DNA of 64,000 nt. Source: Procambarus clarkii (lineage: Eukaryota; Arthropoda; Malacostraca; Decapoda; Cambaridae). Each line of letters starts with the position of its first letter. Position 1 is the first letter of the stretch. Position numbers and translations under genes: made by a program. Under the pieces are notes generated by a model, which was not told where the DNA came from, did no database searches, and was given only the letters and a program-made list of their open reading frames with translations. Location of the stretch: NCBI RefSeq assembly GCF_040958095.1, contig NC_091195.1, forward strand, positions 27,479,586-27,543,585. The letters run 5' to 3'. Of the stretch, positions 1-64,000 are shown in pieces.

Positions 1-87
1 ACCTCTAGGCAACGTTCTCCCTTACAGAAGGGTTGCATACTTGGCTTGTCAATTAATTGATCACAAATTAAGCTCATATCGGATAAT

Positions 88-305
88 GTTGACCAGACCA
101 CACACTAGAAATTGAAGGGATGACGACGTTTCGGTCCGTCCTGGACCATTCTCAAGTCGATTGTTATTCGGTTGTCGAATAATCGAATAACCAAGTCGAC
201 AATCGACTTGAGAATGGTCCAGGACGGACCAAAACGTCGTCGTCCCTTCAATTTCTAGTGTGTGGTCTGGTCAACATACTTCAGCCACGTTATTGTGACT
301 CATCG
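88..305. repeat. PAL1 palindromic repeat, copy 1
   Basis: Two arms of about 75 bp (88-165 and 203-275) are near-perfect reverse complements. Each carries GTTGACCAGACCACACACTA at its outer end and the core GGTCCAGGACGGACC. The short loop is itself partly inverted. A single-stranded tail (276-305) ends near a GTGACTCATCG motif. Other copies lie at 28435, 46570, 50236 and 62826. At 46570 the element is flanked by a 15-bp target duplication, so it behaves as a mobile element. No coding capacity is seen. Bases 1-87 and 306-511 show nothing recognisable. Confidence 0.8.
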
Positions 306-511
306 CCTTCATATCGGATAACTTCCCATGACATCTGTCTTCATATTAAAGGCACCACACTTTTGGTCCTGTCGACTAGTGTCAACACTTGATGCTTTAA
401 CAAAATAAAAAGCATCACAGTATCGACACTTCCTCAGACTGGCGATCTCTGAGCCTTGTTAGTTCGGTGGGTTGGGCGAGTTCATAGACTTATGACCGAG
501 CATCAAGATCA

Positions 512-771
512 GGGGCCAGATTCACGAAGCAGTTACGCAAGTACTTTCGAACGTGGACATCTTTCTTCAATCTTTAACGGCTTTGATTACATTTATTAAT
601 CAGTTTACAAGCATGAAAACTTCCTAATCAACTGTTGTTATTGTTATAAACAGCCTCCTGGTGCTTTGGAGCTCATTAACCGTTTAATAATTGTAACCAA
701 AACCACCAAAGATTGAGAAAAGATGTACAGGTTCGTAAGTGCTTGCATAACTGCTTCGTGAATCTGGCCCC
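512..771. mobile_element. MITE-G palindromic element, copy 1
   Basis: A 260-bp element starting GGGGCCAGATTCACGAAGC and ending with its reverse complement. The whole sequence folds as one long imperfect hairpin. There is no ORF of substance, so it is a non-autonomous MITE-like or foldback element. At least nine further copies occur in this window (8541, 25723, 27370, 29697, two at 36393-36912, and two or more at 47045-47543). I could not define a target-site duplication. Confidence 0.85.
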
Positions 772-942
772 TGATGTACACACACTCGCTCTTGTACACT
801 GTTCCTGCCCTTCATGTTGGATTAGTGCCTCCACACACCCCTCAAAACCAACATTATCAATACATCACTACCATAGTATGACACTTCAAATATTACCTAA
901 CCACCACCTACGTGTAGTTGAGCCAGAGAAGACGAGACTCAC

Positions 943-1121
943 CAGTAATTCTACTATACTAGGAACTTTCCTTCTGAAGTACTCGTCGAGCTGCTTTCTC
1001 CGATTTAATCCTAATCGTAACTGTCTGGAATGAAGTTCTTCAGGAAGTGCTATAAGGACTTCCAGTAAAGGAACCAAGTTAGGGGTGCTGGACCTTGGTC
1101 CAAGTTGAGTAATTAAATCTC
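943..1121 (-). CDS. TNPO3: TNPO3 exon 4
   Basis: 179 nt encoding residues about 127-186, read from acceptor TTTTCAG/GA (just above 1121) to donor CTG/GTGAGT (942-937). It contains PEELHSRQLRLGLNRR, a strongly conserved transportin-3 segment, then EYFRRKVPSIVELL. It enters in phase 1 and leaves in phase 0. Exon 5 is not found in 1-942, so it lies outside the window. Confidence 0.92.
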
Positions 1122-4100
1122 CTGAAAAGACAAAAATATCAATCACAAACTTGCTAGATCTAGAGCACAGTATATCAGTATAGTACAGTGTGTGATTGAG
1201 TGTACAAATCACACGAGTCCCAGTCAATATAAACAAATATATTGCCTGTAAGCTTAAAAGACGGATAAAATATCACTCAACATTTCAACTAAACATGAAA
1301 AGCGTGCAACCGTGTAAAGTCAATTTCATCAACAATTATAGTTAGAAACTGTTTAACAAGCCTTAATAATTTGTGCATTACCTTAAGTTCGGCAGATGTG
1401 GGTGGCTTGATTGTGCCGATATATGCTTAGTTAAGGGGGAAGTGGAGGGGAAGAATGTGGCAGAGGATTGGAAGAGCACTTGGTACAAGCCTGTGAGGGG
1501 TATTTTAGGGATCCTTAGGCAGGGAAGACTCCATAGGGGCCCTCTTAGGGATCTCTTATCTTGAGGTTATCTCGAGATGATTTCGGGGCTTTAGTGTCCC
1601 TGCGGCCCGGTCCTCGACCAGGCCTCCACCCCCAGGAAGCAGCCCGTGACAGCTGACTAACACCCAGGTACCTATTTTACTGCTAGGTAACAGGGGCATA
1701 GGGTGGTTATCTTGAGGTTATCTTGAGATGATTTCGGGGCTTTAGTGTCCCCGCGGCCCGGTCCTCGACCAGGCCTCCCCCCCCAGGAAGCAGCCCGTGA
1801 CAGCTGACTAACTCCCAGGTACCTATTTACTGCTAGGTAACAGGGGCATTCAGGGTGAAAGAAACTTTGCCCATTTGTTTCTGCCTCGTGCGGGAATCGA
1901 ACCCGCGCCACAGAATTACGAGCCCTGCGCGCTATCCACCAGGCTACGAGGCCCCTTTTAAAAGAGGGGTGAAAGGTTTCTTTCTAGGTGAAAGAAACTC
2001 TGCCCATTGTTTCTCGCCGGCGCCCGGGATCGAACCCAGGACCACAGGATCACAAGTCCAGCGTGCTGTCCGCTCGGCTGACCGGCTCCCATTAACTACC
2101 GGGATAGGGAGAGACTGTGGGGCTAATTGGGGGGAATAGTGGGGGTAATTGGGGGGATAGCGGGGGTACTCAAGGAAGAGAGCCCATGAGGGTATTGAGG
2201 GAGAACCTTAGAGGGACAGAGGGGAGCCAGTAGGTGGATGGGCGAGGCTGTGGGGTGGATGGGGAGGCTGTGGGGTGGATGGGGAGGCTGTGGGGAGGAT
2301 GGTGGGGATGGGGAGAGCACATGAGGGGATTGAAGAGCCCATGCATAGGATGGTGGGGATGGGGAGAGCACATGAGGGGACTGGAGAGCCCATGCATAGG
2401 ATGGTGGGGATGGGGAGAGCACATGAGGGGACTGGAGAGCCCATGCATAGGAAGGCTGGATGGTGGGGCGAACACACACATGCACGATAGGTTTTAGAAT
2501 GCTAGAAATTCTGAGCACTAATTTCCCTCCCTACTTTTTGTATCATCAGTAACTTTGCCAATTGTTTATATATGCGGTAAACAGAGGAACCAGGACAGAG
2601 CCTCGGAGCAATCCACTCCACAGTTGTTAGGAATATGGATGGTGGCCTTCAGGTGACATCCTATACAAAGGCTTCGTCACAGCCAATTATTAAAAAAAAT
2701 ATACATTTTGCTATAGGGTTACATATAAAAGGAAACAATGAACTCACCAATGGGATCTTCCCATGATGCCATGTGCAGCGCCAAGTCAGCCAAAGCCACG
2801 CAGAGTTGAGTAGCAATGCCCTGATACGTGTGCTCCGTAATGTGACTAAGGTGCTCCAACATTGAGGCACGGAGGGAGGCATGAGCCTCCACTGGCAACT
2901 CACCAAAATACAACTGCAAAGTTGAAAATAGTAATTAGTTACATTTATGAATGGAATCCTAAGAGGCTATTCTATATAACATACTACATGGGGGTTACCT
3001 CTAGTACCCGGGTACCCAGCAGTGCCCGGGTCTCTCTTCATTTACCTCTCCTCTCTCTCCTTTAAACCTTCCTGCTACCCTCACCTAACTTTGCACAGTG
3101 ACTGCTGAGGGGAAGGTGACCATCATGTGTGTGTATGTGTCCAGATAGTAATTGTTCCCATTAAAATGGGTGAACTTTATTCTCTCCCAGTAGGAAAAAC
3201 ATGCACCAGCAATGTTATTGGTGTTAATTCAATGCCAATAACAGCCAAGAAACAAGCTGGAAAACACTATAAACAATCAAACCCACATTTCAGACTTCAT
3301 AGGTTCTCACAATAGAAGCCGATCCTACTTAAGATGGGCTGGGGGGGGCGGGAGTTGCCCTCCAACCACCCCTATGATACTGGCCAGCCAATCATAAATC
3401 ACCTTACAAAGTTTATCAAGGCTAACCCCCTAGCTAGCATCTAGGCCCCAGCCTCTCAAACACTCTTATAGATTTAAATTATTTCCAACTTAAAACCACT
3501 CGATTGTTCGCAAAAGCAAAAAACCGAGTCAAATGGGATCAATCGACAAACATTGGGGAATACTAAACCTACTCGAGCTGCATCAACCACAGGAAGTATG
3601 GGACCACCAGCACCTCACAGGTATTGAAACTGACTCACCCTGATTGATCCCCGTGAATGACGGCAACACCCACAACACACAACATAACACAATAACACCC
3701 ACAACACACAACATAACACAATAACACCCACAACACACAACATAACACAATAACACCCACAACACACAACATAACACAATAACACCCACAACACACAACA
3801 TAACACAATAACACCCACAACACACAACATAACACAATAACACCCACAACACACAACATAACACAATAACACCCACAACACACAACATAACACAATAACA
3901 CCCACAACACACAACATAACACAATAACACCCACAACACACAACATAACACAATAACACCCACAACACACAACATAACACAATAACACCTACAACACACA
4001 ACATAACACAATAACACCCACAACACACAACATAACACAATAACACCTACAACACACAACATAACACAATAACACCCACAACACACAACACAATAACACC

Positions 4101-7100
4101 TACAACACACAACATAACACAATAACACCCACAACACACAACATAACACAATAACACCTACAACACACAACATAACACAATAACACCCACAACACACAAC
4201 ACAATAACACCTACAACACACAACATAACACAATAACACCCACAACACACAACACAATAACACCTACAACACACAACATAACACAATAACACCTACAACA
4301 CACAACATAACACAATAACACCTACAACACACAACATAACACAATAACACCCACAACACACAACATAACACAATAACACCCACAACACACAACATAACAC
4401 AATAACACCCACAACACACAACATAACACAATAACACCCACAACACACAACATAACACAATAACACCTACAACACACAACACAATAACACCCACAACACA
4501 CAACATAACACAATAACACCCACAACACACAACACAATAACACCTACAACACACAACATAACACAATAACACCCACAACACACAACACAATAACACCCAC
4601 AACACACAACATAACACAATAACACCCACAACACATAACACAATAACACCCACAACACACAACATAACACAATAACACCCACAACACACAACATAACACA
4701 ATAACACCCACAACACACAACATAACACAATAACACCTACAACACACAACATAACACAATAACACCCACAACACACAACATAACACAATAACACCCACAA
4801 CACACAACATAACACAATAACACCCACAACACACAACATAACACAATAACACCCACAACACACAACATAACACAATAACACCCACAACACACAACATAAC
4901 ACAATAACACCCACAACACACAACATAACACAATAACACCTACAACACACAACATAACACAATAACACCCACAACACACAACATAACACAATAACACCTA
5001 CAACACACAACATAACACAATAACACCCACAACACACAACATAACACAATAACACCCACAACACACAACATAACACAATAACACCTACAACACACAACAT
5101 AACACAATAACACCCACAACACACAACATAACACAATAACACCCACAACACACAACATAACACAATAACACCCACAACACACAACATAACACAATAACAC
5201 CCACAACACACAACATAACACAATAACACCCACAACACACAACATAACACAATAACACCCACAACACACAACATAACACAATAACACCTACAACACACAA
5301 CATAACACAATAACACCCACAACACACAACAAAATAACACCCACAACACACAACATAACACAATAACACCCACAACACACAACATAACACAATAACACCC
5401 ACAACACACAACATAACACAATAACACCCACAACACACAACATAACACAATAACACCCACAACACACAACATAACACAATAACACCCACAACACACAACA
5501 TAACACAATAACACCCACAACACACAACACAATAACACCCACAACACACAACATAACACAATAACACCCACAACACACAACACAATAACACCTACAACAC
5601 ACAACATAACACAATAACACCCACAACACACAACATAACACAATAACACCCACAACACACAACATAACACAATAACACCCACAACACACAACATAACACA
5701 ATAACACCCACAACACACAACATAACACAATAACACCTACAACACACAACATAACACAATAACACCCACAACACACAACACAATAACACCCACAACACAC
5801 AACATAACACAATAACACCCACAACACACAACATAACACAATAACACCCACAACACACAACATAACACAATAACACCCACAACACACAACATAACACAAT
5901 AACACCTACAACACACAACATAACACAATAACACCCACAACACACAACACAATAACACCCACAACACACAACATAACACAATAACACCCACAACACACAA
6001 CATAACACAATAACACCCACAACACACAACATAACACAATAACACCCACAACACACAACATAACACAATAACACCCACAACACACAACATAACACAATAA
6101 CACCCACAACACACAACATAACACAATAACACCCACAACACACAACATAACACAATAACACCCACAACACACAACATAACACAATAACACCCACAACACA
6201 CAACATAACACAATAACACCCACAACACACAACATAACACAATAACACCTACAACACACAACATAACACAATAACACCCACAACACACAACACAATAACA
6301 CCTACAACACACAACATAACACAATAACACCCACAACACACAACATAACACAATAACACCCACAACACACAACATAACACAATAACACCCACAACACACA
6401 ACATAACACAATAACACCCACAACACACAACATAACACAATAACACCTACAACACACAACATAACACAATAACACCCACAACACACAACATAACACAATA
6501 ACACCCACAACACACAACACAATAACACCTACAACACACAACATAACACAATAACACCCACAACACACAACACAATAACACCTACAACACACAACATAAC
6601 ACAATAACACCCACAACACACAACATAACACAATAACACCCACAACACACAACATAACACAATAACACCCACAACACACAACACAATAACACCTACAACA
6701 CACAACATAACACAATAACACCTACAACACACAACATAACACAATAACACCCACAACACACAACACAATAACACCTACAACACACAACATAACACAATAA
6801 CACCCACAACACACAACACAATAACACCTACAACACACAACATAACACAATAACACCTACAACACACAACATAACACAATAACACCCACAACACACAACA
6901 CAATAACACCTACAACACACAACATAACACAATAACACCCACAACACACAACATAACACAATAACACCCACAACACACAACACAATAACACCCACAACAC
7001 ACAACATAACACAATAACACCTACAACACACAACATAACACAATAACACCCACAACACACAACACAATAACACCTACAACACACAACACAATAACACCCA

Positions 7101-10100
7101 CAACATAACACAATAACACCCACAACACACAACATAACACAATAACACCCACAACACACAACATAACACAATAACACCCACAACACACAACATAACACAA
7201 TAACACCCACAACACACAACATAACACAATAACACCCACAACACACAACATAACACAATAACACCCACAACACACAACATAACACAATAACACCCACAAC
7301 ACACAACATAACACAATAACACCCACAACACACAACATAACACAATAACACCCACAACACACAACATAACACAATAACACCCACAACACACAACATAACA
7401 CAATAACACCCACAACACACAACATAACACAATAACACCCACAACACACAACATAACACAATAACACCCACAACACACAACATAACACAATAACACCCAC
7501 AACACACAACATAACACAATAACACCCACAACACACAACACAATAACACCCACAACACACAACATAACACAATAACACCCACAACACACAACACAATAAC
7601 ACCCACAACACACAACATAACACAATAACACCTACAACACACAACATAACACAATAACACCCACAACACACAACACAATAACACCTACAACACACAACAC
7701 AATAACACCCACAACACACAACATAACACAATAACACCCACAACACACAACACAATAACACCTACAACACACAACATAACACAATAACACCTACAACACA
7801 CAACATAACACAATAACACCCACAACACACAACACAATAACACCTACAACACACAACATAACACAATAACACCTACAACACACAACATAACACAATAACA
7901 CCCACAACACACAACATAACACAATAACACCTACAACACACAACATAACACAATAACACCCACAACACACAACATAACACAATAACACCCACAACACACA
8001 ACATAACACAATAACACCCACAACACACAACACAATAACACCTACAACACACAACATAACACAATAACACCTACAACACACAACATAACACAATAACACC
8101 CACAACACATAACACAATAACACCTACAACACACAACATAACACAATAACACCTACAACACACAACATAACACAATAACACCTACAACACACAACATAAC
8201 ACAATCACAAAAAAAAGTGTCATGCTCCAACAGCAAAGACATGTAGGGATATTTTTTTTTTTTTTTTTTTTTTTTTTAGATATCTATACAAGAGTTGTTA
8301 CATGGTTGTAGAGCCACTAGTACGCGTAGCGTTTTGGGCAGGTCCCTGGAATACGATCCCCGCCGCGAAGAATCCTTGTTACAACCAAGTACACATTTTA
8401 CTGTTGCGTTAAACAGAGGCTACAGTTAAGGATTTGCGCCCAGTAAATCCTCCCCGGCCAGGATACGAACCCACGACAAAGCGCTCGACAAAATCAACAA
8501 ACGAAATAGCTCAAAACAAAATAGTACTGCCTAAAGCCAGGTGCTAGATTCACAAAGCAGTTATGCCAGCACTTACGAACCTGCCCATTTTTTCTCAATC
8601 TTTGGCGGCTTTGTTTACAATTATTAAACAGTTAATGAGCTCCGAAGCACCAGGAGGCTGTTTATGACAATAACAACAGTTGATTGGCAAGTTTTCATGC
8701 TTGTAAACTGTTTAATGTAACCAAAGCCGTCAAAGATCGAGGAAAGATGTACACGTTCGTAAATGTTTGCGTAACTGCTTCGTGAATCTGGCCCCTGGCT
8801 AAGATAGAGAGATGAAATACAAGCGCTCACAATTCCAGAAAAAACTGTGAAAAAGAAGCTGCAAAAGGAGATAAAGTGCCAGATGAAGGCACATGGAAGA
8901 CAGTAAACATGGTATATAGTAATGGACGTGCTCCAGTTCCCCCAAAGCAAAACACGACCCAGTCATCTTCCTGCCACCCATCACACACTTTACACTTCTC
9001 CATACAATGGACAAAAGAAAACAAAAAGACAAAACAGTACTAAAAAAAAAAACACACACACACACACAGACACACACGAGGAATGATGAAGGCAAGTGAA
9101 GGGACTTAATAACAGGAGCAAATAACTGACTTCTCGAGACTTAAAATAAATGAGAAAGTTTTGACAATTGCCATCTTCTCGAGGTTATCTCGAGATGATT
9201 TCGGGGCTTAGCGTCCGCACGGCCCGGCCCTCGACCAGGGCTCCTTTTTGTTACACATCCCCAGGAAGCAGCCCATAGCAGCTGTCTAACTCCCAGGTAC
9301 CTATTTATTGCTAGGTGAACAAGGGCATCAGGGAGAAAGAAACTGCCCATTTGTTTCCACCTCCACCCTGGATCGAACCCAGAACCTCAGGACTATGAAT
9401 CCCGAGTGCTGTCCACTCAGCTGTCAGGCCCCTATTGTTCTAAGTTTTACTAATATCACTGCAACTGGAAGAACACTTCGGAGAGCTAGAGATGTAGCAG
9501 TAAATAGACTGAAATGTTTGTAAGCAGAGATCTCACATGAAACAAGATGGTACAAAATAAAGTACTAAATGATAGCTGGAATGAGTTATTTTATTATTAT
9601 TTTTTATTTTATACACAAAGTGAGGAGGGTGAGGAAGCCTGTGAAGTGGTCGAGACAAATAGCCACACCCAAGTAGCAGCAGGTGTTGCTGGGTCTAAAT
9701 GTGATCAAAACACGGATCTTCTTCCTGAGATGATTTCGGGGCTTTAGTGTCCCCGCGGCCCGGTCCTCGACCAGGCCTCCACCCCCAGGAAGCAGCCCGT
9801 GACAGCTGACTAACACCCAGGTACCTATTTTACTGCTAGGTAACAGGGGCATAGGGTGAAAGAAACTCTGCCCATTTGTTTCTCCCCGGCGCCCGGGATC
9901 AAACCCGGGACCACAGGATCACAAGTCCAGAGTGCTGTCCGCTCGGCCGACCGGCTCACCATACCTAAGTATTGTACCTAGAACGTGTCACTGTTTAACA
10001 TTATGTTATTTTTTGTTGCCTAATTAACACTTTCGCGCTCTCGGCGCTCAAAAAAAAACAATACCCCAGATGCTTTCGGCACTTCGCGCGCCTACGCGGT

Positions 10101-13100
10101 AAGACCGAAAAGTGTACACTCTTTTGACTGTCCTGACAATAATTGAAGGCGCACGTATTTAAATTTGGTATCACTGTGTTCGCAATGAAATTGTCTATAA
10201 GAGCATACCTATAAAATGCCGCCCAAGCATAAGGAGTATCAACACCAAATAAAAAACTATGCAGATCACTCGCCGAGAGCGCCAAACAGCAACAAAATGT
10301 TTCCACTCTCTTAATGGTTGCGAAGCCTACAGTTGTCCTACATCGCTAATTTTGGTATCATTGGAATCGCAATAAAATTCTCTACACGGACATATGCATA
10401 CAAATGTTTAATATAGGTAATTGCCCACCCGCAAGAGTGTGTGAAGTGGAGAGTAGTTAGCCGCGAGCGCACTGGCGAAAACACAGGGGGGAAATCATGC
10501 TTGGAAAGTTTATACGTTTCCTGACCCTACTTTTCTATGTACGTATTTCTTTTTTATACCAATGTGTTCGCAATAAAATTTTCTATAAGATGAACTGTAT
10601 AACATTTGTACAAAGCATGTGTAAGAGAAGCGCCAAATATAGAACCACGTCGCTCAGTATGCGTTCGCGGCAGAAACGAACGCATTGTTTTCGTTCGTTT
10701 GATGTTTGTCATGTTTATACTTGTTGAAACATTTTATAATTTGTATGACAGTGATCGCAGTAAAATTCCCTACACAGACATATACATAACACATACAAAT
10801 ATTTCCCACGTGTTGGATATATCAACGGCTAAAGGGAACCCACTGCCACACGCTCGCCACACCCCCAAACATACTTTGTGTATTTTTTTTTTACTCATAG
10901 AAGTTTATGTGATATAATATTCATTCTGGTACCAAAACATTCGCAAATAAATTCCCTACAAAACAAAAGTATCCCCATCCATTTCGGTTAAAAAATGGAA
11001 TTTATAGAAATATTTTTTCGTTGGACGAGAAAACTCGGCTGTTATGCGGAATCGTAAGAGAAAACGGCGACGAGTTATCTCTAATCTAAAGCGCGAAAGT
11101 GTTAAAGACTAACATCAGCTTGTAATTTTTCAGTGTCTTCTACAGAAAAAAAAATCATGTAGATTTTTGTATCATCAGCAAAGGATGATATAAAGCCATC
11201 TGTGTCCCTGATGAGAAGATGGTAAGGCTGTCAGAAACTTCAGAACGCCCACAACCAGGGCCAAAGGCTTGGGAGCAGCACCGGCCATGCAAAACGGTAC
11301 CCCAGAAACCTGACCACAAAGGCAGGAAGTAGCTCAAGGAAAAGCCCAAAGACATTGGAACCAAACAGAACTATCAGTGCACAAAGCCACTATGGCATAG
11401 ACATATGTCTCAACTGTGAAACCAAACCTTCACAACCCAGGACAGAGAAGGCCAGAGCCTAACTGGGACACAAAACCAGTGAGGTGGCCACCAAGTGGCA
11501 ACCTCCCTTCCAGGGTATGATCAGGAAGCACCACAACCTACCAACCCAGAGGATAGCAACATCTAGCCAGGACACTATGTAACACCGTAAACATGTTTGC
11601 TTTAGTTTTATTTAATCATACATAGAGATATACGAGTCACAGACAAGTATTTGAGAGGCGCCAGTTTGTTGGCCTCAAACTCACACCTCTAAGCGTTAAT
11701 GACCCCAAGTGACCTGAGGTCAGATCATGCAAATTTCACCTTGCTTCTGCTAATCTGATAATTGGCCTTCAAACATGCCGACATTTAAGGAGTGGCTTGG
11801 TAGAGTGCCTGAGGCTATCTACTTGTGGGCGGAGTTAGCTACTAGGTTCCCCAATATATACTCGGAGAGCAGAACATAGAGGATAAGAAGAGGAGACCAG
11901 ACAAAAGAGCAGAGCAGAGGCGAGCCGTCGAAATAGGCTGTCGCCGGATGGGGGGTGACGCTGCCTGACAACTGCAGACTCCCCCCCCCCCTCTCTATCC
12001 AGCTATAGGCAGACACTTGGTGAGTTGAACATTAACCCTCAAAGTGCGCATCACTTCATATGAAGTGTAAATCGTTTTACCAGTCAACTGCGCTTCACTT
12101 CATATGAAGTGTATGGGTACCGCGCACGATTTGAATGGCCCGCAGTGTAGCTGGGGGTCCCATACGCTGCCCAGGGGCTCTAGTAAACAGCGGCCATTTT
12201 GAAAAAAAATCCAGCTCACGATTCGATGGCATGGGAGGCCTCAGTTTAGCGAGAGTCACCATGGCGAGCGCACGGTCAAACGCCTCACGGGCACGCACCA
12301 CTCAGTCCCTCACCCCAGAGCAAATAGCCCACGAATTATTCTCTGAAGGTGAAGAAAGTGTGTTTGACGATTCAGACAACAATGAGGATTATACACAGTT
12401 GTCGGGTGATAGCAGCAGCAGCAGTGAAAGTGAGAATGACCGCCATGCCATGGCGAGGCCTATTCGCTCTCCCATGCCTCCTCGCCCATTTTCTACCCCA
12501 ATTCTACCACGACCTCACAGTTCCTGTGGATATTTTCTGTTTGAGGGTGACGAGTCAGAGGGAGGTGACTCCTTTTCTGGGTTTAGTGACTCAGATCAAA
12601 GTTTTATTGAGCCTGTGGCTGGTACCAGTGGTGTAACTGGGCGAGAAATTGTCGCGTCAGCAGCATCTCGCCCGGCCAAGCGCCACCGCATGGCACCACA
12701 TGAGGGACCAAGACCCTCGTGTTCACGTGCACCCACCTCACGTGCACGTAGCCGCCGTGCTTCTCGCAGACGGTATTCAGCTCCTGGTCGCCGGTATGCA
12801 TCGCTTCCTCGCCGTCTTTCCTCTGCATCTCGCAGGACGCCTGGTGTACTTGAGTGGAGTGATGGTGACGATTTTATTCCTAATATTCCTCACTTTGACG
12901 ATAAAGATGTAGGGATTACAAACCTTTTCCCTAATCAAGGTGAGGACATGGCTGAGATGGAATATTTTACAGCATTCTATGATGAACCACTCATGGAATA
13001 CATTGTACACCAAACGAACCTGCATGCTGCTTACCTGATTGAGAGGGAAATCACAGAATTTTCACGACTGCAGCGTTGGAAAAATACCACAGTGGCGGAA

Positions 13101-16100
13101 ATGTATGTGTTTTTGGCACTCTGTTTGTTGATGAAGCACTGTCACAAACATGCAATAAATGACTATTGGAGCAAGGACAAGACAATACCAACACCTTTAT
13201 TCGGGAAATATATGTCACGAGACAGGTTTCAGATACTCCTCAGGTGTCTACATTTTGGAAGTGTTCAGGACCGAACACCTGATGATAGACTGTGGCGAGT
13301 GAGGCACTACATGAACGATGTTATTGGAAAATTCAGAGATTTTTACGTACCAGCACAGAAGCTGGTGGTTGATGAATCTCTCATACTTTTCAAGGGACGT
13401 GTTCCATTCAAACAGTACATTCCCTCAAAACGAAACCGATTTGGCCTGAAATTTTTTGTTCTTTGTGATTGTGAGACAGGATACGTGTTACACATGATTC
13501 TGTACTCGGCTAGTGATGTAGACATTCCCGGTAACGACGAACATGGATTCTTGGGGAGTGTAGTGAAGACCATCATGGCTCCGTGGATGAACAAGGGACA
13601 CATTTTATACACAGATAATTACTATACAAGTCCCTTGCTAGCTCGGTTCTTGCTAGAAAATAGAACCGGATTGGTTGGTACAGTAAAGCCACAACGAAGG
13701 GAAATGCCTGTGTTTGACAACGACATTGCAGTTGGTGAGTGTCAGAGAAGGAAAAGTGATAACATTCTGTCAGTTCGGTGGAAAGACAAAAGAGAGGTGA
13801 ACTTGTTGACAACAATTCATGATGGAACAATGGTGAACAGTGGGAAAGTGAGCCATAAAACAAACGCACCACTATATAAGCCAGACTGTGTTTTAGACTA
13901 TAATATCAACATGCGGTTGATTGATAAATCAGACATGATGATTGGCACTGCAGAGTGTGTGCAGAAGACATGTAGGTGGACGAAAAAAGTGTTCTTCCAT
14001 CTTGTGGACATGAGCATGCTGAACTGTTTCAACATGTACCTTGTGAGAACTGGACGTAAGCCCACTTTCCGTGACTTTGTATTTGATGCTGCAATACAGT
14101 TATTAGGAAAGTTTGCAAAAGATGTCCCAGGTATTCAGCGGCCCATCATAAACCCACTGTTGCAGCATGCTGGTACTCCACGCCTCGCTCACACTGAAGG
14201 CTTCCTAGCACACAAACTTAAGTATTTGCCACCTGGTGTGAAGCGTTCAATAGCCCAACGTGATTGCTTGGTGTGTAAAACAACGACACGTAGAGACAAG
14301 AAACGGAAGCTTGTGCAAACATGGTGTGAAACGTGTGGTATCCCATTATGTGCTGTCGACTGCTTCAATGACTACCACAGTCTAGAAATCTTCTAAGTGT
14401 GCTTCAAAGTGTGTATAGCGTGTGCGAGTGTGTAAATATGTAAACATATAAGCAGATAGCGTGTGCGTGTGTGTAAATATATACAAATATATGCAGAACA
14501 ATATAATATAATAGACTGTAATGACATATTATATTGCCGTAATTGAAAACATTTGTGTGCGCCTGTGTATACTCAAATATGCAACAATTATTGATACAAA
14601 ATATGTTCAAACAGTATTTGAAACACAATTAGTGAAAAAAAATTAGATAAAATGCGCTTAGACATTGTAAATAAATAGCGCGAAAATATATTTGTGGCAA
14701 CTCTGGCTGTTTGAGGACCGCGCGCAACATCTCCCGGGCGTGTACTGCATGAGCGAACATGCAGATTGTGACGTCATCACCGAGCTTCTCGGCTCTATTG
14801 CAACAAAAGTAAGTACAATAGAATTTTTTTTTTATTTTTCCCGTGATCAGTGAACAGAACTTAACATTAGCAAAAAAAAAAAATTTTTTTTTTTTCAAAA
14901 TGACATGCGCCTGTGTGGATAGCAGGATATTAGACCCCGAGCATGTTAAGGGTTAAGGTGACTTGGTCGTGTTTACAAGGGTTGTGTGAGGATCAGGGGC
15001 AGTCAAATTGTAGGGTTCTCGAATTCTTGGATGATGACTCACTTTGCACTTTGTATCTTGAACATTAAGTTGAATGGCTCAAATTATGATACTTATCATG
15101 AAAAATATAATTGTTGAATTTATTATTTAAATTGTCTTTAACTTTGTTCCCTAGAGTTTTTGAGTTGAGGTGAGAAAGCCTCTGCAGTTACTGGTTCATG
15201 ATTTTAATGAGTACATGATACAGTTGGAATATACTAATAATGACCTCGTGTTAACATCTTTGAGAATTTTGTGATACAGACAAGTTCCATTCCTTGTCTT
15301 GTATGTAATGGTCTTGAATGGATGGTGGCAGCATTTCTTCTTCTACTATCTACGTTTCTACTTCTACCTATCTACTCCTCTCCCTCCACCCCTCTCTAAA
15401 CTCTCACTTTCAACTGACGACCCTCCTCGCTCCTCCCGCCTCTCTCACCCCAAACCCTCACTAATTACTTCATTATTCATCTCTTTCCTTTCGTTTTCTC
15501 TTATACGTTTGTGGCAGTGATGTAACACTGTAAAAGTGTTTGGTTTAGTTTATTTAAAATATATATACTGTAGTACATGAGTCACAGACAAGGATTTGGG
15601 AAGGCGCCAAGTTGTCGGCGGAGTTTCACACCTCTAAGAGTTAATGACCCCAAGTGACCCGAGGTCAGATCATGCGAATTTCACCTTACTTCTACTAATC
15701 TTATAATTGGAGCCTGGTAGCCTTCAAACATGCCGACGTTTAAGGAGTGGCTTGGTAGAGAGCCGGAGGCTATCTACTTGTGGGCGGAGTTAGCTACTAG
15801 GTTCCCCAATATATACTCGGAGAGCTATCGATTCGAGAGGATTAACAAGACAGAAGACCAGGCAGCAGAGCGGGACGACAACAGCCAAGACAGGCTGTCG
15901 GTCGGACGGGGGTGACGCTGCCTGACAGCTGCAGACTCCCCCCCACCCCCCCACCCCCTCTATCCAGCTATAGGCAGGCACTTGGTGAGTTGAGCAGTAA
16001 GGTGACTTGGTTGTGTTTTACAAGTGTTGTGTGATGATCAGGGGCAGTCAGTTGTAGTGTTCTCAGATTCTTGGAGGATGACTCACTTTACCTATATATA

Positions 16101-19100
16101 TCTTGAACATTGCTTAAATTATGATACTTAGTATGTGAAATATATGAATTTATTATTTAAATCGTCTTTGTTCCCTAGAGCTTTGAGTTGAGGTGAGAAA
16201 GCCTCGGTGGTTACTAGATTCATGATATTAATGAGTACATGTTTGGAGTTGATACATGGTACAGAGGGAACATACTAATAATGAACTCATGATAACATCT
16301 TTTGAGAATATTGTAATACAGACAAGTTCCATTCCTTGTCTGGTATATAATGGTCTAGAATGGATGGTGGCAGCATTTCGTCTTCTACTATCTACTCTTC
16401 TACTTCTACTATCTACTCTTCTACTTCTACCTATCTATTCCTCTCCCTCCATCCCTCTCCGAACTTTCCCTTTCAGCTAATGACCCTCCTCGCTCCTCCC
16501 ACCTCTCTCTGCCTCTCACCCCAAACCCTCACTAATTACTTCACTATTCATTTCTTTCCTTTCGTTTCCTCTTATACGTTTGTGGCAGTGAAATGTATTC
16601 TAGAGTTCTCTCTAGTTTCGGGTAGCTGATCCAGTTACGGCGCCTTGTAGTCTTAGCACCTAGGTAGTCAAATACCTAGGTTACAAGGTGTTGAACGAGA
16701 GAGGTTGCCTTAGGAACTCTGGGAGTGCTCTAGAATAGTTAGCTAACTGGGGACGGGATAACGGACTAGAGAGAGCTGTTTCCCCCGGCCTCGTTAGTCA
16801 ACTGGGGGGTGGAATAATGGACAAGAGAGAGCTATTTCCCCCACCCTCCCGTTACAACTGTACCTAAAAACAAAATGAAACCAATCGGTCTCTGCTGTCA
16901 ATGGTACCGGCCACCCTCCTCGTGCCCTCAGGATATTAGGAAAAGTGTATCCAGTCTAGCATAGGAACCTATACCTATCTTAGCTGAAGAAAACAGACCA
17001 ATGGTGTGGTAACCACCAGCCTAACAAACACCTACTTGGGCCGGACTAGAAAATGGGACTTTCAGCCACCATCTAAAGCATGTATACAGCCACCAAAACA
17101 ACAGTGCTACAATAAAATGAGTAAATGGGCTGAAGCCGAGTACTACCCAACACCTAGAAAGGAGCCAAGAAGATCACTTCCACTACTTTCAAGAACTTAC
17201 TTCCTTCTTCAAGCAAGTGTATTTCCACATTTTGCAAGTAGAAATGAGATAATACAAATAACAGTCAGTAATGGTTGATATAAAGCATATATATAGTAGC
17301 AGCATAATGTAGAGTACAGTATTAAGTACCTGTATTTTGGTGCGAAGCGTCTGTGCCGCAAAGAAGCACGAATTCACATCACGTTTTGCATGTAGTAACT
17401 GATCTGCTACCTTCCAAGCTTGTACCTGCAACAGAAACGAATTATTAACTACTTTTCCCTGTTAGTCCTACATTTTTTCTACATCCTTGGTTCACAACCA
17501 AGGATCCTGGGTTCGATCCCCGGGTGGAATAAAGACGGTTAGGCACGTTTCCTTCCAACCGACACCTTTGTTCACCCAACAGCAAGTATTTACCCAGGAG
17601 TTGCACACTTCGTGAGGGTTACATCCTAGGAAACGTCAACACTATTTGGCTTAGGGGGGACCTGCCAGATAGGTGGAAAGGGGGAGGGGGGCCTGCCAGA
17701 CAGGTGGAAGGGGGAGGGGGACCTGCCAGACAGGTGGAAGGGGGAGGGGGACCTGCCAGACAGGTGGAAGGGGGGCGGGGGACCTGCCAGACAGGTGGAA
17801 GGGGGGCGGGGGACCTGCCAGACAGGTGGAAGGGGGGCGGGGGACCTGCCAGACAGGTGGAAGGGGGGCGGGGGACCTGCCAGACAGGTGGAAGGGGGGC
17901 GGGGGACCTGCCAGACAGGTGGAAGGGGGGCGGGGGACCTGCCAGACAGGTGGAAGGGGGGCGGGGGACCTGCCAGACAGGTGGAAGGGGGCGGGGGACC
18001 TGCCAGACAGGTGGAAGGGGGCGGGGGACCTGCCAGACAGGTGGAAGGGGGCGGGGGACCTGCCAGACAGGTGGAAGGGGGCGGGGGACCTGCCAGACAG
18101 GTGGAAGGGGGTGGGGGACCTGCCAGACAGGTGGGAGGGGGACCTGCCAGACAGGTGGAAGGGGGGAGGGGGACCTGCCAGACAGGTGGAAGGGGGGAGG
18201 GGGACCTGCCAGACAGGTGGAAGGGGGGGAGGGCTCAGGTGATTTCGGGTCTTAGCGTCCCCGCGGCCCGGTCCTCGACCAGGCCTCCACCCCCAGGAAG
18301 CAGCCCGTGACAGCTGACTTAACACCCAGGTACCTATTTTACTGCTAGGTAACAGGGGCATAGGGTGAAAGAAACTCTGCCCATTGTTTCTCGCTGGCGC
18401 CCGAGATCGAACCCAGGACCACAGGATCACAAGTCCAGCGTGCTGTCCGCTCGGCCGACTGATCAAGTGGTACATTCTTGCAAAGCCACTAACATGCATA
18501 GCATTTCCCACAGCTCCTTACGCTAAACACAACTTGCTATTAATTACAAACAAGAAGGTGAATAGTCAATCTTGAATACAACAATATAGTGCCGAGTACA
18601 TCAGACTTTGAATTCAGATTATTACCAAATTAATACAACGATAAAAGAAATTATAACGATGTAGTTGTATTTCTAGATACTAACATACTAGGCAAGTCAG
18701 TAGCAGAAGGTTAATTATGATTAATTGGTGGAAGACTTGCCACTTTCAAAACAAATCCCTATTCAGACCAGTATTTCCCAACCAGGGTTCTTCACAATCA
18801 TAAGAAATCGAGGGATTTCACAAGAGATACGGATAAACACACTAATTCTTATCATACGCAAATGTATTTTTGAGTTTTTTGTATCAAATTATTTAATTTA
18901 ACCTGCATCAAGAACAAAGACAGAAATAGTCTTTCAACTGACAATGAAACTCTTGTGTATTTATGTAAAGTATTACCCAAAATTATTTTAAGGGCACAAA
19001 AAAGGTTGAGAAATGGCAATTTAGACCAATTTAGTCATTGTTTATGCAAGAATTTGTATATAATTACCTAATATACATTAACATTTGCACACGGCCATAA

Positions 19101-22100
19101 AGACGTTTGTGTTTATTAGTGATATTAGTGTACAATTAGTGATGTATAGTGTTGCCAGCTGCCTAGATATCTTAGACGCAAATCATTTGTAGCGGGTATT
19201 AATGTTATTATTAAAACCTTTCCAACCCAAGATAACCCAGCCAAAGTATGTCATACACAAGCTTAACATTTAGAAAACTGTGTGTGCAAATTATGGTAGT
19301 CAAATTGTACACAGGATCACGGTACAGTCAAATTGTACACAGGATCACGGTACAGTCAAATTGTACACAGGATCACGGTACAGTCAAATTGTACACAGGA
19401 TCACGGTACAGTCAAATTGTACACAGGATCACGGTACAGTCAAATTGTACACAGGATCACGGTACAGTCAAATTGTACACAGGATCACGGTACAGTCAAA
19501 TTGTACACAGGATCACGGTACAGTCAAATTGTACACAGGATCACGGTACAGTCAAATTGTACACAGGATCACGGTAGTCAAATTGTACACAGGATCACGG
19601 TACAGTCAAATTGTACACAGGATCACGGTACAGTCAAATTGTACACAGGATCACGGTACAAATTGTACACAGGATCACGGTACAGTCAAATTGTACACAG
19701 GATCACGGTACAGTCAAATTGTACACAGGATCACAGTACAGTCAAATTGTACACAGGATCACGGTAGAGTCAAATTGTACACAGGATCACGGTACAGTCA
19801 AATTGTACACAGGATCACGGTACAGTCAAATTGTACACAGGATCACGGTACAGTCAAAGTGTACACAGGATCATGGTACAGTCAAATTGTACACAGGACC
19901 ATGGTACAGTCAAATTGTACACAGGATCATGGTACAGTCAAATTGTACACAGGACCATGGTACAGTCAAATTGTACACAGGATCACAGTACAGTCAAAGT
20001 GTACACAGGATCACAGTACAGTCAAAGTGTACACTGGATCATGGTTATCTCGAGATGATTTCGGGGCTTTAGTGTCCCCGCGGCCCGGTCCTCGACCAGG
20101 CCTCCACCCCCAGGAAGCAGCCTGTGACAGCTGACTAACTCCCAGGTACCTATTTTACTGCTCGGTAACAGGGGCATAGGGTGAAAGAAACTGCCCATTG
20201 TTACTCGCCGGCGCCCGGGATCGAACCCGAGACCACAGGATCACAAGTCCAGCGTGATGTCCGCTCGGCTGACCGGCTCCCTATGGTACAGTCAAATTGT
20301 ACATAGAATCATGGTAGTCAAATTGTACACAGAATCATGGTACAGTCAAATTGTACACAGAATCATGGTACAGTCAAATTGTACACAGAATCATGGTACA
20401 GTCAAATTGTACACAGAATCATGGTACAGTCAAATTGTACACAGAATCATGGTACAGTCAAATTGTACACAGAATCATGGTACAGTCAAATTGTACACAG
20501 AATCATGGTACAGTCAAATTGTACACAGAATCATGGTACAGTCAAATTGTACACAGAATCATGGTACAGTCAAATTGTACACAGAATCATGGTACAGTCA
20601 AATTGTACACAGAATCATGGTACAGTCAAATTGTACACAGAATCATGGTACAGTCAAATTGTACACAGAATCATGGTACAGTCAAATTGTACACAGGTGT
20701 CTTGACAAAGCCCGTTTTCTAATTCTCAAAACTGTATATACGGTTAGGTAAGGATGTATTGACCAACGGTCTTTTAGGGTCGGTGGAATTGGTTCGGGCG
20801 AGGTTAGACAGGTTATAAGACACACCGGTGAACAATCTTGTGTACAAATGTGACATGTATCCGTGCAAAAACACCGGAGTACAATTTGACCGCAACTTCT
20901 TCCGTTTAGTATTGGGAATAAAACTGTCTGACGTATTCTATCTTGAGATGATTTCGGGGCATAGCGTCCCCGCGGCCCGGTCCACGACTAGGCCTCCTTT
21001 TGGTTACACGCCCCCCAGGAAGCAGCCCGTAGCACCTGTCTAACTCCAAGCTACCTATTGACTGCTAGGTTAACAGGAGCATCAGGGTGACAGAAACCGC
21101 CCATTTGTTTCCGCCTCCACCGGGAATCGAACCCGAAACGTTAGTACTATGAATCCCAATCGCTGTCCACTCAGCCGTCAAGCCCCCCTAATAAATTACC
21201 CGATGGGCTACCCTAAGCAGTATAACTGATGGGTAATGACTATATTGATTTCCCACTTTATCTGGAGACAAAAACCCTACAAGGTTTGTCGAGGTCCCTC
21301 CATGCCCTGCCCGGGACCCCGACTCCATAGTTGACCCCACAATCGGGGTACCAATGTACTGCTCGGTGAACAGGGGCATGAGGTGTCAAACCACGCACCC
21401 AAACGTCCTGCCCAGCTTGTGAACCAACCCCGGGGCAAAATGAGTTACAAAACAGCCGCACTAATCGCTACACCACAGAGAAAATATTAGCAACATTAAT
21501 GACAAAATAATTTAAGCTTAAATTGTAATTTTTAGTGATTGTTAGGCTTAATACATGGGGTAAGTGGGTGAGGAGGGGGTGTGGCCCTGGGGTCAGGGCC
21601 ACACCCCAGGACCACCATCCCCCAGGGACCCCCCAGGGACCACCAGGGACCCCCCAGCTCCCCCCAGGACCCCCCAGCACCCACCAGGGACCACTTACAG
21701 AACGCTGCAGCTGGCCCAGCCACTTGGAGGCCTGGTCGTGCTCCCCACCCACCACCCACCAGGACCCCCCAGCACCCACCACCACCCCCCAGGGACCCAC
21801 CAGAGACCACCAGGACCCCCCAACACCCCCAGCACCCCCCAGGGACCACCAGCACCCCCCAGGACCCACCAGCACCCCCCAGGGACCACCAGGGACCACT
21901 TACAGAACGCTGCAGCTGGCCCAGCCACTTGGAGGCCTGGTCGTGCTCCCCCCCCCCCCCCACCACCCCCAGGACCCCCCACCACCCCCCAGGACCCCCC
22001 AGGACCCCCCACCACCCCCCAGGACCCCCCAGGGACCACTTACAGAACGCTGCAGCTGGCCCAGCCACTTGGAGGCCTGGTCGTGCTCCCCCCCACCACC

Positions 22101-24467
22101 CCCCAGGACCCACCAGCACCCCCCAGGACCCCCCAACACCCCCCAGGACCCCCCAGGGACCACCAGGGACCACTTACAGAACGCTGCAGCTGGCCCAGCC
22201 ACTTGGAGGCCTGGTCGTGCTCCCCCCCACCACCCCCCAGGACCCACCAGCACCCCCAGGACCCCCCAGGGACCACCAGGGACCACTTACAGAACGCTGC
22301 AGCTGGCCCAGCCACTTGGAGGCCTGGTCGTGCTCCCCCCCCACCACCCCCAGGACCCCCCACCACCCCCCAGGACCTCCCAGCACCCCCCACCACCCCC
22401 CAGGACCTCCCAGCACCCCCCAGGGACCCACCAGCACCCCCCAGGGACCCACCAGCACCCCCCAGGACCCCCCAGCACCCACCAGGGACCCACCAGCACC
22501 CCCCAGGACCCCCCAGCACCCACCAGGGACCACCAGGGACCACCAGGGACCACTTACAGAACGCTGCAGCTGGCCCAGCCACTTGGAGGCCTGGTCGTGC
22601 TTGACCCCAGACCCCCAGCACCCACCAGCACCTCCCAGGACCCCCCAGCACCCCCCAGGGACCCCCCAGGGACCACCAGGGACCACTTACAGAACGCTGC
22701 AGCTGGCCCAGCCACTTGGAGGCCTGGTCGTGCTTGACCCCAGGACCCCCCACCACCCCCCAGGACCCACCAGGGACCACCAGGGACCACCAGGGACCAC
22801 TTACAGAACGCTGCAGCTGGCCCAGCCACTTGGAGGCCTGGTCGTGCTTGACCCCAGGACCCCCCACCACCCCCCAGGACCCACCAGGGACCACCAGGGA
22901 CCACCAGGGACCACTTACAGAACGCTGCAGCTGGCCCAGCCACTTGGAGGCCTGGTCGTGCTTGACCCCAGGACCCCCCAGCACCCACCAGCACCTCCCA
23001 GGACCCCCCAGCACCCCCCAGGGACCCCCCAGGGACCACCAGGGACCACTTACAGAACGCTGCAGCTGGCCCAGCCACTTGGAGGCCTGGTCGTGCTTGA
23101 CCCCAGGACCCCCCACCACCCCCCAGGGACCCCCCAGCACCCCCCAGCACCCACCAGGGACCACCAGGGACCACCAGGGACCACTTACAGAACGCTGCAG
23201 CTGGCCCAGCCACTTGGAGGCCTGGTCGTGCTTGACCCCAGGACCCCCCACCACCCCCCAGGACCCACCAGGGACCCCCCAGGGACCACCAGGGACCACT
23301 TACAGAACGCTGCAGCTGGCCCAGCCACTTGGAGGCCTGGTCGTGCTTGACCCCAGGACCCCCCACCACCCCCCAGCACCCCCCAGCACCCACCAGCACC
23401 CCCCAGGGACCACCAGGGACCACTTACAGAACGCTGCAGCTGGCCCAGCCACTTGGAGGCCTGGTCGTGCTCCCCCCCACCACCCCCCAGGACCCACCAG
23501 CACCCCCCAGGACCCCCCAGGGACCACCAGGGACCCCCCAGGGACCACCAGGGACCACTTACAGAACGCTGCAGCTGGCCCAGCCACTTGGAGGCCTGGT
23601 CGTGCTCCCCCCCACCACCCCCCAGGACCCACCAGCACCCACCACCACCCACCAGCACCCCCCAGGGACCCCCCAGGGACCACCAGGGACCACTTACAGA
23701 ACGCTGCAGCTGGCCCAGCCACTTGGAGGCCTGGTCGTGCTTGACCCCAGGACCCCCCACCACCCCCCAGGACCCACCAGGGACCACCAGGGACCACTTA
23801 CAGAACGCTGCAGCTGGCCCAGCCACTTGGAGGCCTGGTCGTGCTTGACCCCAGGACCCCCCAGCACCCACCAGCACCTCCCAGGACCCCCCAGCACCCC
23901 CCAGGGACCCCCCAGGGACCACCAGGGACCACTTACAGAACGCTGCAGCTGGCCCAGCCACTTGGAGGCCTGGTCGTGCTTGACCCCAGGACCCCCCAGC
24001 ACCCACCAGCACCTCCCAGGACCCCCCAGCACCCCCCAGGGACCCCCCAGGGACCACCAGGGACCACTTACATAACGCTGCAGCTGGCCCAGCCACTTGG
24101 AGGCCTGGTCGTGCTTGACCCCAGGACCCCCCAGCACCCCCCAGGACCCCCCAGGGACCCACCAGGGACCACCAGGGACCACTTACAGAACGCTGCAGCT
24201 GGCCCAGCCACTTGGAGGCCTGGTCGTGCTTGACCCCAGGACCCCCCACCACCCCCCACCACCCCCCAGGACCCCCCACCACCCCCCAGGACCCCCCACC
24301 ACCCCCCAGGACCCCCCAGGGACCACCAGGGACCACCAGGGACCACTTACAGAACGCTGCAGCTGGCCCAGCCACTTGGAGGCCTGGTCGTGCTTGACCT
24401 TGTCATGGAGCTCGGCGTCGTAGAGAGTGTTGACGGCGGCCAACACCTCGCTGATGTCCACCTCCAT
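943..24467 (-). CDS. TNPO3: Transportin-3 (importin-beta family), 5' four coding exons; gene runs off left edge
   Basis: Four exons on the minus strand (24467-24351, 17425-17330, 2913-2748, 1121-943) join in frame to 186 codons, with phases 0, 0, 1 and 0 and GT-AG borders. The product matches the N-terminal HEAT-repeat region of transportin-3. Diagnostic strings are WLGQLQRS, SCFFAAQTLRTKIQ, ELPVEAHASLR, ALADLALHMASW and ALPEELHSRQLRLG-NRR. In known animals TNPO3 is about 920 residues and imports SR-rich splicing factors into the nucleus in a RanGTP-dependent way. Here only about the first fifth is present; the rest must lie beyond position 1. Intron sizes are about 6.9, 14.4 and 1.6 kb, bloated by satellites and transposons. 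The chosen start, the ATG at 24467, gives a human-like N-terminal length. An alternative in-frame ATG lies 45 nt upstream (24512) but would add a basic proline-rich extension unlike the family. Confidence 0.93.
1560..1705 (-). repeat. SINE-T, tail-only copy
   Basis: Body and tail of the commonest SINE in the window, in minus orientation: GATGATTTCGGGGCTT, then the CGGCCCGGTCCTCGACC core, then GGTACCTATTTTACTGCTAG. The tRNA-like head is missing. It abuts the next copy. Confidence 0.8.
1706..1955 (-). repeat. SINE-T with well-folding tRNA-Thr-like head
   Basis: A full-length tRNA-derived SINE read on the minus strand. The head (1952 down to 1883) forms an acceptor stem GCCTCGT/ACGAGGC with seven perfect pairs, a B box GGTTCGATTCC, and a seven-base anticodon loop CTCGTAA with anticodon CGT (threonine). 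The body follows, with GGTACCTGGGAGTTAGTCAG and the CGGGGCTT tail. A functional tRNA is less likely because the sequence runs straight into the SINE body with no pol III terminator. Confidence 0.8.
1975..2090 (-). repeat. SINE-T head fragment
   Basis: tRNA-like head of a second SINE subtype: GAGCCGGTCAGCCGAGCGG (A-box-like) and GGTTCGATCCC (B box), read on the minus strand. The same head occurs at 9957, 18467 and 20282. Confidence 0.75.
2240..2460. repeat. 51-bp minisatellite with short G-rich lead-in
   Basis: Three copies of a 51-bp unit containing GATGGTGGGGATGGGGAGAG (starts 2298, 2349, 2400), preceded by about four copies of a 20-bp GGGGAGGCTGTGGGGTGGAT unit. Open frames across it on both strands are by-products of the repeat. 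Confidence 0.85.
2519..2640 (-). pseudogene. CR1-like LINE reverse transcriptase remnant
   Basis: On the minus strand the region parallels the VPQGSVLGPLLF to FADDTK segment of the intact LINE at 43249-44502, but with substitutions and indels. No ORF remains. Confidence 0.6.
2748..2913 (-). CDS. TNPO3: TNPO3 exon 3
   Basis: 166 nt encoding residues about 72-127. Acceptor ACTTTGCAG precedes TTG TAT TTT; donor is ATTG/GTGAGT (2747-2742). It contains GELPVEAHASLRASMLEHL and ATQLCVALADLALHMASW, matching the third to fourth HEAT helices of transportin-3. Confidence 0.94.
2914..3663. other. TNPO3 intron 2, unique part
   Basis: AT-rich sequence with no coding match and no repeat family I recognise, apart from a short CCCGGGTAC palindrome near 3005. 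Confidence 0.6.
3664..8205. repeat. 4.5-kb minisatellite, 29-bp unit
   Basis: About 155 head-to-tail units of 29 bp, starting CACCCACAACACACAACATA. Common variants are a C-to-T change (CACCTAC) and a 24-bp unit lacking CATAA. The plus strand has almost no G. Because 29 is not a multiple of 3 and the unit lacks minus-strand stops, long cysteine/valine/leucine-rich frames stay open on the minus strand. These are by-products, not genes. It lies in TNPO3 intron 2. Confidence 0.97.
8250..8345 (-). repeat. LINE-A 3' tail (5'-truncated)
   Basis: Poly-T (8251-8278), then sequence whose reverse complement reads CCCAAAACGCTACGCGTACTAGTGGC. This is the 3' UTR signature shared by LINE-A copies at 26160, 30000, 31850, 32280, 41155, 46450 and 58290. 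Confidence 0.7.
8351..8490 (-). repeat. Degenerate tRNA-derived SINE
   Basis: Shares the ACATTTTACTGTTGCG-TAAACAGAGG block with SINE-type sequences at 36912 and has a TTCGTATCC-like B box on the minus strand. Strongly diverged. Confidence 0.5.
8541..8795. mobile_element. MITE-G palindromic element, copy 2
   Basis: Full-length hairpin element. The left end is diverged (GGTGCTAGATTCACAAAGC) and the right end is GAATCTGGCCCC. The central pair is AGCTCCGAAGCACCAGGAGG. Confidence 0.85.
8796..9175. other. No gene seen; short CA repeat
   Basis: Intronic sequence with an A run and a (CA)n tract at about 9040-9077. Nothing else recognisable. Confidence 0.6.
9176..9432 (-). repeat. SINE-T, full copy
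   Basis: Minus-oriented: tail GATGATTTCGGGGCTTAGCG at left, GGTACCTATTTATTGCTAGG in the middle, and a tRNA-like head with B box GGTTCGATCCA at right (9368-9378). Confidence 0.85.
9724..9957 (-). repeat. SINE-T, near full copy
   Basis: Same layout as at 9176, with the GAGCCGGTCGGCCGAGCGG head. The 9433-9723 gap before it holds nothing recognisable. Confidence 0.85.
10024..11105. mobile_element. TTAA-flanked non-autonomous DNA transposon (piggyBac-like ends)
   Basis: Both ends are TTAA followed by a 12-bp inverted repeat: left TTAACACTTTCGCGCT, right AGCGCGAAAGTGTTAA. The TTAA duplication is the hallmark of the piggyBac superfamily, but these inverted repeats differ from those of the intact element at 12036. 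The interior (1.07 kb) has no transposase. It has about five diverged repeats of a block containing TTCGCAATAAAATT-CTA (near 10180, 10365, 10568, 10750 and 10945). Confidence 0.75.
11106..11578. other. No gene; trace of LINE RT
   Basis: 11155-11185 contains TTTTTGTATCATCAGCAAA, which on the minus strand reads as a FADDTK-like reverse-transcriptase box without surrounding ORF. The rest is unrecognised. Confidence 0.45.
11579..12035. repeat. 1-kb tandem duplication, copy 1, left half
   Basis: Begins TGTAACACCGTAAAC and aligns throughout with 15521-16003 (copy 2), including CATGCCGACATTTAAGGAG and the TCTATCCAGCTATAGGCAG block. Copy 1 is split by the piggyBac element and resumes at 14957. The unit starts TG and ends in GTGGCAGTGA, so a long terminal repeat origin is possible but unproved. 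Confidence 0.8.
12032..14956 (+). mobile_element. Complete piggyBac transposon with TTAA target duplication
   Basis: TTAA at 12032-12035 and 14953-14956 brackets a 2917-bp element. Its ends start CCCT on each strand (left CCCTCAAAGTGCGC, right reverse complement CCCTTAACATGCTC), as in known piggyBac elements. The undisturbed sister copy of the host repeat reads GTTGAGCAGTAAGGTGAC at 15993-16010, giving the empty site directly. Two perfect palindromes CACTTCATATGAAGTG (12052-12067 and 12096-12111) lie near the left end. It carries one intact transposase gene. Confidence 0.92.
12261..14396 (+). CDS. piggyBac transposase, apparently intact
   Basis: An uninterrupted reading frame of 712 residues from the ATG at 12261, which has an ideal CACCATGG context. 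An in-frame upstream ATG at 12135 would add 42 residues. The product cuts and pastes its element at TTAA sites in the nucleus. The N-terminal third is acidic/serine-rich, then arginine-rich (residues about 150-200), as in piggyBac-derived proteins. The DDE domain follows, starting near FTAFYDEPLMEYIV. Candidate catalytic aspartates are D371 (VVDES), D452 (YTDNYYTS), D555 and D558 (LIDKSDMM). Their spacings of 81, 103 and 3 agree closely with the known piggyBac D268/D346/D447/D450. The C-terminus has a cysteine-rich zinc-binding finger (CLVCK, then CETCGIPLCAVDC). No frameshift or stop is seen, so recent activity or domestication is possible; the flanking terminal repeats favour a live transposon. 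It sits in TNPO3 intron 1/2 territory, antisense to TNPO3. Confidence 0.95.
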   Translation: MASARSNASRARTTQSLTPEQIAHELFSEGEESVFDDSDNNEDYTQLSGDSSSSSESENDRHAMARPIRSPMPPRPFSTPILPRPHSSCGYFLFEGDESEGGDSFSGFSDSDQSFIEPVAGTSGVTGREIVASAASRPAKRHRMAPHEGPRPSCSRAPTSRARSRRASRRRYSAPGRRYASLPRRLSSASRRTPGVLEWSDGDDFIPNIPHFDDKDVGITNLFPNQGEDMAEMEYFTAFYDEPLMEYIVHQTNLHAAYLIEREITEFSRLQRWKNTTVAEMYVFLALCLLMKHCHKHAINDYWSKDKTIPTPLFGKYMSRDRFQILLRCLHFGSVQDRTPDDRLWRVRHYMNDVIGKFRDFYVPAQKLVVDESLILFKGRVPFKQYIPSKRNRFGLKFFVLCDCETGYVLHMILYSASDVDIPGNDEHGFLGSVVKTIMAPWMNKGHILYTDNYYTSPLLARFLLENRTGLVGTVKPQRREMPVFDNDIAVGECQRRKSDNILSVRWKDKREVNLLTTIHDGTMVNSGKVSHKTNAPLYKPDCVLDYNINMRLIDKSDMMIGTAECVQKTCRWTKKVFFHLVDMSMLNCFNMYLVRTGRKPTFRDFVFDAAIQLLGKFAKDVPGIQRPIINPLLQHAGTPRLAHTEGFLAHKLKYLPPGVKRSIAQRDCLVCKTTTRRDKKRKLVQTWCETCGIPLCAVDCFNDYHSLEIF
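14957..15520. repeat. 1-kb tandem duplication, copy 1, right half
   Basis: Continues copy 1 after the piggyBac insertion (GGTGACTTGGTCGTG) and ends TTTGTGGCAGTGA. Aligns with 16004-16591. Confidence 0.8.
15521..16591. repeat. 1-kb tandem duplication, copy 2 (no insertion)
   Basis: Starts TGTAACACTGTAAAAG immediately after copy 1 ends and finishes with the same GTGGCAGTGA. No piggyBac is present. The two copies show scattered substitutions, so the duplication is not very recent. A direct junction of this kind could also be two abutting LTRs. Confidence 0.8.
16592..17329. other. TNPO3 intron 1, no gene seen
   Basis: Contains two related blocks with AGAGAGAGCT-TTTCCCCC (near 16775 and 16825). 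These may belong to the same mobile element as the 1-kb duplication. No coding match. Confidence 0.5.
17330..17425 (-). CDS. TNPO3: TNPO3 exon 2
   Basis: 96 nt, 32 codons, phase 0 at both ends. Acceptor TTCTGTTGCAG/GTACAA and donor ATACAG/GTACTT. The product contains AWKVADQLL and SCFFAAQTLRTKIQ, matching transportin-3 residues just after the first HEAT helix. Confidence 0.95.
17485..17650 (+). repeat. tRNA-derived SINE, distinct family
   Basis: Plus-strand B box GGGTTCGATCCCC (17509-17521), then TTCACCCAACAGCAAGTATT and GTTGCACACTTCGTGAGGG. Related in plan but not in sequence to SINE-T. Confidence 0.55.
17651..18236. repeat. 30-31-bp G-rich minisatellite
   Basis: About 19 copies of a unit containing GACCTGCCAGACAGGTGGAA, with a run of 5-7 G and an optional C. 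Each unit includes the near-palindrome CCTGCCAGACAGG. All three plus frames stay open for up to 189 codons because the unit lacks stops. Confidence 0.95.
18237..18467 (-). repeat. SINE-T, near full copy
   Basis: Starts GATTTCGGGTCTTAGCG directly at the edge of the minisatellite and ends at the tRNA-like head with GGTTCGATCTC as B box. Confidence 0.85.
18468..19294. other. TNPO3 intron 1, no gene seen
   Basis: AT-rich unique-looking sequence with no coding or repeat match I recognise. Confidence 0.6.
19295..20043. repeat. 28-bp minisatellite, left part
   Basis: About 26 units of 28 bp beginning TACAGTCAAATTGTACACAG and ending GATCACGG. Units near the right end drift to GATCATGG, GACCATGG or AAAGTGTACAC. 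A SINE then interrupts the array. Confidence 0.95.
20044..20282 (-). repeat. SINE-T inserted in the 28-bp array
   Basis: Full SINE-T (TTATCTCGAGATGATTTC to the tRNA-like head CCGGCTCC), flanked on both sides by array units. ATGGT at both junctions may be a short target duplication, but the repetitive flank prevents proof. Confidence 0.85.
20283..20697. repeat. 28-bp minisatellite, right part
   Basis: About 15 nearly identical units with GAATCATGG in place of the GGATCACGG that dominates the left part. The two sides have therefore homogenised separately. Confidence 0.95.
20937..21187 (-). repeat. SINE-T, older copy
   Basis: GATGATTTCGGGGCATAGCG tail, TGACTGCTAGGTTAACAGG centre, and B box GGTTCGATTCCC. 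20698-20936 before it shows no feature. Confidence 0.8.
21240..21470 (-). repeat. Degenerate SINE
   Basis: The block GTACCAATGTACTGCTCGG-TGAACAGGGGCAT matches the SINE-T centre. The flanks are strongly diverged. Confidence 0.5.
21596..24350 (-). repeat. Minisatellite built from TNPO3 exon 1 tail plus 5' splice site
   Basis: Nineteen extra copies of a block of about 50 bp that equals the last coding bases of TNPO3 exon 1 and its GTAAGT donor. They lie near 21690, 21895, 22037, 22171, 22284, 22551, 22684, 22798, 22912, 23047, 23183, 23297, 23421, 23558, 23692, 23795, 23930, 24065 and 24180. Each copy encodes KWLGQLQRS-like residues in one minus frame. Copies are separated by 50-220 bp of GGTCCCTGGTGG-type filler, itself short-period repeat. 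The real exon end lies at 24351. The copy at 24065 has one change (CATAACG). Most right-hand copies keep extra exon bases (GGTCAAGCACGACC), while several left-hand ones have lost them. No acceptor sites were duplicated. Confidence 0.95.
24351..24467 (-). CDS. TNPO3: TNPO3 exon 1 (start codon)
   Basis: 117 nt, 39 codons from ATG (24467-24465) to TCT/GTAAGT. It encodes MEVDISEVLAAVNTLYDAEL and then the WLGQLQRS helix, matching the first HEAT repeat of transportin-3. It leaves in phase 0 for exon 2. Its last 50 bases are the source or template of the array just downstream. Confidence 0.93.
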
Positions 24468-24910
24468 CTTAGCATACTCTTGAGGGCGGAGTGGGCGTCG
24501 TGGTGGTCTCACACTCGCACACGGGGGTAAAGCGGAGTGGGCGTCGTGGTGGTGTCACACTCGCACACACGGGGGGAGAGCGGAGTGGGCGTCGTGATGG
24601 TCTCACACTCGTACACCGGGGGGAGACGCCACCAGCCAGCTAGCCAGTCACTGTCTCTCTCTCTCTCTCACCCAACTACCCCTTCTACCGCACCATTACC
24701 GCCCTCCTGGGCGTCACGGGGTGCTGGGCAAGCCGTAGGGGAGGTCACACGCCGCTAGGGAGGTCACACACGCGGGTTCAGAGTTCACAACATATGAGGC
24801 AGGTCACAAGGGGATGAAATGTATGGTGGTGGTTGTAACGCCTGGCCAGCGCTCGCTGGGTCAAACCTCTTCGCTCTCTTCTCTCTCTCTCTCTCTCTCT
24901 CCTTATCGCC
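24468..24910 (-). promoter_or_regulatory. TNPO3 5' UTR / promoter region with triple repeat
   Basis: The GC-rich flank upstream of the start codon holds three copies of a 52-56-bp unit with GGAGTGGGCGTCGTGGTGG and CACACTCGCACAC (24488-24625), then CT tracts (24653-24671 and 24879-24901). No TATA box can be assigned. Promoter status is inferred only from position. Confidence 0.45.
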
Positions 24911-25722
24911 TTACTTCCTTTATATATATATATATTAACTTCCCTCCTCGCCCTAAACTATAAAATGATAAATTTATTCCGCATTTCCTTCAATACACAT
25001 CAATTCGGCATTTTAAATTTCATGGATATCTTGTATAAATAAATGTATTTAATGCCATATATATACTTTTTTAACTGTATTTTACACTTTTATAAAATAT
25101 TCACGAATTTATATTACATTAAATTGCATATAGAATAGGTATTTTTCAGATAAATATTAATAATTTGCATACCTATCAGACAAAATAATGTATCATTTTA
25201 AACCATAATACACTCATACACTAGCTAAAAAATAAATTGAAGATTTTTGTATGGTATATATAGCAAAATTTAACTTAACTAACTCATCAGTTAAATTTAA
25301 CGGAATGCTTTATAAATAAAGCGGGAGCCCGCGGGCGCTGGCCAGGGCCCGCCATAAGATGAATCACACACTGACCCCAACACAGCCCCCGCCAATATTT
25401 AACTTATTTTACCTTAGGGACACTAATACTAGTGGTCTCGACGAGGACACGAAGCCGGAGGCTTGTCAACGGTCCCCTGTATTTGCCCTGATGATCTTTT
25501 TCAGTCCTATTTTAAAACCCAGTAGAGTTTGAGCATTGATGGCTTCGGCGGGTAAGCGGTTCCACGGGTTTATAACCCTAAGGGTGAAAAAACAACTTTT
25601 TTTCCTGTTCTTAGTCCTATATTGTGACTTGTTGAGCTTTAAACATACATATATATTCTTTCACTGTTAATTAACCTCCAGTAAAGGCTTTTACTTCCAT
25701 ATATCACAAGTTTATTTGATCT
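24911..25722. other. AT-rich intergenic DNA with LINE-D C-terminal remnant
   Basis: 24911-25410 shows nothing recognisable. 25420-25620 on the minus strand reads NPWNRLPAEAINAQTLLGFK, the C-terminal signature of a LINE reverse transcriptase, then CTCGTCGAGACCACTAGTATT. Related pieces lie at 31640-31835 and 57840-57935. Confidence 0.6.
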
Positions 25723-25982
25723 GGCCCCTGATTCACGAAGCAGTAATGCAAGTACTTACGAACGTGTACATCTTTCCTCAATCATTGACGGCATTGGTTA
25801 CATTTATTAAACAGTTTATAAGCATGAAAACTTCCCGATCAACTGTTGTTATTGTTATAAACAGCCTCCTGGTGTTTCGGAGCTCATTAACTGTTTAATA
25901 ATTGTAAACAAAGCCGCCAAAGATTGAGGAAAGATGTACACGTTCGTAAGTGCTTGCGTAACTGCTTCGTAAATCTGGTCCC
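25723..25982. mobile_element. MITE-G palindromic element, copy 3
   Basis: Hairpin element; the ends are slightly diverged (GGCCCCTGATTCACGAAGC at left, AAATCTGGTCCC at right). Confidence 0.85.
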
Positions 25983-26059
25983 TAGTCTCTCAGTTTCTCT
26001 ATCATGGTCTCAGTGATTTCCCGGTCATTCTTGTCTATTTCTTTGGTGAGGTTTCTTAA

Positions 26060-26460
26060 ATTGAGATGTTTTTCCGTGTAACTATTAACTACCATTTCTC
26101 CCACACTGCCAATTATCATTGGTGTTACTCAGGGTAGTGTGCTTGGTCCACTCCTCTTTCTTATCTACATTTATTTATTTTTTTTTTTTTTTTACATGAA
26201 GGTACATTAGGCTGTGAGAGTATATAACATTGGTATTTTTACATTCTTGTAAAGCCACTAACACGCATAGCGTTTCGGACAGGTCTTTAATCAAACTAAT
26301 AAAACTGAAAACAGAATTTGAGTTCAAGAAAATAACATAAAACTGTAGCAAAATTTGAGTATAATAGATACATTGTAACAAAATTTGAGTTTAACATAAT
26401 AATTACAATAATTTGTTAGAATACATACATACAAGATGAATTACAAGCAGAATGTTGGAT
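26060..26460. pseudogene. LINE-A fragments: RT box (+) and 3' tail (-)
   Basis: 26060-26170 on the plus strand reads TQGSVLGPLLFLIYI, a reverse-transcriptase box cut short. It abuts poly-T and a minus-oriented LINE-A 3' tail with GCCACTAACACGCATAGCG (26172-26450). Confidence 0.7.
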
Positions 26461-26476
26461 TTCTAGAGAGAGCGAG

Positions 26477-26822
26477 TACAGTACAGTATAGTACAGTACA
26501 GTATAGTACAGTACAGTACAGTACAGTACAGTACAGTACAGTACAGTACAGTATAGTACAGTACAGTACAGTACAGTACAGTACAGTACAGTATAGTACA
26601 GTATAGTACAGTACAGTACAGTACAGTACAGTACAGTACAGTACAGTACAGTACAGTACAGTACAGTATAGTATAGTATAGTATAGTATAGTATAGTATA
26701 GTACAGTACAGTACAGTACAGTACAGTACAGTACAGTATAGTACAGTACAGTACAGTATAGTACAGTACAGTATAGTACAGTAAAGTACAGTACAGTACA
26801 GTACAGTACAGTACAGTACATA
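26477..26822. repeat. Pentanucleotide array (ACAGT)n
   Basis: About 69 units of GTACA with scattered GTATA variants, including a pure TATAG block at 26666-26700. It is flanked on both sides by LINE-A tail sequence (GCCTAAAGCCACTAATATGC at 26827), so it probably grew inside a LINE 3' end. Confidence 0.95.
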
Positions 26823-27153
26823 TAATGCCTAAAGCCACTAATATGCACAGCGTTTCCAGCAAGATATTGGGAAATAAATTTAAAAACTAAGATTTAAAAC
26901 TAATTGAGATTAGAAATTGCAACAGAAGAGCAGATAGTAATTGTAATTAAATAAACAGATGGAATACAATTTTATCTTTAGCTTATACATGGCAGATATC
27001 AGCAGTTTTACTAGTCGTTAATTATTAATGTTTGATAATAGCAAGACATAGGTTGACATTTAAGAGGTAAGGTAGAATAGGTGGAATTTTGTGCCTCGGA
27101 GAGGCTACAGGATCCAGTAAGTTCAGTAGAACTTCAGTTTCAACTCCTTTTAC

Positions 27154-27240
27154 CATGTCGTAGCTCAGTCGATTAAGGCAGCGTCTGGGATGCTCTCAGA
27201 CACAGGTTCGAATCCTCGTCACGGCCCTTGTGGATTTGTT
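27154..27240 (+). repeat. tRNA-like SINE head
   Basis: GTCGTAGCTCAGTCGATTAA (A-box region) and GGTTCGAATCC (B box) are followed by the CTTGTGGATTTGTTC tail also seen at 57725. The anticodon arm is irregular, so it is a SINE rather than a tRNA. Confidence 0.6.
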
Positions 27241-27369
27241 CGTTAGAATACGTGGAGTTAATTAGGTATTACTTAGTTTTTCTCGTGATGGGGAAAGTCA
27301 TTCCAGAGAATCTGAGAGTGAGGATGATGGACAAGACGATTTGCAGACCTTTTCAGGTAGCAATGACCA

Positions 27370-27629
27370 GGGGCCAGATTCACGAAGCAGTTACGCAAGC
27401 ACTTACAAACGTGTACATCTTTCCTCAATCTTTGACGGCTTTGTTTACATTTATTAAACAGTTTATAAGCATGAAAACTTGCCAATCAAATGTTGTTATT
27501 GTTATAAACAGCCTCCTGGTGCTTCGGAGCTCCTTAACTGTTTAATAATTGTAAACAAAGGTGCCAAAGATTGAGAAAAGATGTATAGGTTCGTAAGTGC
27601 TTGCGTAACTGCTTCGTGAATCTGGCCCC
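27370..27629. mobile_element. MITE-G palindromic element, copy 4
   Basis: Full hairpin copy with perfect GGGGCCAGATTCACGAAGC ends on both strands. Confidence 0.88.
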
Positions 27630-27872
27630 AGGAGACACACGGAAAAAGTGTGCACAGAGAGTTAAGTGATACGGACAGTGATGAACGACCAGGTGGTGAT
27701 ACTGACAGTGAAGTGCAGCTAATATCCCGCTGACGAGCACAGATAATACAGTTTAGTATGTGCGGATCTGCGGACCTTACGACTATTATCTTTTCGCGAA
27801 TGGGCAGGCCGTGAGAGCCGACAATGCGTACAATCGCGGTCCCAGACTACTGCCTCCCACATACACAGCCTC

Positions 27873-28373
27873 GCTCCTGTGCCGGGTAAGTCCACTAGGG
27901 GCTCACCATAGCCCGTGCTACTTGCCCCGCTCCTGTGCCAGGTAAGTCCACTACGGGCTCACCATAGCCCGTGCTACTTGCCCCGCTCCTGTGCCAGGTA
28001 AGTCCACTACGGGCTCACCATAGCCCGTGCTACTTGCCCCGCTCCTGTGCCAGGTAAGTCCACTACGGGCTCACCATAGCCCGTGCTACTTGCCCCGCTC
28101 CTGTGCCAGGTAAGTCCACTACGGGCTCACCATAGCCCGTGCTACTTGCCCCGCTCCTGTGCCAGGTAAGTCCACTACGGGCTCACCATAGCCCGTGCTA
28201 CTTGCCAAGCTCCTGTGCCAGGTAAGTCCACTAGGGGCTCACCATAGCCCGTGCTACTTGCCCCGCTCCTGTGCCAGGTAAGTCCACTACGGGCTCACCA
28301 TAGCCCGTGCTACTTGCCCCGCTCCTGTGCCAGGTAAGTCCACTACGGGCTCACCATAGCCCGTGCTACTTGG
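27873..28373. repeat. 56-bp minisatellite, array 1
   Basis: Nine units starting GCTCCTGTGCCAGGTAAGTC, with a perfect donor-like CAG/GTAAGT and the stem ACGGGCTCACCATAGCCCGT. The right flank GTACTGAGTAGGTGAATCTA resembles the flank of array 2 at 49060. A partial flank lies at 36190-36280. Confidence 0.93.
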
Positions 28374-28434
28374 AACTTTTGTACTGAGTAGGTGAATCTA
28401 AAACAGACTGCGTCCTTGCAGGCGTTGTGTCACC

Positions 28435-28512
28435 ATAGACTTGAGAATGGTCCAGGACGGACGGAAACGTGGTCGTCCCTTCACCTTCTAGTGTGTGGTG
28501 TGGTCAACATAG
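28435..28512. repeat. PAL1, single arm
   Basis: One arm only: GACTTGAGAATGGTCCAGG through CTTCTAGTGTGTGG to TGGTCAACATA. Confidence 0.8.
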
Positions 28513-28689
28513 AGGGTAACATTACTGCATCTACCTTGTATTACTTCCATGTTGGTGTTAGTTGTATCTTTGACAATGAAATGCATCATTGAAGGACACC
28601 AAACTATGTAACATTAGAACAAAATGATCTTATTATGCTTTCACATGCATTGTTTTTCACATTTTGAAGGGAAAGAGTTAATTCATTAG

Positions 28690-29000
28690 CTCCCTCGTCC
28701 CTCACTTGGGGTGGACGGTAGAGCGACGGTCTGGCGTCATGCAGGTCAGCGTTCAATCCCCGACCGTCCAAGTGGTTGGGCGTCATTCCTTCCCCTCGTC
28801 CCATCCCAAATCCTTATCCTGATTGATTGATGCCCGTGCCCGTTGTTGTGTTGATTTAGGGGCGACGACGATCGTGGGATCGGATGCGCCCCGGCTGCCC
28901 GATACCGGGAAATAGCGAAGGGATGGGGTCCCTATAGTCTCTTCAGGCCATATACCCTACAATCTCCTCAGGCGACAAATTTTACAGTCTGTTCAGGCCG
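28690..29000 (+). repeat. tRNA-like SINE family 2 and attached repeat
   Basis: GGACGGTAGAGCGACGGTCT and GTTCAATCCCC form A and B box regions. Outer bases GGACGGT/ACCGTCC pair. The tail is rich in CCCATCCCAAATCCTTATCC. A second copy is at 47568. After it, 28860-29000 matches no family with certainty. 29000-29696 shows nothing beyond short LINE-tail traces near 29480. Confidence 0.6.
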
Positions 29001-29696
29001 CGGACATGACGGATGAAGCGGAAGGTATGGCGAAGGATGTCATGACTGACGTCTTCGTCTCTCGCACCTGCCCCGTCAAGGAGAACGGGGACCATGCCCT
29101 TATCCTGACCCCGTCCAAGTGCTGTATAGGGGTAATGGCTTGGCGCTTTCTTCTAATTACCTCTCATTACCCCTTCCCTTATCTCTCATTGATCTAATCG
29201 CTGAAGCTTCATTTATCTCTTAAAGTCTATCCCCAATACTCGGTAAGTTCAATCATGTCATTATCTCAGTAGTGTAACTTCTTGGGCATCCCATCACTAT
29301 TCTCACGGCTTGCTGTTGCTTCTTCTACAACTTGTATAGTCTTTTTAGCAATTAATAGCATAATCAATAACAGATCTCACAGTATGTCATTACCATTGGA
29401 ATGTGAAATACAGAATATAATTAAAAATTGTGTACTGTATGGATTTTTGAGGGATTTTATATACACGAGGATAGAAATAGCCTAAACTACTCTGTCCTTT
29501 TGAGTTGTACTTCCTTTTCTCAACAAACACCCATGCTAATGTTCAGCAAGATGATATCTAATTTTTAGTGAGCGCTTGTAAAGATGTTCATATTACATTG
29601 CTAACTCTATGAGCAGGAACTGCGGCATGATCTCCCACACTACATTACCAAGTGTCCGGTTATCACACCATTCAGACCCGTTGGCATGAGGTACCT

Positions 29697-29956
29697 GGGG
29701 CCAGATTCACGAAGCAGTTACGCAAGTACTTACGAACGTGTACATCTTTCCTCAATCTTTGACGGCTTTGGTTACATTTATTAAACAGTTTACAAGCATG
29801 AAAACTTGCCCATCAACTGTTGTTATTGTTATAAACAGCCTCCTGGTGCTTCCGAGCTCATTAACTGTTTAATAATTGTAAACAAAGCCGCCAAAGATTG
29901 AGAAAAGATGTATAGGTTCGTAAGTGTTTGCGTAAGTGCTTCGTGAATCTGGCCCC
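29697..29956. mobile_element. MITE-G palindromic element, copy 5
   Basis: Full hairpin with GGGGCCAGATTCACGAAGC ends. Confidence 0.88.
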
Positions 29957-29999
29957 TGGAGCTTTGTAATTACTTTATTACCTCTCGTGTATTTATCTA

Positions 30000-30004
30000 T
30001 TATG

Positions 30005-30049
<45 letters not shown>

Positions 30050-30625
30050 TATATATATATACACAAGAAGGCATATTGGGTTTATGAGAGTACATAGCAT
30101 TGATATTTTTACATTCTTGTAAAGCCGCTAACACGCATAGCGTTTCGGGCAGGTCCTTAATCTAACAGATTATTTTAACCAGGTAATTTCTAGCAAAATT
30201 GAAAAATTTTAACAGGTAAATTGTAAGAAAATTTAAAGAAGATTAGTAGGTACATTATAGTAAAATTTGAGGCTTATCAATAGGATACATTCTAGCATAA
30301 TTTGAGGATTATTTCTAGGTATATTGTAGCAAAATATGCGTTCAACATAACTATAAGATATGTTTATTTTTGGTGTGGTGAGTATGGGTTTTATTACATC
30401 TGTCAAGGAAGAGTTTTAGATCAGGATTTGCATTTAGGAACATGTAAATGGAACAAGAGAATGTTCAGAGTTTATGTTTAGCATGTTTAGGGATTTAAAC
30501 AGAGGGGCTGAGTGTTGTCTGAAAACAGTTTGTTATTATTCTGATAGTAGATTTGTGCTGGGTGATGATGGGTCTGACGTAGTTTGTAGTGGTTGAACCC
30601 CATGCACAGATACTGTGTGCTTGAG
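30000..30625 (-). pseudogene. LINE-A, 5'-truncated, with TA tail
   Basis: A (TA)n tract (30008-30060) serves as the 3' tail in minus orientation. It is followed by the GCCGCTAACACGCATAGCG signature and decayed C-terminal coding sequence that matches 39820-40060 and 58850-59120. No open frame remains. Confidence 0.7.
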
Positions 30626-31045
30626 GATATCCTCATAATATACCCAAAATTTGCCAGTGTAGGCTACTAAACTTATGACTCTCGTATGACTAACCATCCT
30701 ACGAGATGGGGACCTTTAGTATCACTGCTTCCTTATTCACTCTCGGTTCACGATGATATCCTCATAATGCACCTAGAGTCTGCCAGTGTAGACTACTGAT
30801 CACATGTCTCTGTATGATGAGGATTCATACATGTTTTGTTTTTATCGAAGTCCCAATCTCCCAGCGTAGAATTATTGACCCCGTTTAGAATACAACCCCA
30901 CAAGAAGCTGACTAACTCCTGAGTACCTACTCACTACTAGGTGAACAGAAGTATTAGGTGAAAGGAAACTGGCCCAATCATTTCTGCCCGGGATTCGAAC
31001 CTGGAATTCTCGATTGAGCGAACGAACTCGACTGTACTACCGAGA
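30626..31045. repeat. Diverged direct repeat and degenerate SINE
   Basis: GATATCCTCATAATATACCC (30627) recurs as GATATCCTCATAATGCACC (30754) with GCCAGTGTAG following in both. 30890-31045 is a decayed SINE with GAGTACCTACTCACTACTAGG and a GGTTCGAATCC B box on the minus strand. Confidence 0.5.
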
Positions 31046-31214
31046 TCCTACTGCGCTTTCTGTGGTTATATTCACGGACTTTGTCCCACCTGACCTGCGG
31101 CTATCTGTCGCCTAGTATAATACGAGCCGTCGCTCGATCCTGCAGTATACTTACCTGGCACAGGAGACACGGTGATCACGATCCTGCAGTCCCAGTTATC
31201 TCTGCTGATACGAT

Positions 31215-31562
31215 ATGTCTTCCCCCGTCAACACGAAGGAGTCTTCCTCCTTCTCCTACCTCAAGGAGTCTTCCTCCGTGTCCTCCTACGTGAAGGAGTC
31301 TTCCTCCGTCTCCTCCTACGTCATGGAGTCTACCTACATCTCCACGAAGGAGTCCTCCTCCGTCTCCACCAACGTCTCTACCTCCATCATCGCCGACGTG
31401 AAGGAAATCCTCTCCGCTGTAGAAAATGTCGAAGGCATAGTACTAGACATGAAAACTGCATATGTAACAGACGTAATATTTTATAAGATGTTGTTCCTCG
31501 CACTTATAATTGTGTTTGTCTATGTTTGTCTCAGTGGTAATTCTTCTGCGTATCAACAGTAA
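31215..31562 (+). CDS. Small serine-rich protein with C-terminal membrane segment, orphan
   Basis: 115 codons, ATG to TAA. I do not recognise the family. Residues 1-55 hold four to five loose repeats of KESSSVSSYV. Residues about 56-85 look like an amphipathic helix (IIADVKEILSAVENVEGIV). Residues about 91-107 (MLFLALIIVFVYVCL) form a membrane span, leaving a short tail GNSSAYQQ. Codon third positions are C/G-biased in the first half. A strong donor-like A/GTAAGT overlaps the stop codon, so this could instead be an exon of a longer gene. Its phase does not fit the IR exon at 39231. A 17-base match to the 56-bp satellite (CTTACCTGGCACAGGAG) lies just upstream at 31150. Confidence 0.4.
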   Translation: MSSPVNTKESSSFSYLKESSSVSSYVKESSSVSSYVMESTYISTKESSSVSTNVSTSIIADVKEILSAVENVEGIVLDMKTAYVTDVIFYKMLFLALIIVFVYVCLSGNSSAYQQ

Positions 31563-31639
31563 GTTACTCCTTCTTCAACTGTTTGTATCCTAACATTTTT
31601 TACAAACAGGATGTCGTGGAAGCCTCAAATGTGGCAATA

Positions 31640-32010
31640 ATGGGTCAATTATTTTACCCGAGTTTACCTGAGAGACACTGATACTAGTGGCCTCGACGAG
31701 GACAGGAAGCCGGCGGCTTGTGGAAGGTTCTCCCGTCATTTGTCTTGATCGTTGTACCTTAAAAGTTAACACAGTTTTGGCATTTATGGCTTCGGCGGGT
31801 AGGCTGTTCCATGAGTTAATAACAGTAAAACTCGGGTAAAATATTTATTTATTTAATATATATATATACAAGAAGGTACATTGGGTTTATTAGAGTACAG
31901 AGAATTGAAGTTATACATTCTTGTAAAGCGACTAACACGGTCCTTAATCTAACATTTTATTTATAATTTTAAGAAGGTAATTTCTAGCAAAATTCAAAAT
32001 TTGTTACAGG
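31640..32010 (-). pseudogene. LINE-D C-terminal remnant plus LINE-A tail
   Basis: 31640-31835 on the minus strand reads NSWNSLPAEAINAKTVLTFK, the LINE-D C-terminus, with frameshifts. 31850-32010 is a LINE-A 3' tail with a TTTA/TA tract. Confidence 0.65.
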
Positions 32011-32279
32011 TGCAATAGAGTGAAAAATCCTTCCAGAGTTTAATGCATGCTTCAATACTGTTATATAATTTAACCCGCGTTCCATTTCTCCATTTTCAGG
32101 AAACTTGTAACACCAGGGCGCGCTGCTCGCCGCTTCAGGAGGGACAAGGTCCGCCCCCTCCAGCGTGCCCAGCGGTACTAACCTGATACACAACACCGCC
32201 GGAGGCTATGGCGACCAACCAATAGAAAACGGGACATCCCATCAATGTTGCCCAGACTTTGATATTTTCATTTGATTAT

Positions 32280-32692
32280 GTTTATTTAATTATTTATATA
32301 CAACAAGTTACATTGGGTTTATGAGAGTGCATAGCATGATGTGTTAACCTTCTTGTAAACCCACTAGTACGCACAGCGTACTACGTAATACTGTAATTCA
32401 TTTGTCTATGTATGTTATCATTCATGTTATATTTATCTAAATAATATGTTATATGTATGATATATTTATGTTTCATTTCAGGGCCTTGCCCTGGAATCAT
32501 CCGATCCTTACTGACAGACACCAATATGTAGCCATCATTGTCATAACCTCTCCCACTCTACCACTAATCGTAGGGGTGCCACAGGGCAGCATCTTACGAC
32601 CTCTCCTATTTCTTATATATGTCTCAGTGATCTACCTAATGTTTCTAACATTCTTAAACCTATTCTGTTTACACCGTAAACCTTCTGACTAA
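32280..32692. pseudogene. LINE-A tail (-) and LINE RT fragment (+)
   Basis: 32280-32385 is a minus-oriented 3' tail. 32480-32690 on the plus strand encodes LTDRHQYVAI and VPQGSILRPLLFLIYV, the substrate loop and motif of a LINE reverse transcriptase. It is cut off by the array at 32693. Confidence 0.7.
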
Positions 32693-35251
32693 GGTCAGAA
32701 GACTCCCCAAGGTCAGAAGACCCCCCAAGGTCAGAAGACCCCCCAAGGTCAGAAGACCCCCCAAGGTCAGAAGACCCCCCAAGGTCAGAAGACCCCCCAA
32801 GGTCAGAAGACCCCCCAAGGTCAGAAGACCCCCTCCCAAGGTCAGAAGACTCCCCAAGGTCAGAAGACCCCCCCAAGGTCAGAAGACCCCCCCCAAGGTC
32901 AGAAGACCCCCTCCCAAGGTCAGAAGACCCCCTCCCAAGGTCAGAAGACCCCCCTCCCAAGGTCAGAAGACCCCCTCCCAAGGTCAGAAGACCCCCCCCA
33001 AGGTCAGAAGACCCCCTCCCAAGGTCAGAAGACCCCCTCCCAAGGTCAGAAGACCCCCTCCCAAGGTCAGAAGACCCCCTCCCAAGGTCAGAAGACCCCC
33101 CAAGGTCAGAAGACCCCCCCAAGGTCAGAAGACCCCCCCCAAGGTCAGAAGACCTCCCAAGGTCAGAAGACCCCCCCCCAGGTCAGAAGACCCCCCAAGG
33201 TCAGAAGACCCCCTCCCAAGGTCAGAAGACCCCCTCCCAAGGTCAGAAGACCCCCTCCCAAGGTCAGAAGACCCCCCTCCCAAGGTCAGAAGACCCCCTC
33301 CCAAGGTCAGAAGACCCCCTCCCAAGGTCAGAAGACCCCCCAAGGTCAGAAGACCCCCCCAAGGTCAGAAGACCCCCCCAAGGTCAGAAGACCCCCCCAA
33401 GGTCAGAAGACCCCCCCCAAGGTCAGAAGACCTCCCAAGGTCAGAAGACCCCCTCCCAAGGTCAGAAGACCCCCTCCCAAGGTCAGAAGACCCCCCAAGG
33501 TCAGAAGACCCCCCAAGGTCAGAAGACCCCCTCCCAAGGTCAGAAGACCCCCCCAAGGTCAGAAGACCTCCCAAGGTCAGAAGACCCCCCCCCCCAGGTC
33601 AGAAGACCCCCCAAGGTCAGAAGACCCCCTCCCAAGGTCAGAAGACCCCCTCCCAAGGTCAGAAGACCCCCCTCCCAAGGTCAGAAGACCCCCTCCCAAG
33701 GTCAGAAGACCCCCCCCAAGGTCAGAAGACCCCCTCCCAAGGTCAGAAGACCCCCTCCCAAGGTCAGAAGACCCCCTCCCAAGGTCAGAAGACCCCCTCC
33801 CAAGGTCAGAAGACCCCCCAAGGTCAGAAGACCCCCCCAAGGTCAGAAGACCCCCCCCAAGGTCAGAAGACCTCCCAAGGTCAGAAGACCCCCCCCCCAG
33901 GTCAGAAGACCCCCCAAGGTCAGAAGACCCCCTCCCAAGGTCAGAAGACCCCCTCCCAAGGTCAGAAGACCCCCTCCCAAGGTCAGAAGACCCCCCTCCC
34001 AAGGTCAGAAGACCCCCTCCCAAGGTCAGAAGACCCCCTCCCAAGGTCAGAAGACCCCCCAAGGTCAGAAGACCCCCCCAAGGTCAGAAGACCCCCCCAA
34101 GGTCAGAAGACCCCCCCAAGGTCAGAAGACCCCCCCAAGGTCAGAAGACCCCCCCAAGGTCAGAAGACCCCCCAAGGTCAGAAGACCCCCCCCCCAAGGT
34201 CAGAAGACCCCCCAAGGTCAGAAGACCCCCCAAGGTCAGAAGACCCCCACAAGGTCAGAAGACCCCCACAAGGTCAGAAGACCCCCCAAGGTCAGAAGAC
34301 CCCCCAAGGTCAGAAGACCCCCACAAGGTCAGAAGACCCCCCAAGGTCAGAAGACCCCCACAAGGTCAGAAGACCCCCCAAGGTCAGAAGACCCCCCAAG
34401 GTCAGAAGACCCCCCAAGGTCAGAAGACCCCCCAAGGTCAGAAGACCCCCCAAGGTCAGAAGACCCCCCAAGGTCAGAAGACCCCCAAGGTCAGAAGACC
34501 CCCCAAGGTCAGAAGACCCCCCAAGGTCAGAAGACCCCCCAAGGTCAGAAGACCCCCCAAGGTCAGAAGACCCCCCAAGGTCAGAAGACCCCCCAAGGTC
34601 AGAAGACCCCCCAAGGTCAGAAGACCCCCAAGGTCAGAAGACCCCCAAGGTCAGAAGACCCCCAAGGTCAGAAGACCCCCCAAGGTCAGAAGACCCCCCA
34701 AGGTCAGAAGACCCCCCAAGGTCAGAAGACCCCCCAAGGTCAGAAGACCCCCCAAGGTCAGAAGACCCCCCAAGGTCAGAAGACCCCCCAAGGTCAGAAG
34801 ACCCCCCAAGGTCAGAAGACCCCCCCCCAAGGTCAGAAGACCCCCCAAGGTCAGAAGACCCCCCCAAGGTCAGAAGACCCCCACAAGGTCAGAAGACCCC
34901 CCCAAGGTCAGAAGACCCCCCAAGGTCAGAAGACCCCCCAAGGTCAGAAGACCCCCCAAGGTCAGAAGACCCCCCAAGGTCAGAAGACCCCCACAAGGTC
35001 AGAAGACCCCCCCAAGGTCAGAAGACCCCCCCAAGGTCAGAAGACCCCCCAAGGTCAGAAGACCCCCCCAAGGTCAGAAGACCCCCCAAGGTCAGAAGAC
35101 CCCCCAAGGTCAGAAGACCCCCACAAGGTCAGAAGACCCCCCCAAGGTCAGAATACCCCCACAAGGTCAGAAGACCCCCCCAAGGTCAGAAGACCCCCCA
35201 AGGTCAGAAGACCCCCCAAGGTCAGAAGACCCCCCAAGGTCAGAAGACCCC
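32693..35251. repeat. 2.56-kb minisatellite, 18-21-bp unit
   Basis: About 135 units of GGTCAGAAGACCCCCCAA with variable C runs and CTCC inserts. Unit variants form blocks: a C9 run followed by AGGTCAG recurs near 33172, 33587 and 33890, showing higher-order duplication. The right third (34200-35251) uses mainly the simple unit, with some CCCCCACAAGG variants. LINE-like sequence flanks both ends. Confidence 0.96.
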
Positions 35252-35860
35252 AGGTTAGATTTATTTGCATAGTGTTTACACAGATTTAGTTCGCTCTGTG
35301 CACGCAATCGCGTGTGAACCTGCACGCAAATTCCGTTTTGTGAGGGGTGGGGGGGGGGCGGGACAGGACGACTGTATTTTAGTTTATGAACGTTTCACTA
35401 GGCTATTTTATCTTCTGCAGGATGCCACCCACAACAGTTTCCTGACTCCCAGGGCGCATATATTTACTGCTAGGTGAACAGAGGCATCAGGTGAAAGGGA
35501 ACGTGCCAGCCCGTCCTATCAGCTAATAGGTCGCCTTTTGTACGTTATAGAAATCATCTATGATAAGTAACGGTATATAAATATCTTGAGGTTATTTTGA
35601 AATGATTTCGGGGCTTAGTGTCCCCGCGGCCCGGTCCTCGACCAGGCCTCCACCCTCCCAGGAAGCAGCCCGTGACAGCTGACTAACTCCTAGGTACCTA
35701 TTTACTGCTAGGTAACGGAGAATAGAATAGGTTGGATTTCTTACGGAGAAGGAAAGAGAACGGCTGATAATCAACTATCTATCAAACTCTTGGGTTTTTA
35801 TGCATGTTTGGCCGTATTATATGAGTTAGGCTGCGATAGACAGTGATGACGATAACAACA
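35252..35860. other. Intergenic: LINE/SINE scraps
   Basis: 35265-35300 resembles LINE-A (TTGCATAGTGTTTACACAG). 35425-35500 is a decayed SINE centre. 35583-35712 is a SINE-T tail copy (TTCGGGGCTTAGTGTCCCC). Confidence 0.6.
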
Positions 35861-35864
35861 CACG

Positions 35865-36032
35865 ATCTATTGTAAAATTACGCGGGAAAAGAAACGACGA
35901 TCTATTATAAATTACGCGGGAAAAGAAACGACAATCTATTGTAAATTACGCGGGAAGAGAAACGACGATCTATTGTAAATTACGCGGGAAAAGAAACGAC
36001 GATCTATTGTAAATTACGCGGGAAGAGAAACG
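35865..36032. repeat. 34-bp tandem repeat, five copies
   Basis: Five copies of a unit containing GATCTATTGTAAATTACGCG followed by GGAAAAGAAAC. 36180-36280 beyond it resembles the flank of the 56-bp array (CTACGGGCTCACCATAGCC). Confidence 0.85.
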
Positions 36033-36392
36033 AATGTCCACATGGCGTTTATTTACATCAGGCCGTGACGTCACACCGGTTATAAGATACATGACTTACT
36101 GTTTACAATACTTATAAAACAAAAGAGCATCTGCTCGAAGCATCGCGCACCTAACCTAAGTAGTACTCAACCCTACAAAATATCGTAATCCTCTACGGGC
36201 TCACCATAGCCTATGCAACAAATAAATTTTGATCCAATAGCTGAATCTAAAGCAACAAAAAGCTTAAATCTAACACGATTAAAATAGCTTTGTGGGCGAA
36301 GGTGAGTCGGTCGCCATGGAGCCCCTGATGTGTGTGTGGGTCTTGTGTTGAGCCGCGGACGACCTTCAGCTGTTGCTGACCAAGTGACGCTC

Positions 36393-36912
36393 CGGCCTGA
36401 TTCACCAAGCACTTACGCAAGCACTTACGAACCTGGGGCCAGATTCACGAAGCAGTTACGCAAGCACTTACGAACGTGTACATCTTTCCTCAATCTTTGA
36501 CGCCTTTGGTTACATTTATTAAACAGTTTACAAGCATGAAAACTTGCCAATCAACTGTTGTTATTGTTATAAACAGCCTCCTGGTGCTTCGGAGCTCATT
36601 AACTGTTTAATAATTGTAAACAAAGCCGCCAAAGATTGAGAAAAGATGTATAGGTTAGTAAGTGCTTGCGTAACTGCTTCGTGAATCTGGCCCCAGTACA
36701 TTTGTTTCAATCTTTGGCGGCTTTGTTTACAATTATTAAACAGTTAATGAGCTCCGAAGCACCAGGAGGCTGTTTATAACAATAACAACAGTTGATTGGC
36801 AAGTTTTCATACTTGCAAACTGTTTAATAAACGTAACCAAAGCCGTCAAAGATTGAGGAAAGATGTACATGTTCGTAAGTGCTTGCGTAACTGCTTCGTG
36901 AATCTGGCCTCA
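36393..36912. mobile_element. Nested pair of MITE-G elements
   Basis: An outer copy (36393-36434, resuming 36695-36912) is split by a complete inner copy (36435-36694). The outer sequence resumes at GTACATTTGTTTCAATC just where the first half stopped at CTTACGAACC. No clear target duplication. Confidence 0.85.
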
Positions 36913-37145
36913 TGTACCCATTTTACTGCTGGGTGAACAGAGGCTACAGTTAATGATTTTGTTTCACTGATGGTTTCTGAGGAGTTTATCAGCTTTTTAT
37001 AATATTACAGGTTTTCTATGTGTGTGTGTGTACTCACCTAGTTGTGCTTGCAGGGGTTGAGCTTTGGCTCTTTGGTCCCGCCTCGCAACTGTCAATCAAC
37101 AGGTGTACAGATTCAAACTGAGTATGGAGTCTGCCTCCCCCATAT

Positions 37146-37146
37146 C

Positions 37147-37237
<91 letters not shown>

Positions 37238-37350
37238 CAGAGAGAGAGAGACAGAGACAGACAGAGAGAGAGAGACAGAGAGAGAGAGACAGAGAGAGAG
37301 AGACAGAGAGAGACACAGAGAGACACAGAGAGGCAGACAGACAGAGACAC
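37146..37350. repeat. (GT)n then GA-rich microsatellite
   Basis: About 37 GT units (37149-37221), then AGAGAGAGACAG-type repeats to 37350. 37350-37947 is AT-rich with no feature seen. Confidence 0.95.
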
Positions 37351-37947
37351 TAACAGACACCAGCACCCCCGATAACTTCACCAATAAATTATAAATTCAC
37401 CAATAACTATAAATTCCATGGCCATTATTCAAATAAAGAACTTACTTATACACGTAAACACAGTTCCCGCCACATCACTCTCAGTACCCCCCCCCCCAAC
37501 CTCACAACCGACACCTCACGGCCCCTCACATGTTTATACACAAACATAACTCACACTTCACACTCATAAACACCAAAATATACCAAAAAATTAATGTTAT
37601 TTAATGAGTCATTTACCGAAAAATGACAATATTTTGTTTTGTTTTCATATCGAGTTATTCAGTCCCCGGAAAAGTGAGCCAAAGATGTAAATAGACTTCT
37701 AATATTATATAATAATATATATTTTATATAATAATCTATTAGACTTTTATTTATATATGTAAATATAAAATTTATATATATATATAGATATAGCGGGTCT
37801 CAGTATATTTTGTTGACATAACCGCCCCCTCGAGGCGAGTGGGGTCAGTGTGTGTCTGGCAGGGGAGAGGGACGGTCGCGTGTCTCTGGCCTCCGGAGTG
37901 ACATAGTCGGTTCTGTATTCACCTTCCTGTTTATTATATTCCAGCTC

Positions 37948-38281
37948 CTATTGGTCCATACGAGGCAGCTCCTATTGGTCCATACGAGGCAGCTCCTATT
38001 GGTCCATACGAGGCAGCTCCTATTGGTCCACACGAGGCAGCTCCTATTGGTCCATACGAGGCAGCTCCTATTGGTCCATACGAGGCAGCTCCTATTGGTC
38101 CATACGAGGCAGCTCCTATTGGTCCATACGAGGCAGCTCCTATTGGTCCATACGAGGCAGCTCCTATTGGTCCATACGAGGCAGCTCCTATTGGTCCACA
38201 CGAGGCAGCTCCTATTGGTCCATACGAGGCAGCTCCTATTGGTCCATACGAGGCAGCTCCTATTGGTCCACACGAGGCAGT
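37948..38281. repeat. 24-bp array derived from LINE-B 3' UTR
   Basis: Fourteen units starting CAGCTCCTATTGGTCCATAC. LINE-B at 43219-43248 has the same sequence once, bounded by two CCTATT motifs exactly 24 bp apart, which gives a natural slippage unit. The same unit is amplified again at 44626. Confidence 0.93.
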
Positions 38282-39203
38282 ATTTACCTAGATCTTTCCG
38301 TATAAACCAGTATTTACCCAGGTCTTCCCGTATAAACCAGTATTTACCCAGGTCTTCCCGTATAAACCAGTATTTACCCAGATCTTCCCGTATAAACCAG
38401 TATTTACCCAGGTCTTCCAATATAAACCAGTATTTACCCAGATCTTCCCGTATAAACCAGTATTTACCCAGGTCTTCCCGTATAAACCAGTATTTACCCA
38501 GGTCTTCCCGTATAAACCAGTATTTACCCAGGTCTTCCCGTATAAACCAGTATTTACCCAGGTCTTCCCGTATAAACCAGTATTTACCCAGGTCTTCCCG
38601 TATAAACCAGTATTTACCCAGGTCTTTCCCTATAAACCAGTATTTACCCAGGTCTTCCCGTATAAACCAGTATTTACCCAGGTCTTCCCGTATAAACCAG
38701 TATTTACCCAGGTCTTCCCGTATAAACCAGTATTTACCCAGGTCTTCCCGTATAAACCAGTATTTACCCAGGTCTTCCCGTATAAACCAGTATTTACCCA
38801 GGTCTTCCCGTATAAACCAGTATTTACCCAGGTCTTCCCGTATAAACCAGTATTTACCCAGGTCTTCCCGTATAAACCAGTATTTACCCAGGTCTTCCCG
38901 TATAAACCAGTATTTACCCAGGTCTTCCCGTATAAACCAGTATTTACCCAGGTCTTCCAATATAAACCTGTATTTACCCAGGTCTTCCAATATAAACCTG
39001 TATTTACCCAGGTCTTCCCGTATAAACCAGTATTTACCCAGGTCTTCCCGTATAAACCAGTATTTACCCAGGTCTTCCAATATAAACCTGTATTTACCCA
39101 GGTCTTCCAATATAAACCAGTATTTACCCAGGTCTTCCCGTATAAACCTGTATTTACCCAGGTCTTCCCGTATAAACCAGTATTTACCCAGGTCTTCCCG
39201 TAC
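38282..39203. repeat. 30-bp array derived from LINE-B coding end
   Basis: About 31 units starting CAGTATTTACCCAGGTCTTC. On the minus strand each reads LGKYWFI, matching RKDLGKYWFSN near the C-terminus of the LINE-B protein (43367-43390). The array follows the 24-bp array in the same order as the source segments in LINE-B. Confidence 0.93.
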
Positions 39204-39230
39204 TGGTTTAGCTAGGTTGTCTGGGGCACT

Positions 39231-39307
39231 ATGGTGGTCTCGCTGACGAAGGCCCTGACCGACCCAGCCATCCTCCAGCACTTGAAAGTCGACCCCGGCA
39301 GCTTCAG
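39231..39307 (+). CDS. IR exon 1 (first found)
   Basis: 77 nt giving MVVSLTKALTDPAILQHLKV, then DPGSF; donor TTCAG/GTAGGC, phase 2. An in-frame TAG at 39213-39215 limits upstream extension unless the exon begins at an acceptor just there (GCTAG/GTTG). It may be internal. Confidence 0.65.
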
Positions 39308-42300
39308 GTAGGCTTCTTGATCAAGCAGACTGTTGCTGCTTGTAGCTTCAAGTCAGGTGCAGGTACGACACATCGACTGATATGTATGGGTGTTCTAAGA
39401 CAATGTATATGCTTTTGATATTGGTAATGGCTCAAAAAGGCCACCACTTACCGGCTATTCATGCCCGTGCCACCTTTTGGGTGGCTTAATCTTCATCAAT
39501 CATCAATCAATCAATGTATATACACATTTTTATCATCTGGTAGTTCAATTGATGTATCTATGAGGATAAAATGGAAACTATGAGCATGAAATTAGATCAC
39601 CTATGCACGTAGTTAATAAGTCAATATTGACTTTACGAATTTGCGAGAACGGGTTGGAAATTAGGTACTTTGTGGTTTTACTTTTGAGTAGGGCATAGGT
39701 TGGACAATTTTTTAATTCATCAGGGAGTTCTGAAGACTGGGTCCTTTTATTGTGCATGAAGTGTTTGCACAGTTTTAGCCTGACTCTGGGGGGATATCAA
39801 AGGTATATTTATTTCTAGTGTGGTGTTCATGGGTCTTCATGGTGTTCATTACATCTATCAAGGAAAAGTTCCAGATCAAGATTAGCATTTAGGGAGGTTT
39901 TGCACGTGAAAATGTGTGGAGTGAGAGTATGTTTAGCATGTTAATGGACTTAAACAGAGGGGCTGTGTGTTGTCTGATGACAGTTTGTTATAGCTGAGTT
40001 CTGCTGAGTGGTGATAGGCTTGAGGTAGTTTGCAGTGGTTGAACCCCATGCACAGATACCGTATGTAAGATAGGGATAGATTAGCGCGTAGTATAGTGCA
40101 AGGAGAGCAGAGTGGGGAACACAATATCTGATTTTAGAAAGTATACCAACCATTTTGGAGACTTTCTTAGTAATGTATTGTATGTGGGTGCTGAAGTTGA
40201 GTCTCTTGTCTAAGTATAGACCAAGGAACTTCCCATCATTTTTATTTCTGATTTTAACCAATGGTTAACCTTTACTGAGTTAACTTACTTAATTCTCCTG
40301 ATAGACTTCAGGCGCCGTGTACCTAACCTCGTGTAGGCTTCATGATTGTGGGGATTTTTTTTTTTGCAGGGATATTCCTGCGCGGGCCCTAAGCCTCTGG
40401 CTGGCCCACTGGGCGGGCCCTAAGCCTCTGCCTGGCCCACTAAGTGTTGCTTGTTTCTGTTTTACTTGGGCGGAGTATGAGTATTTATGACTCGTATGGT
40501 CGCTTCAGTAAGATTTTGCCATATGTGTTTAACAACTTCTGCTCTGTTGAATCTAAGTTGAAATCTTAATGGGTTTGTAACTGTGCACTGTGTTAGATAA
40601 TGTTCCAGTGGTCTGTTGTGGCTGTAACTGTGCACTGTGTTAGATAATGTTACAGTGGTCTGTCGGGCATTTCTCCACAGTGTTGACATTTCCTCTCATC
40701 TTCCGGAACCTGTAAGCCTATTTCCGATGCACATGGGTATCCAAGCCTGATGCGATGTAAGTGTACTTCTGTTGCTCTACTGCTCCCTTTCATCAAACTA
40801 AGTGGTTCGTAGTTGGTTGAATTCTTGTACCAACCCGCAGATCCTGATGTTGCAACTGCTGTGTTGTGATCACTGTACATCTTTTGCATTGCTCTGTTTC
40901 TAATTACTTTCTTAATCTGTGATAGACTCTGTAGTATGTAAATGTCTACATTTCTTCTCTTAGTTGCAAGTTTTGCAGCTTCGTCTGCAATGTCATTTCC
41001 TACTATTCCCACATGACTTGGCACCCAGTTGATAAGTAAGTGTGGGGATTAGCATACAGGAGTTCATGCTGTTTAGCAAGTATTGAACTTGGGGGCTATT
41101 TTGTTGACAGAGGTAACTTTTATCATTTTTATAAATTTTGCAAGTATTTACCTACTTAAAATTTTCTTAGATTAAGGACCTGCCCGAAACGCTGCGCGTA
41201 CTAGTGGCTTTACAAGATTGTAATTACTATGCTATGTATCCTCACAATCCCAATGTACCTTCTTGTATATAAATAAATAAATAAATAAATAGGTCAATGT
41301 TGAAGTCGCTTCCTAGGTTGATGTGATTTTTGTTGAGTTTGTTGTTTATAATTAGGTTCCTTATATTATCAGAAAATGTAGTTGTATTAGTAGTGGCAAG
41401 TCTATAAATAGCTCCAGTAGTTATCTTTGTACTCACTGAATTTGTGCGCCCCTTGAGGGACTTGAAGTAGAGCGGGGGTAGAAATAGCCTAAGCTACTCT
41501 ATCCCTTTGAGATGTATTTATTGCTTATCTCAATAAACATACTTGAACTTGAATCCAGTAGTTATTGACTATTTAAGGGATTTGACCGAGAATTGAACAA
41601 AGGTATATTCACAGCAGTCGTCTCTGTTGCTATTAACACGTGTGGAAGTGAAGATATCTTGATAATATATATACTACCTACGTGTTTTGTCAGGCCTGCA
41701 GCTGTGAATGGCTTTATATCCGGCTAAATTGTATAATTGGGTATGGTCTTTACATAGCCATGTTTCTGTTAAAATAATAAAAGGTGGTATAGAGCCTAGT
41801 GCTTCAAGTAGCGTATTGATGCCATCAAAATGTTTACCAAGTGGTTGATTACTGACAAGTTAGTGTTATTTTGGAGTTGTTTATGCCAGGTTTGCTGTGT
41901 AGTAACTGCAGGAGTGGTGATCAATGTGCTGGTTATTGTAGATATGTGATAGCAAAATTAATTAATTCAGGGTTAATGGTAGTTTGCATAGAGTAAGAAT
42001 GAAGGAGACTTTAAGAATACAAGAATATAACAATTCTTGCATATATCTAAAAAAAAAAGATATTCTATTATAATATTTGGGAGGTGTGTGACAATACATT
42101 ACAATTAAAATAAAAATTCAAATTAAAAACTGAAAATGAAATACAAAAAAGGAAGCATATATGATTAGTAATAAACTTAGCAAAATTAACAAAAATTAAA
42201 CAATAATAAAATAATAGAAATAATTTCAGTAGAATTTCCGGCTCGACTGCCAGGGAGAGTAGAGTTGTTAATGTAACATTTACACATCAATAGTTACTTT

Positions 42301-45300
42301 TATTATGCACCCCATACCCATCTTGTGGGCATTAGTTGAAAGGGTTACAGAGGCACATAATGGGCTCAGGGACTGAACCCCACGACAATAATGACACCAA
42401 ATATGTATATTAGATTTACAGATGGCGTGAGGCTAGTGGTGGCGGCGGAGGAATGGGCACCCCACCTCACTATATATCATGGCCCCCATGGACCCCTAAT
42501 GAAGGAGGGTCCCCAGGACGGCCTTCACATGGAGGGCCCCCACGACGCCCTTCACATGGAGGGCCCCCAGAACGCCCTTCACATGGAGGGCCCCCAGGAC
42601 GCCCTTCAGATGGGGGGCCCCATGGCCAGTCTTCTGGAAATCCTCGCCCACTCCATCAACTTCACGTGAGAAATGTGTCATTACACATCATAAAAGTAAC
42701 TATTTATGACCTTAGTATGGCTATTTGCCTTTAATATTCATCAAAAAGCTTTAAATCTGCGTACCTGACTAATGACTCGCCAAGAGTGCTCAAGGTAGTT
42801 TGCTCTCCTGACCACCTGTCAACACCTGACAGCTTAAGAACACCCCAATAAGGGCAGGGAATTAAGCCAAATGACCTTAATATGCTCGTTACAGACCTGA
42901 CAGTTCTCTATAACTCACTCTCAGACCACCAAGCCTAACATGTCACTAATGACAAACGTAGCTGCTATACATAACTGCTATATACATATACATTCCACGC
43001 CGTATTATACATATAACTCAGAAACTGTCACATGATACAATGTGTAATTCACACCTGACACCTTAATAATTGACCAATAATTTTAAAATATTCATGATAC
43101 ATAATCCGTTATAATTTAGGTGCCGTAGTGTCTATGACAATGATACTTATATTTTTACTTTTGACAGCTTTATTGATTAAGAACATAAGAACATAAGAAC
43201 AAAGGTAACTGCAGAAGGCCTATTGGCCCATACGAGGCAGCTCCTATTCTATAACCACCCAATCCCACTCATATACTTGTCCAACCCGTGCTTGAAACAA
43301 TCGAGGGACCCCACCTCCACAATGTTACGCGGCAATTGGTTCCACAAATCAACAACCCTGTTACTGAACCAGTATTTACCCAAGTCTTTCCTAAATCTAA
43401 ACTTATCCAATTTATATCCATTGTTTCGTGTTCTGTCCTGTGTTGATACTTTTAATACCCTATTAATATCCCCCCGGTTATGTCCATTCATCCACTTGTA
43501 AACCTCTATCATGTCACCCCTAACTCTTCGCCTTTCCAGTGAATGCAACTTAAGCTTTGTTAATCTTTCTTCATATGAAAGATTTCTAATTTGGGGAATT
43601 AACTTAGTCATCCTACGCTGGACACGTTCAAGTGAATTTATATCCATTCTATAATATGGCGACCAAAACTGAACTGCATAATCTAAATGGGGCCTAACTA
43701 GAGCAAGATATAGCTTGAGAACCACACCAGGTGTCTTGTTACTAACGCTGCGATTAATAAATCCAAGTGTCCGATTTGCCTTATTACGAACATTTATGCA
43801 TTGATCCTTTTGTTTTAAATTCTTACTAATCATAACTCCCAGATCCCTTTCGCAATCCGACTTCGCAATCACAACACCATCTAGCTCGTATCTTGTAACT
43901 CTATCATCATTACCTAACCTCAGAACTTTACATTTATCAGCATTAAACTGCATCTGCCAATCCTTTGACCATTTCAAAACCCTATCTAGATCAACTTGAA
44001 GTGATAGTGAGTCCTCCTCCGAATTAATTTCCCTACCGATTTTCGTATCATCGGCAAATTTGCAAATGTTGCTACTCAAACCTGAATCTAAATCATTTAT
44101 ATATATTATAAACAACAGAGGTCCCAGGACAGAGCCCTGAGGCACTCCACTTACAACATTTTCCCATTCTGACTTGATTCCATTTATACTAACTCTCTGT
44201 TTCCTTTGGTATAGCCATGCCCTAATCCAGCTTAATATAGCACCCCCAATACCATGAGACTCTATTTTTTTAATCAGTCTTTCATGTGGCACTGTATCAA
44301 AAGCTTTGCTAAAGTCAAGGTATACAACATCGCAATCCTTACCACTATCAACTGCCTCAACAATGCTAGAATAAAAAGATAACAAATTTGTTAAACATGA
44401 ACGGCCATTTATAAAACCATGTTGCGACTCAATTATTAATTTATGTTTTTCAAGATGAAGACGAATTTTATTTGCTATTATAGATTCGAGTAACTTTCCC
44501 ACAATAGACGTTAGGCTAATTGGTCGATAGTTAGACGTAATTAAGTTAATTAATTAAGATAGTTAGACGTAATTAATTATTAAGTAACTGAGGAATCTGA
44601 AACGCAATTAGACAATGTCTGGCAGCTGCTATTGGTCCATAGGACGCAGCTCCTATTGGTCCCCCATACGAGGCAGCTCCTATTGGTCCATACGAGGCAG
44701 CTCCTATTGGTCCCCCTACGAGGCAGCTGCTATTGGTCCATACGAGGCAGCTCCTATTGGTCCCCTACGAGGCAGCTCCTATTGGTCCCCCATACGAGGC
44801 AGCTCCTATTGGTCCATACGAGGCAGCTCCTATTGGTCCCCCATACGAGGCAGCTCCTATTGGTCCATACGAGGCAGCTCCTATTGGTCCCCCATACGAG
44901 ACAGCTCCTATTGGTCCCCCTACGAGGCAGCTCCTATTGGTCCCCCATACGAGGCAGCTCCTATTGGTTCACACGAGTCAGCGCCTATTGGCCGATAGGA
45001 TGGGTATGGGGTGCATAATAAAAGAACTAAAGCCCCCAAAACAACAACATGGAGGTCTAAAGACTGAGTTTCAAAGCAACATTCACAACGTGAGTGGGTG
45101 TAAGAAGTAAATGCACTAACGATGCACTTATTAATATGATTAACTTGCTACATGCAGCTCTTGAAAAAATGAGTTCCCTGTTGGGTTATTTGTGGACCTG
45201 CGTAAGGCTTTTGACACTGTCAACCATCAAAACCTTCTTCTTAAATTACATCATTATGGAGTCAGAGGACACTCCCTGCAATACCTTCAGTCTTACCTTA

Positions 45301-48300
45301 CTGACAGGCTCCAGTATGTTTCTGTGAATAATTCCATATCTCCTACACAACCCATAAACATTTGTGTTCCTCAAGGCAGCATACTTGGCCCTCTCCTCTT
45401 TCTCATCTACATTAATGACCTTCCACATGCCTCCCAACACCTCAAACCAATTCTATTTGCTGACGACACAACCTTCATTTACTCCAGTCCTGACCCCCTT
45501 GCTCTAAATGTCACAGTGAATACTGAACTAAATAAAGTTCATCTTTGGCTAACTGCCAACAAACTCACCCTTAACATTGACAAAACTTTCTGTATTTTGT
45601 TTGGCAATAAATTCTCAAATCAAATAAATCTCAGAATAAATAATACCCAAATTTGTAACAAATTAGATGGCAAATTCCTTGGCGTTCTCATTGACCAGAA
45701 GCTGAATTTCCAGGGACACATTCTAAATATATAAAAAAAAAGTTTCAAAAACTGTTGTCATTCTTTCTAAGATCAGATATTATGTACCTCGCCCTGCCCT
45801 GGTGACGCTCTATTACTCTCTCATCTATCCTTATCTCAACTATGGTATTTGTGCTTGGGGTTCTACTACCCAAAATCACTTACGTCCTCTAATTACTCAA
45901 CACAAAGCTGCTATTAGGACAATATCCAACTCTGGCCCCAGACATCACTCGGTACCCTTACTCAAATCTCTGAATATGTTAGATATTAAGTCACTGTTCA
46001 TCCTCTCTTGTGTACTCTATATATTTAAAACTCTGAACTGTAATGCCAATCCTGACCTTAAAAGTTTCCTAGAAGGTTGTAACAGAACCCATGAGCACCA
46101 CACCAGAAACAAATACCTATTTGATATTCCAAGAGTGCGACTTAATCAAACTAGAAATGCTCTACAAATCAAGGGACCCAGAAAGTGGAATGACCTTCCC
46201 AACCATGTTAAAGACTGTACCTCTCTTAACCAGTTTAAGTTAAAAACTAAACACTACCTAATTAACTCCCTGTAACCCACCTCACCCCTAATGTCAACCA
46301 ATGTCTTGGTATTTTAAACAATGCTGTCTGTTGACCAAATTATATATTGGGTATTTTTCTGCCATGTTCCCCCCTTTTTTTTATTTTAGATTTTCTCAAC
46401 ACAATTTATACTTTAATCTCAATTAGTATTAAGTTTTAGTCTTAGTGTTTTTCCTGCCCGAAACGCTTAGCGTAATAGCGGCTTTAGGCATTGTATGTAC
46501 TAACTCTATAAATCTATCAATGTTTCTATCTCACCTTGTATGTATGTACTTTACCTGAATAAACATTTGCAGGTGATGAGTCACAATAACGTGGCTGAAG
46601 TATGTTGACCAGACCACACACGAAGGTTAAGGGACGACCACGTTTCGGTCCGTCCTGGACCATTCTCAAGTCGATTGTGAGAATGGTCCAGGACGGACCG
46701 AAACGTCGTCGTCCCTTCACCTTCTAGTGTGTGGTCTGGTCTGAATAAACATTTGAGTTGAAGTGACGTTCTTCAGGTACTCCGTGAGTCGTCCAGCGGA
46801 CGGGTCGTGGGGACTGCTACACGACAACGGCTCCTGGTCTGGCATGGTCGGGATGGTCGCCAGGAAGGTCGGTTAATTGATTGATAAAGATTAAGCCACC
46901 CAAAAGGTGGCACGGGCATGAATAGCCCGTAAGTGGTGGCCCTTTTGAGCCATTACCAGTATCAATAGACGATACTGGAGATCTGTGGAGGTGCGACTGC
47001 ACCCTGCGTGACGGGAGATGTCTCCCGTGGGGAAAGGTCGGTGCTCCGGCCAGATTCACGAAGCAGTTACGCAAGTACTTACGAACGTGTACATCTTTCC
47101 TCAATCTTTGACGGCTTTGGTTACATTAAACAATTTACAAGCATGAAACCTTGCCAGTCAACTGTTGTTATTGTTATAAACAGCCTCCTGGTGCTTCGGA
47201 GCTCATTAATTGTTTAAAAATTGTAAACAAAACCTCCAAAGATTGAAAAAAGATGTATTGGGGCCAGATTCTCGAAAGCACTTACGAACCTGTCCATCTT
47301 TTCTCAATGTTTGGCGGCTTTGTTTACAATTATTAAACAGTTAATGAGCTCCGAAGCACCAGGAGGCTGTTTATAACAATAACAACAGTTGATTGGCAAG
47401 TTTTCATGCTTATATACTGTTTAATGTAACCAAAGCCGTCACAGATTGAGGAAAGATGTACACGTTCGTAAGTGCTTTCGTGAATCTGGCCCCAGGTTCG
47501 TACGTGCTGGCATAATTGCTTCGTGAATCTGGCCCCCGGTCTCTCCATTACATAGTGATAACCAGAGCGACGGTCTTGCGTCATGCAGGACGGTGTTCAA
47601 TCCCCGATCATCCATGATTGGTTGGGCACCATTCCTTTCCCCTCGTCCTATCCCAAATCCTTATCCTAATCCCCATCCCAGGATAATCCCCTGTTGAGGA
47701 GGGGATAATGATCGCCTCCTCCACGGACACAAGCTTAGACGATTGATTGATAAAGATTAAGCCACCCAAGAGGTGGCACGGGCATGAATAACCCGTGATG
47801 AGGAAGAGACTGACCTGTGGGGGCTTATACCTTGAGGGCGGCCACTACATGTTACCTACACACCGATTGATTGATTGATGGAGATTAAGCCACCCAAAAG
47901 GTGGCACGGGCATGAATAGCCCGTAAGTGGTGGCCCTTTTGAGCCATTACCAGTATCAAGAGCTGATACTGGAGATCTGTGGAGGTGCGACTGCACCCTG
48001 CGTGACGGGAGATGTCTCCCGAGCTTAGAGTCAGCTTGTGGGCAGACATGTAGTGTGCTCCACAGACCACTTCCAACCCCCATCATGGTTGGCAGCTTAT
48101 AGTACCTCGGCACTAAGCTGTTTAAGAACTTCCAAGCTTTACTAGGTCATTCACGATGCAGTAATACTAAGCTTGGGTCCGGGAACATCCTAAGTCCTCA
48201 ACTGTTTAGTAAATACAGATTAAGCTGCACGAAATACTTTATGAACAGTGGGCAAGTAACCCGTCCGTCACCGCTCCTGTGCCAGGTAAGTCCACTACGG

Positions 48301-51300
48301 GCTCACCATAGCCCGTGCTACTTGCCCCGCTCCTGTACCAGGTAAGTCCACTACGGGCTCACTATAGCCCGTGCTACTTGCCCCGCTCCTGTGCCAGGTA
48401 AGTCCACTACGGGCTCACCATAGCCCGTGCTACTTGCCCCACCCCTGTACCAGGTAAGTCCACTACGGGCTCACTATAGCCCGTGCTACTTGCCCCGCTC
48501 CTGTGCCAGGTAAGTCCACTACGGGCTCACTATAGCCCGTGCTACTTGCCCCGCTCCTGTGCCAGGTAAGTCCACTACGGGCTCACCATAGCCCGTGCTA
48601 CTTGCCCCGCTCCTGTGCCAGGTAAGTCCACTACGGGCTCACCATAGCCCGTGCTACTTGCCCCGCTCCTGTGCCAGGTAAGTCCACTACGGGCTCACTT
48701 TAGCCCGTGCTACTTGCCCCGCTCCTGTACCAGGTAAGTCCACTACGGGCTCACTATAGCCCGTGCTACTTGCCCCGCTCCTGTGCCAGGTAAGTCCACT
48801 ACGGGCTCACTATAGCCCGTGCTACTTGCCCTGCTCCTGTGCCAGGTAAGTCCACTACGGGCTCACCATAGCCCGTGCTACTTGCCCCGCTCCTGTGCCA
48901 GGTAAGTCCACTACGGGCTCACTATAGCCCGTGCTACTTGCCCCGCTCCTGTACCAGGTAAGTCCACTACGGGCTCACTATAGCCCGTGCTACTTGCCCC
49001 GCTTCTGTGCCAGGTAAGTCCACTACGGGCTCACTATAGCCCGTGCTACTTGTAACTTGATTCGAGTAGCTGAATCTATAACAACATCAACCCGTCCTAG
49101 TAGAACGTATCATTTTGACGTATAGTCTACCTAAAGCCCAAAACTGTCGTACTAGAAAATGGAAGTGGCTGGCAAAATTAACATATTGTCATGCGCCTGA
49201 CAGCTGGGGTGGACAGCGCTTCGGAGTCGTAGTCCTGAGGTTCCGGGTTCGATCCCCGGTGGAGGCGGAAACAAATGGGCAAAATGTTTGTTTCACCCTG
49301 ATGCCCACTGTTACCAAGCAGTCAATAGGTACCTGGGAGTTAGACAGCTGTCACGGGCTGCTTCCTTGGGGTGGAGGCCTGGTCGAGGACTGGGCCGCGG
49401 GGACACTAAAGCCCAGAAATCATCTCAAGATAACCTCCCATTTTCTGTTTTGAGTCATCTGGTAGGTTAGGATAAGGGCATTTTAGTAGGACAGTTTCTT
49501 GACGTTGGGGCACCTTAGGAGGACGGGCTGGTTCATAATACATGGACCCCGCACGACTCCAGAGGAACCTCCTATTTATAGCCATCTACACTTATCTATA
49601 TCTATCTCTGTTCAAGGTTGGAGACCAGACGCTTGTGGATAGCTTCACACAATTTTTACCAGTAATTGCTGAAGGGTATGTGCTCAACATGGGCAGGTCT
49701 CAACACAACCCATTGATGTACTTTCATATATTTCCGAGCTCCTTTATCAGAAACAGTTGGGCATGTTACCTCTCTCCTAGTGACCCTGCGTTGAATCCTG
49801 GGAAGGGGTAGCAGTCGTCGTGAACACAAGCCTATATATATATATATATATATACACAGGGCCCCTGTCCCCAACAAAATGCATTAAGCTATTAAATATA
49901 TGACGGCGCCTCTTATAGGTATCTCGTCTGGTCTTGGCTTCAGGAGGCAGATATGGCTCTGGGACCGTTCGCCATGACAGCGGCGCGGGCGGCCGACACG
50001 GACTTTTGCCTGCCTTTCTTCACCGACTTCTCCAGGATGCTGGCTGCTGGAGGGCGCCCCGAGGTCGACCCTTGGGGCTTCCTCCTGCCGCTGGCGCCGC
50101 AGGTCTGGGCAGCCACACTAGCAGCGCTGGTGCTGGTCGTCCTGGCTGTGATCATCTTGTCTAACATCGCTGCTAGGACACCAGGATTGGCGGCACACAT
50201 CTGCTTCACATACTACAGCGTGCTATTGCAGCAAGGTACGGCCGGCGATGAGCCACAATAACGTGGCTGAAGTATGTTGACCAGACCACACACTAGAAGG
50301 TGAAGAGACGACCACGTTTCGGTCCGTCCTGGACCATTCTCAAGTCGATGACTTCCCAAGTCTTCAAGTCTTCTCAACTTGAAGGAAATGTAGATGTTTA
50401 TCTCTCAGAATGTTTGGTAATATGTTTATTGTTTGTGATGTGTGTATATGTATGTATTAACACGATGTACTGAATGGGGTGAGAATAGTTTGAGCTACCT
50501 CATCCCTTTGTGTGTATTTTACCTCAATAAACTTATTTCAATTTCTCAACTTGAGAATGGTCCAGGACGGACCGAAACGTCGTCGTCCCTTCACCTTCTA
50601 GTGTGTGGTCTGGTCAACAAGGTACAACCCCCTGCAACACCATCAAAATCCATCCCTTTCTTTCAGAACCAAAACCTAATTTACAACTCTTGGGGTCCGC
50701 CAGCTGGCGTGTCGACCAGAAGAACGTGGGAGAGGCTGGCGGCCGGCGGGTGGATAGTAGCGGCACTAATACTATCCTGGAGCTTCTGTACCAACCTCAC
50801 CTCTATCCTGGCCGTCCGGTACATCCCCCAACCCTTCCAGACCTTCCTTGACCTCATCCGTGACCATCACGCTGCCATCGTCATAGAGAGGGGCACCGCT
50901 GAAAACCAATTTCTCATGGTAATGTCCTACTTGTTTCTTGTTTACCTAATTGTTAATGATTAAATAGCTGGCCCGAAGTTGTACAGGGTTGTTGGTCAGC
51001 ATTTATGACTCGTACATTTAAGGCAGAACTTATAGTTATGATGGTTCTGTATATATGGGCGTGTCTCAAGTACCGGGAAGGTTCTCCAGTACCGGGAAGG
51101 TTCTCCAGTACCGGGAAGGTTCTCCAGTACCGGGAAGGTGCTCAAGTACCGGGAAGGTGCTCAAGTACCGGGAAGGTTCTCCAGTACCGGGAAGGTTCTC
51201 CAGTACCGGGAAGGTGCTCCAGTACCGGGAAGGTTCTCATGGTACCGGGAAGGTTCTCCAGTACCGGGAAGGTTCTCATGGTACCGGGAAGGTTCTCATG

Positions 51301-54300
51301 GTACCGGGAAGGTTCTCATGGTACCGGGAAGGTTCTCATGGTACCGAGAAGGTTCTCATGGTACCGGGAAGGTTCTCAAGTACCGGGAAGGTTCTCATGG
51401 TACCGGGAAGGTGCTCCAGTACCGGGAAGGTTCTCATGGTACCGGGAAGGTGCTCCAGTACCGGGAAGGTTCCCATGGTACCGGGAAGGTTCTCATGGTA
51501 CCGGGAAGGTGCTCCAGTACCGGGAAGGTTCTCATGGTACCGGGAAGGTGCTCCAGTACCGGGAAGGTTCTCCAGTACCGGGAAGGTGCTCCAGTACCGG
51601 GAAGGTTCTCATGGTACCGGGAAGGTGCTCCAGTACCTGGAAGGTTCTCAAGTACCGGGAAGGTGCTCAAGTACCGGGAAGGTGCTCAAGTACCGGGAAG
51701 GTTCTCCAGTACCGGGAAGGTGCTCCAGTACCGGGAAGGTTCTCCAGTACCGGGAAGGTTCTCCAGTACCGGGAAGGTGCTCCAGTACCGGGAAGGTTCT
51801 CATGGTACCGGGAAGGTTCTCCAGTACCGGGAAGGTTCTCATGGTACCGGGAAGGTTCTCCAGTACCGGGAAGGTTCTCATGGTACCGGGAAGGTTCTCA
51901 TGGTACCGGGAAGGTTCTCAAGTACCGGGAAGGTTCTCATGGTACCGAGAAGGTTCTCATGGTACCAGGAAGGTTCTCAAGTACCAGGAAGGTTCTCATG
52001 GTACCGGGAAGGTGCTCCAGTACCGGGAAGGTTCTCATGGTACCGGGAAGGTGCTCCAGTACCGGGAAGGTTCTCATGGTACCGGGAAGGTGCTCCAGTA
52101 CCGGGAAGGTTCTCCAGTACCGGGAAGGTGCTCCAGTACCGGGAAGGTGCTCCAGTACCGGGAAGGTGCTCCAGTACCGGGAAGGTGCTCCAGTACCTGG
52201 AAGGTTCTCAAGTACCGGGAAGGTTCTCATGGTACCGGGAAGGTGCTCCAGTACCGGGAAGGTTCTCATGGTACCGGGAAGGTGCTCCAGTACCGGGAAG
52301 GTTCTCATGGTACCGGGAAGGTTCTCATGGTACCGGGAAGGTTCTCATGGTACCGGGAAGGTTCTCAAGTACCAGGAAGGTTCTCATGGTACCGGGAAAG
52401 TTCTCATGGTACCGGGAAGGTTCTCATGGTACTGGGAAGGTTCTCAAGTACCGGGAAGGTTCTCATGGTACCGGGAAGGTGCTCCAGTACCTGGAAGGTG
52501 CTCCAGTACCGGGAAGGTTCTCATGGTACCGGGAAGGTTCTCCAGTACCTGGAAGGTTCTCAAGTACCGGGAAGGTTCTCATGGTACCGGGAAGGTGCTC
52601 CAGTACCGGGAAGGTGCTCCAGTACCGGGAAGGTTCTCAAGGTACCGGGAAGGTTCTCAAGGTACCGGGAAGGTTCTCATGGTACCGGGAAGGTTCTCCA
52701 GTACCGGGAAGGTTCTCATGGTACCGGGAAGGTTCTCATGGTACCGGGAAGGTGCTCCAGTACCGGGAAGGTTCTCATGGTACCGGGAAGGTTCTCATGG
52801 TACTGGGAAGGTTCTCATGGTACTGGGAAGGTTCTCAAGTACCGGGAAGGTTCTCATGGTACCGGGAAGGTGCTCCAGTACCTGGAAGGTTCTCAAGTAC
52901 CGGGAAGGTTCTCATGGTACCGGGAAGGTTCTCAAGTACCGGGAAAGTTCTCATGGTACCGGGAAGGTGCTCCAGTACCTGGAAGGTTCTCAAGTACCGG
53001 GAAGGTTCTCATGGTACCGGGAAGGTTCTCAAGTACCGGGAAGGTTCTCATGGTACCGGGAAGGTTCTCATGGTACCGGGAAGGTGCTCCAGTACCGGGA
53101 AGGTTCTCATGGTACCGGGAAGGTGCTCCAGTACCGGGAAGGTTCCCATGGTACCGGGAAGGTTCTCATGGTACCGGGAAGGTGCTCCAGTACCGGGAAG
53201 GTTCTCATGGTACCGGGAAGGTGCTCCAGTACCGGGAAGGTTCTCCAGTACCGGGAAGGTGCTCCAGTACCGGGAAGGTTCTCATGGTACCGGGAAGGTG
53301 CTCCAGTACCTGGAAGGTTCTCAAGTACCGGGAAGGTGCTCAAGTACCGGGAAGGTGCTCAAGTACCGGGAAGGTTCTCCAGTACCGGGAAGGTGCTCCA
53401 GTACCGGGAAGGTTCTCCAGTACCGGGAAGGTTCTCCAGTACCGGGAAGGTGCTCCAGTACCGGGAAGGTTCTCATGGTACCGGGAAGGTTCTCCAGTAC
53501 CGGGAAGGTTCTCATGGTACCGGGAAGGTTCTCCAGTACCGGGAAGGTTCTCATGGTACCGGGAAGGTTCTCATGGTACCGGGAAGGTTCTCAAGTACCG
53601 GGAAGGTTCTCATGGTACCGAGAAGGTTCTCATGGTACCAGGAAGGTTCTCAAGTACCAGGAAGGTTCTCATGGTACCGGGAAGGTGCTCCAGTACCGGG
53701 AAGGTTCTCATGGTACCGGGAAGGTGCTCCAGTACCGGGAAGGTTCTCATGGTACCGGGAAGGTGCTCCAGTACCGGGAAGGTTCTCCAGTACCGGGAAG
53801 GTGCTCCAGTACCGGGAAGGTGCTCCAGTACCGGGAAGGTGCTCCAGTACCTGGAAGGTTCTCAAGTACCGGGAAGGTTCTCATGGTACCGGGAAGGTGC
53901 TCCAGTACCGGGAAGGTTCTCATGGTACCGGGAAGGTGCTCCAGTACCGGGAAGGTTCTCATGGTACCGGGAAGGTTCTCATGGTACCGGGAAGGTTCTC
54001 ATGGTACCGGGAAGGTTCTCAAGTACCAGGAAGGTTCTCATGGTACCGGGAAAGTTCTCATGGTACCGGGAAGGTTCTCATGGTACTGGGAAGGTTCTCA
54101 AGTACCGGGAAGGTTCTCATGGTACCGGGAAGGTGCTCCAGTACCTGGAAGGTGCTCCAGTACCGGGAAGGTTCTCATGGTACCGGGAAGGTTCTCCAGT
54201 ACCTGGAAGGTTCTCAAGTACCGGGAAGGTTCTCATGGTACCGGGAAGGTGCTCCAGTACCGGGAAGGTGCTCCAGTACCGGGAAGGTTCTCAAGGTACC

Positions 54301-57300
54301 GGGAAGGTTCTCAAGGTACCGGGAAGGTTCTCATGGTACCGGGAAGGTTCTCCAGTACCGGGAAGGTTCTCATGGTACCGGGAAGGTTCTCATGGTACCG
54401 GGAAGGTGCTCCAGTACCGGGAAGGTTCTCATGGTACCGGGAAGGTTCTCATGGTACTGGGAAGGTTCTCATGGTACTGGGAAGGTTCTCAAGTACCGGG
54501 AAGGTTCTCATGGTACCGGGAAGGTGCTCCAGTACCTGGAAGGTTCTCAAGTACCGGGAAGGTTCTCATGGTACCGGGAAGGTTCTCAAGTACCGGGAAA
54601 GTTCTCATGGTACCGGGAAGGTGCTCCAGTACCTGGAAGGTTCTCAAGTACCGGGAAGGTTCTCATGGTACCGGGAAGGTTCTCAAGTACCGGGAAGGTT
54701 CTCATGGTACCGGGAAGGTTCTCATGGTACCGGGAAGGTGCTCCAGTACCGGGAAGGTTCTCATGGTACCGGGAAGGTGCTCCAGTACCGGGAAGGTTCC
54801 CATGGTACCGGGAAGGTTCTCATGGTACCGGGAAGGTGCTCCAGTACCGGGAAGGTTCTCATGGTACCGGGAAGGTGCTCCAGTACCGGGAAGGTTCTCC
54901 AGTACCGGGAAGGTGCTCCAGTACCGGGAAGGTTCTCATGGTACCGGGAAGGTGCTCCAGTACCGGGAAGGTGCTCCAGTACCTGGAAGGTTCTCAAGTA
55001 CCGGGAAGGTGCTCAAGTACCGGGAAGGTGCTCAAGTACCGGGAAGGTTCTCCAGTACCGGGAAGGTGCTCCAGTACCGGGAAGGTTCTCCAGTACCGGG
55101 AAGGTGCTCCAGTACCGGGAAGGTTCTCATGGTACCGGGAAGGTTCTCCAGTACCGGGAAGGTTCTCATGGTACCGGGAAGGTTCTCATGGTACCGGGAA
55201 GGTTCTCATGGTACCGGGAAGGTTCTCAAGTACCGGGAAGGTTCTCATGGTACCGAGAAGGTTCTCATGGTACCAGGAAGGTTCTCAAGTACCAGGAAGG
55301 TTCTCATGGTACCGGGAAGGTGCTCCAGTACCGGGAAGGTTCTCATGGTACCGGGAAGGTGCTCCAGTACCGGGAAGGTTCTCATGGTACCGGGAAGGTG
55401 CTCCAGTACCGGGAAGGTTCTCCAGTACCGGGAAGGTGCTCCAGTACCGGGAAGGTGCTCCAGTACCGGGAAGGTTCTCAAGTACCGGGAAGGTTCTCAT
55501 GGTACCGGGAAGGTGCTCCAGTACCGGGAAGGTTCTCATGGTACCGGGAAGGTGCTCCAGTACCGGGAAGGTTCTCATGGTACCGGGAAGGTTCTCATGG
55601 TACCGGGAAGGTTCTCAAGTACCAGGAAGGTTCTCATGGTACCGGGAAGGTTCTCATGGTACCGGGAAGGTTCTCATGGTACTGGGAAGGTTCTCAAGTA
55701 CCGGGAAGGTTCTCATGGTACCGGGAAGGTGCTCCAGTACCGGGAAGGTGCTCCAGTACCTGGAAGGTGCTCCAGTACCGGGAAGGTTCTCATGGTACCG
55801 GGAAGGTTCTCCAGTACCTGGAAGGTTCTCAAGTACCGGGAAGGTTCTCATGGTACCGGGAAGGTGCTCCAGTACCGGGAAGGTGCTCCAGTACCGGGAA
55901 GGTTCTCAAGGTACCGGGAAGGTTCTCAAGGTACCGGGAAGGTTCTCATGGTACCGGGAAGGTTCTCCAGTACCGGGAAGGTTCTCATGGTACCGGGAAG
56001 GTTCTCATGGTACCGGGAAGGTGCTCCAGTACCGGGAAGGTTCTCATGGTACCGGGAAGGTTCTCATGGTACTGGGAAGGTTCTCATGGTACTGGGAAGG
56101 TTCTCAAGTACCGGGAAGGTTCTCATGGTACCGGGAAGGTGCTCCAGTACCTGGAAGGTTCTCAAGTACCGGGAAGGTTCTCATGGTACCGGGAAGGTTC
56201 TCAAGTACCGGGAAAGTTCTCATGGTACCGGGAAGGTGCTCCAGTACCTGGAAGGTTCTCAAGTACCGGGAAGGTTCTCATGGTACCGGGAAGGTTCTCA
56301 AGTACCGGGAAGGTTCTCATGGTACCGGGAAGGTTCTCATGGTACCGGGAAGGTGCTCCAGTACCGGGAAGGTTCTCCAGTACCGGGAAGGTTCTCCAGT
56401 ACCGGGAAGGTTCTCCAGTACCGGGAAGGTTCTCCAGTACCGGGAAGGTTCTCCAGTACCGGGAAGGTTCTCCAGTACCGGGAAGGTTCACCTGGACAGT
56501 ATAGGTCTCGAACCATGGACCACACATGAGACACCACAGCACTTAACTATTATTATTTATACTCTTGCTACTTCCTAATCCCACCAAGCAGTTCCTCGTG
56601 AAAGTCTACCATCAGAATAATAATTATACACACAAATTAAAATCCACCTGAGCCGTGATGAGGATTCGAACCTATGCGCTTGGTATAGACGCAGCCACTA
56701 GACATAATGCGCCCAGGGCGTGCGTCTGGGAATACCCAGCGCATAAGTTCGAATCCTCATTACGGCTCCGATGGATTTTATCGGTAGTTGTTGGTTTCGG
56801 CAGAGTGCGACCTCAGGCACGCTGTATGACCTGGCGAGGCTGGCCCTCGAGGGCCGACTGAAGTATTACCAGTCCGAGGACCTGGCCTCCGTCCTTCATG
56901 GTATGACTGAAGGGCAACACAACGTCCTACTGATAGAGGACCTTAGTGCTCAGCTCTCCATGGCTGACCACTTCTCTCGTACAGGTAATTCCCGGAATTT
57001 AAATCTAATTTTAAAGTCAAAATAGAGCAAGAGTAGTGTAAAATGGGACAAATCGGTCCCGACTACGAGAGACGGTTATTGTCTCCCTTTCAACTACTTA
57101 TGTACCTATTAAACCCACACTGAGTATGTATTGATTATTTAAAAAACAAACAAAAATGCAGAATAGATATACAGTAGAAATAAAGTAGAGATTGAAAGTA
57201 AAATTTCTAAAAATTTATGAGCCTTTATATATGAATAACGAACTCCAGTCATCACATCCAACACTGGGTGTCCCTACACAAGGTGTAACTATGCCACATG

Positions 57301-58198
57301 GGGTGTCCCTACACAAGGTGTAACTATGCCACACTGGGTGTCCCTACACAAGGTGTAACTATGCCACACGGGGTGTCCCTACACAAGGTGTAACTATGCC
57401 ACACGGGGTGTCCCTACACAGGTCGCTGCGACTTCTACAGATCACGAGAGAAGATCCTTGGCTTCATGTACAGTGTAATACTGCAGAAGAACAGCCCGCT
57501 TGTCCCAGCATTCAACGCCAGGTAAGCCTACCCCCACTCCACCAGCAAGATCACACAATTTCTACATAGCTATGCATGCTTTAGTGCCTTGTATGCATGT
57601 CAATGCAATAACTTTGTGCTACAGTCTTGAAAGACATCAATTACTCACACACACACGCAAATCACAATAGCGTGATACATGAAATGAACAAATACACAAG
57701 AGCCGTGAGGAGGGTTCGAACCTTCGTCCGAGACAATCCTTGTGGATTTGTTCATGGAAGACATCCTTCATTCACTCTGTAAATAAAATGAAGGATGTCG
57801 TGTTCATAGCAAATGGCACCACCTATGTGTTATAAACGAGGGGAGGAAGGGGAGGGGAGGATCTTTGACAAGCCACCGGCTTCCTGTCCTCGTCGAGGCC
57901 ACTAGTGTTAGTGGCCCTCGGGTAAATTCTGGTAAATGTGTGCGTTTCATGCACCAACTGGAGGTGGTGCAGGGCGCTGATAGAGTGCCTGTATAATTAT
58001 TAAAGTCACCAGGGCTTCTTAACTTTCTGATGTGTGATTTGGTCATCAAATTCAGGTCAATTTGTTACCTTGTACTTAAGCTTGTTAGTTAGTACTTAAC
58101 TGAGTTTACCCGAGAGCCAACTTGTAAGTACAAGATCACGAAGGCATTGACGATCTTCAGTGATGAAGATCAATGATGCCTTATTTAATATTTTATAT

Positions 58199-58295
<97 letters not shown>

Positions 58296-60892
58296 ATACA
58301 AGAAGGTACATTGGGTTTGTGAGGATACATAGCACGATGATTACAATCTTGTAAAGTCACTAGTATGCGCAGCGTTTCGGGCAGGTCCTTAATCTAACAG
58401 ATAATAATAAGTAGGTAAATTCTAGCAAAATTTATAAAATGATAACAGATACATTGCAAGAAAAAAATGAGATGAGAGAGATTAGTAGGTATATTAAAGC
58501 ACATCGTTAGCTCTGGTTGATTACATTGACAGCTTGATTGGTAATTTAACGAAGATAATAGGCACAATACAGCATATTGATAGCACACATAAGACAGCAA
58601 TGATCACAATGGTAAAGTTGTTTGGATTAGGTACATAAAGATTGGGGGATTGGGGTAAGATACAAAGCAATTTTAAAGCACAGAGTAGGAAACTATGAAG
58701 ATGAAATTAGGTACAGGTACTTTTTGTTTTTGAATAAAACAAAAGTTGGACAGCTTTTCAATTCATTAGGGAGCGAGTTCCATAGACTAGATCTCTCTAT
58801 TTGCATAGTGTTTTTACACAGATTAAGTTTGATTCTGTGGATATCAAAGAGATATTTATGTCGGGTGTGTTGATAATGGGTTCTATTACATCTGTCCAAG
58901 AAGAGTTTCAGAGCATGGTTTGCACTTAAGAAAAGGGTTTTGTTAATGTAATTGACAAGAGAATGTGTGGAGTGAATATATGTTTAGAATGTTTAGGGAT
59001 TTAAACAGGGGGGCTGAATGTTGTCTGAAAGCAGAGTTGGTTATTGTCCTGATTAGCAAATTTTTGCTGGGTGATGATGGACTTGAGGTAGTTTGCAGTG
59101 GTTGAACCCCATACACAGATACCATAAGCAAGAGAGGGATAGATTAGTGCATAGTATAGTGATAGGCGAGCAGAGTTAGGTACATAATATCTGATCTTAG
59201 TGAGTATACCAACTGTTTTAGAGACTTTCTTTAGATGTGTTGTATGTGGGTGCTGAAGTTGAGTCTCTTGTCTAAGTATATGCCAAGGAACTTTCCATCA
59301 TTTTTATTGCTGATGTTAACATTGTCTATCTGAAGCTGAATTGCATTTGTTTATTTGCTTCCGAATAAGATGTAGCAGGTCTTTTCTATGTTTAGTGTGA
59401 GTTTGTTGGTTGACATCCACAAGTGGAATTTTTTTTTTAATTCATTGTTTACAACATTATTTAATATGAATGGGTTGGGGTCTGAATAGATAAGGGTAGT
59501 ATCATCAGCAAACAATATAGGTTTACGCATATTACAGACATTAGGCAGATCATTGATTTATATAAGAAATAGGAGAGGTCCTAGGATGCTGCCCTGTGAA
59601 TGTAGGGCAGCATCTTGGGTAGAGGCTCCTAAGGGGGTCTAGTCATTGGCATCATTCATTTAATCCAGTGATGAGATTTTTTTTTTATCTTCATAAGACC
59701 TACTATATTTTATTTGGTAGTAAATCATAAAATCGGATTCAACTTCAGATAGACAATGTTAACATTGTCGAAAGCAAAAGGAAAGCCTTGATACCTGGTT
59801 GATGGGGTTCTGGGAGGTCTTCTACTGCCCAAGCCCGGCCCGAGGCCAGGCTTGACTTGTGAGAGTTTGGTCCACCAGGCTGTTGCTTGGAGCGGCCCGC
59901 AGGCCCACATATACCTGGTTGATGGGGTTCTGGGAGTTGTTCTACTGCCCAAGCCCGGCCCGAGGCCAGGCTTGACTTGTGAGAGTTTGGTCCACCAGGC
60001 TGTTGCTTGGAGCGGCCCGCAGGCCCACATACCCACCACAGCCCAGTTGGTCCGGCACTCCTTGGAGGAAACTATCTAGTTTCCTCTTGGAAAGCAAAAG
60101 GAAAGCCTTGCTTTTGAGCATGTCATGAAGTGGTCCAGGGTGCTAGCTTGGCTGTACCAAGTGAGCGTTGATCCTACTGATTTTCTCAAAGCTTCATGTT
60201 AATGTGATATCAATGTGCATTAGGTTTTTTATTATAATTATTACAAACACAGGATCCAGACAAGTGTATAGTTTCACTGTGATGGTGATAAACACACAAT
60301 TGTCAGGTTGTGAGCCAATCATAATAAACCTAATTACATTATTACTATTAATAACAAATGGATCATTCTAAATCTAATGTTATTTTGACCGTAAGTAATA
60401 ACTTATTTTCTTCAGGCTGCAGCACATTGTAGAAGCAGGCCTGTACGCCCACTGGATTAATGCCGCCACACCCAACTCCACCCACTGCCTCCTCCCGCCC
60501 TCCAAGGTCACCCTCAAGCTTCCACTATCTCTCCAAAACCTTTGGGTGATCAAACTCTTGACATTTAGTAGACATGCTTAAACCAAATATATATTACAGT
60601 AGTAGAGCCCCCACTGGGAAATACCAGTTCACTCTCCTGATAAAAATATTATATTCATCTAGTTTATCTATATAAAAGAAAAAACTTCTCTCTTTTCAAG
60701 GTTGGTGGTCAGACTTTTGAGAGAGAAAGAGAGCGAGAGAGCAAAAGTGAGAAAGAGAACGAGAGAGAGAACGAGAGAGAGAGCGAGAGCGAGAACGAGA
60801 GAGAGAACGAGAGAGAGAGAGAACGAGAGCGTGAGAGAGAGAACAAGAGCGAGAGAGAGAGAGAACAAGAGCGAGAGAGAGAGAACAAGAGC

Positions 60893-60924
<32 letters not shown>

Positions 60925-63084
60925 TGAGAGCAAGAGAGACAACGAGAGCGAGAGAGAGAGAACGAGAGCGAGAGAGAGAGAGAGAACGAGAGCGAGAGAG
61001 AGAGAGAACAAGAGCGAGAGAGAGAACAAGAGCGAGAGAGAGAGAGAGAGAGGGGGGGGGGGAGAGCAAGAGGGAGAGCAAGAGAGAGCAAGAGAGAGGG
61101 CAAGAGAGAGCGAGAGAGAGCGAGAGAGAAAGTGAGATAGAGCAGGCGAGAGAGAGAGCAGGCGAGAGCGAGAGAGAGAGAGCAGGCGAGAGCGAGAGAG
61201 AGAGAGCAGGCGAGAGCGAGAGAGAGAACAGGAGAGAGCGAGAGAAAGTGAGCCAGAGAGAGAGAGGTAAATCCTTGCCTCCACTCCTAGCATTGAAAAG
61301 GAAAATCCTTGAAAAGACAGAGGCCAATGTCCGGCAGACCAGCAAGCTCCTCTAATTATAGTGTTCTCCCTTGTACAGTATAGGTCTTTTTCTTTTGTTA
61401 ACTTACTAGAGCCTGAGATCTTCACAGCTACATTTTGTTATCAAATGCTTTTACAATTTGATCACAAATTCTAAAAATATTACTGCTTTTATAAAAATTG
61501 CAAAGCCATACAGCATGACCCTTTGTACACTTTGGATTCATGTTTAATGTTTGCGCTATGGTAAAAACGAACACATCAAAGCAGAAACGACATACAGTAT
61601 AGAACAGTCAAATAACACTATTGAGAGAGAAAGCAATGTAAAAGATTTAGGAGTAATCATGTCAGTAGACCTTACCTTTAAAGAACAATACAAAGTAGCC
61701 GTCACAACTGCAAGAAAAATGAGAGGTTGGATAACAAGAACCTTTCACACTAGAGATGTAATACCAATGATGATACTTTTAAGACACTAGTGCTCTGTAG
61801 GGTGGAATATTGTTGCACACTTTTTTCTACCTCAGACGTGGCCACACATTTACAATGCTAAGCAGCATATATACATTTTCTTCTGTCCTCCATGGACAGG
61901 GTTAAGGATCTGTTAAAACATATAAGTTAGTGATTTATTGAGCAATCAACCACAGAGGGTGATTGTAGTGCTTTTATAATGCTAATCTAACCTACAAACA
62001 TAAATACATCAATTAACAGCCCCATTTATGGGCAGAGAAATTGCTGACCTGGAGAACAAAGATCCTTTACCGCTAGAATCCACTCAATAAAACATCTAAA
62101 TTATTGGGACCGACTAAATATTTTACATCTGTATTCTCTTGAGCGCAGGCGGGAGAGATACATAATAATCTACACGTGGAAAATATTAGAGGGGCTGGTC
62201 CCAAACCTGCACACAGAAATAACACCACATGAGACCAAGAGACATGGCAGGATGTGCAGAATACCCCCGTTGAAGAGCAGAGGTGCAACAGGTACTCTGA
62301 GAGAGAACTTTATCTTGCTGTGCTTGGAAGAAAAAACTACATTGGAATGGGACAATTATATTAAAAATAGTATTAATAATATTTACAATTATTAATTACA
62401 ATTAATTATAGCTTGGTTACTTGCATGCACGTTTGACGTAGTCTTAATTATGGATTAGGTTAGTTACCAAAGTTAACTAAGCTATGTATACTAATGCTGC
62501 TGCCAGAAGTAGAAGACTAACACTTTGGGGGGTCCTGGGTGGAGCACCCCATAATAAAAAAAAAAGCAATTCATGTAGCAAGTCATGTAAGGAGTAGGCG
62601 AGGCCAAAAGCCTAACAGTGTACGAGGGGTGCATGAAGAATTTGGCCGATTAACCAGTTCCCTGTATCCAAAAGTTAGCACCCGAGAAGGGTGCCGAGTG
62701 CAGCTAGTTAATTTCCCACTAACAGTAATCCACGACACAAATGAAAGGGGAGTTGTAGAGCGGTAGTTAGGAAGGAAGTGGCACCTGGGTCTGCCTGGGA
62801 CGGCACCCCCCTGATAAGTGTGCCAGTGGGCCCAGGACGGACCGAAATGTCGTCCTTTTTCCATTTCCTTATGTATGGTTTGGTCATCATATCTTCAGCC
62901 ACGTTACTGTAACTCATCGTCTGTATAATTTAAGCCAAATATGGCCATTTTCAGGGCAATGCTGGCTTACTTGAAATATTTATTCTTGCAGGGTATGTTT
63001 TTCATCCTGGGCACTGGCCTGGCCCTCTCCATGATTGGGTTTGGAATTGAACTATGTTGGTCACGATGCCACCTGCACAACTAG
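39231..63084 (+). CDS. Ionotropic receptor (variant glutamate-receptor-like channel), nine exons
   Basis: Exons 39231-39307, 42414-42665, 46777-46867, 49944-50235, 50704-50918, 56804-56984, 57422-57521, 60416-60545 and 62992-63084 join in frame to 476 residues. The order is canonical for an IR: S1 lobe (VRLVVAAEEWAPH, then RPADGSWG, NGSWSGMVGMVARK, EADMALGPF), M1 (about 187-212), pore loop ending LLQQ (237), M3 SFCTNLTSILAV (264-275), S2 lobe, and M4 (about 449-469) with a short tail. IRs are chemosensory cation-channel subunits in sensory-neuron membranes. R155 (TAARAADTDF) corresponds to the ligand-carboxylate arginine; S2 has ED at 354-355. No amino-terminal domain or signal peptide is seen, so an upstream exon is likely missing. 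The start ATG at 39231 is only a candidate. Oddities are an in-frame repeat in S1 and a satellite at the stop codon. Divergent type; no orthologue name is offered. Confidence 0.9.
39540..40262 (-). pseudogene. LINE-A C-terminal RT fragment
   Basis: On the minus strand 40261-39950 encodes GKFLGLYLDKRLNFSTHIQY and LTYGICAWGSTTANYLKPI, the thumb/C-terminal part of a Jockey/CR1-like reverse transcriptase. After this the frame is lost. The 5' part is truncated. Confidence 0.8.
40380..41030 (-). pseudogene. LINE-C: RNase H C-terminus and cysteine finger
   Basis: The minus strand encodes PSHVGIVGNDIADEAAKLAT, the final RNase H motif, then HRIRLGYPCASEIG and CQHCG, as in I/Jockey-type LINEs that carry RNase H. 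The frame breaks near 40650. A 40-bp block with ACTGTGCACTGTGTTAGATA is duplicated (40579 and 40627). Two GCGGGCCCTAAGCCTCTG copies lie at 40383 and 40414. Confidence 0.8.
41155..41292 (+). repeat. LINE-A 3' tail with (AAAT)n
   Basis: GACCTGCCCGAAACGCTGCG to TGTACCTTCTTGTATATAAA, then (TAAA)n. It is inserted into the endonuclease-domain fragment described next. Confidence 0.8.
41293..41900 (-). pseudogene. LINE endonuclease-domain fragment, interrupted
   Basis: The minus strand reads ILTETWLCKDHTQLYNLAGY (about 41700-41790) and further down HINLGSDFNID (about 41300), the TETW and GDFN motifs of an APE-type endonuclease. A second LINE tail (41445-41560, ending AATAAACATACTTGAAC) and the LINE-A tail at 41155-41292 break it up. 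Confidence 0.7.
42414..42665 (+). CDS. IR exon 2, S1 start with in-frame repeat
   Basis: 252 nt. Acceptor TATATTAG/ATTTACAG, donor TTCAC/GTGAGA, phase 2 to phase 2. It encodes VRLVVAAEEWAPHLTIYHG at the S1 entrance and GPMASLLEILAHSINFT at the end. Between them 42511-42618 is four 27-bp units, 36 residues of PQDALHMEG type. Confidence 0.9.
42511..42618 (+). repeat. 27-bp coding repeat x4 inside IR S1 lobe
   Basis: Units encode PQDGLHMEG, PHDALHMEG, PQNALHMEG and PQDALQMGG. At the nucleotide level each contains GCCCTTCACATGGAGGGCCC with few changes. The related upstream LMKEG-P may be a fifth, decayed unit. Confidence 0.95.
43180..44545 (-). mobile_element. LINE-B, CR1/L2-like, 5'-truncated
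   Basis: A 1.37-kb element ending in an (ATGTTCTT)n-type 3' tail (43184-43201, read on the minus strand). It is truncated inside the RT domain at about 44545, where TTAGACGTAATTA is locally duplicated. It contains one long open frame. Confidence 0.88.
43249..44502 (-). CDS. LINE-B reverse transcriptase, N-terminally truncated
   Basis: 417 codons without a stop. The frame continues upstream into NYRPISLTSI-like sequence to about 44540. Motifs in order: SQHGFINGRSC, YLDFSKAFDTVPHERL, SGVPQGSVLGPLLF, FADD (44059-44048), then LGVMISKNLK, RPHLDYAVQFWSP and a C-terminal RKDLGKYWFSNRVVDLWNQLP. The protein would copy LINE RNA into DNA at a chromosomal nick. Without the endonuclease region this copy cannot be autonomous. 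The intact frame implies recent insertion. Confidence 0.9.
   Translation of the reverse strand: MGKLLESIIANKIRLHLEKHKLIIESQHGFINGRSCLTNLLSFYSSIVEAVDSGKDCDVVYLDFSKAFDTVPHERLIKKIESHGIGGAILSWIRAWLYQRKQRVSINGIKSEWENVVSGVPQGSVLGPLLFIIYINDLDSGLSSNICKFADDTKIGREINSEEDSLSLQVDLDRVLKWSKDWQMQFNADKCKVLRLGNDDRVTRYELDGVVIAKSDCERDLGVMISKNLKQKDQCINVRNKANRTLGFINRSVSNKTPGVVLKLYLALVRPHLDYAVQFWSPYYRMDINSLERVQRRMTKLIPQIRNLSYEERLTKLKLHSLERRRVRGDMIEVYKWMNGHNRGDINRVLKVSTQDRTRNNGYKLDKFRFRKDLGKYWFSNRVVDLWNQLPRNIVEVGSLDCFKHGLDKYMSGIGWL
44626..44993. repeat. 24-27-bp array, LINE-B 3' UTR-like unit
   Basis: About 14 units of GCAGCTCCTATTGGTCC, alternating CATACGAG and CCCCATACGAG or CCCCTACGAG spacers. Same unit as at 37948, amplified independently beside a LINE-B copy. 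Confidence 0.9.
45085..46569 (+). pseudogene. LINE-A reverse transcriptase, 5'-truncated and frameshifted
   Basis: Plus-strand RT: FVDLRKAFDTVNH (about 45186), VPQGSILGPLLFLIYINDL, FADD (45456-45467), LGVLIDQKLNF. The frame ends at TAA (45732) in an A run. It resumes in another frame at 45802 with YPYLNYGICAWGSTT and KWNDLPNHVK, to a stop at 46275. Another shift lies near 45175. The 3' UTR has CTGCCCGAAACGCTTAGCG and ends AATAAACATTTG. This is the most complete LINE-A copy and identifies the tail fragments elsewhere. Confidence 0.88.
46570..46740. mobile_element. PAL1, complete copy with 15-bp target duplication
   Basis: A 171-bp palindromic element bounded by CTGAATAAACATTTG at 46555-46569 and 46741-46755. 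The left single-stranded part is CAGGTGATGAGTCACAATAA. Duplication length suits LINE-driven retroposition. Inserted in the LINE-A 3' end, 36 bp before IR exon 3. Confidence 0.9.
46777..46867 (+). CDS. IR exon 3, S1 core
   Basis: 91 nt. Acceptor GTTCTTCAG/G, donor GGAAG/GTCGGT, phase 2 to 0. It encodes YSVSRPADGSWGLLHDNGSW and SGMVGMVARK, the most conserved S1 block of crustacean IRs. Confidence 0.93.
46870..48025. repeat. IR intron 3: nested MITE-G, SINE and TGAT-ended repeats
   Basis: 46870-47040 and 47867-48025 are copies of one repeat starting TTGATTGAT-AAGATTAAGCC, with AAAAGGTGGCACGGGCATGA; a partial copy lies at 47735-47810. 47045-47543 is a MITE-G split by another (inner 47262-47492). 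47565-47735 is the tRNA-like SINE family seen at 28700. Confidence 0.75.
48271..49052. repeat. 56-bp minisatellite, array 2
   Basis: Fourteen units of the same sequence as at 27873 (GCTCCTGTGCCAGGTAAGTC and the ACGGGCTCAC-TAGCCCGT stem). ACC/TACC and CCATAG/CTATAG variants alternate. Confidence 0.93.
49203..49437 (+). repeat. SINE-T, plus orientation
   Basis: tRNA-like head with GGTTCGATCCC B box (49246-49256), GTACCTGGGAGTTAGACAGC centre, and tail AAATCATCTCAAGATAACC. 49438-49943 holds nothing but a short (TA)n tract at 49830. Confidence 0.85.
49944..50235 (+). CDS. IR exon 4, end of S1, M1 and pore loop
   Basis: 292 nt. Acceptor TTGGCTTCAG/GAG, donor GCAAG/GTACGG, phase 0 to 1. It encodes EADMALGPFAMTAARAADTD (R155), DPWGFLLPLAP at the membrane entry, an M1 rich in A/L/V, and FTYYSVLLQQ at the pore-loop end. 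Confidence 0.94.
50236..50703. mobile_element. IR intron 4, mostly a PAL1 insertion carrying a LINE tail
   Basis: PAL1 arms at 50248-50350 and 50541-50617 surround a LINE 3' tail (about 50395-50540, ending CAATAAACTTATTTCAATT). CAAGGTAC occurs at both borders (50232-50239 and 50618-50625), so the target duplication includes the exon 4 donor. Without the insertion the intron would be about 80 bp. Confidence 0.8.
50704..50918 (+). CDS. IR exon 5, M3 and start of S2
   Basis: 215 nt. Acceptor GGTCCGCCAG/CT, chosen because it alone restores phase after exon 4 and gives the usual eight residues between LLQQ and WER. Donor CTCATG/GTAATG. It encodes WIVAALILSWSFCTNLTSIL and RYIPQPFQTFLDLIRDHHA. An acceptor at 50666 would also fit the consensus but breaks the frame. 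Confidence 0.88.
51068..56490. repeat. 5.4-kb minisatellite in IR intron 5 with higher-order repeat
   Basis: About 280 units of TACCGGGAAGGTTCTC or -GTGCTC, joined by CAG, AAG or ATGG, so the unit alternates between 19 and 20 bp. All three plus frames stay open for more than 1780 codons. These are by-products: there is no start context and no unique sequence. The one-off variant TCCCATGG occurs at 51471, 53144 and 54798, giving higher-order periods of 1673 and 1654 bp. Confidence 0.97.
56652..56768. repeat. Inverted pair of tRNA-like SINE heads
   Basis: GCCGTGATGAGGATTCGAACC at left is the reverse complement of GGTTCGAATCCTC-type sequence at right (GTTCGAATCCTCATTACGGC), making a hairpin of about 117 bp directly before IR exon 6. 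Confidence 0.7.
56804..56984 (+). CDS. IR exon 6, S2 lobe
   Basis: 181 nt. Acceptor TTTCGGCAG/AGT, donor CGTACAG/GTAATT, phase 0 to 1. It encodes SATSGTLYDLARLALEGRL and HNVLLIEDLSAQLSMADHF; ED at 354-355 sits where S2 usually provides an acidic ligand contact. Confidence 0.93.
57266..57421. repeat. 34-bp repeat running into IR exon 7 acceptor
   Basis: Four units with GGGTGTCCCTACACAAGGTG and TAACTATGCCACA. A fifth, cut short at CCCTACACAG, forms the 3' splice site at 57420-57421. 56985-57265 shows nothing else. Confidence 0.88.
57422..57521 (+). CDS. IR exon 7, S2 lobe
   Basis: 100 nt, phase 1 to 2; donor CGCCAG/GTAAGC. It encodes GRCDFYRSREKILGFMYSVI and QKNSPLVPAFNAR, the standard IR block before the last S2 helix. 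Confidence 0.94.
57660..58050. repeat. SINE head and LINE-D scrap
   Basis: 57660-57745 has GAGGGTTCGAACCTTCG and CTTGTGGATTTGTTC, as at 27154. 57840-57935 is a plus-oriented LINE-D 3' end (CCTCGTCGAGGCCACTAGTG). Confidence 0.6.
58195..59620 (-). pseudogene. LINE-A, long decayed copy with (TA)n tail
   Basis: About 45 TA units (58200-58288) form the 3' tail, then the GTCACTAGTATGCGCAGCG signature. Minus-strand coding traces read RHKYLFDIHRIKLNL, LWNSLPNEL and, near 59540-59600, a GPLLFLIYI-like RT box. Many frameshifts. Confidence 0.8.
59770..60110. mobile_element. SINE-like insertion with 21-bp target duplication and internal 120-bp doubling
   Basis: GAAAGCAAAAGGAAAGCCTT(G) flanks both sides (59770-59790 and 60090-60110). 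The insert has two tandem 120-bp units (59793-59912, 59913-60032) with CCAAGCCCGGCCCGAGGCC and CACCAGGCTGTTGCTTGGAG, then a unique end to 60089. 60111-60415 holds no feature seen. Confidence 0.88.
60416..60545 (+). CDS. IR exon 8, end of S2
   Basis: 130 nt. Acceptor TTTTCTTCAG/G, donor CTTTGG/GTGATC, phase 2 to 0. It encodes LQHIVEAGLYAHWINAATPN, then a cysteine- and proline-bearing stretch and LSLQNLW leading into M4. Confidence 0.93.
60718..61268. repeat. GA-rich microsatellite
   Basis: Irregular GAGAGAGC/GAGAGAAC repeats over 550 bp with a G9 run near 61053. Long Arg/Glu and Ser/Leu frames are by-products. Confidence 0.95.
61545..62400 (+). pseudogene. LINE-E RT C-terminal fragment
   Basis: Plus strand reads RYGKNEHIKAETTYSI, NVKDLGVIMSVDLTFKEQYK and RKMRGWITRTFHTRD, then, after frameshifts, IIIYTWKILEGLVPNLH near 62160. 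It matches the post-catalytic region of a further non-LTR family. Stops and shifts show it is dead. Confidence 0.8.
62826..62925. repeat. PAL1, diverged single arm
   Basis: CCAGGACGGACCGAAATGTCG to CTTCAGCCACGTTACTGTAA. 62401-62825 shows nothing else recognisable. Confidence 0.7.
62992..63084 (+). CDS. IR exon 9, M4 and stop
   Basis: 93 nt. Acceptor ATTCTTGCAG/GGT. It encodes GMFFILGTGLALSMIGFGIE, completing M4, then LCWSRCHLHN and TAG. The last 27 bases resemble a unit of the satellite that follows. Confidence 0.93.
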   Translation, partial: GMFFILGTGLALSMIGFGIELCWSRCHLHN

Positions 63085-63325
63085 CCACGATGCCATCTGA
63101 GCTACTGGTCACCACTGGTCACGAGGCAACCTGAGCTACTGGTCACCACTGGCCACGAGGCCACCTGAGCTACTGGTCACCACTGGCCATGATGCCACCT
63201 GAGCTACTGGTCACCACTGGTCACGATGCCACCTGAGCTACTGGTCACCACTGGCCACGATGCCACCTGAGCATCTAGTCACCACTGGCCACGATGCCAC
63301 CTGAGCATCTAGTCACCACTGGTTA
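63062..63325 (+). repeat. 34-bp repeat overlapping the IR stop codon and 3' UTR
   Basis: Units of about 34 bp with GGTCACGATGCCACCTGAGC and TACTGGTCACCACT. The first, diverged unit is TGGTCACGATGCCACCTG-CACAAC, coding the receptor's C-terminal residues; six to seven more follow the stop. Confidence 0.9.
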
Positions 63326-64000
63326 TAACCAGCGGTGACTCTCCTAATGGAGCCGCTGAGCTGCAGTTCCCCAGACACTCACTGCCAGGTGTATGACTCC
63401 AACAACCTCGTACTAGAATAGTAAGCAACAAATGTATCTTAACAAAATCTCCTTACATGTTATTTTCAGTATGTAACTAAATATTGAATATTTTAATTAA
63501 AATGAGACAAAAATAGAGGTTTCATGCTGTACAATAGTGTAAAATTTATCGGTGATACATCTGGCAATGTTCAGCTGCATTTAGCCTATTCACACCATCA
63601 GTTACTTGTTTAGTGTTTATATTGAGTGAGTTGTCATGTGTTGCTAGTGGTGCTTATGTTACTTGGAATACTTTGCAAGTTTAATTACCATGACAATGAC
63701 AATGGAAAGTAGAGTGAACTCGGTGAAGCATTGACAAAGTATGGTTCAACTTTTTGTAGCCGACATTAAATGAAAAGATAGAAATAAAAGTAAAAGCAAA
63801 ACATACGCCACTTTTATTCATTCTACAGATAAGTACAAGTAGGAACAAAGAATATCCATGCCAGTTTAACATCACTTCATCACAAATGTGAATCGCTTTG
63901 TGGTTGTGATGAAAAAAATGCTTTATTTTGCTCTCCACGCTTAGTGTTTAGTGGGGACCAAACATTATACATGATACTAAAGTTGTACACATTGTTCAAT
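63326..64000 (+). other. Probable IR 3' UTR / downstream flank
   Basis: AT-rich, no ORF match. An AATAAA lies at 63783-63788 and is the best poly(A) signal candidate, about 700 nt after the stop. Nothing else seen. Confidence 0.4.

Follow-up and report, generated by a model that had tools for sequence, protein, structure and literature searches.

A splice-donor-bearing exon/intron-boundary minisatellite in TNPO3 of the crayfish Procambarus clarkii, very probably a by-product of local repeat growth

Introduction

The choice of the spliceosome among identical neighbouring splice sites has usually been studied with engineered duplications. In the crayfish Procambarus clarkii, a window of 64,000 nucleotides (the whole stretch of DNA analysed here, to whose first letter all plain positions refer) raises the same question for a natural gene, as the end of TNPO3 exon 1 together with its splice donor recurs 19 times in the intron that directly follows (Table 1). 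Where do these copies come from, and does the gene use them? An earlier note on this DNA has read them as competing 5' splice sites, and its claims are taken up below where the evidence bears on them.

The host gene

TNPO3 of P. clarkii has been found as one intact gene at one locus, with 17 exons on the minus strand. A query with human TNPO3 has given 11 matches, all on the same contig and strand, and the translation of a 17-exon model with GT-AG introns and the first donor equals exactly the 929-aa protein P0002, recorded as transportin-3 isoform X2 [Procambarus clarkii]. The identity of the gene is based on this whole-gene match and model; the 39-aa peptide of exon 1 alone has found no match among solved structures, even at an E-value of 10. 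Intron 1 measures 6,925 nt, the first 2.75 kb of which are filled by the array.

Several further features of the gene have been observed. A 48-nt unit is repeated three times in tandem at 24482-24626, immediately 5' of the start codon and probably in the 5' UTR. Toward the 3' end of intron 1, at 17655-18228, a 31-nt unit is repeated 19 times, and its minus-strand units carry an acceptor-like CCTTCCACCTGTCTGGCAG that differs from the exon 2 acceptor. Intron 2 holds, on the plus strand at 12135-14396, an open frame for a 753-aa transposase (PF13843 type), which we take to be piggyBac-like. In P0001, a P. clarkii TNPO3 of 1021 aa, the peptide of one exon (ESILVQ...AKNLVP) occurs twice in comparison with P0002, perhaps because an exon is duplicated or the gene model is wrong in another assembly.

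Table 1. Coordinates of the TNPO3 exon 1 boundary, the donor copies and related features in the window (a slash marks the exon-intron boundary)
Feature	Position	Strand	Remarks
Boundary minisatellite array	21596..24350	minus	19 copies of exon end and donor, separated by spacers of a G-rich 10-nt minisatellite
TNPO3 exon 1, coding part (39 codons)	24351..24467	minus	copy source; ATG 24467; 17-exon model
Authentic exon 1 donor TCT/GTAAGT	24345..24353	minus	junction QRS/VQAW in P0001, P0002, P0003
Copy 1, type A	24181..24230	minus	begins 120 nt past exon 1 boundary
TAA inside decoy 1	24183..24185	minus	TAA at 24185; cuts decoy 2-19 products to 94 aa
Copy 2, type A	24066..24115	minus	sole variant TAT/GTAAGT
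Copy 3, type A	23931..23980	minus	
Copy 4, type A	23796..23845	minus	
Copy 5, type A	23692..23741	minus	
Copy 6, type B	23557..23606	minus	
Copy 7, type B	23422..23471	minus	
Copy 8, type A	23298..23347	minus	
Copy 9, type A	23183..23232	minus	
Copy 10, type A	23048..23097	minus	
Copy 11, type A	22913..22962	minus	
Copy 12, type A	22799..22848	minus	
Copy 13, type A	22685..22734	minus	
Copy 14, type A	22552..22601	minus	
Copy 15, type B	22285..22334	minus	
Copy 16, type B	22172..22221	minus	
Copy 17, type B	22038..22087	minus	
Copy 18, type B	21898..21947	minus	
Copy 19, type B	21693..21742	minus	last copy
TNPO3 exon 2	17330..17425	minus	acceptor TTCTGTTGCAG/GTACAAG, start 17425; gene model

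Structure of the donor array

A 41-nt core of the exon end (AGCACG...CAGCGT) occurs at 20 places, i.e., in the exon and in 19 copies, without a single substitution, and the last core starts at 21742. When the 4.03-Gb assembly is searched for exact matches, with repeat counts that may be lower bounds, a 30-mer of this core is listed only at those 20 places; a dispersed family has therefore been rejected as far as exact copies are concerned, as the 30-mer is listed nowhere outside the array and exon 1. The core count and the gene model thus bear out what the earlier note had claimed of the locus, namely the identity of TNPO3 and 19 copies in the same orientation directly after exon 1. Its statement that the last 50 bases are copied holds for the copying and not for a uniform length, as the copied piece measures 47-49 nt in the 12 copies of type A, joined via ...GGGGTCA, and 44 nt in the seven of type B, which are without TCA. 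Along the array the two junction types form blocks, with copies 1-5 of type A, 6-7 of type B, 8-14 of type A and 15-19 of type B.

GTAAGT is kept in all 20 places (19/19 copies) and is preceded by TCT in 19 of them and by TAT in copy 2, so that the full donor ascribed to every copy is full on the intron side only. These 20 are the only GTAAGT (or GTRAGT) sites within intron 1. Among the 122 AGs of the array, none follows a pyrimidine-rich tract (maximum pyrimidine fraction 0.58), in agreement with the claim that no copy gains an acceptor; decoy exons within the array have been rejected on this ground.

Tandem arrays are error-prone and haplotypes could differ in copy number, which, along with the failure of a 137-aa array stretch to give an independent sighting in a protein search, might suggest an error of read assembly. 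The array lies, however, on a 38.2 Mb record in an assembly of 2308, the window is free of N, and the distal end of the array has a unique-looking flank. In addition, collapse or looping errors would not easily make ordered spacer variants that differ from each other, and we regard an artefact as highly improbable. The structure of the array and its assignment to TNPO3 are real. At its distal end (21578-21605), a perfect inverted repeat, GGTGTGGCCCTG/CAGGGCCACACC, has been seen by eye.

Spacers, turnover and origin

The array units vary in length from 104 to 267 nt because the spacer is itself a minisatellite, consisting of G-rich 10-nt subunits such as GGTCCCTGGT, GGGTCCTGGG, GGTGCTGGGG and others. 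The spacers are composed of shuffled blocks, one of them common to units 2, 3 and 10 and another to units 11 and 12, and distant units share identical stretches as long as 225 nt, homogenised blocks of this kind being a mark of repeat turnover. The duplicated unit blocks and the long exact matches are ordinary tandem-repeat turnover. The 44-nt exon piece shows one substitution across its 19 copies, whereas the spacers are diverse, which points to a recent amplification; selection or conversion could, as an alternative, account for an exon core without differences. At the first junction the exon (AAGGTCAAGC; AAGGTC/AAGC) and the spacer (GGGGTCAAGC; GGGGTC/AAGC) have GGTC in common (here the slash marks the end of the shared bases), as fits a duplication by slippage or microhomology. 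We propose that intron 1 may have begun with a G-rich 10-nt minisatellite which slipped or recombined at the GGTC shared with exon 1, by which the exon end and its donor would have been brought into the array, and that recent unequal exchange would then have multiplied the composite unit of exon end, donor and G-rich intron start.

The composition of the spacers invites a different reading, in which U1 sites and G-rich spacers near the gene start act as a U1-recruiting or G-quadruplex/R-loop element that promotes transcription or blocks premature polyadenylation, without any decoy splicing. In favour of such an element, G makes up 49% of the sense strand of the array, which has 162 runs of at least three G and whose G4 motifs form 21 clusters, with at least one per spacer; strings of this kind are, however, expected from the spacer minisatellite itself. 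Furthermore, AATAAA and ATTAAA, the only signals sought, occur once each in intron 1 and both past the array, which leaves little to suppress. We hold a role of this kind to be very unlikely.

Donor choice and predicted decoy products

In a scoring matrix of which the ranking alone has been used, the authentic donor TCT/GTAAGT takes the second-lowest place of the 16 TNPO3 donors and is outscored by the donor of copy 2, TAT/GTAAGT. As 19 of the 20 donors are identical round the junction, the sequence there cannot separate them. A first donor is favoured by its cap-proximal position and exon context, and G-runs tend to silence a donor when on the exon side and to help it when on the intron side. 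In the 100 nt upstream, one G-run has been counted for the authentic donor and 5-8 for each of the 19 decoys, while the downstream counts are 7 and 5-8, respectively. We propose that the spliceosome normally would take the outermost, cap-proximal donor and that the decoys would leave unused with intron 1, for which the dense G-runs that precede each decoy and not the authentic donor may be a plausible reason. With donors so weak and so nearly alike, and with copy 2 scoring higher than the authentic one, some leakage is plausible.

Use of decoy 1 would add 164 nt and shift the frame, so that translation would end in exon 2 after 99 aa, and the products of the other decoys would end at the TAA inside decoy 1 (Table 1). 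As every decoy product is thereby cut to 94-99 aa, a longer functional protein from decoy use has been rejected, and decoy use can only lower TNPO3. The earlier note had correctly drawn this consequence, and also the change of phase on use of decoy 1; the stop of the read-through frame at the decoy's own TAA, to which it pointed there, applies to read-through past decoy 1 and to decoys 2-19, as use of decoy 1 removes the TAA.

Of the 120 proteins listed, three are from P. clarkii (P0001, P0002 and P0003), and all three use the first donor. First-donor use rests on these records, which are probably predicted models, two of them with isoform X names. P0002 has also been listed with four contigs from the source 'lgn', taken here as an assembly of sequencing reads, in which an unbroken reading frame of a 17-exon gene would be spliced RNA. 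A protein search with the 94-aa read-through product has given seven matches from 13 candidates, all with a different exon 1 and none from the array, and the 137-aa stretch of the array has given none from seven candidates, both being weak tests, as arrays of this kind tend to interrupt assemblies of short reads. The seven matches appear crab- or penaeid-like by the likeness of their exon 1 to P0010, P0037 and P0009. Beyond the boundary they continue for 14-91 residues, or about 42-273 nt, and since the first P. clarkii copy lies 120 nt past it, only the longest match is informative on the absence of an array.

These observations bear on the idea of a rheostat or feedback, in which the decoys would compete for U1, their non-productive use would lower TNPO3, and the balance would track the supply of splicing factors. 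Twenty donors with an identical intron side, a weak authentic donor and the truncation of all decoy products speak for this idea. The three listed P. clarkii records, however, use the first donor, the two protein searches have found no decoy product, and a recent-looking array would make a poor candidate for a conserved feedback. A boundary array is moreover present at an unrelated Rab-like gene (see below), which argues against a special link to the import of SR proteins. We therefore judge such a rheostat very unlikely. Hence the competition among about 20 donors asserted in the earlier note is unsupported, no evidence has been found for the splicing-sensitive feedback that it called conceivable from the import of SR splicing factors by TNPO3, and a regulatory reading of the decoys is unsupported.

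Boundary arrays at other exons

The survey of other exons comprises 101 exon matches, i.e., 11 of TNPO3 (without exon 1), 30 of the 40 listed for UQ_con and 60 of the 136 listed for Ras, which are best-scoring or hand-picked, do not all belong to different genes, and partly come from overlapping neighbouring stretches. Arrays of period 10 or more, as found by TRF at score 50, which misses weaker repeats, cover 6.9% of the flanks of these exons. In the window they make up 35%, or 33% without the TNPO3 donor array, so that the repeat-rich setting is uneven (33% in the rest of the window vs 6.9% in the sampled flanks). For the species as a whole, the available passages of a crayfish study rank P. 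clarkii last of 19 crayfish in total repeat share, with 30% (PMC13130569). Two other arrays of the window, at 27868-28372 and 48271-49052, have a related 56-nt unit whose consensus holds the donor consensus CAGGTAAGT on the plus strand. At 50439-56578, a ligand-gated channel-like coding piece (PF00060, slightly below cut-off) is followed by a 5.4-kb 19/39-nt array with more than 1800 codons open in three frames.

An array lies within 15 nt of the match in eight of the 101 exons. In three of these (L009, L107 and L072) the splice site is inside the repeat, and the other five adjoin it; a boundary array confined to TNPO3 exon 1 has thus been rejected. TNPO3 itself accounts for one of the three, as L009 is the acceptor of its exon 14 (G000:C46:27436914-27437034; L009:1707-1827), where TTTGTTTGTCAG occurs three extra times upstream of the real acceptor at a spacing of about 28 nt. 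A Rab-like exon (L107:221-656, G000:C29) is preceded by 13 tandem acceptors, 12 decoys and the real one, with a pyrimidine tract and CAG/GAC-like ends; CTAAC, which is branch-site-like, has been seen by eye just upstream in 10 of the 13. This acceptor array is the mirror image of the TNPO3 donor array. The third, at a second Ras-family exon (L072), is a degenerate 2.3-copy repeat of that exon's own donor. All three repeat only a few exon bases, and an extra copy of an exon-internal 25-mer in the fetched flank has been found for none of the 81 exons tested (the last 20 of the 101 lying outside this test), so that TNPO3 exon 1 stays an extreme case, unmatched in the sample. Of the earlier note's view that exon-derived minisatellites of this size are unusual, it may be said that boundary minisatellites have precedents and that other arrays of this genome include a splice site.

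With distance from the match edge, array coverage goes from 2.8% (1-10 nt) to 9.6% (151-400 nt) and back to 5.6% (401-650 nt); the sample is small, and the edges are approximate, as HMM match ends may fall inside or beyond exons. With coverage dropping toward the exon edges (and also beyond 400 nt), boundary arrays as an enriched, selected feature are unsupported. They arise at an appreciable rate and may be mildly disfavoured, and their thinning near exon edges may mean that such arrays are not wholly harmless.

Comparison with known systems

A minisatellite of the human gene IFI6 (6-16) is said to supply multiple splice donor sites, as reportedly described by Turri et al. in 1995, with short donor-like repeats at the exon edge and several donors used in the mRNA. 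In both IFI6 and TNPO3, a minisatellite multiplies donors at a gene boundary. The two differ in that a 44-49 nt exon piece is copied in TNPO3 and that no decoy product has been found there in two protein searches.

Closer in structure are the mirages of amphioxus, exon/intron-boundary minisatellites which, in the passages available, have been reported for Adh3 and the globins BflGb6 and BflGb9 (PMC3087553), and also for PGBD5 and others, with TnC cited in addition (PMC3902484). As in these, the tandem units of TNPO3 span a real exon-intron boundary. Many amphioxus units are described as carrying AG or GT, and GTAAGT is present in 19/19 TNPO3 copies. Both 5' and 3' boundaries are affected in amphioxus, as they are in P. 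clarkii with the TNPO3 donor array and the Rab-like acceptor array. Regular splicing is described there as undisturbed (PMC3087553, PMC3902484), and boundary duplication has been proposed as a model of intron birth for the globins (PMC3087553). In contrast to these cephalochordate cases, the host of the TNPO3 array is an arthropod. The extra donors number 19, compared with 6 and 3 units in the BflGb6 haplotypes, and the exon core is invariant, while BflGb6 units are 81-100% identical (PMC3087553). Unlike the amphioxus mirages, as described in those passages, the TNPO3 units are composites in which a variable minisatellite of G-rich 10-nt subunits serves as spacer. The TNPO3 array has the structural features of a mirage, with ongoing regular splicing supported rather than proven.

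In crayfish, minisatellites have been reported as the largest part of satellite DNA (PMC13130569), so that the mutational setting is similar to that of the TNPO3 array. The families of that study, in the text available, stem from genome-wide clustering of reads, and the words 'intron' and 'exon' are absent from its main text (PMC13130569). In the titles, abstract openings and passages of the open-licence literature, no report of a crustacean boundary minisatellite has been found.

Conclusion

Taken together, TNPO3 of P. clarkii very probably carries an exon/intron-boundary minisatellite, or mirage, that is a by-product of local repeat growth and whose decoys are normally spliced out unused. 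The donor array is probably recent and near neutral and not a control switch. Overall it probably affects TNPO3 only slightly, decoys being used in no more than a minor fraction of transcripts, which would then be truncated. A broader reading combines two claims, that boundary minisatellites form a class found frequently across the genome of crayfish and that length-variable arrays serve as graded, allele-specific dampers through occasional decoy use. The suggestion of a frequent class stems from the survey, in which three of the 101 exons (TNPO3 exon 1 not counted) hold a splice site in an array, one of these being also in TNPO3 and one degenerate, and the combined reading is unlikely.

Twenty near-identical donors behind a real first exon constitute a natural test of splice-site choice, and the 13 similar acceptors before the Rab-like exon form a second natural ladder. 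Should the small sample be a fair guide to the frequency of such arrays, crayfish would offer many natural experiments on splice-site choice, which would also bear on the tolerance of cryptic sites and on the birth of introns from boundary duplications.
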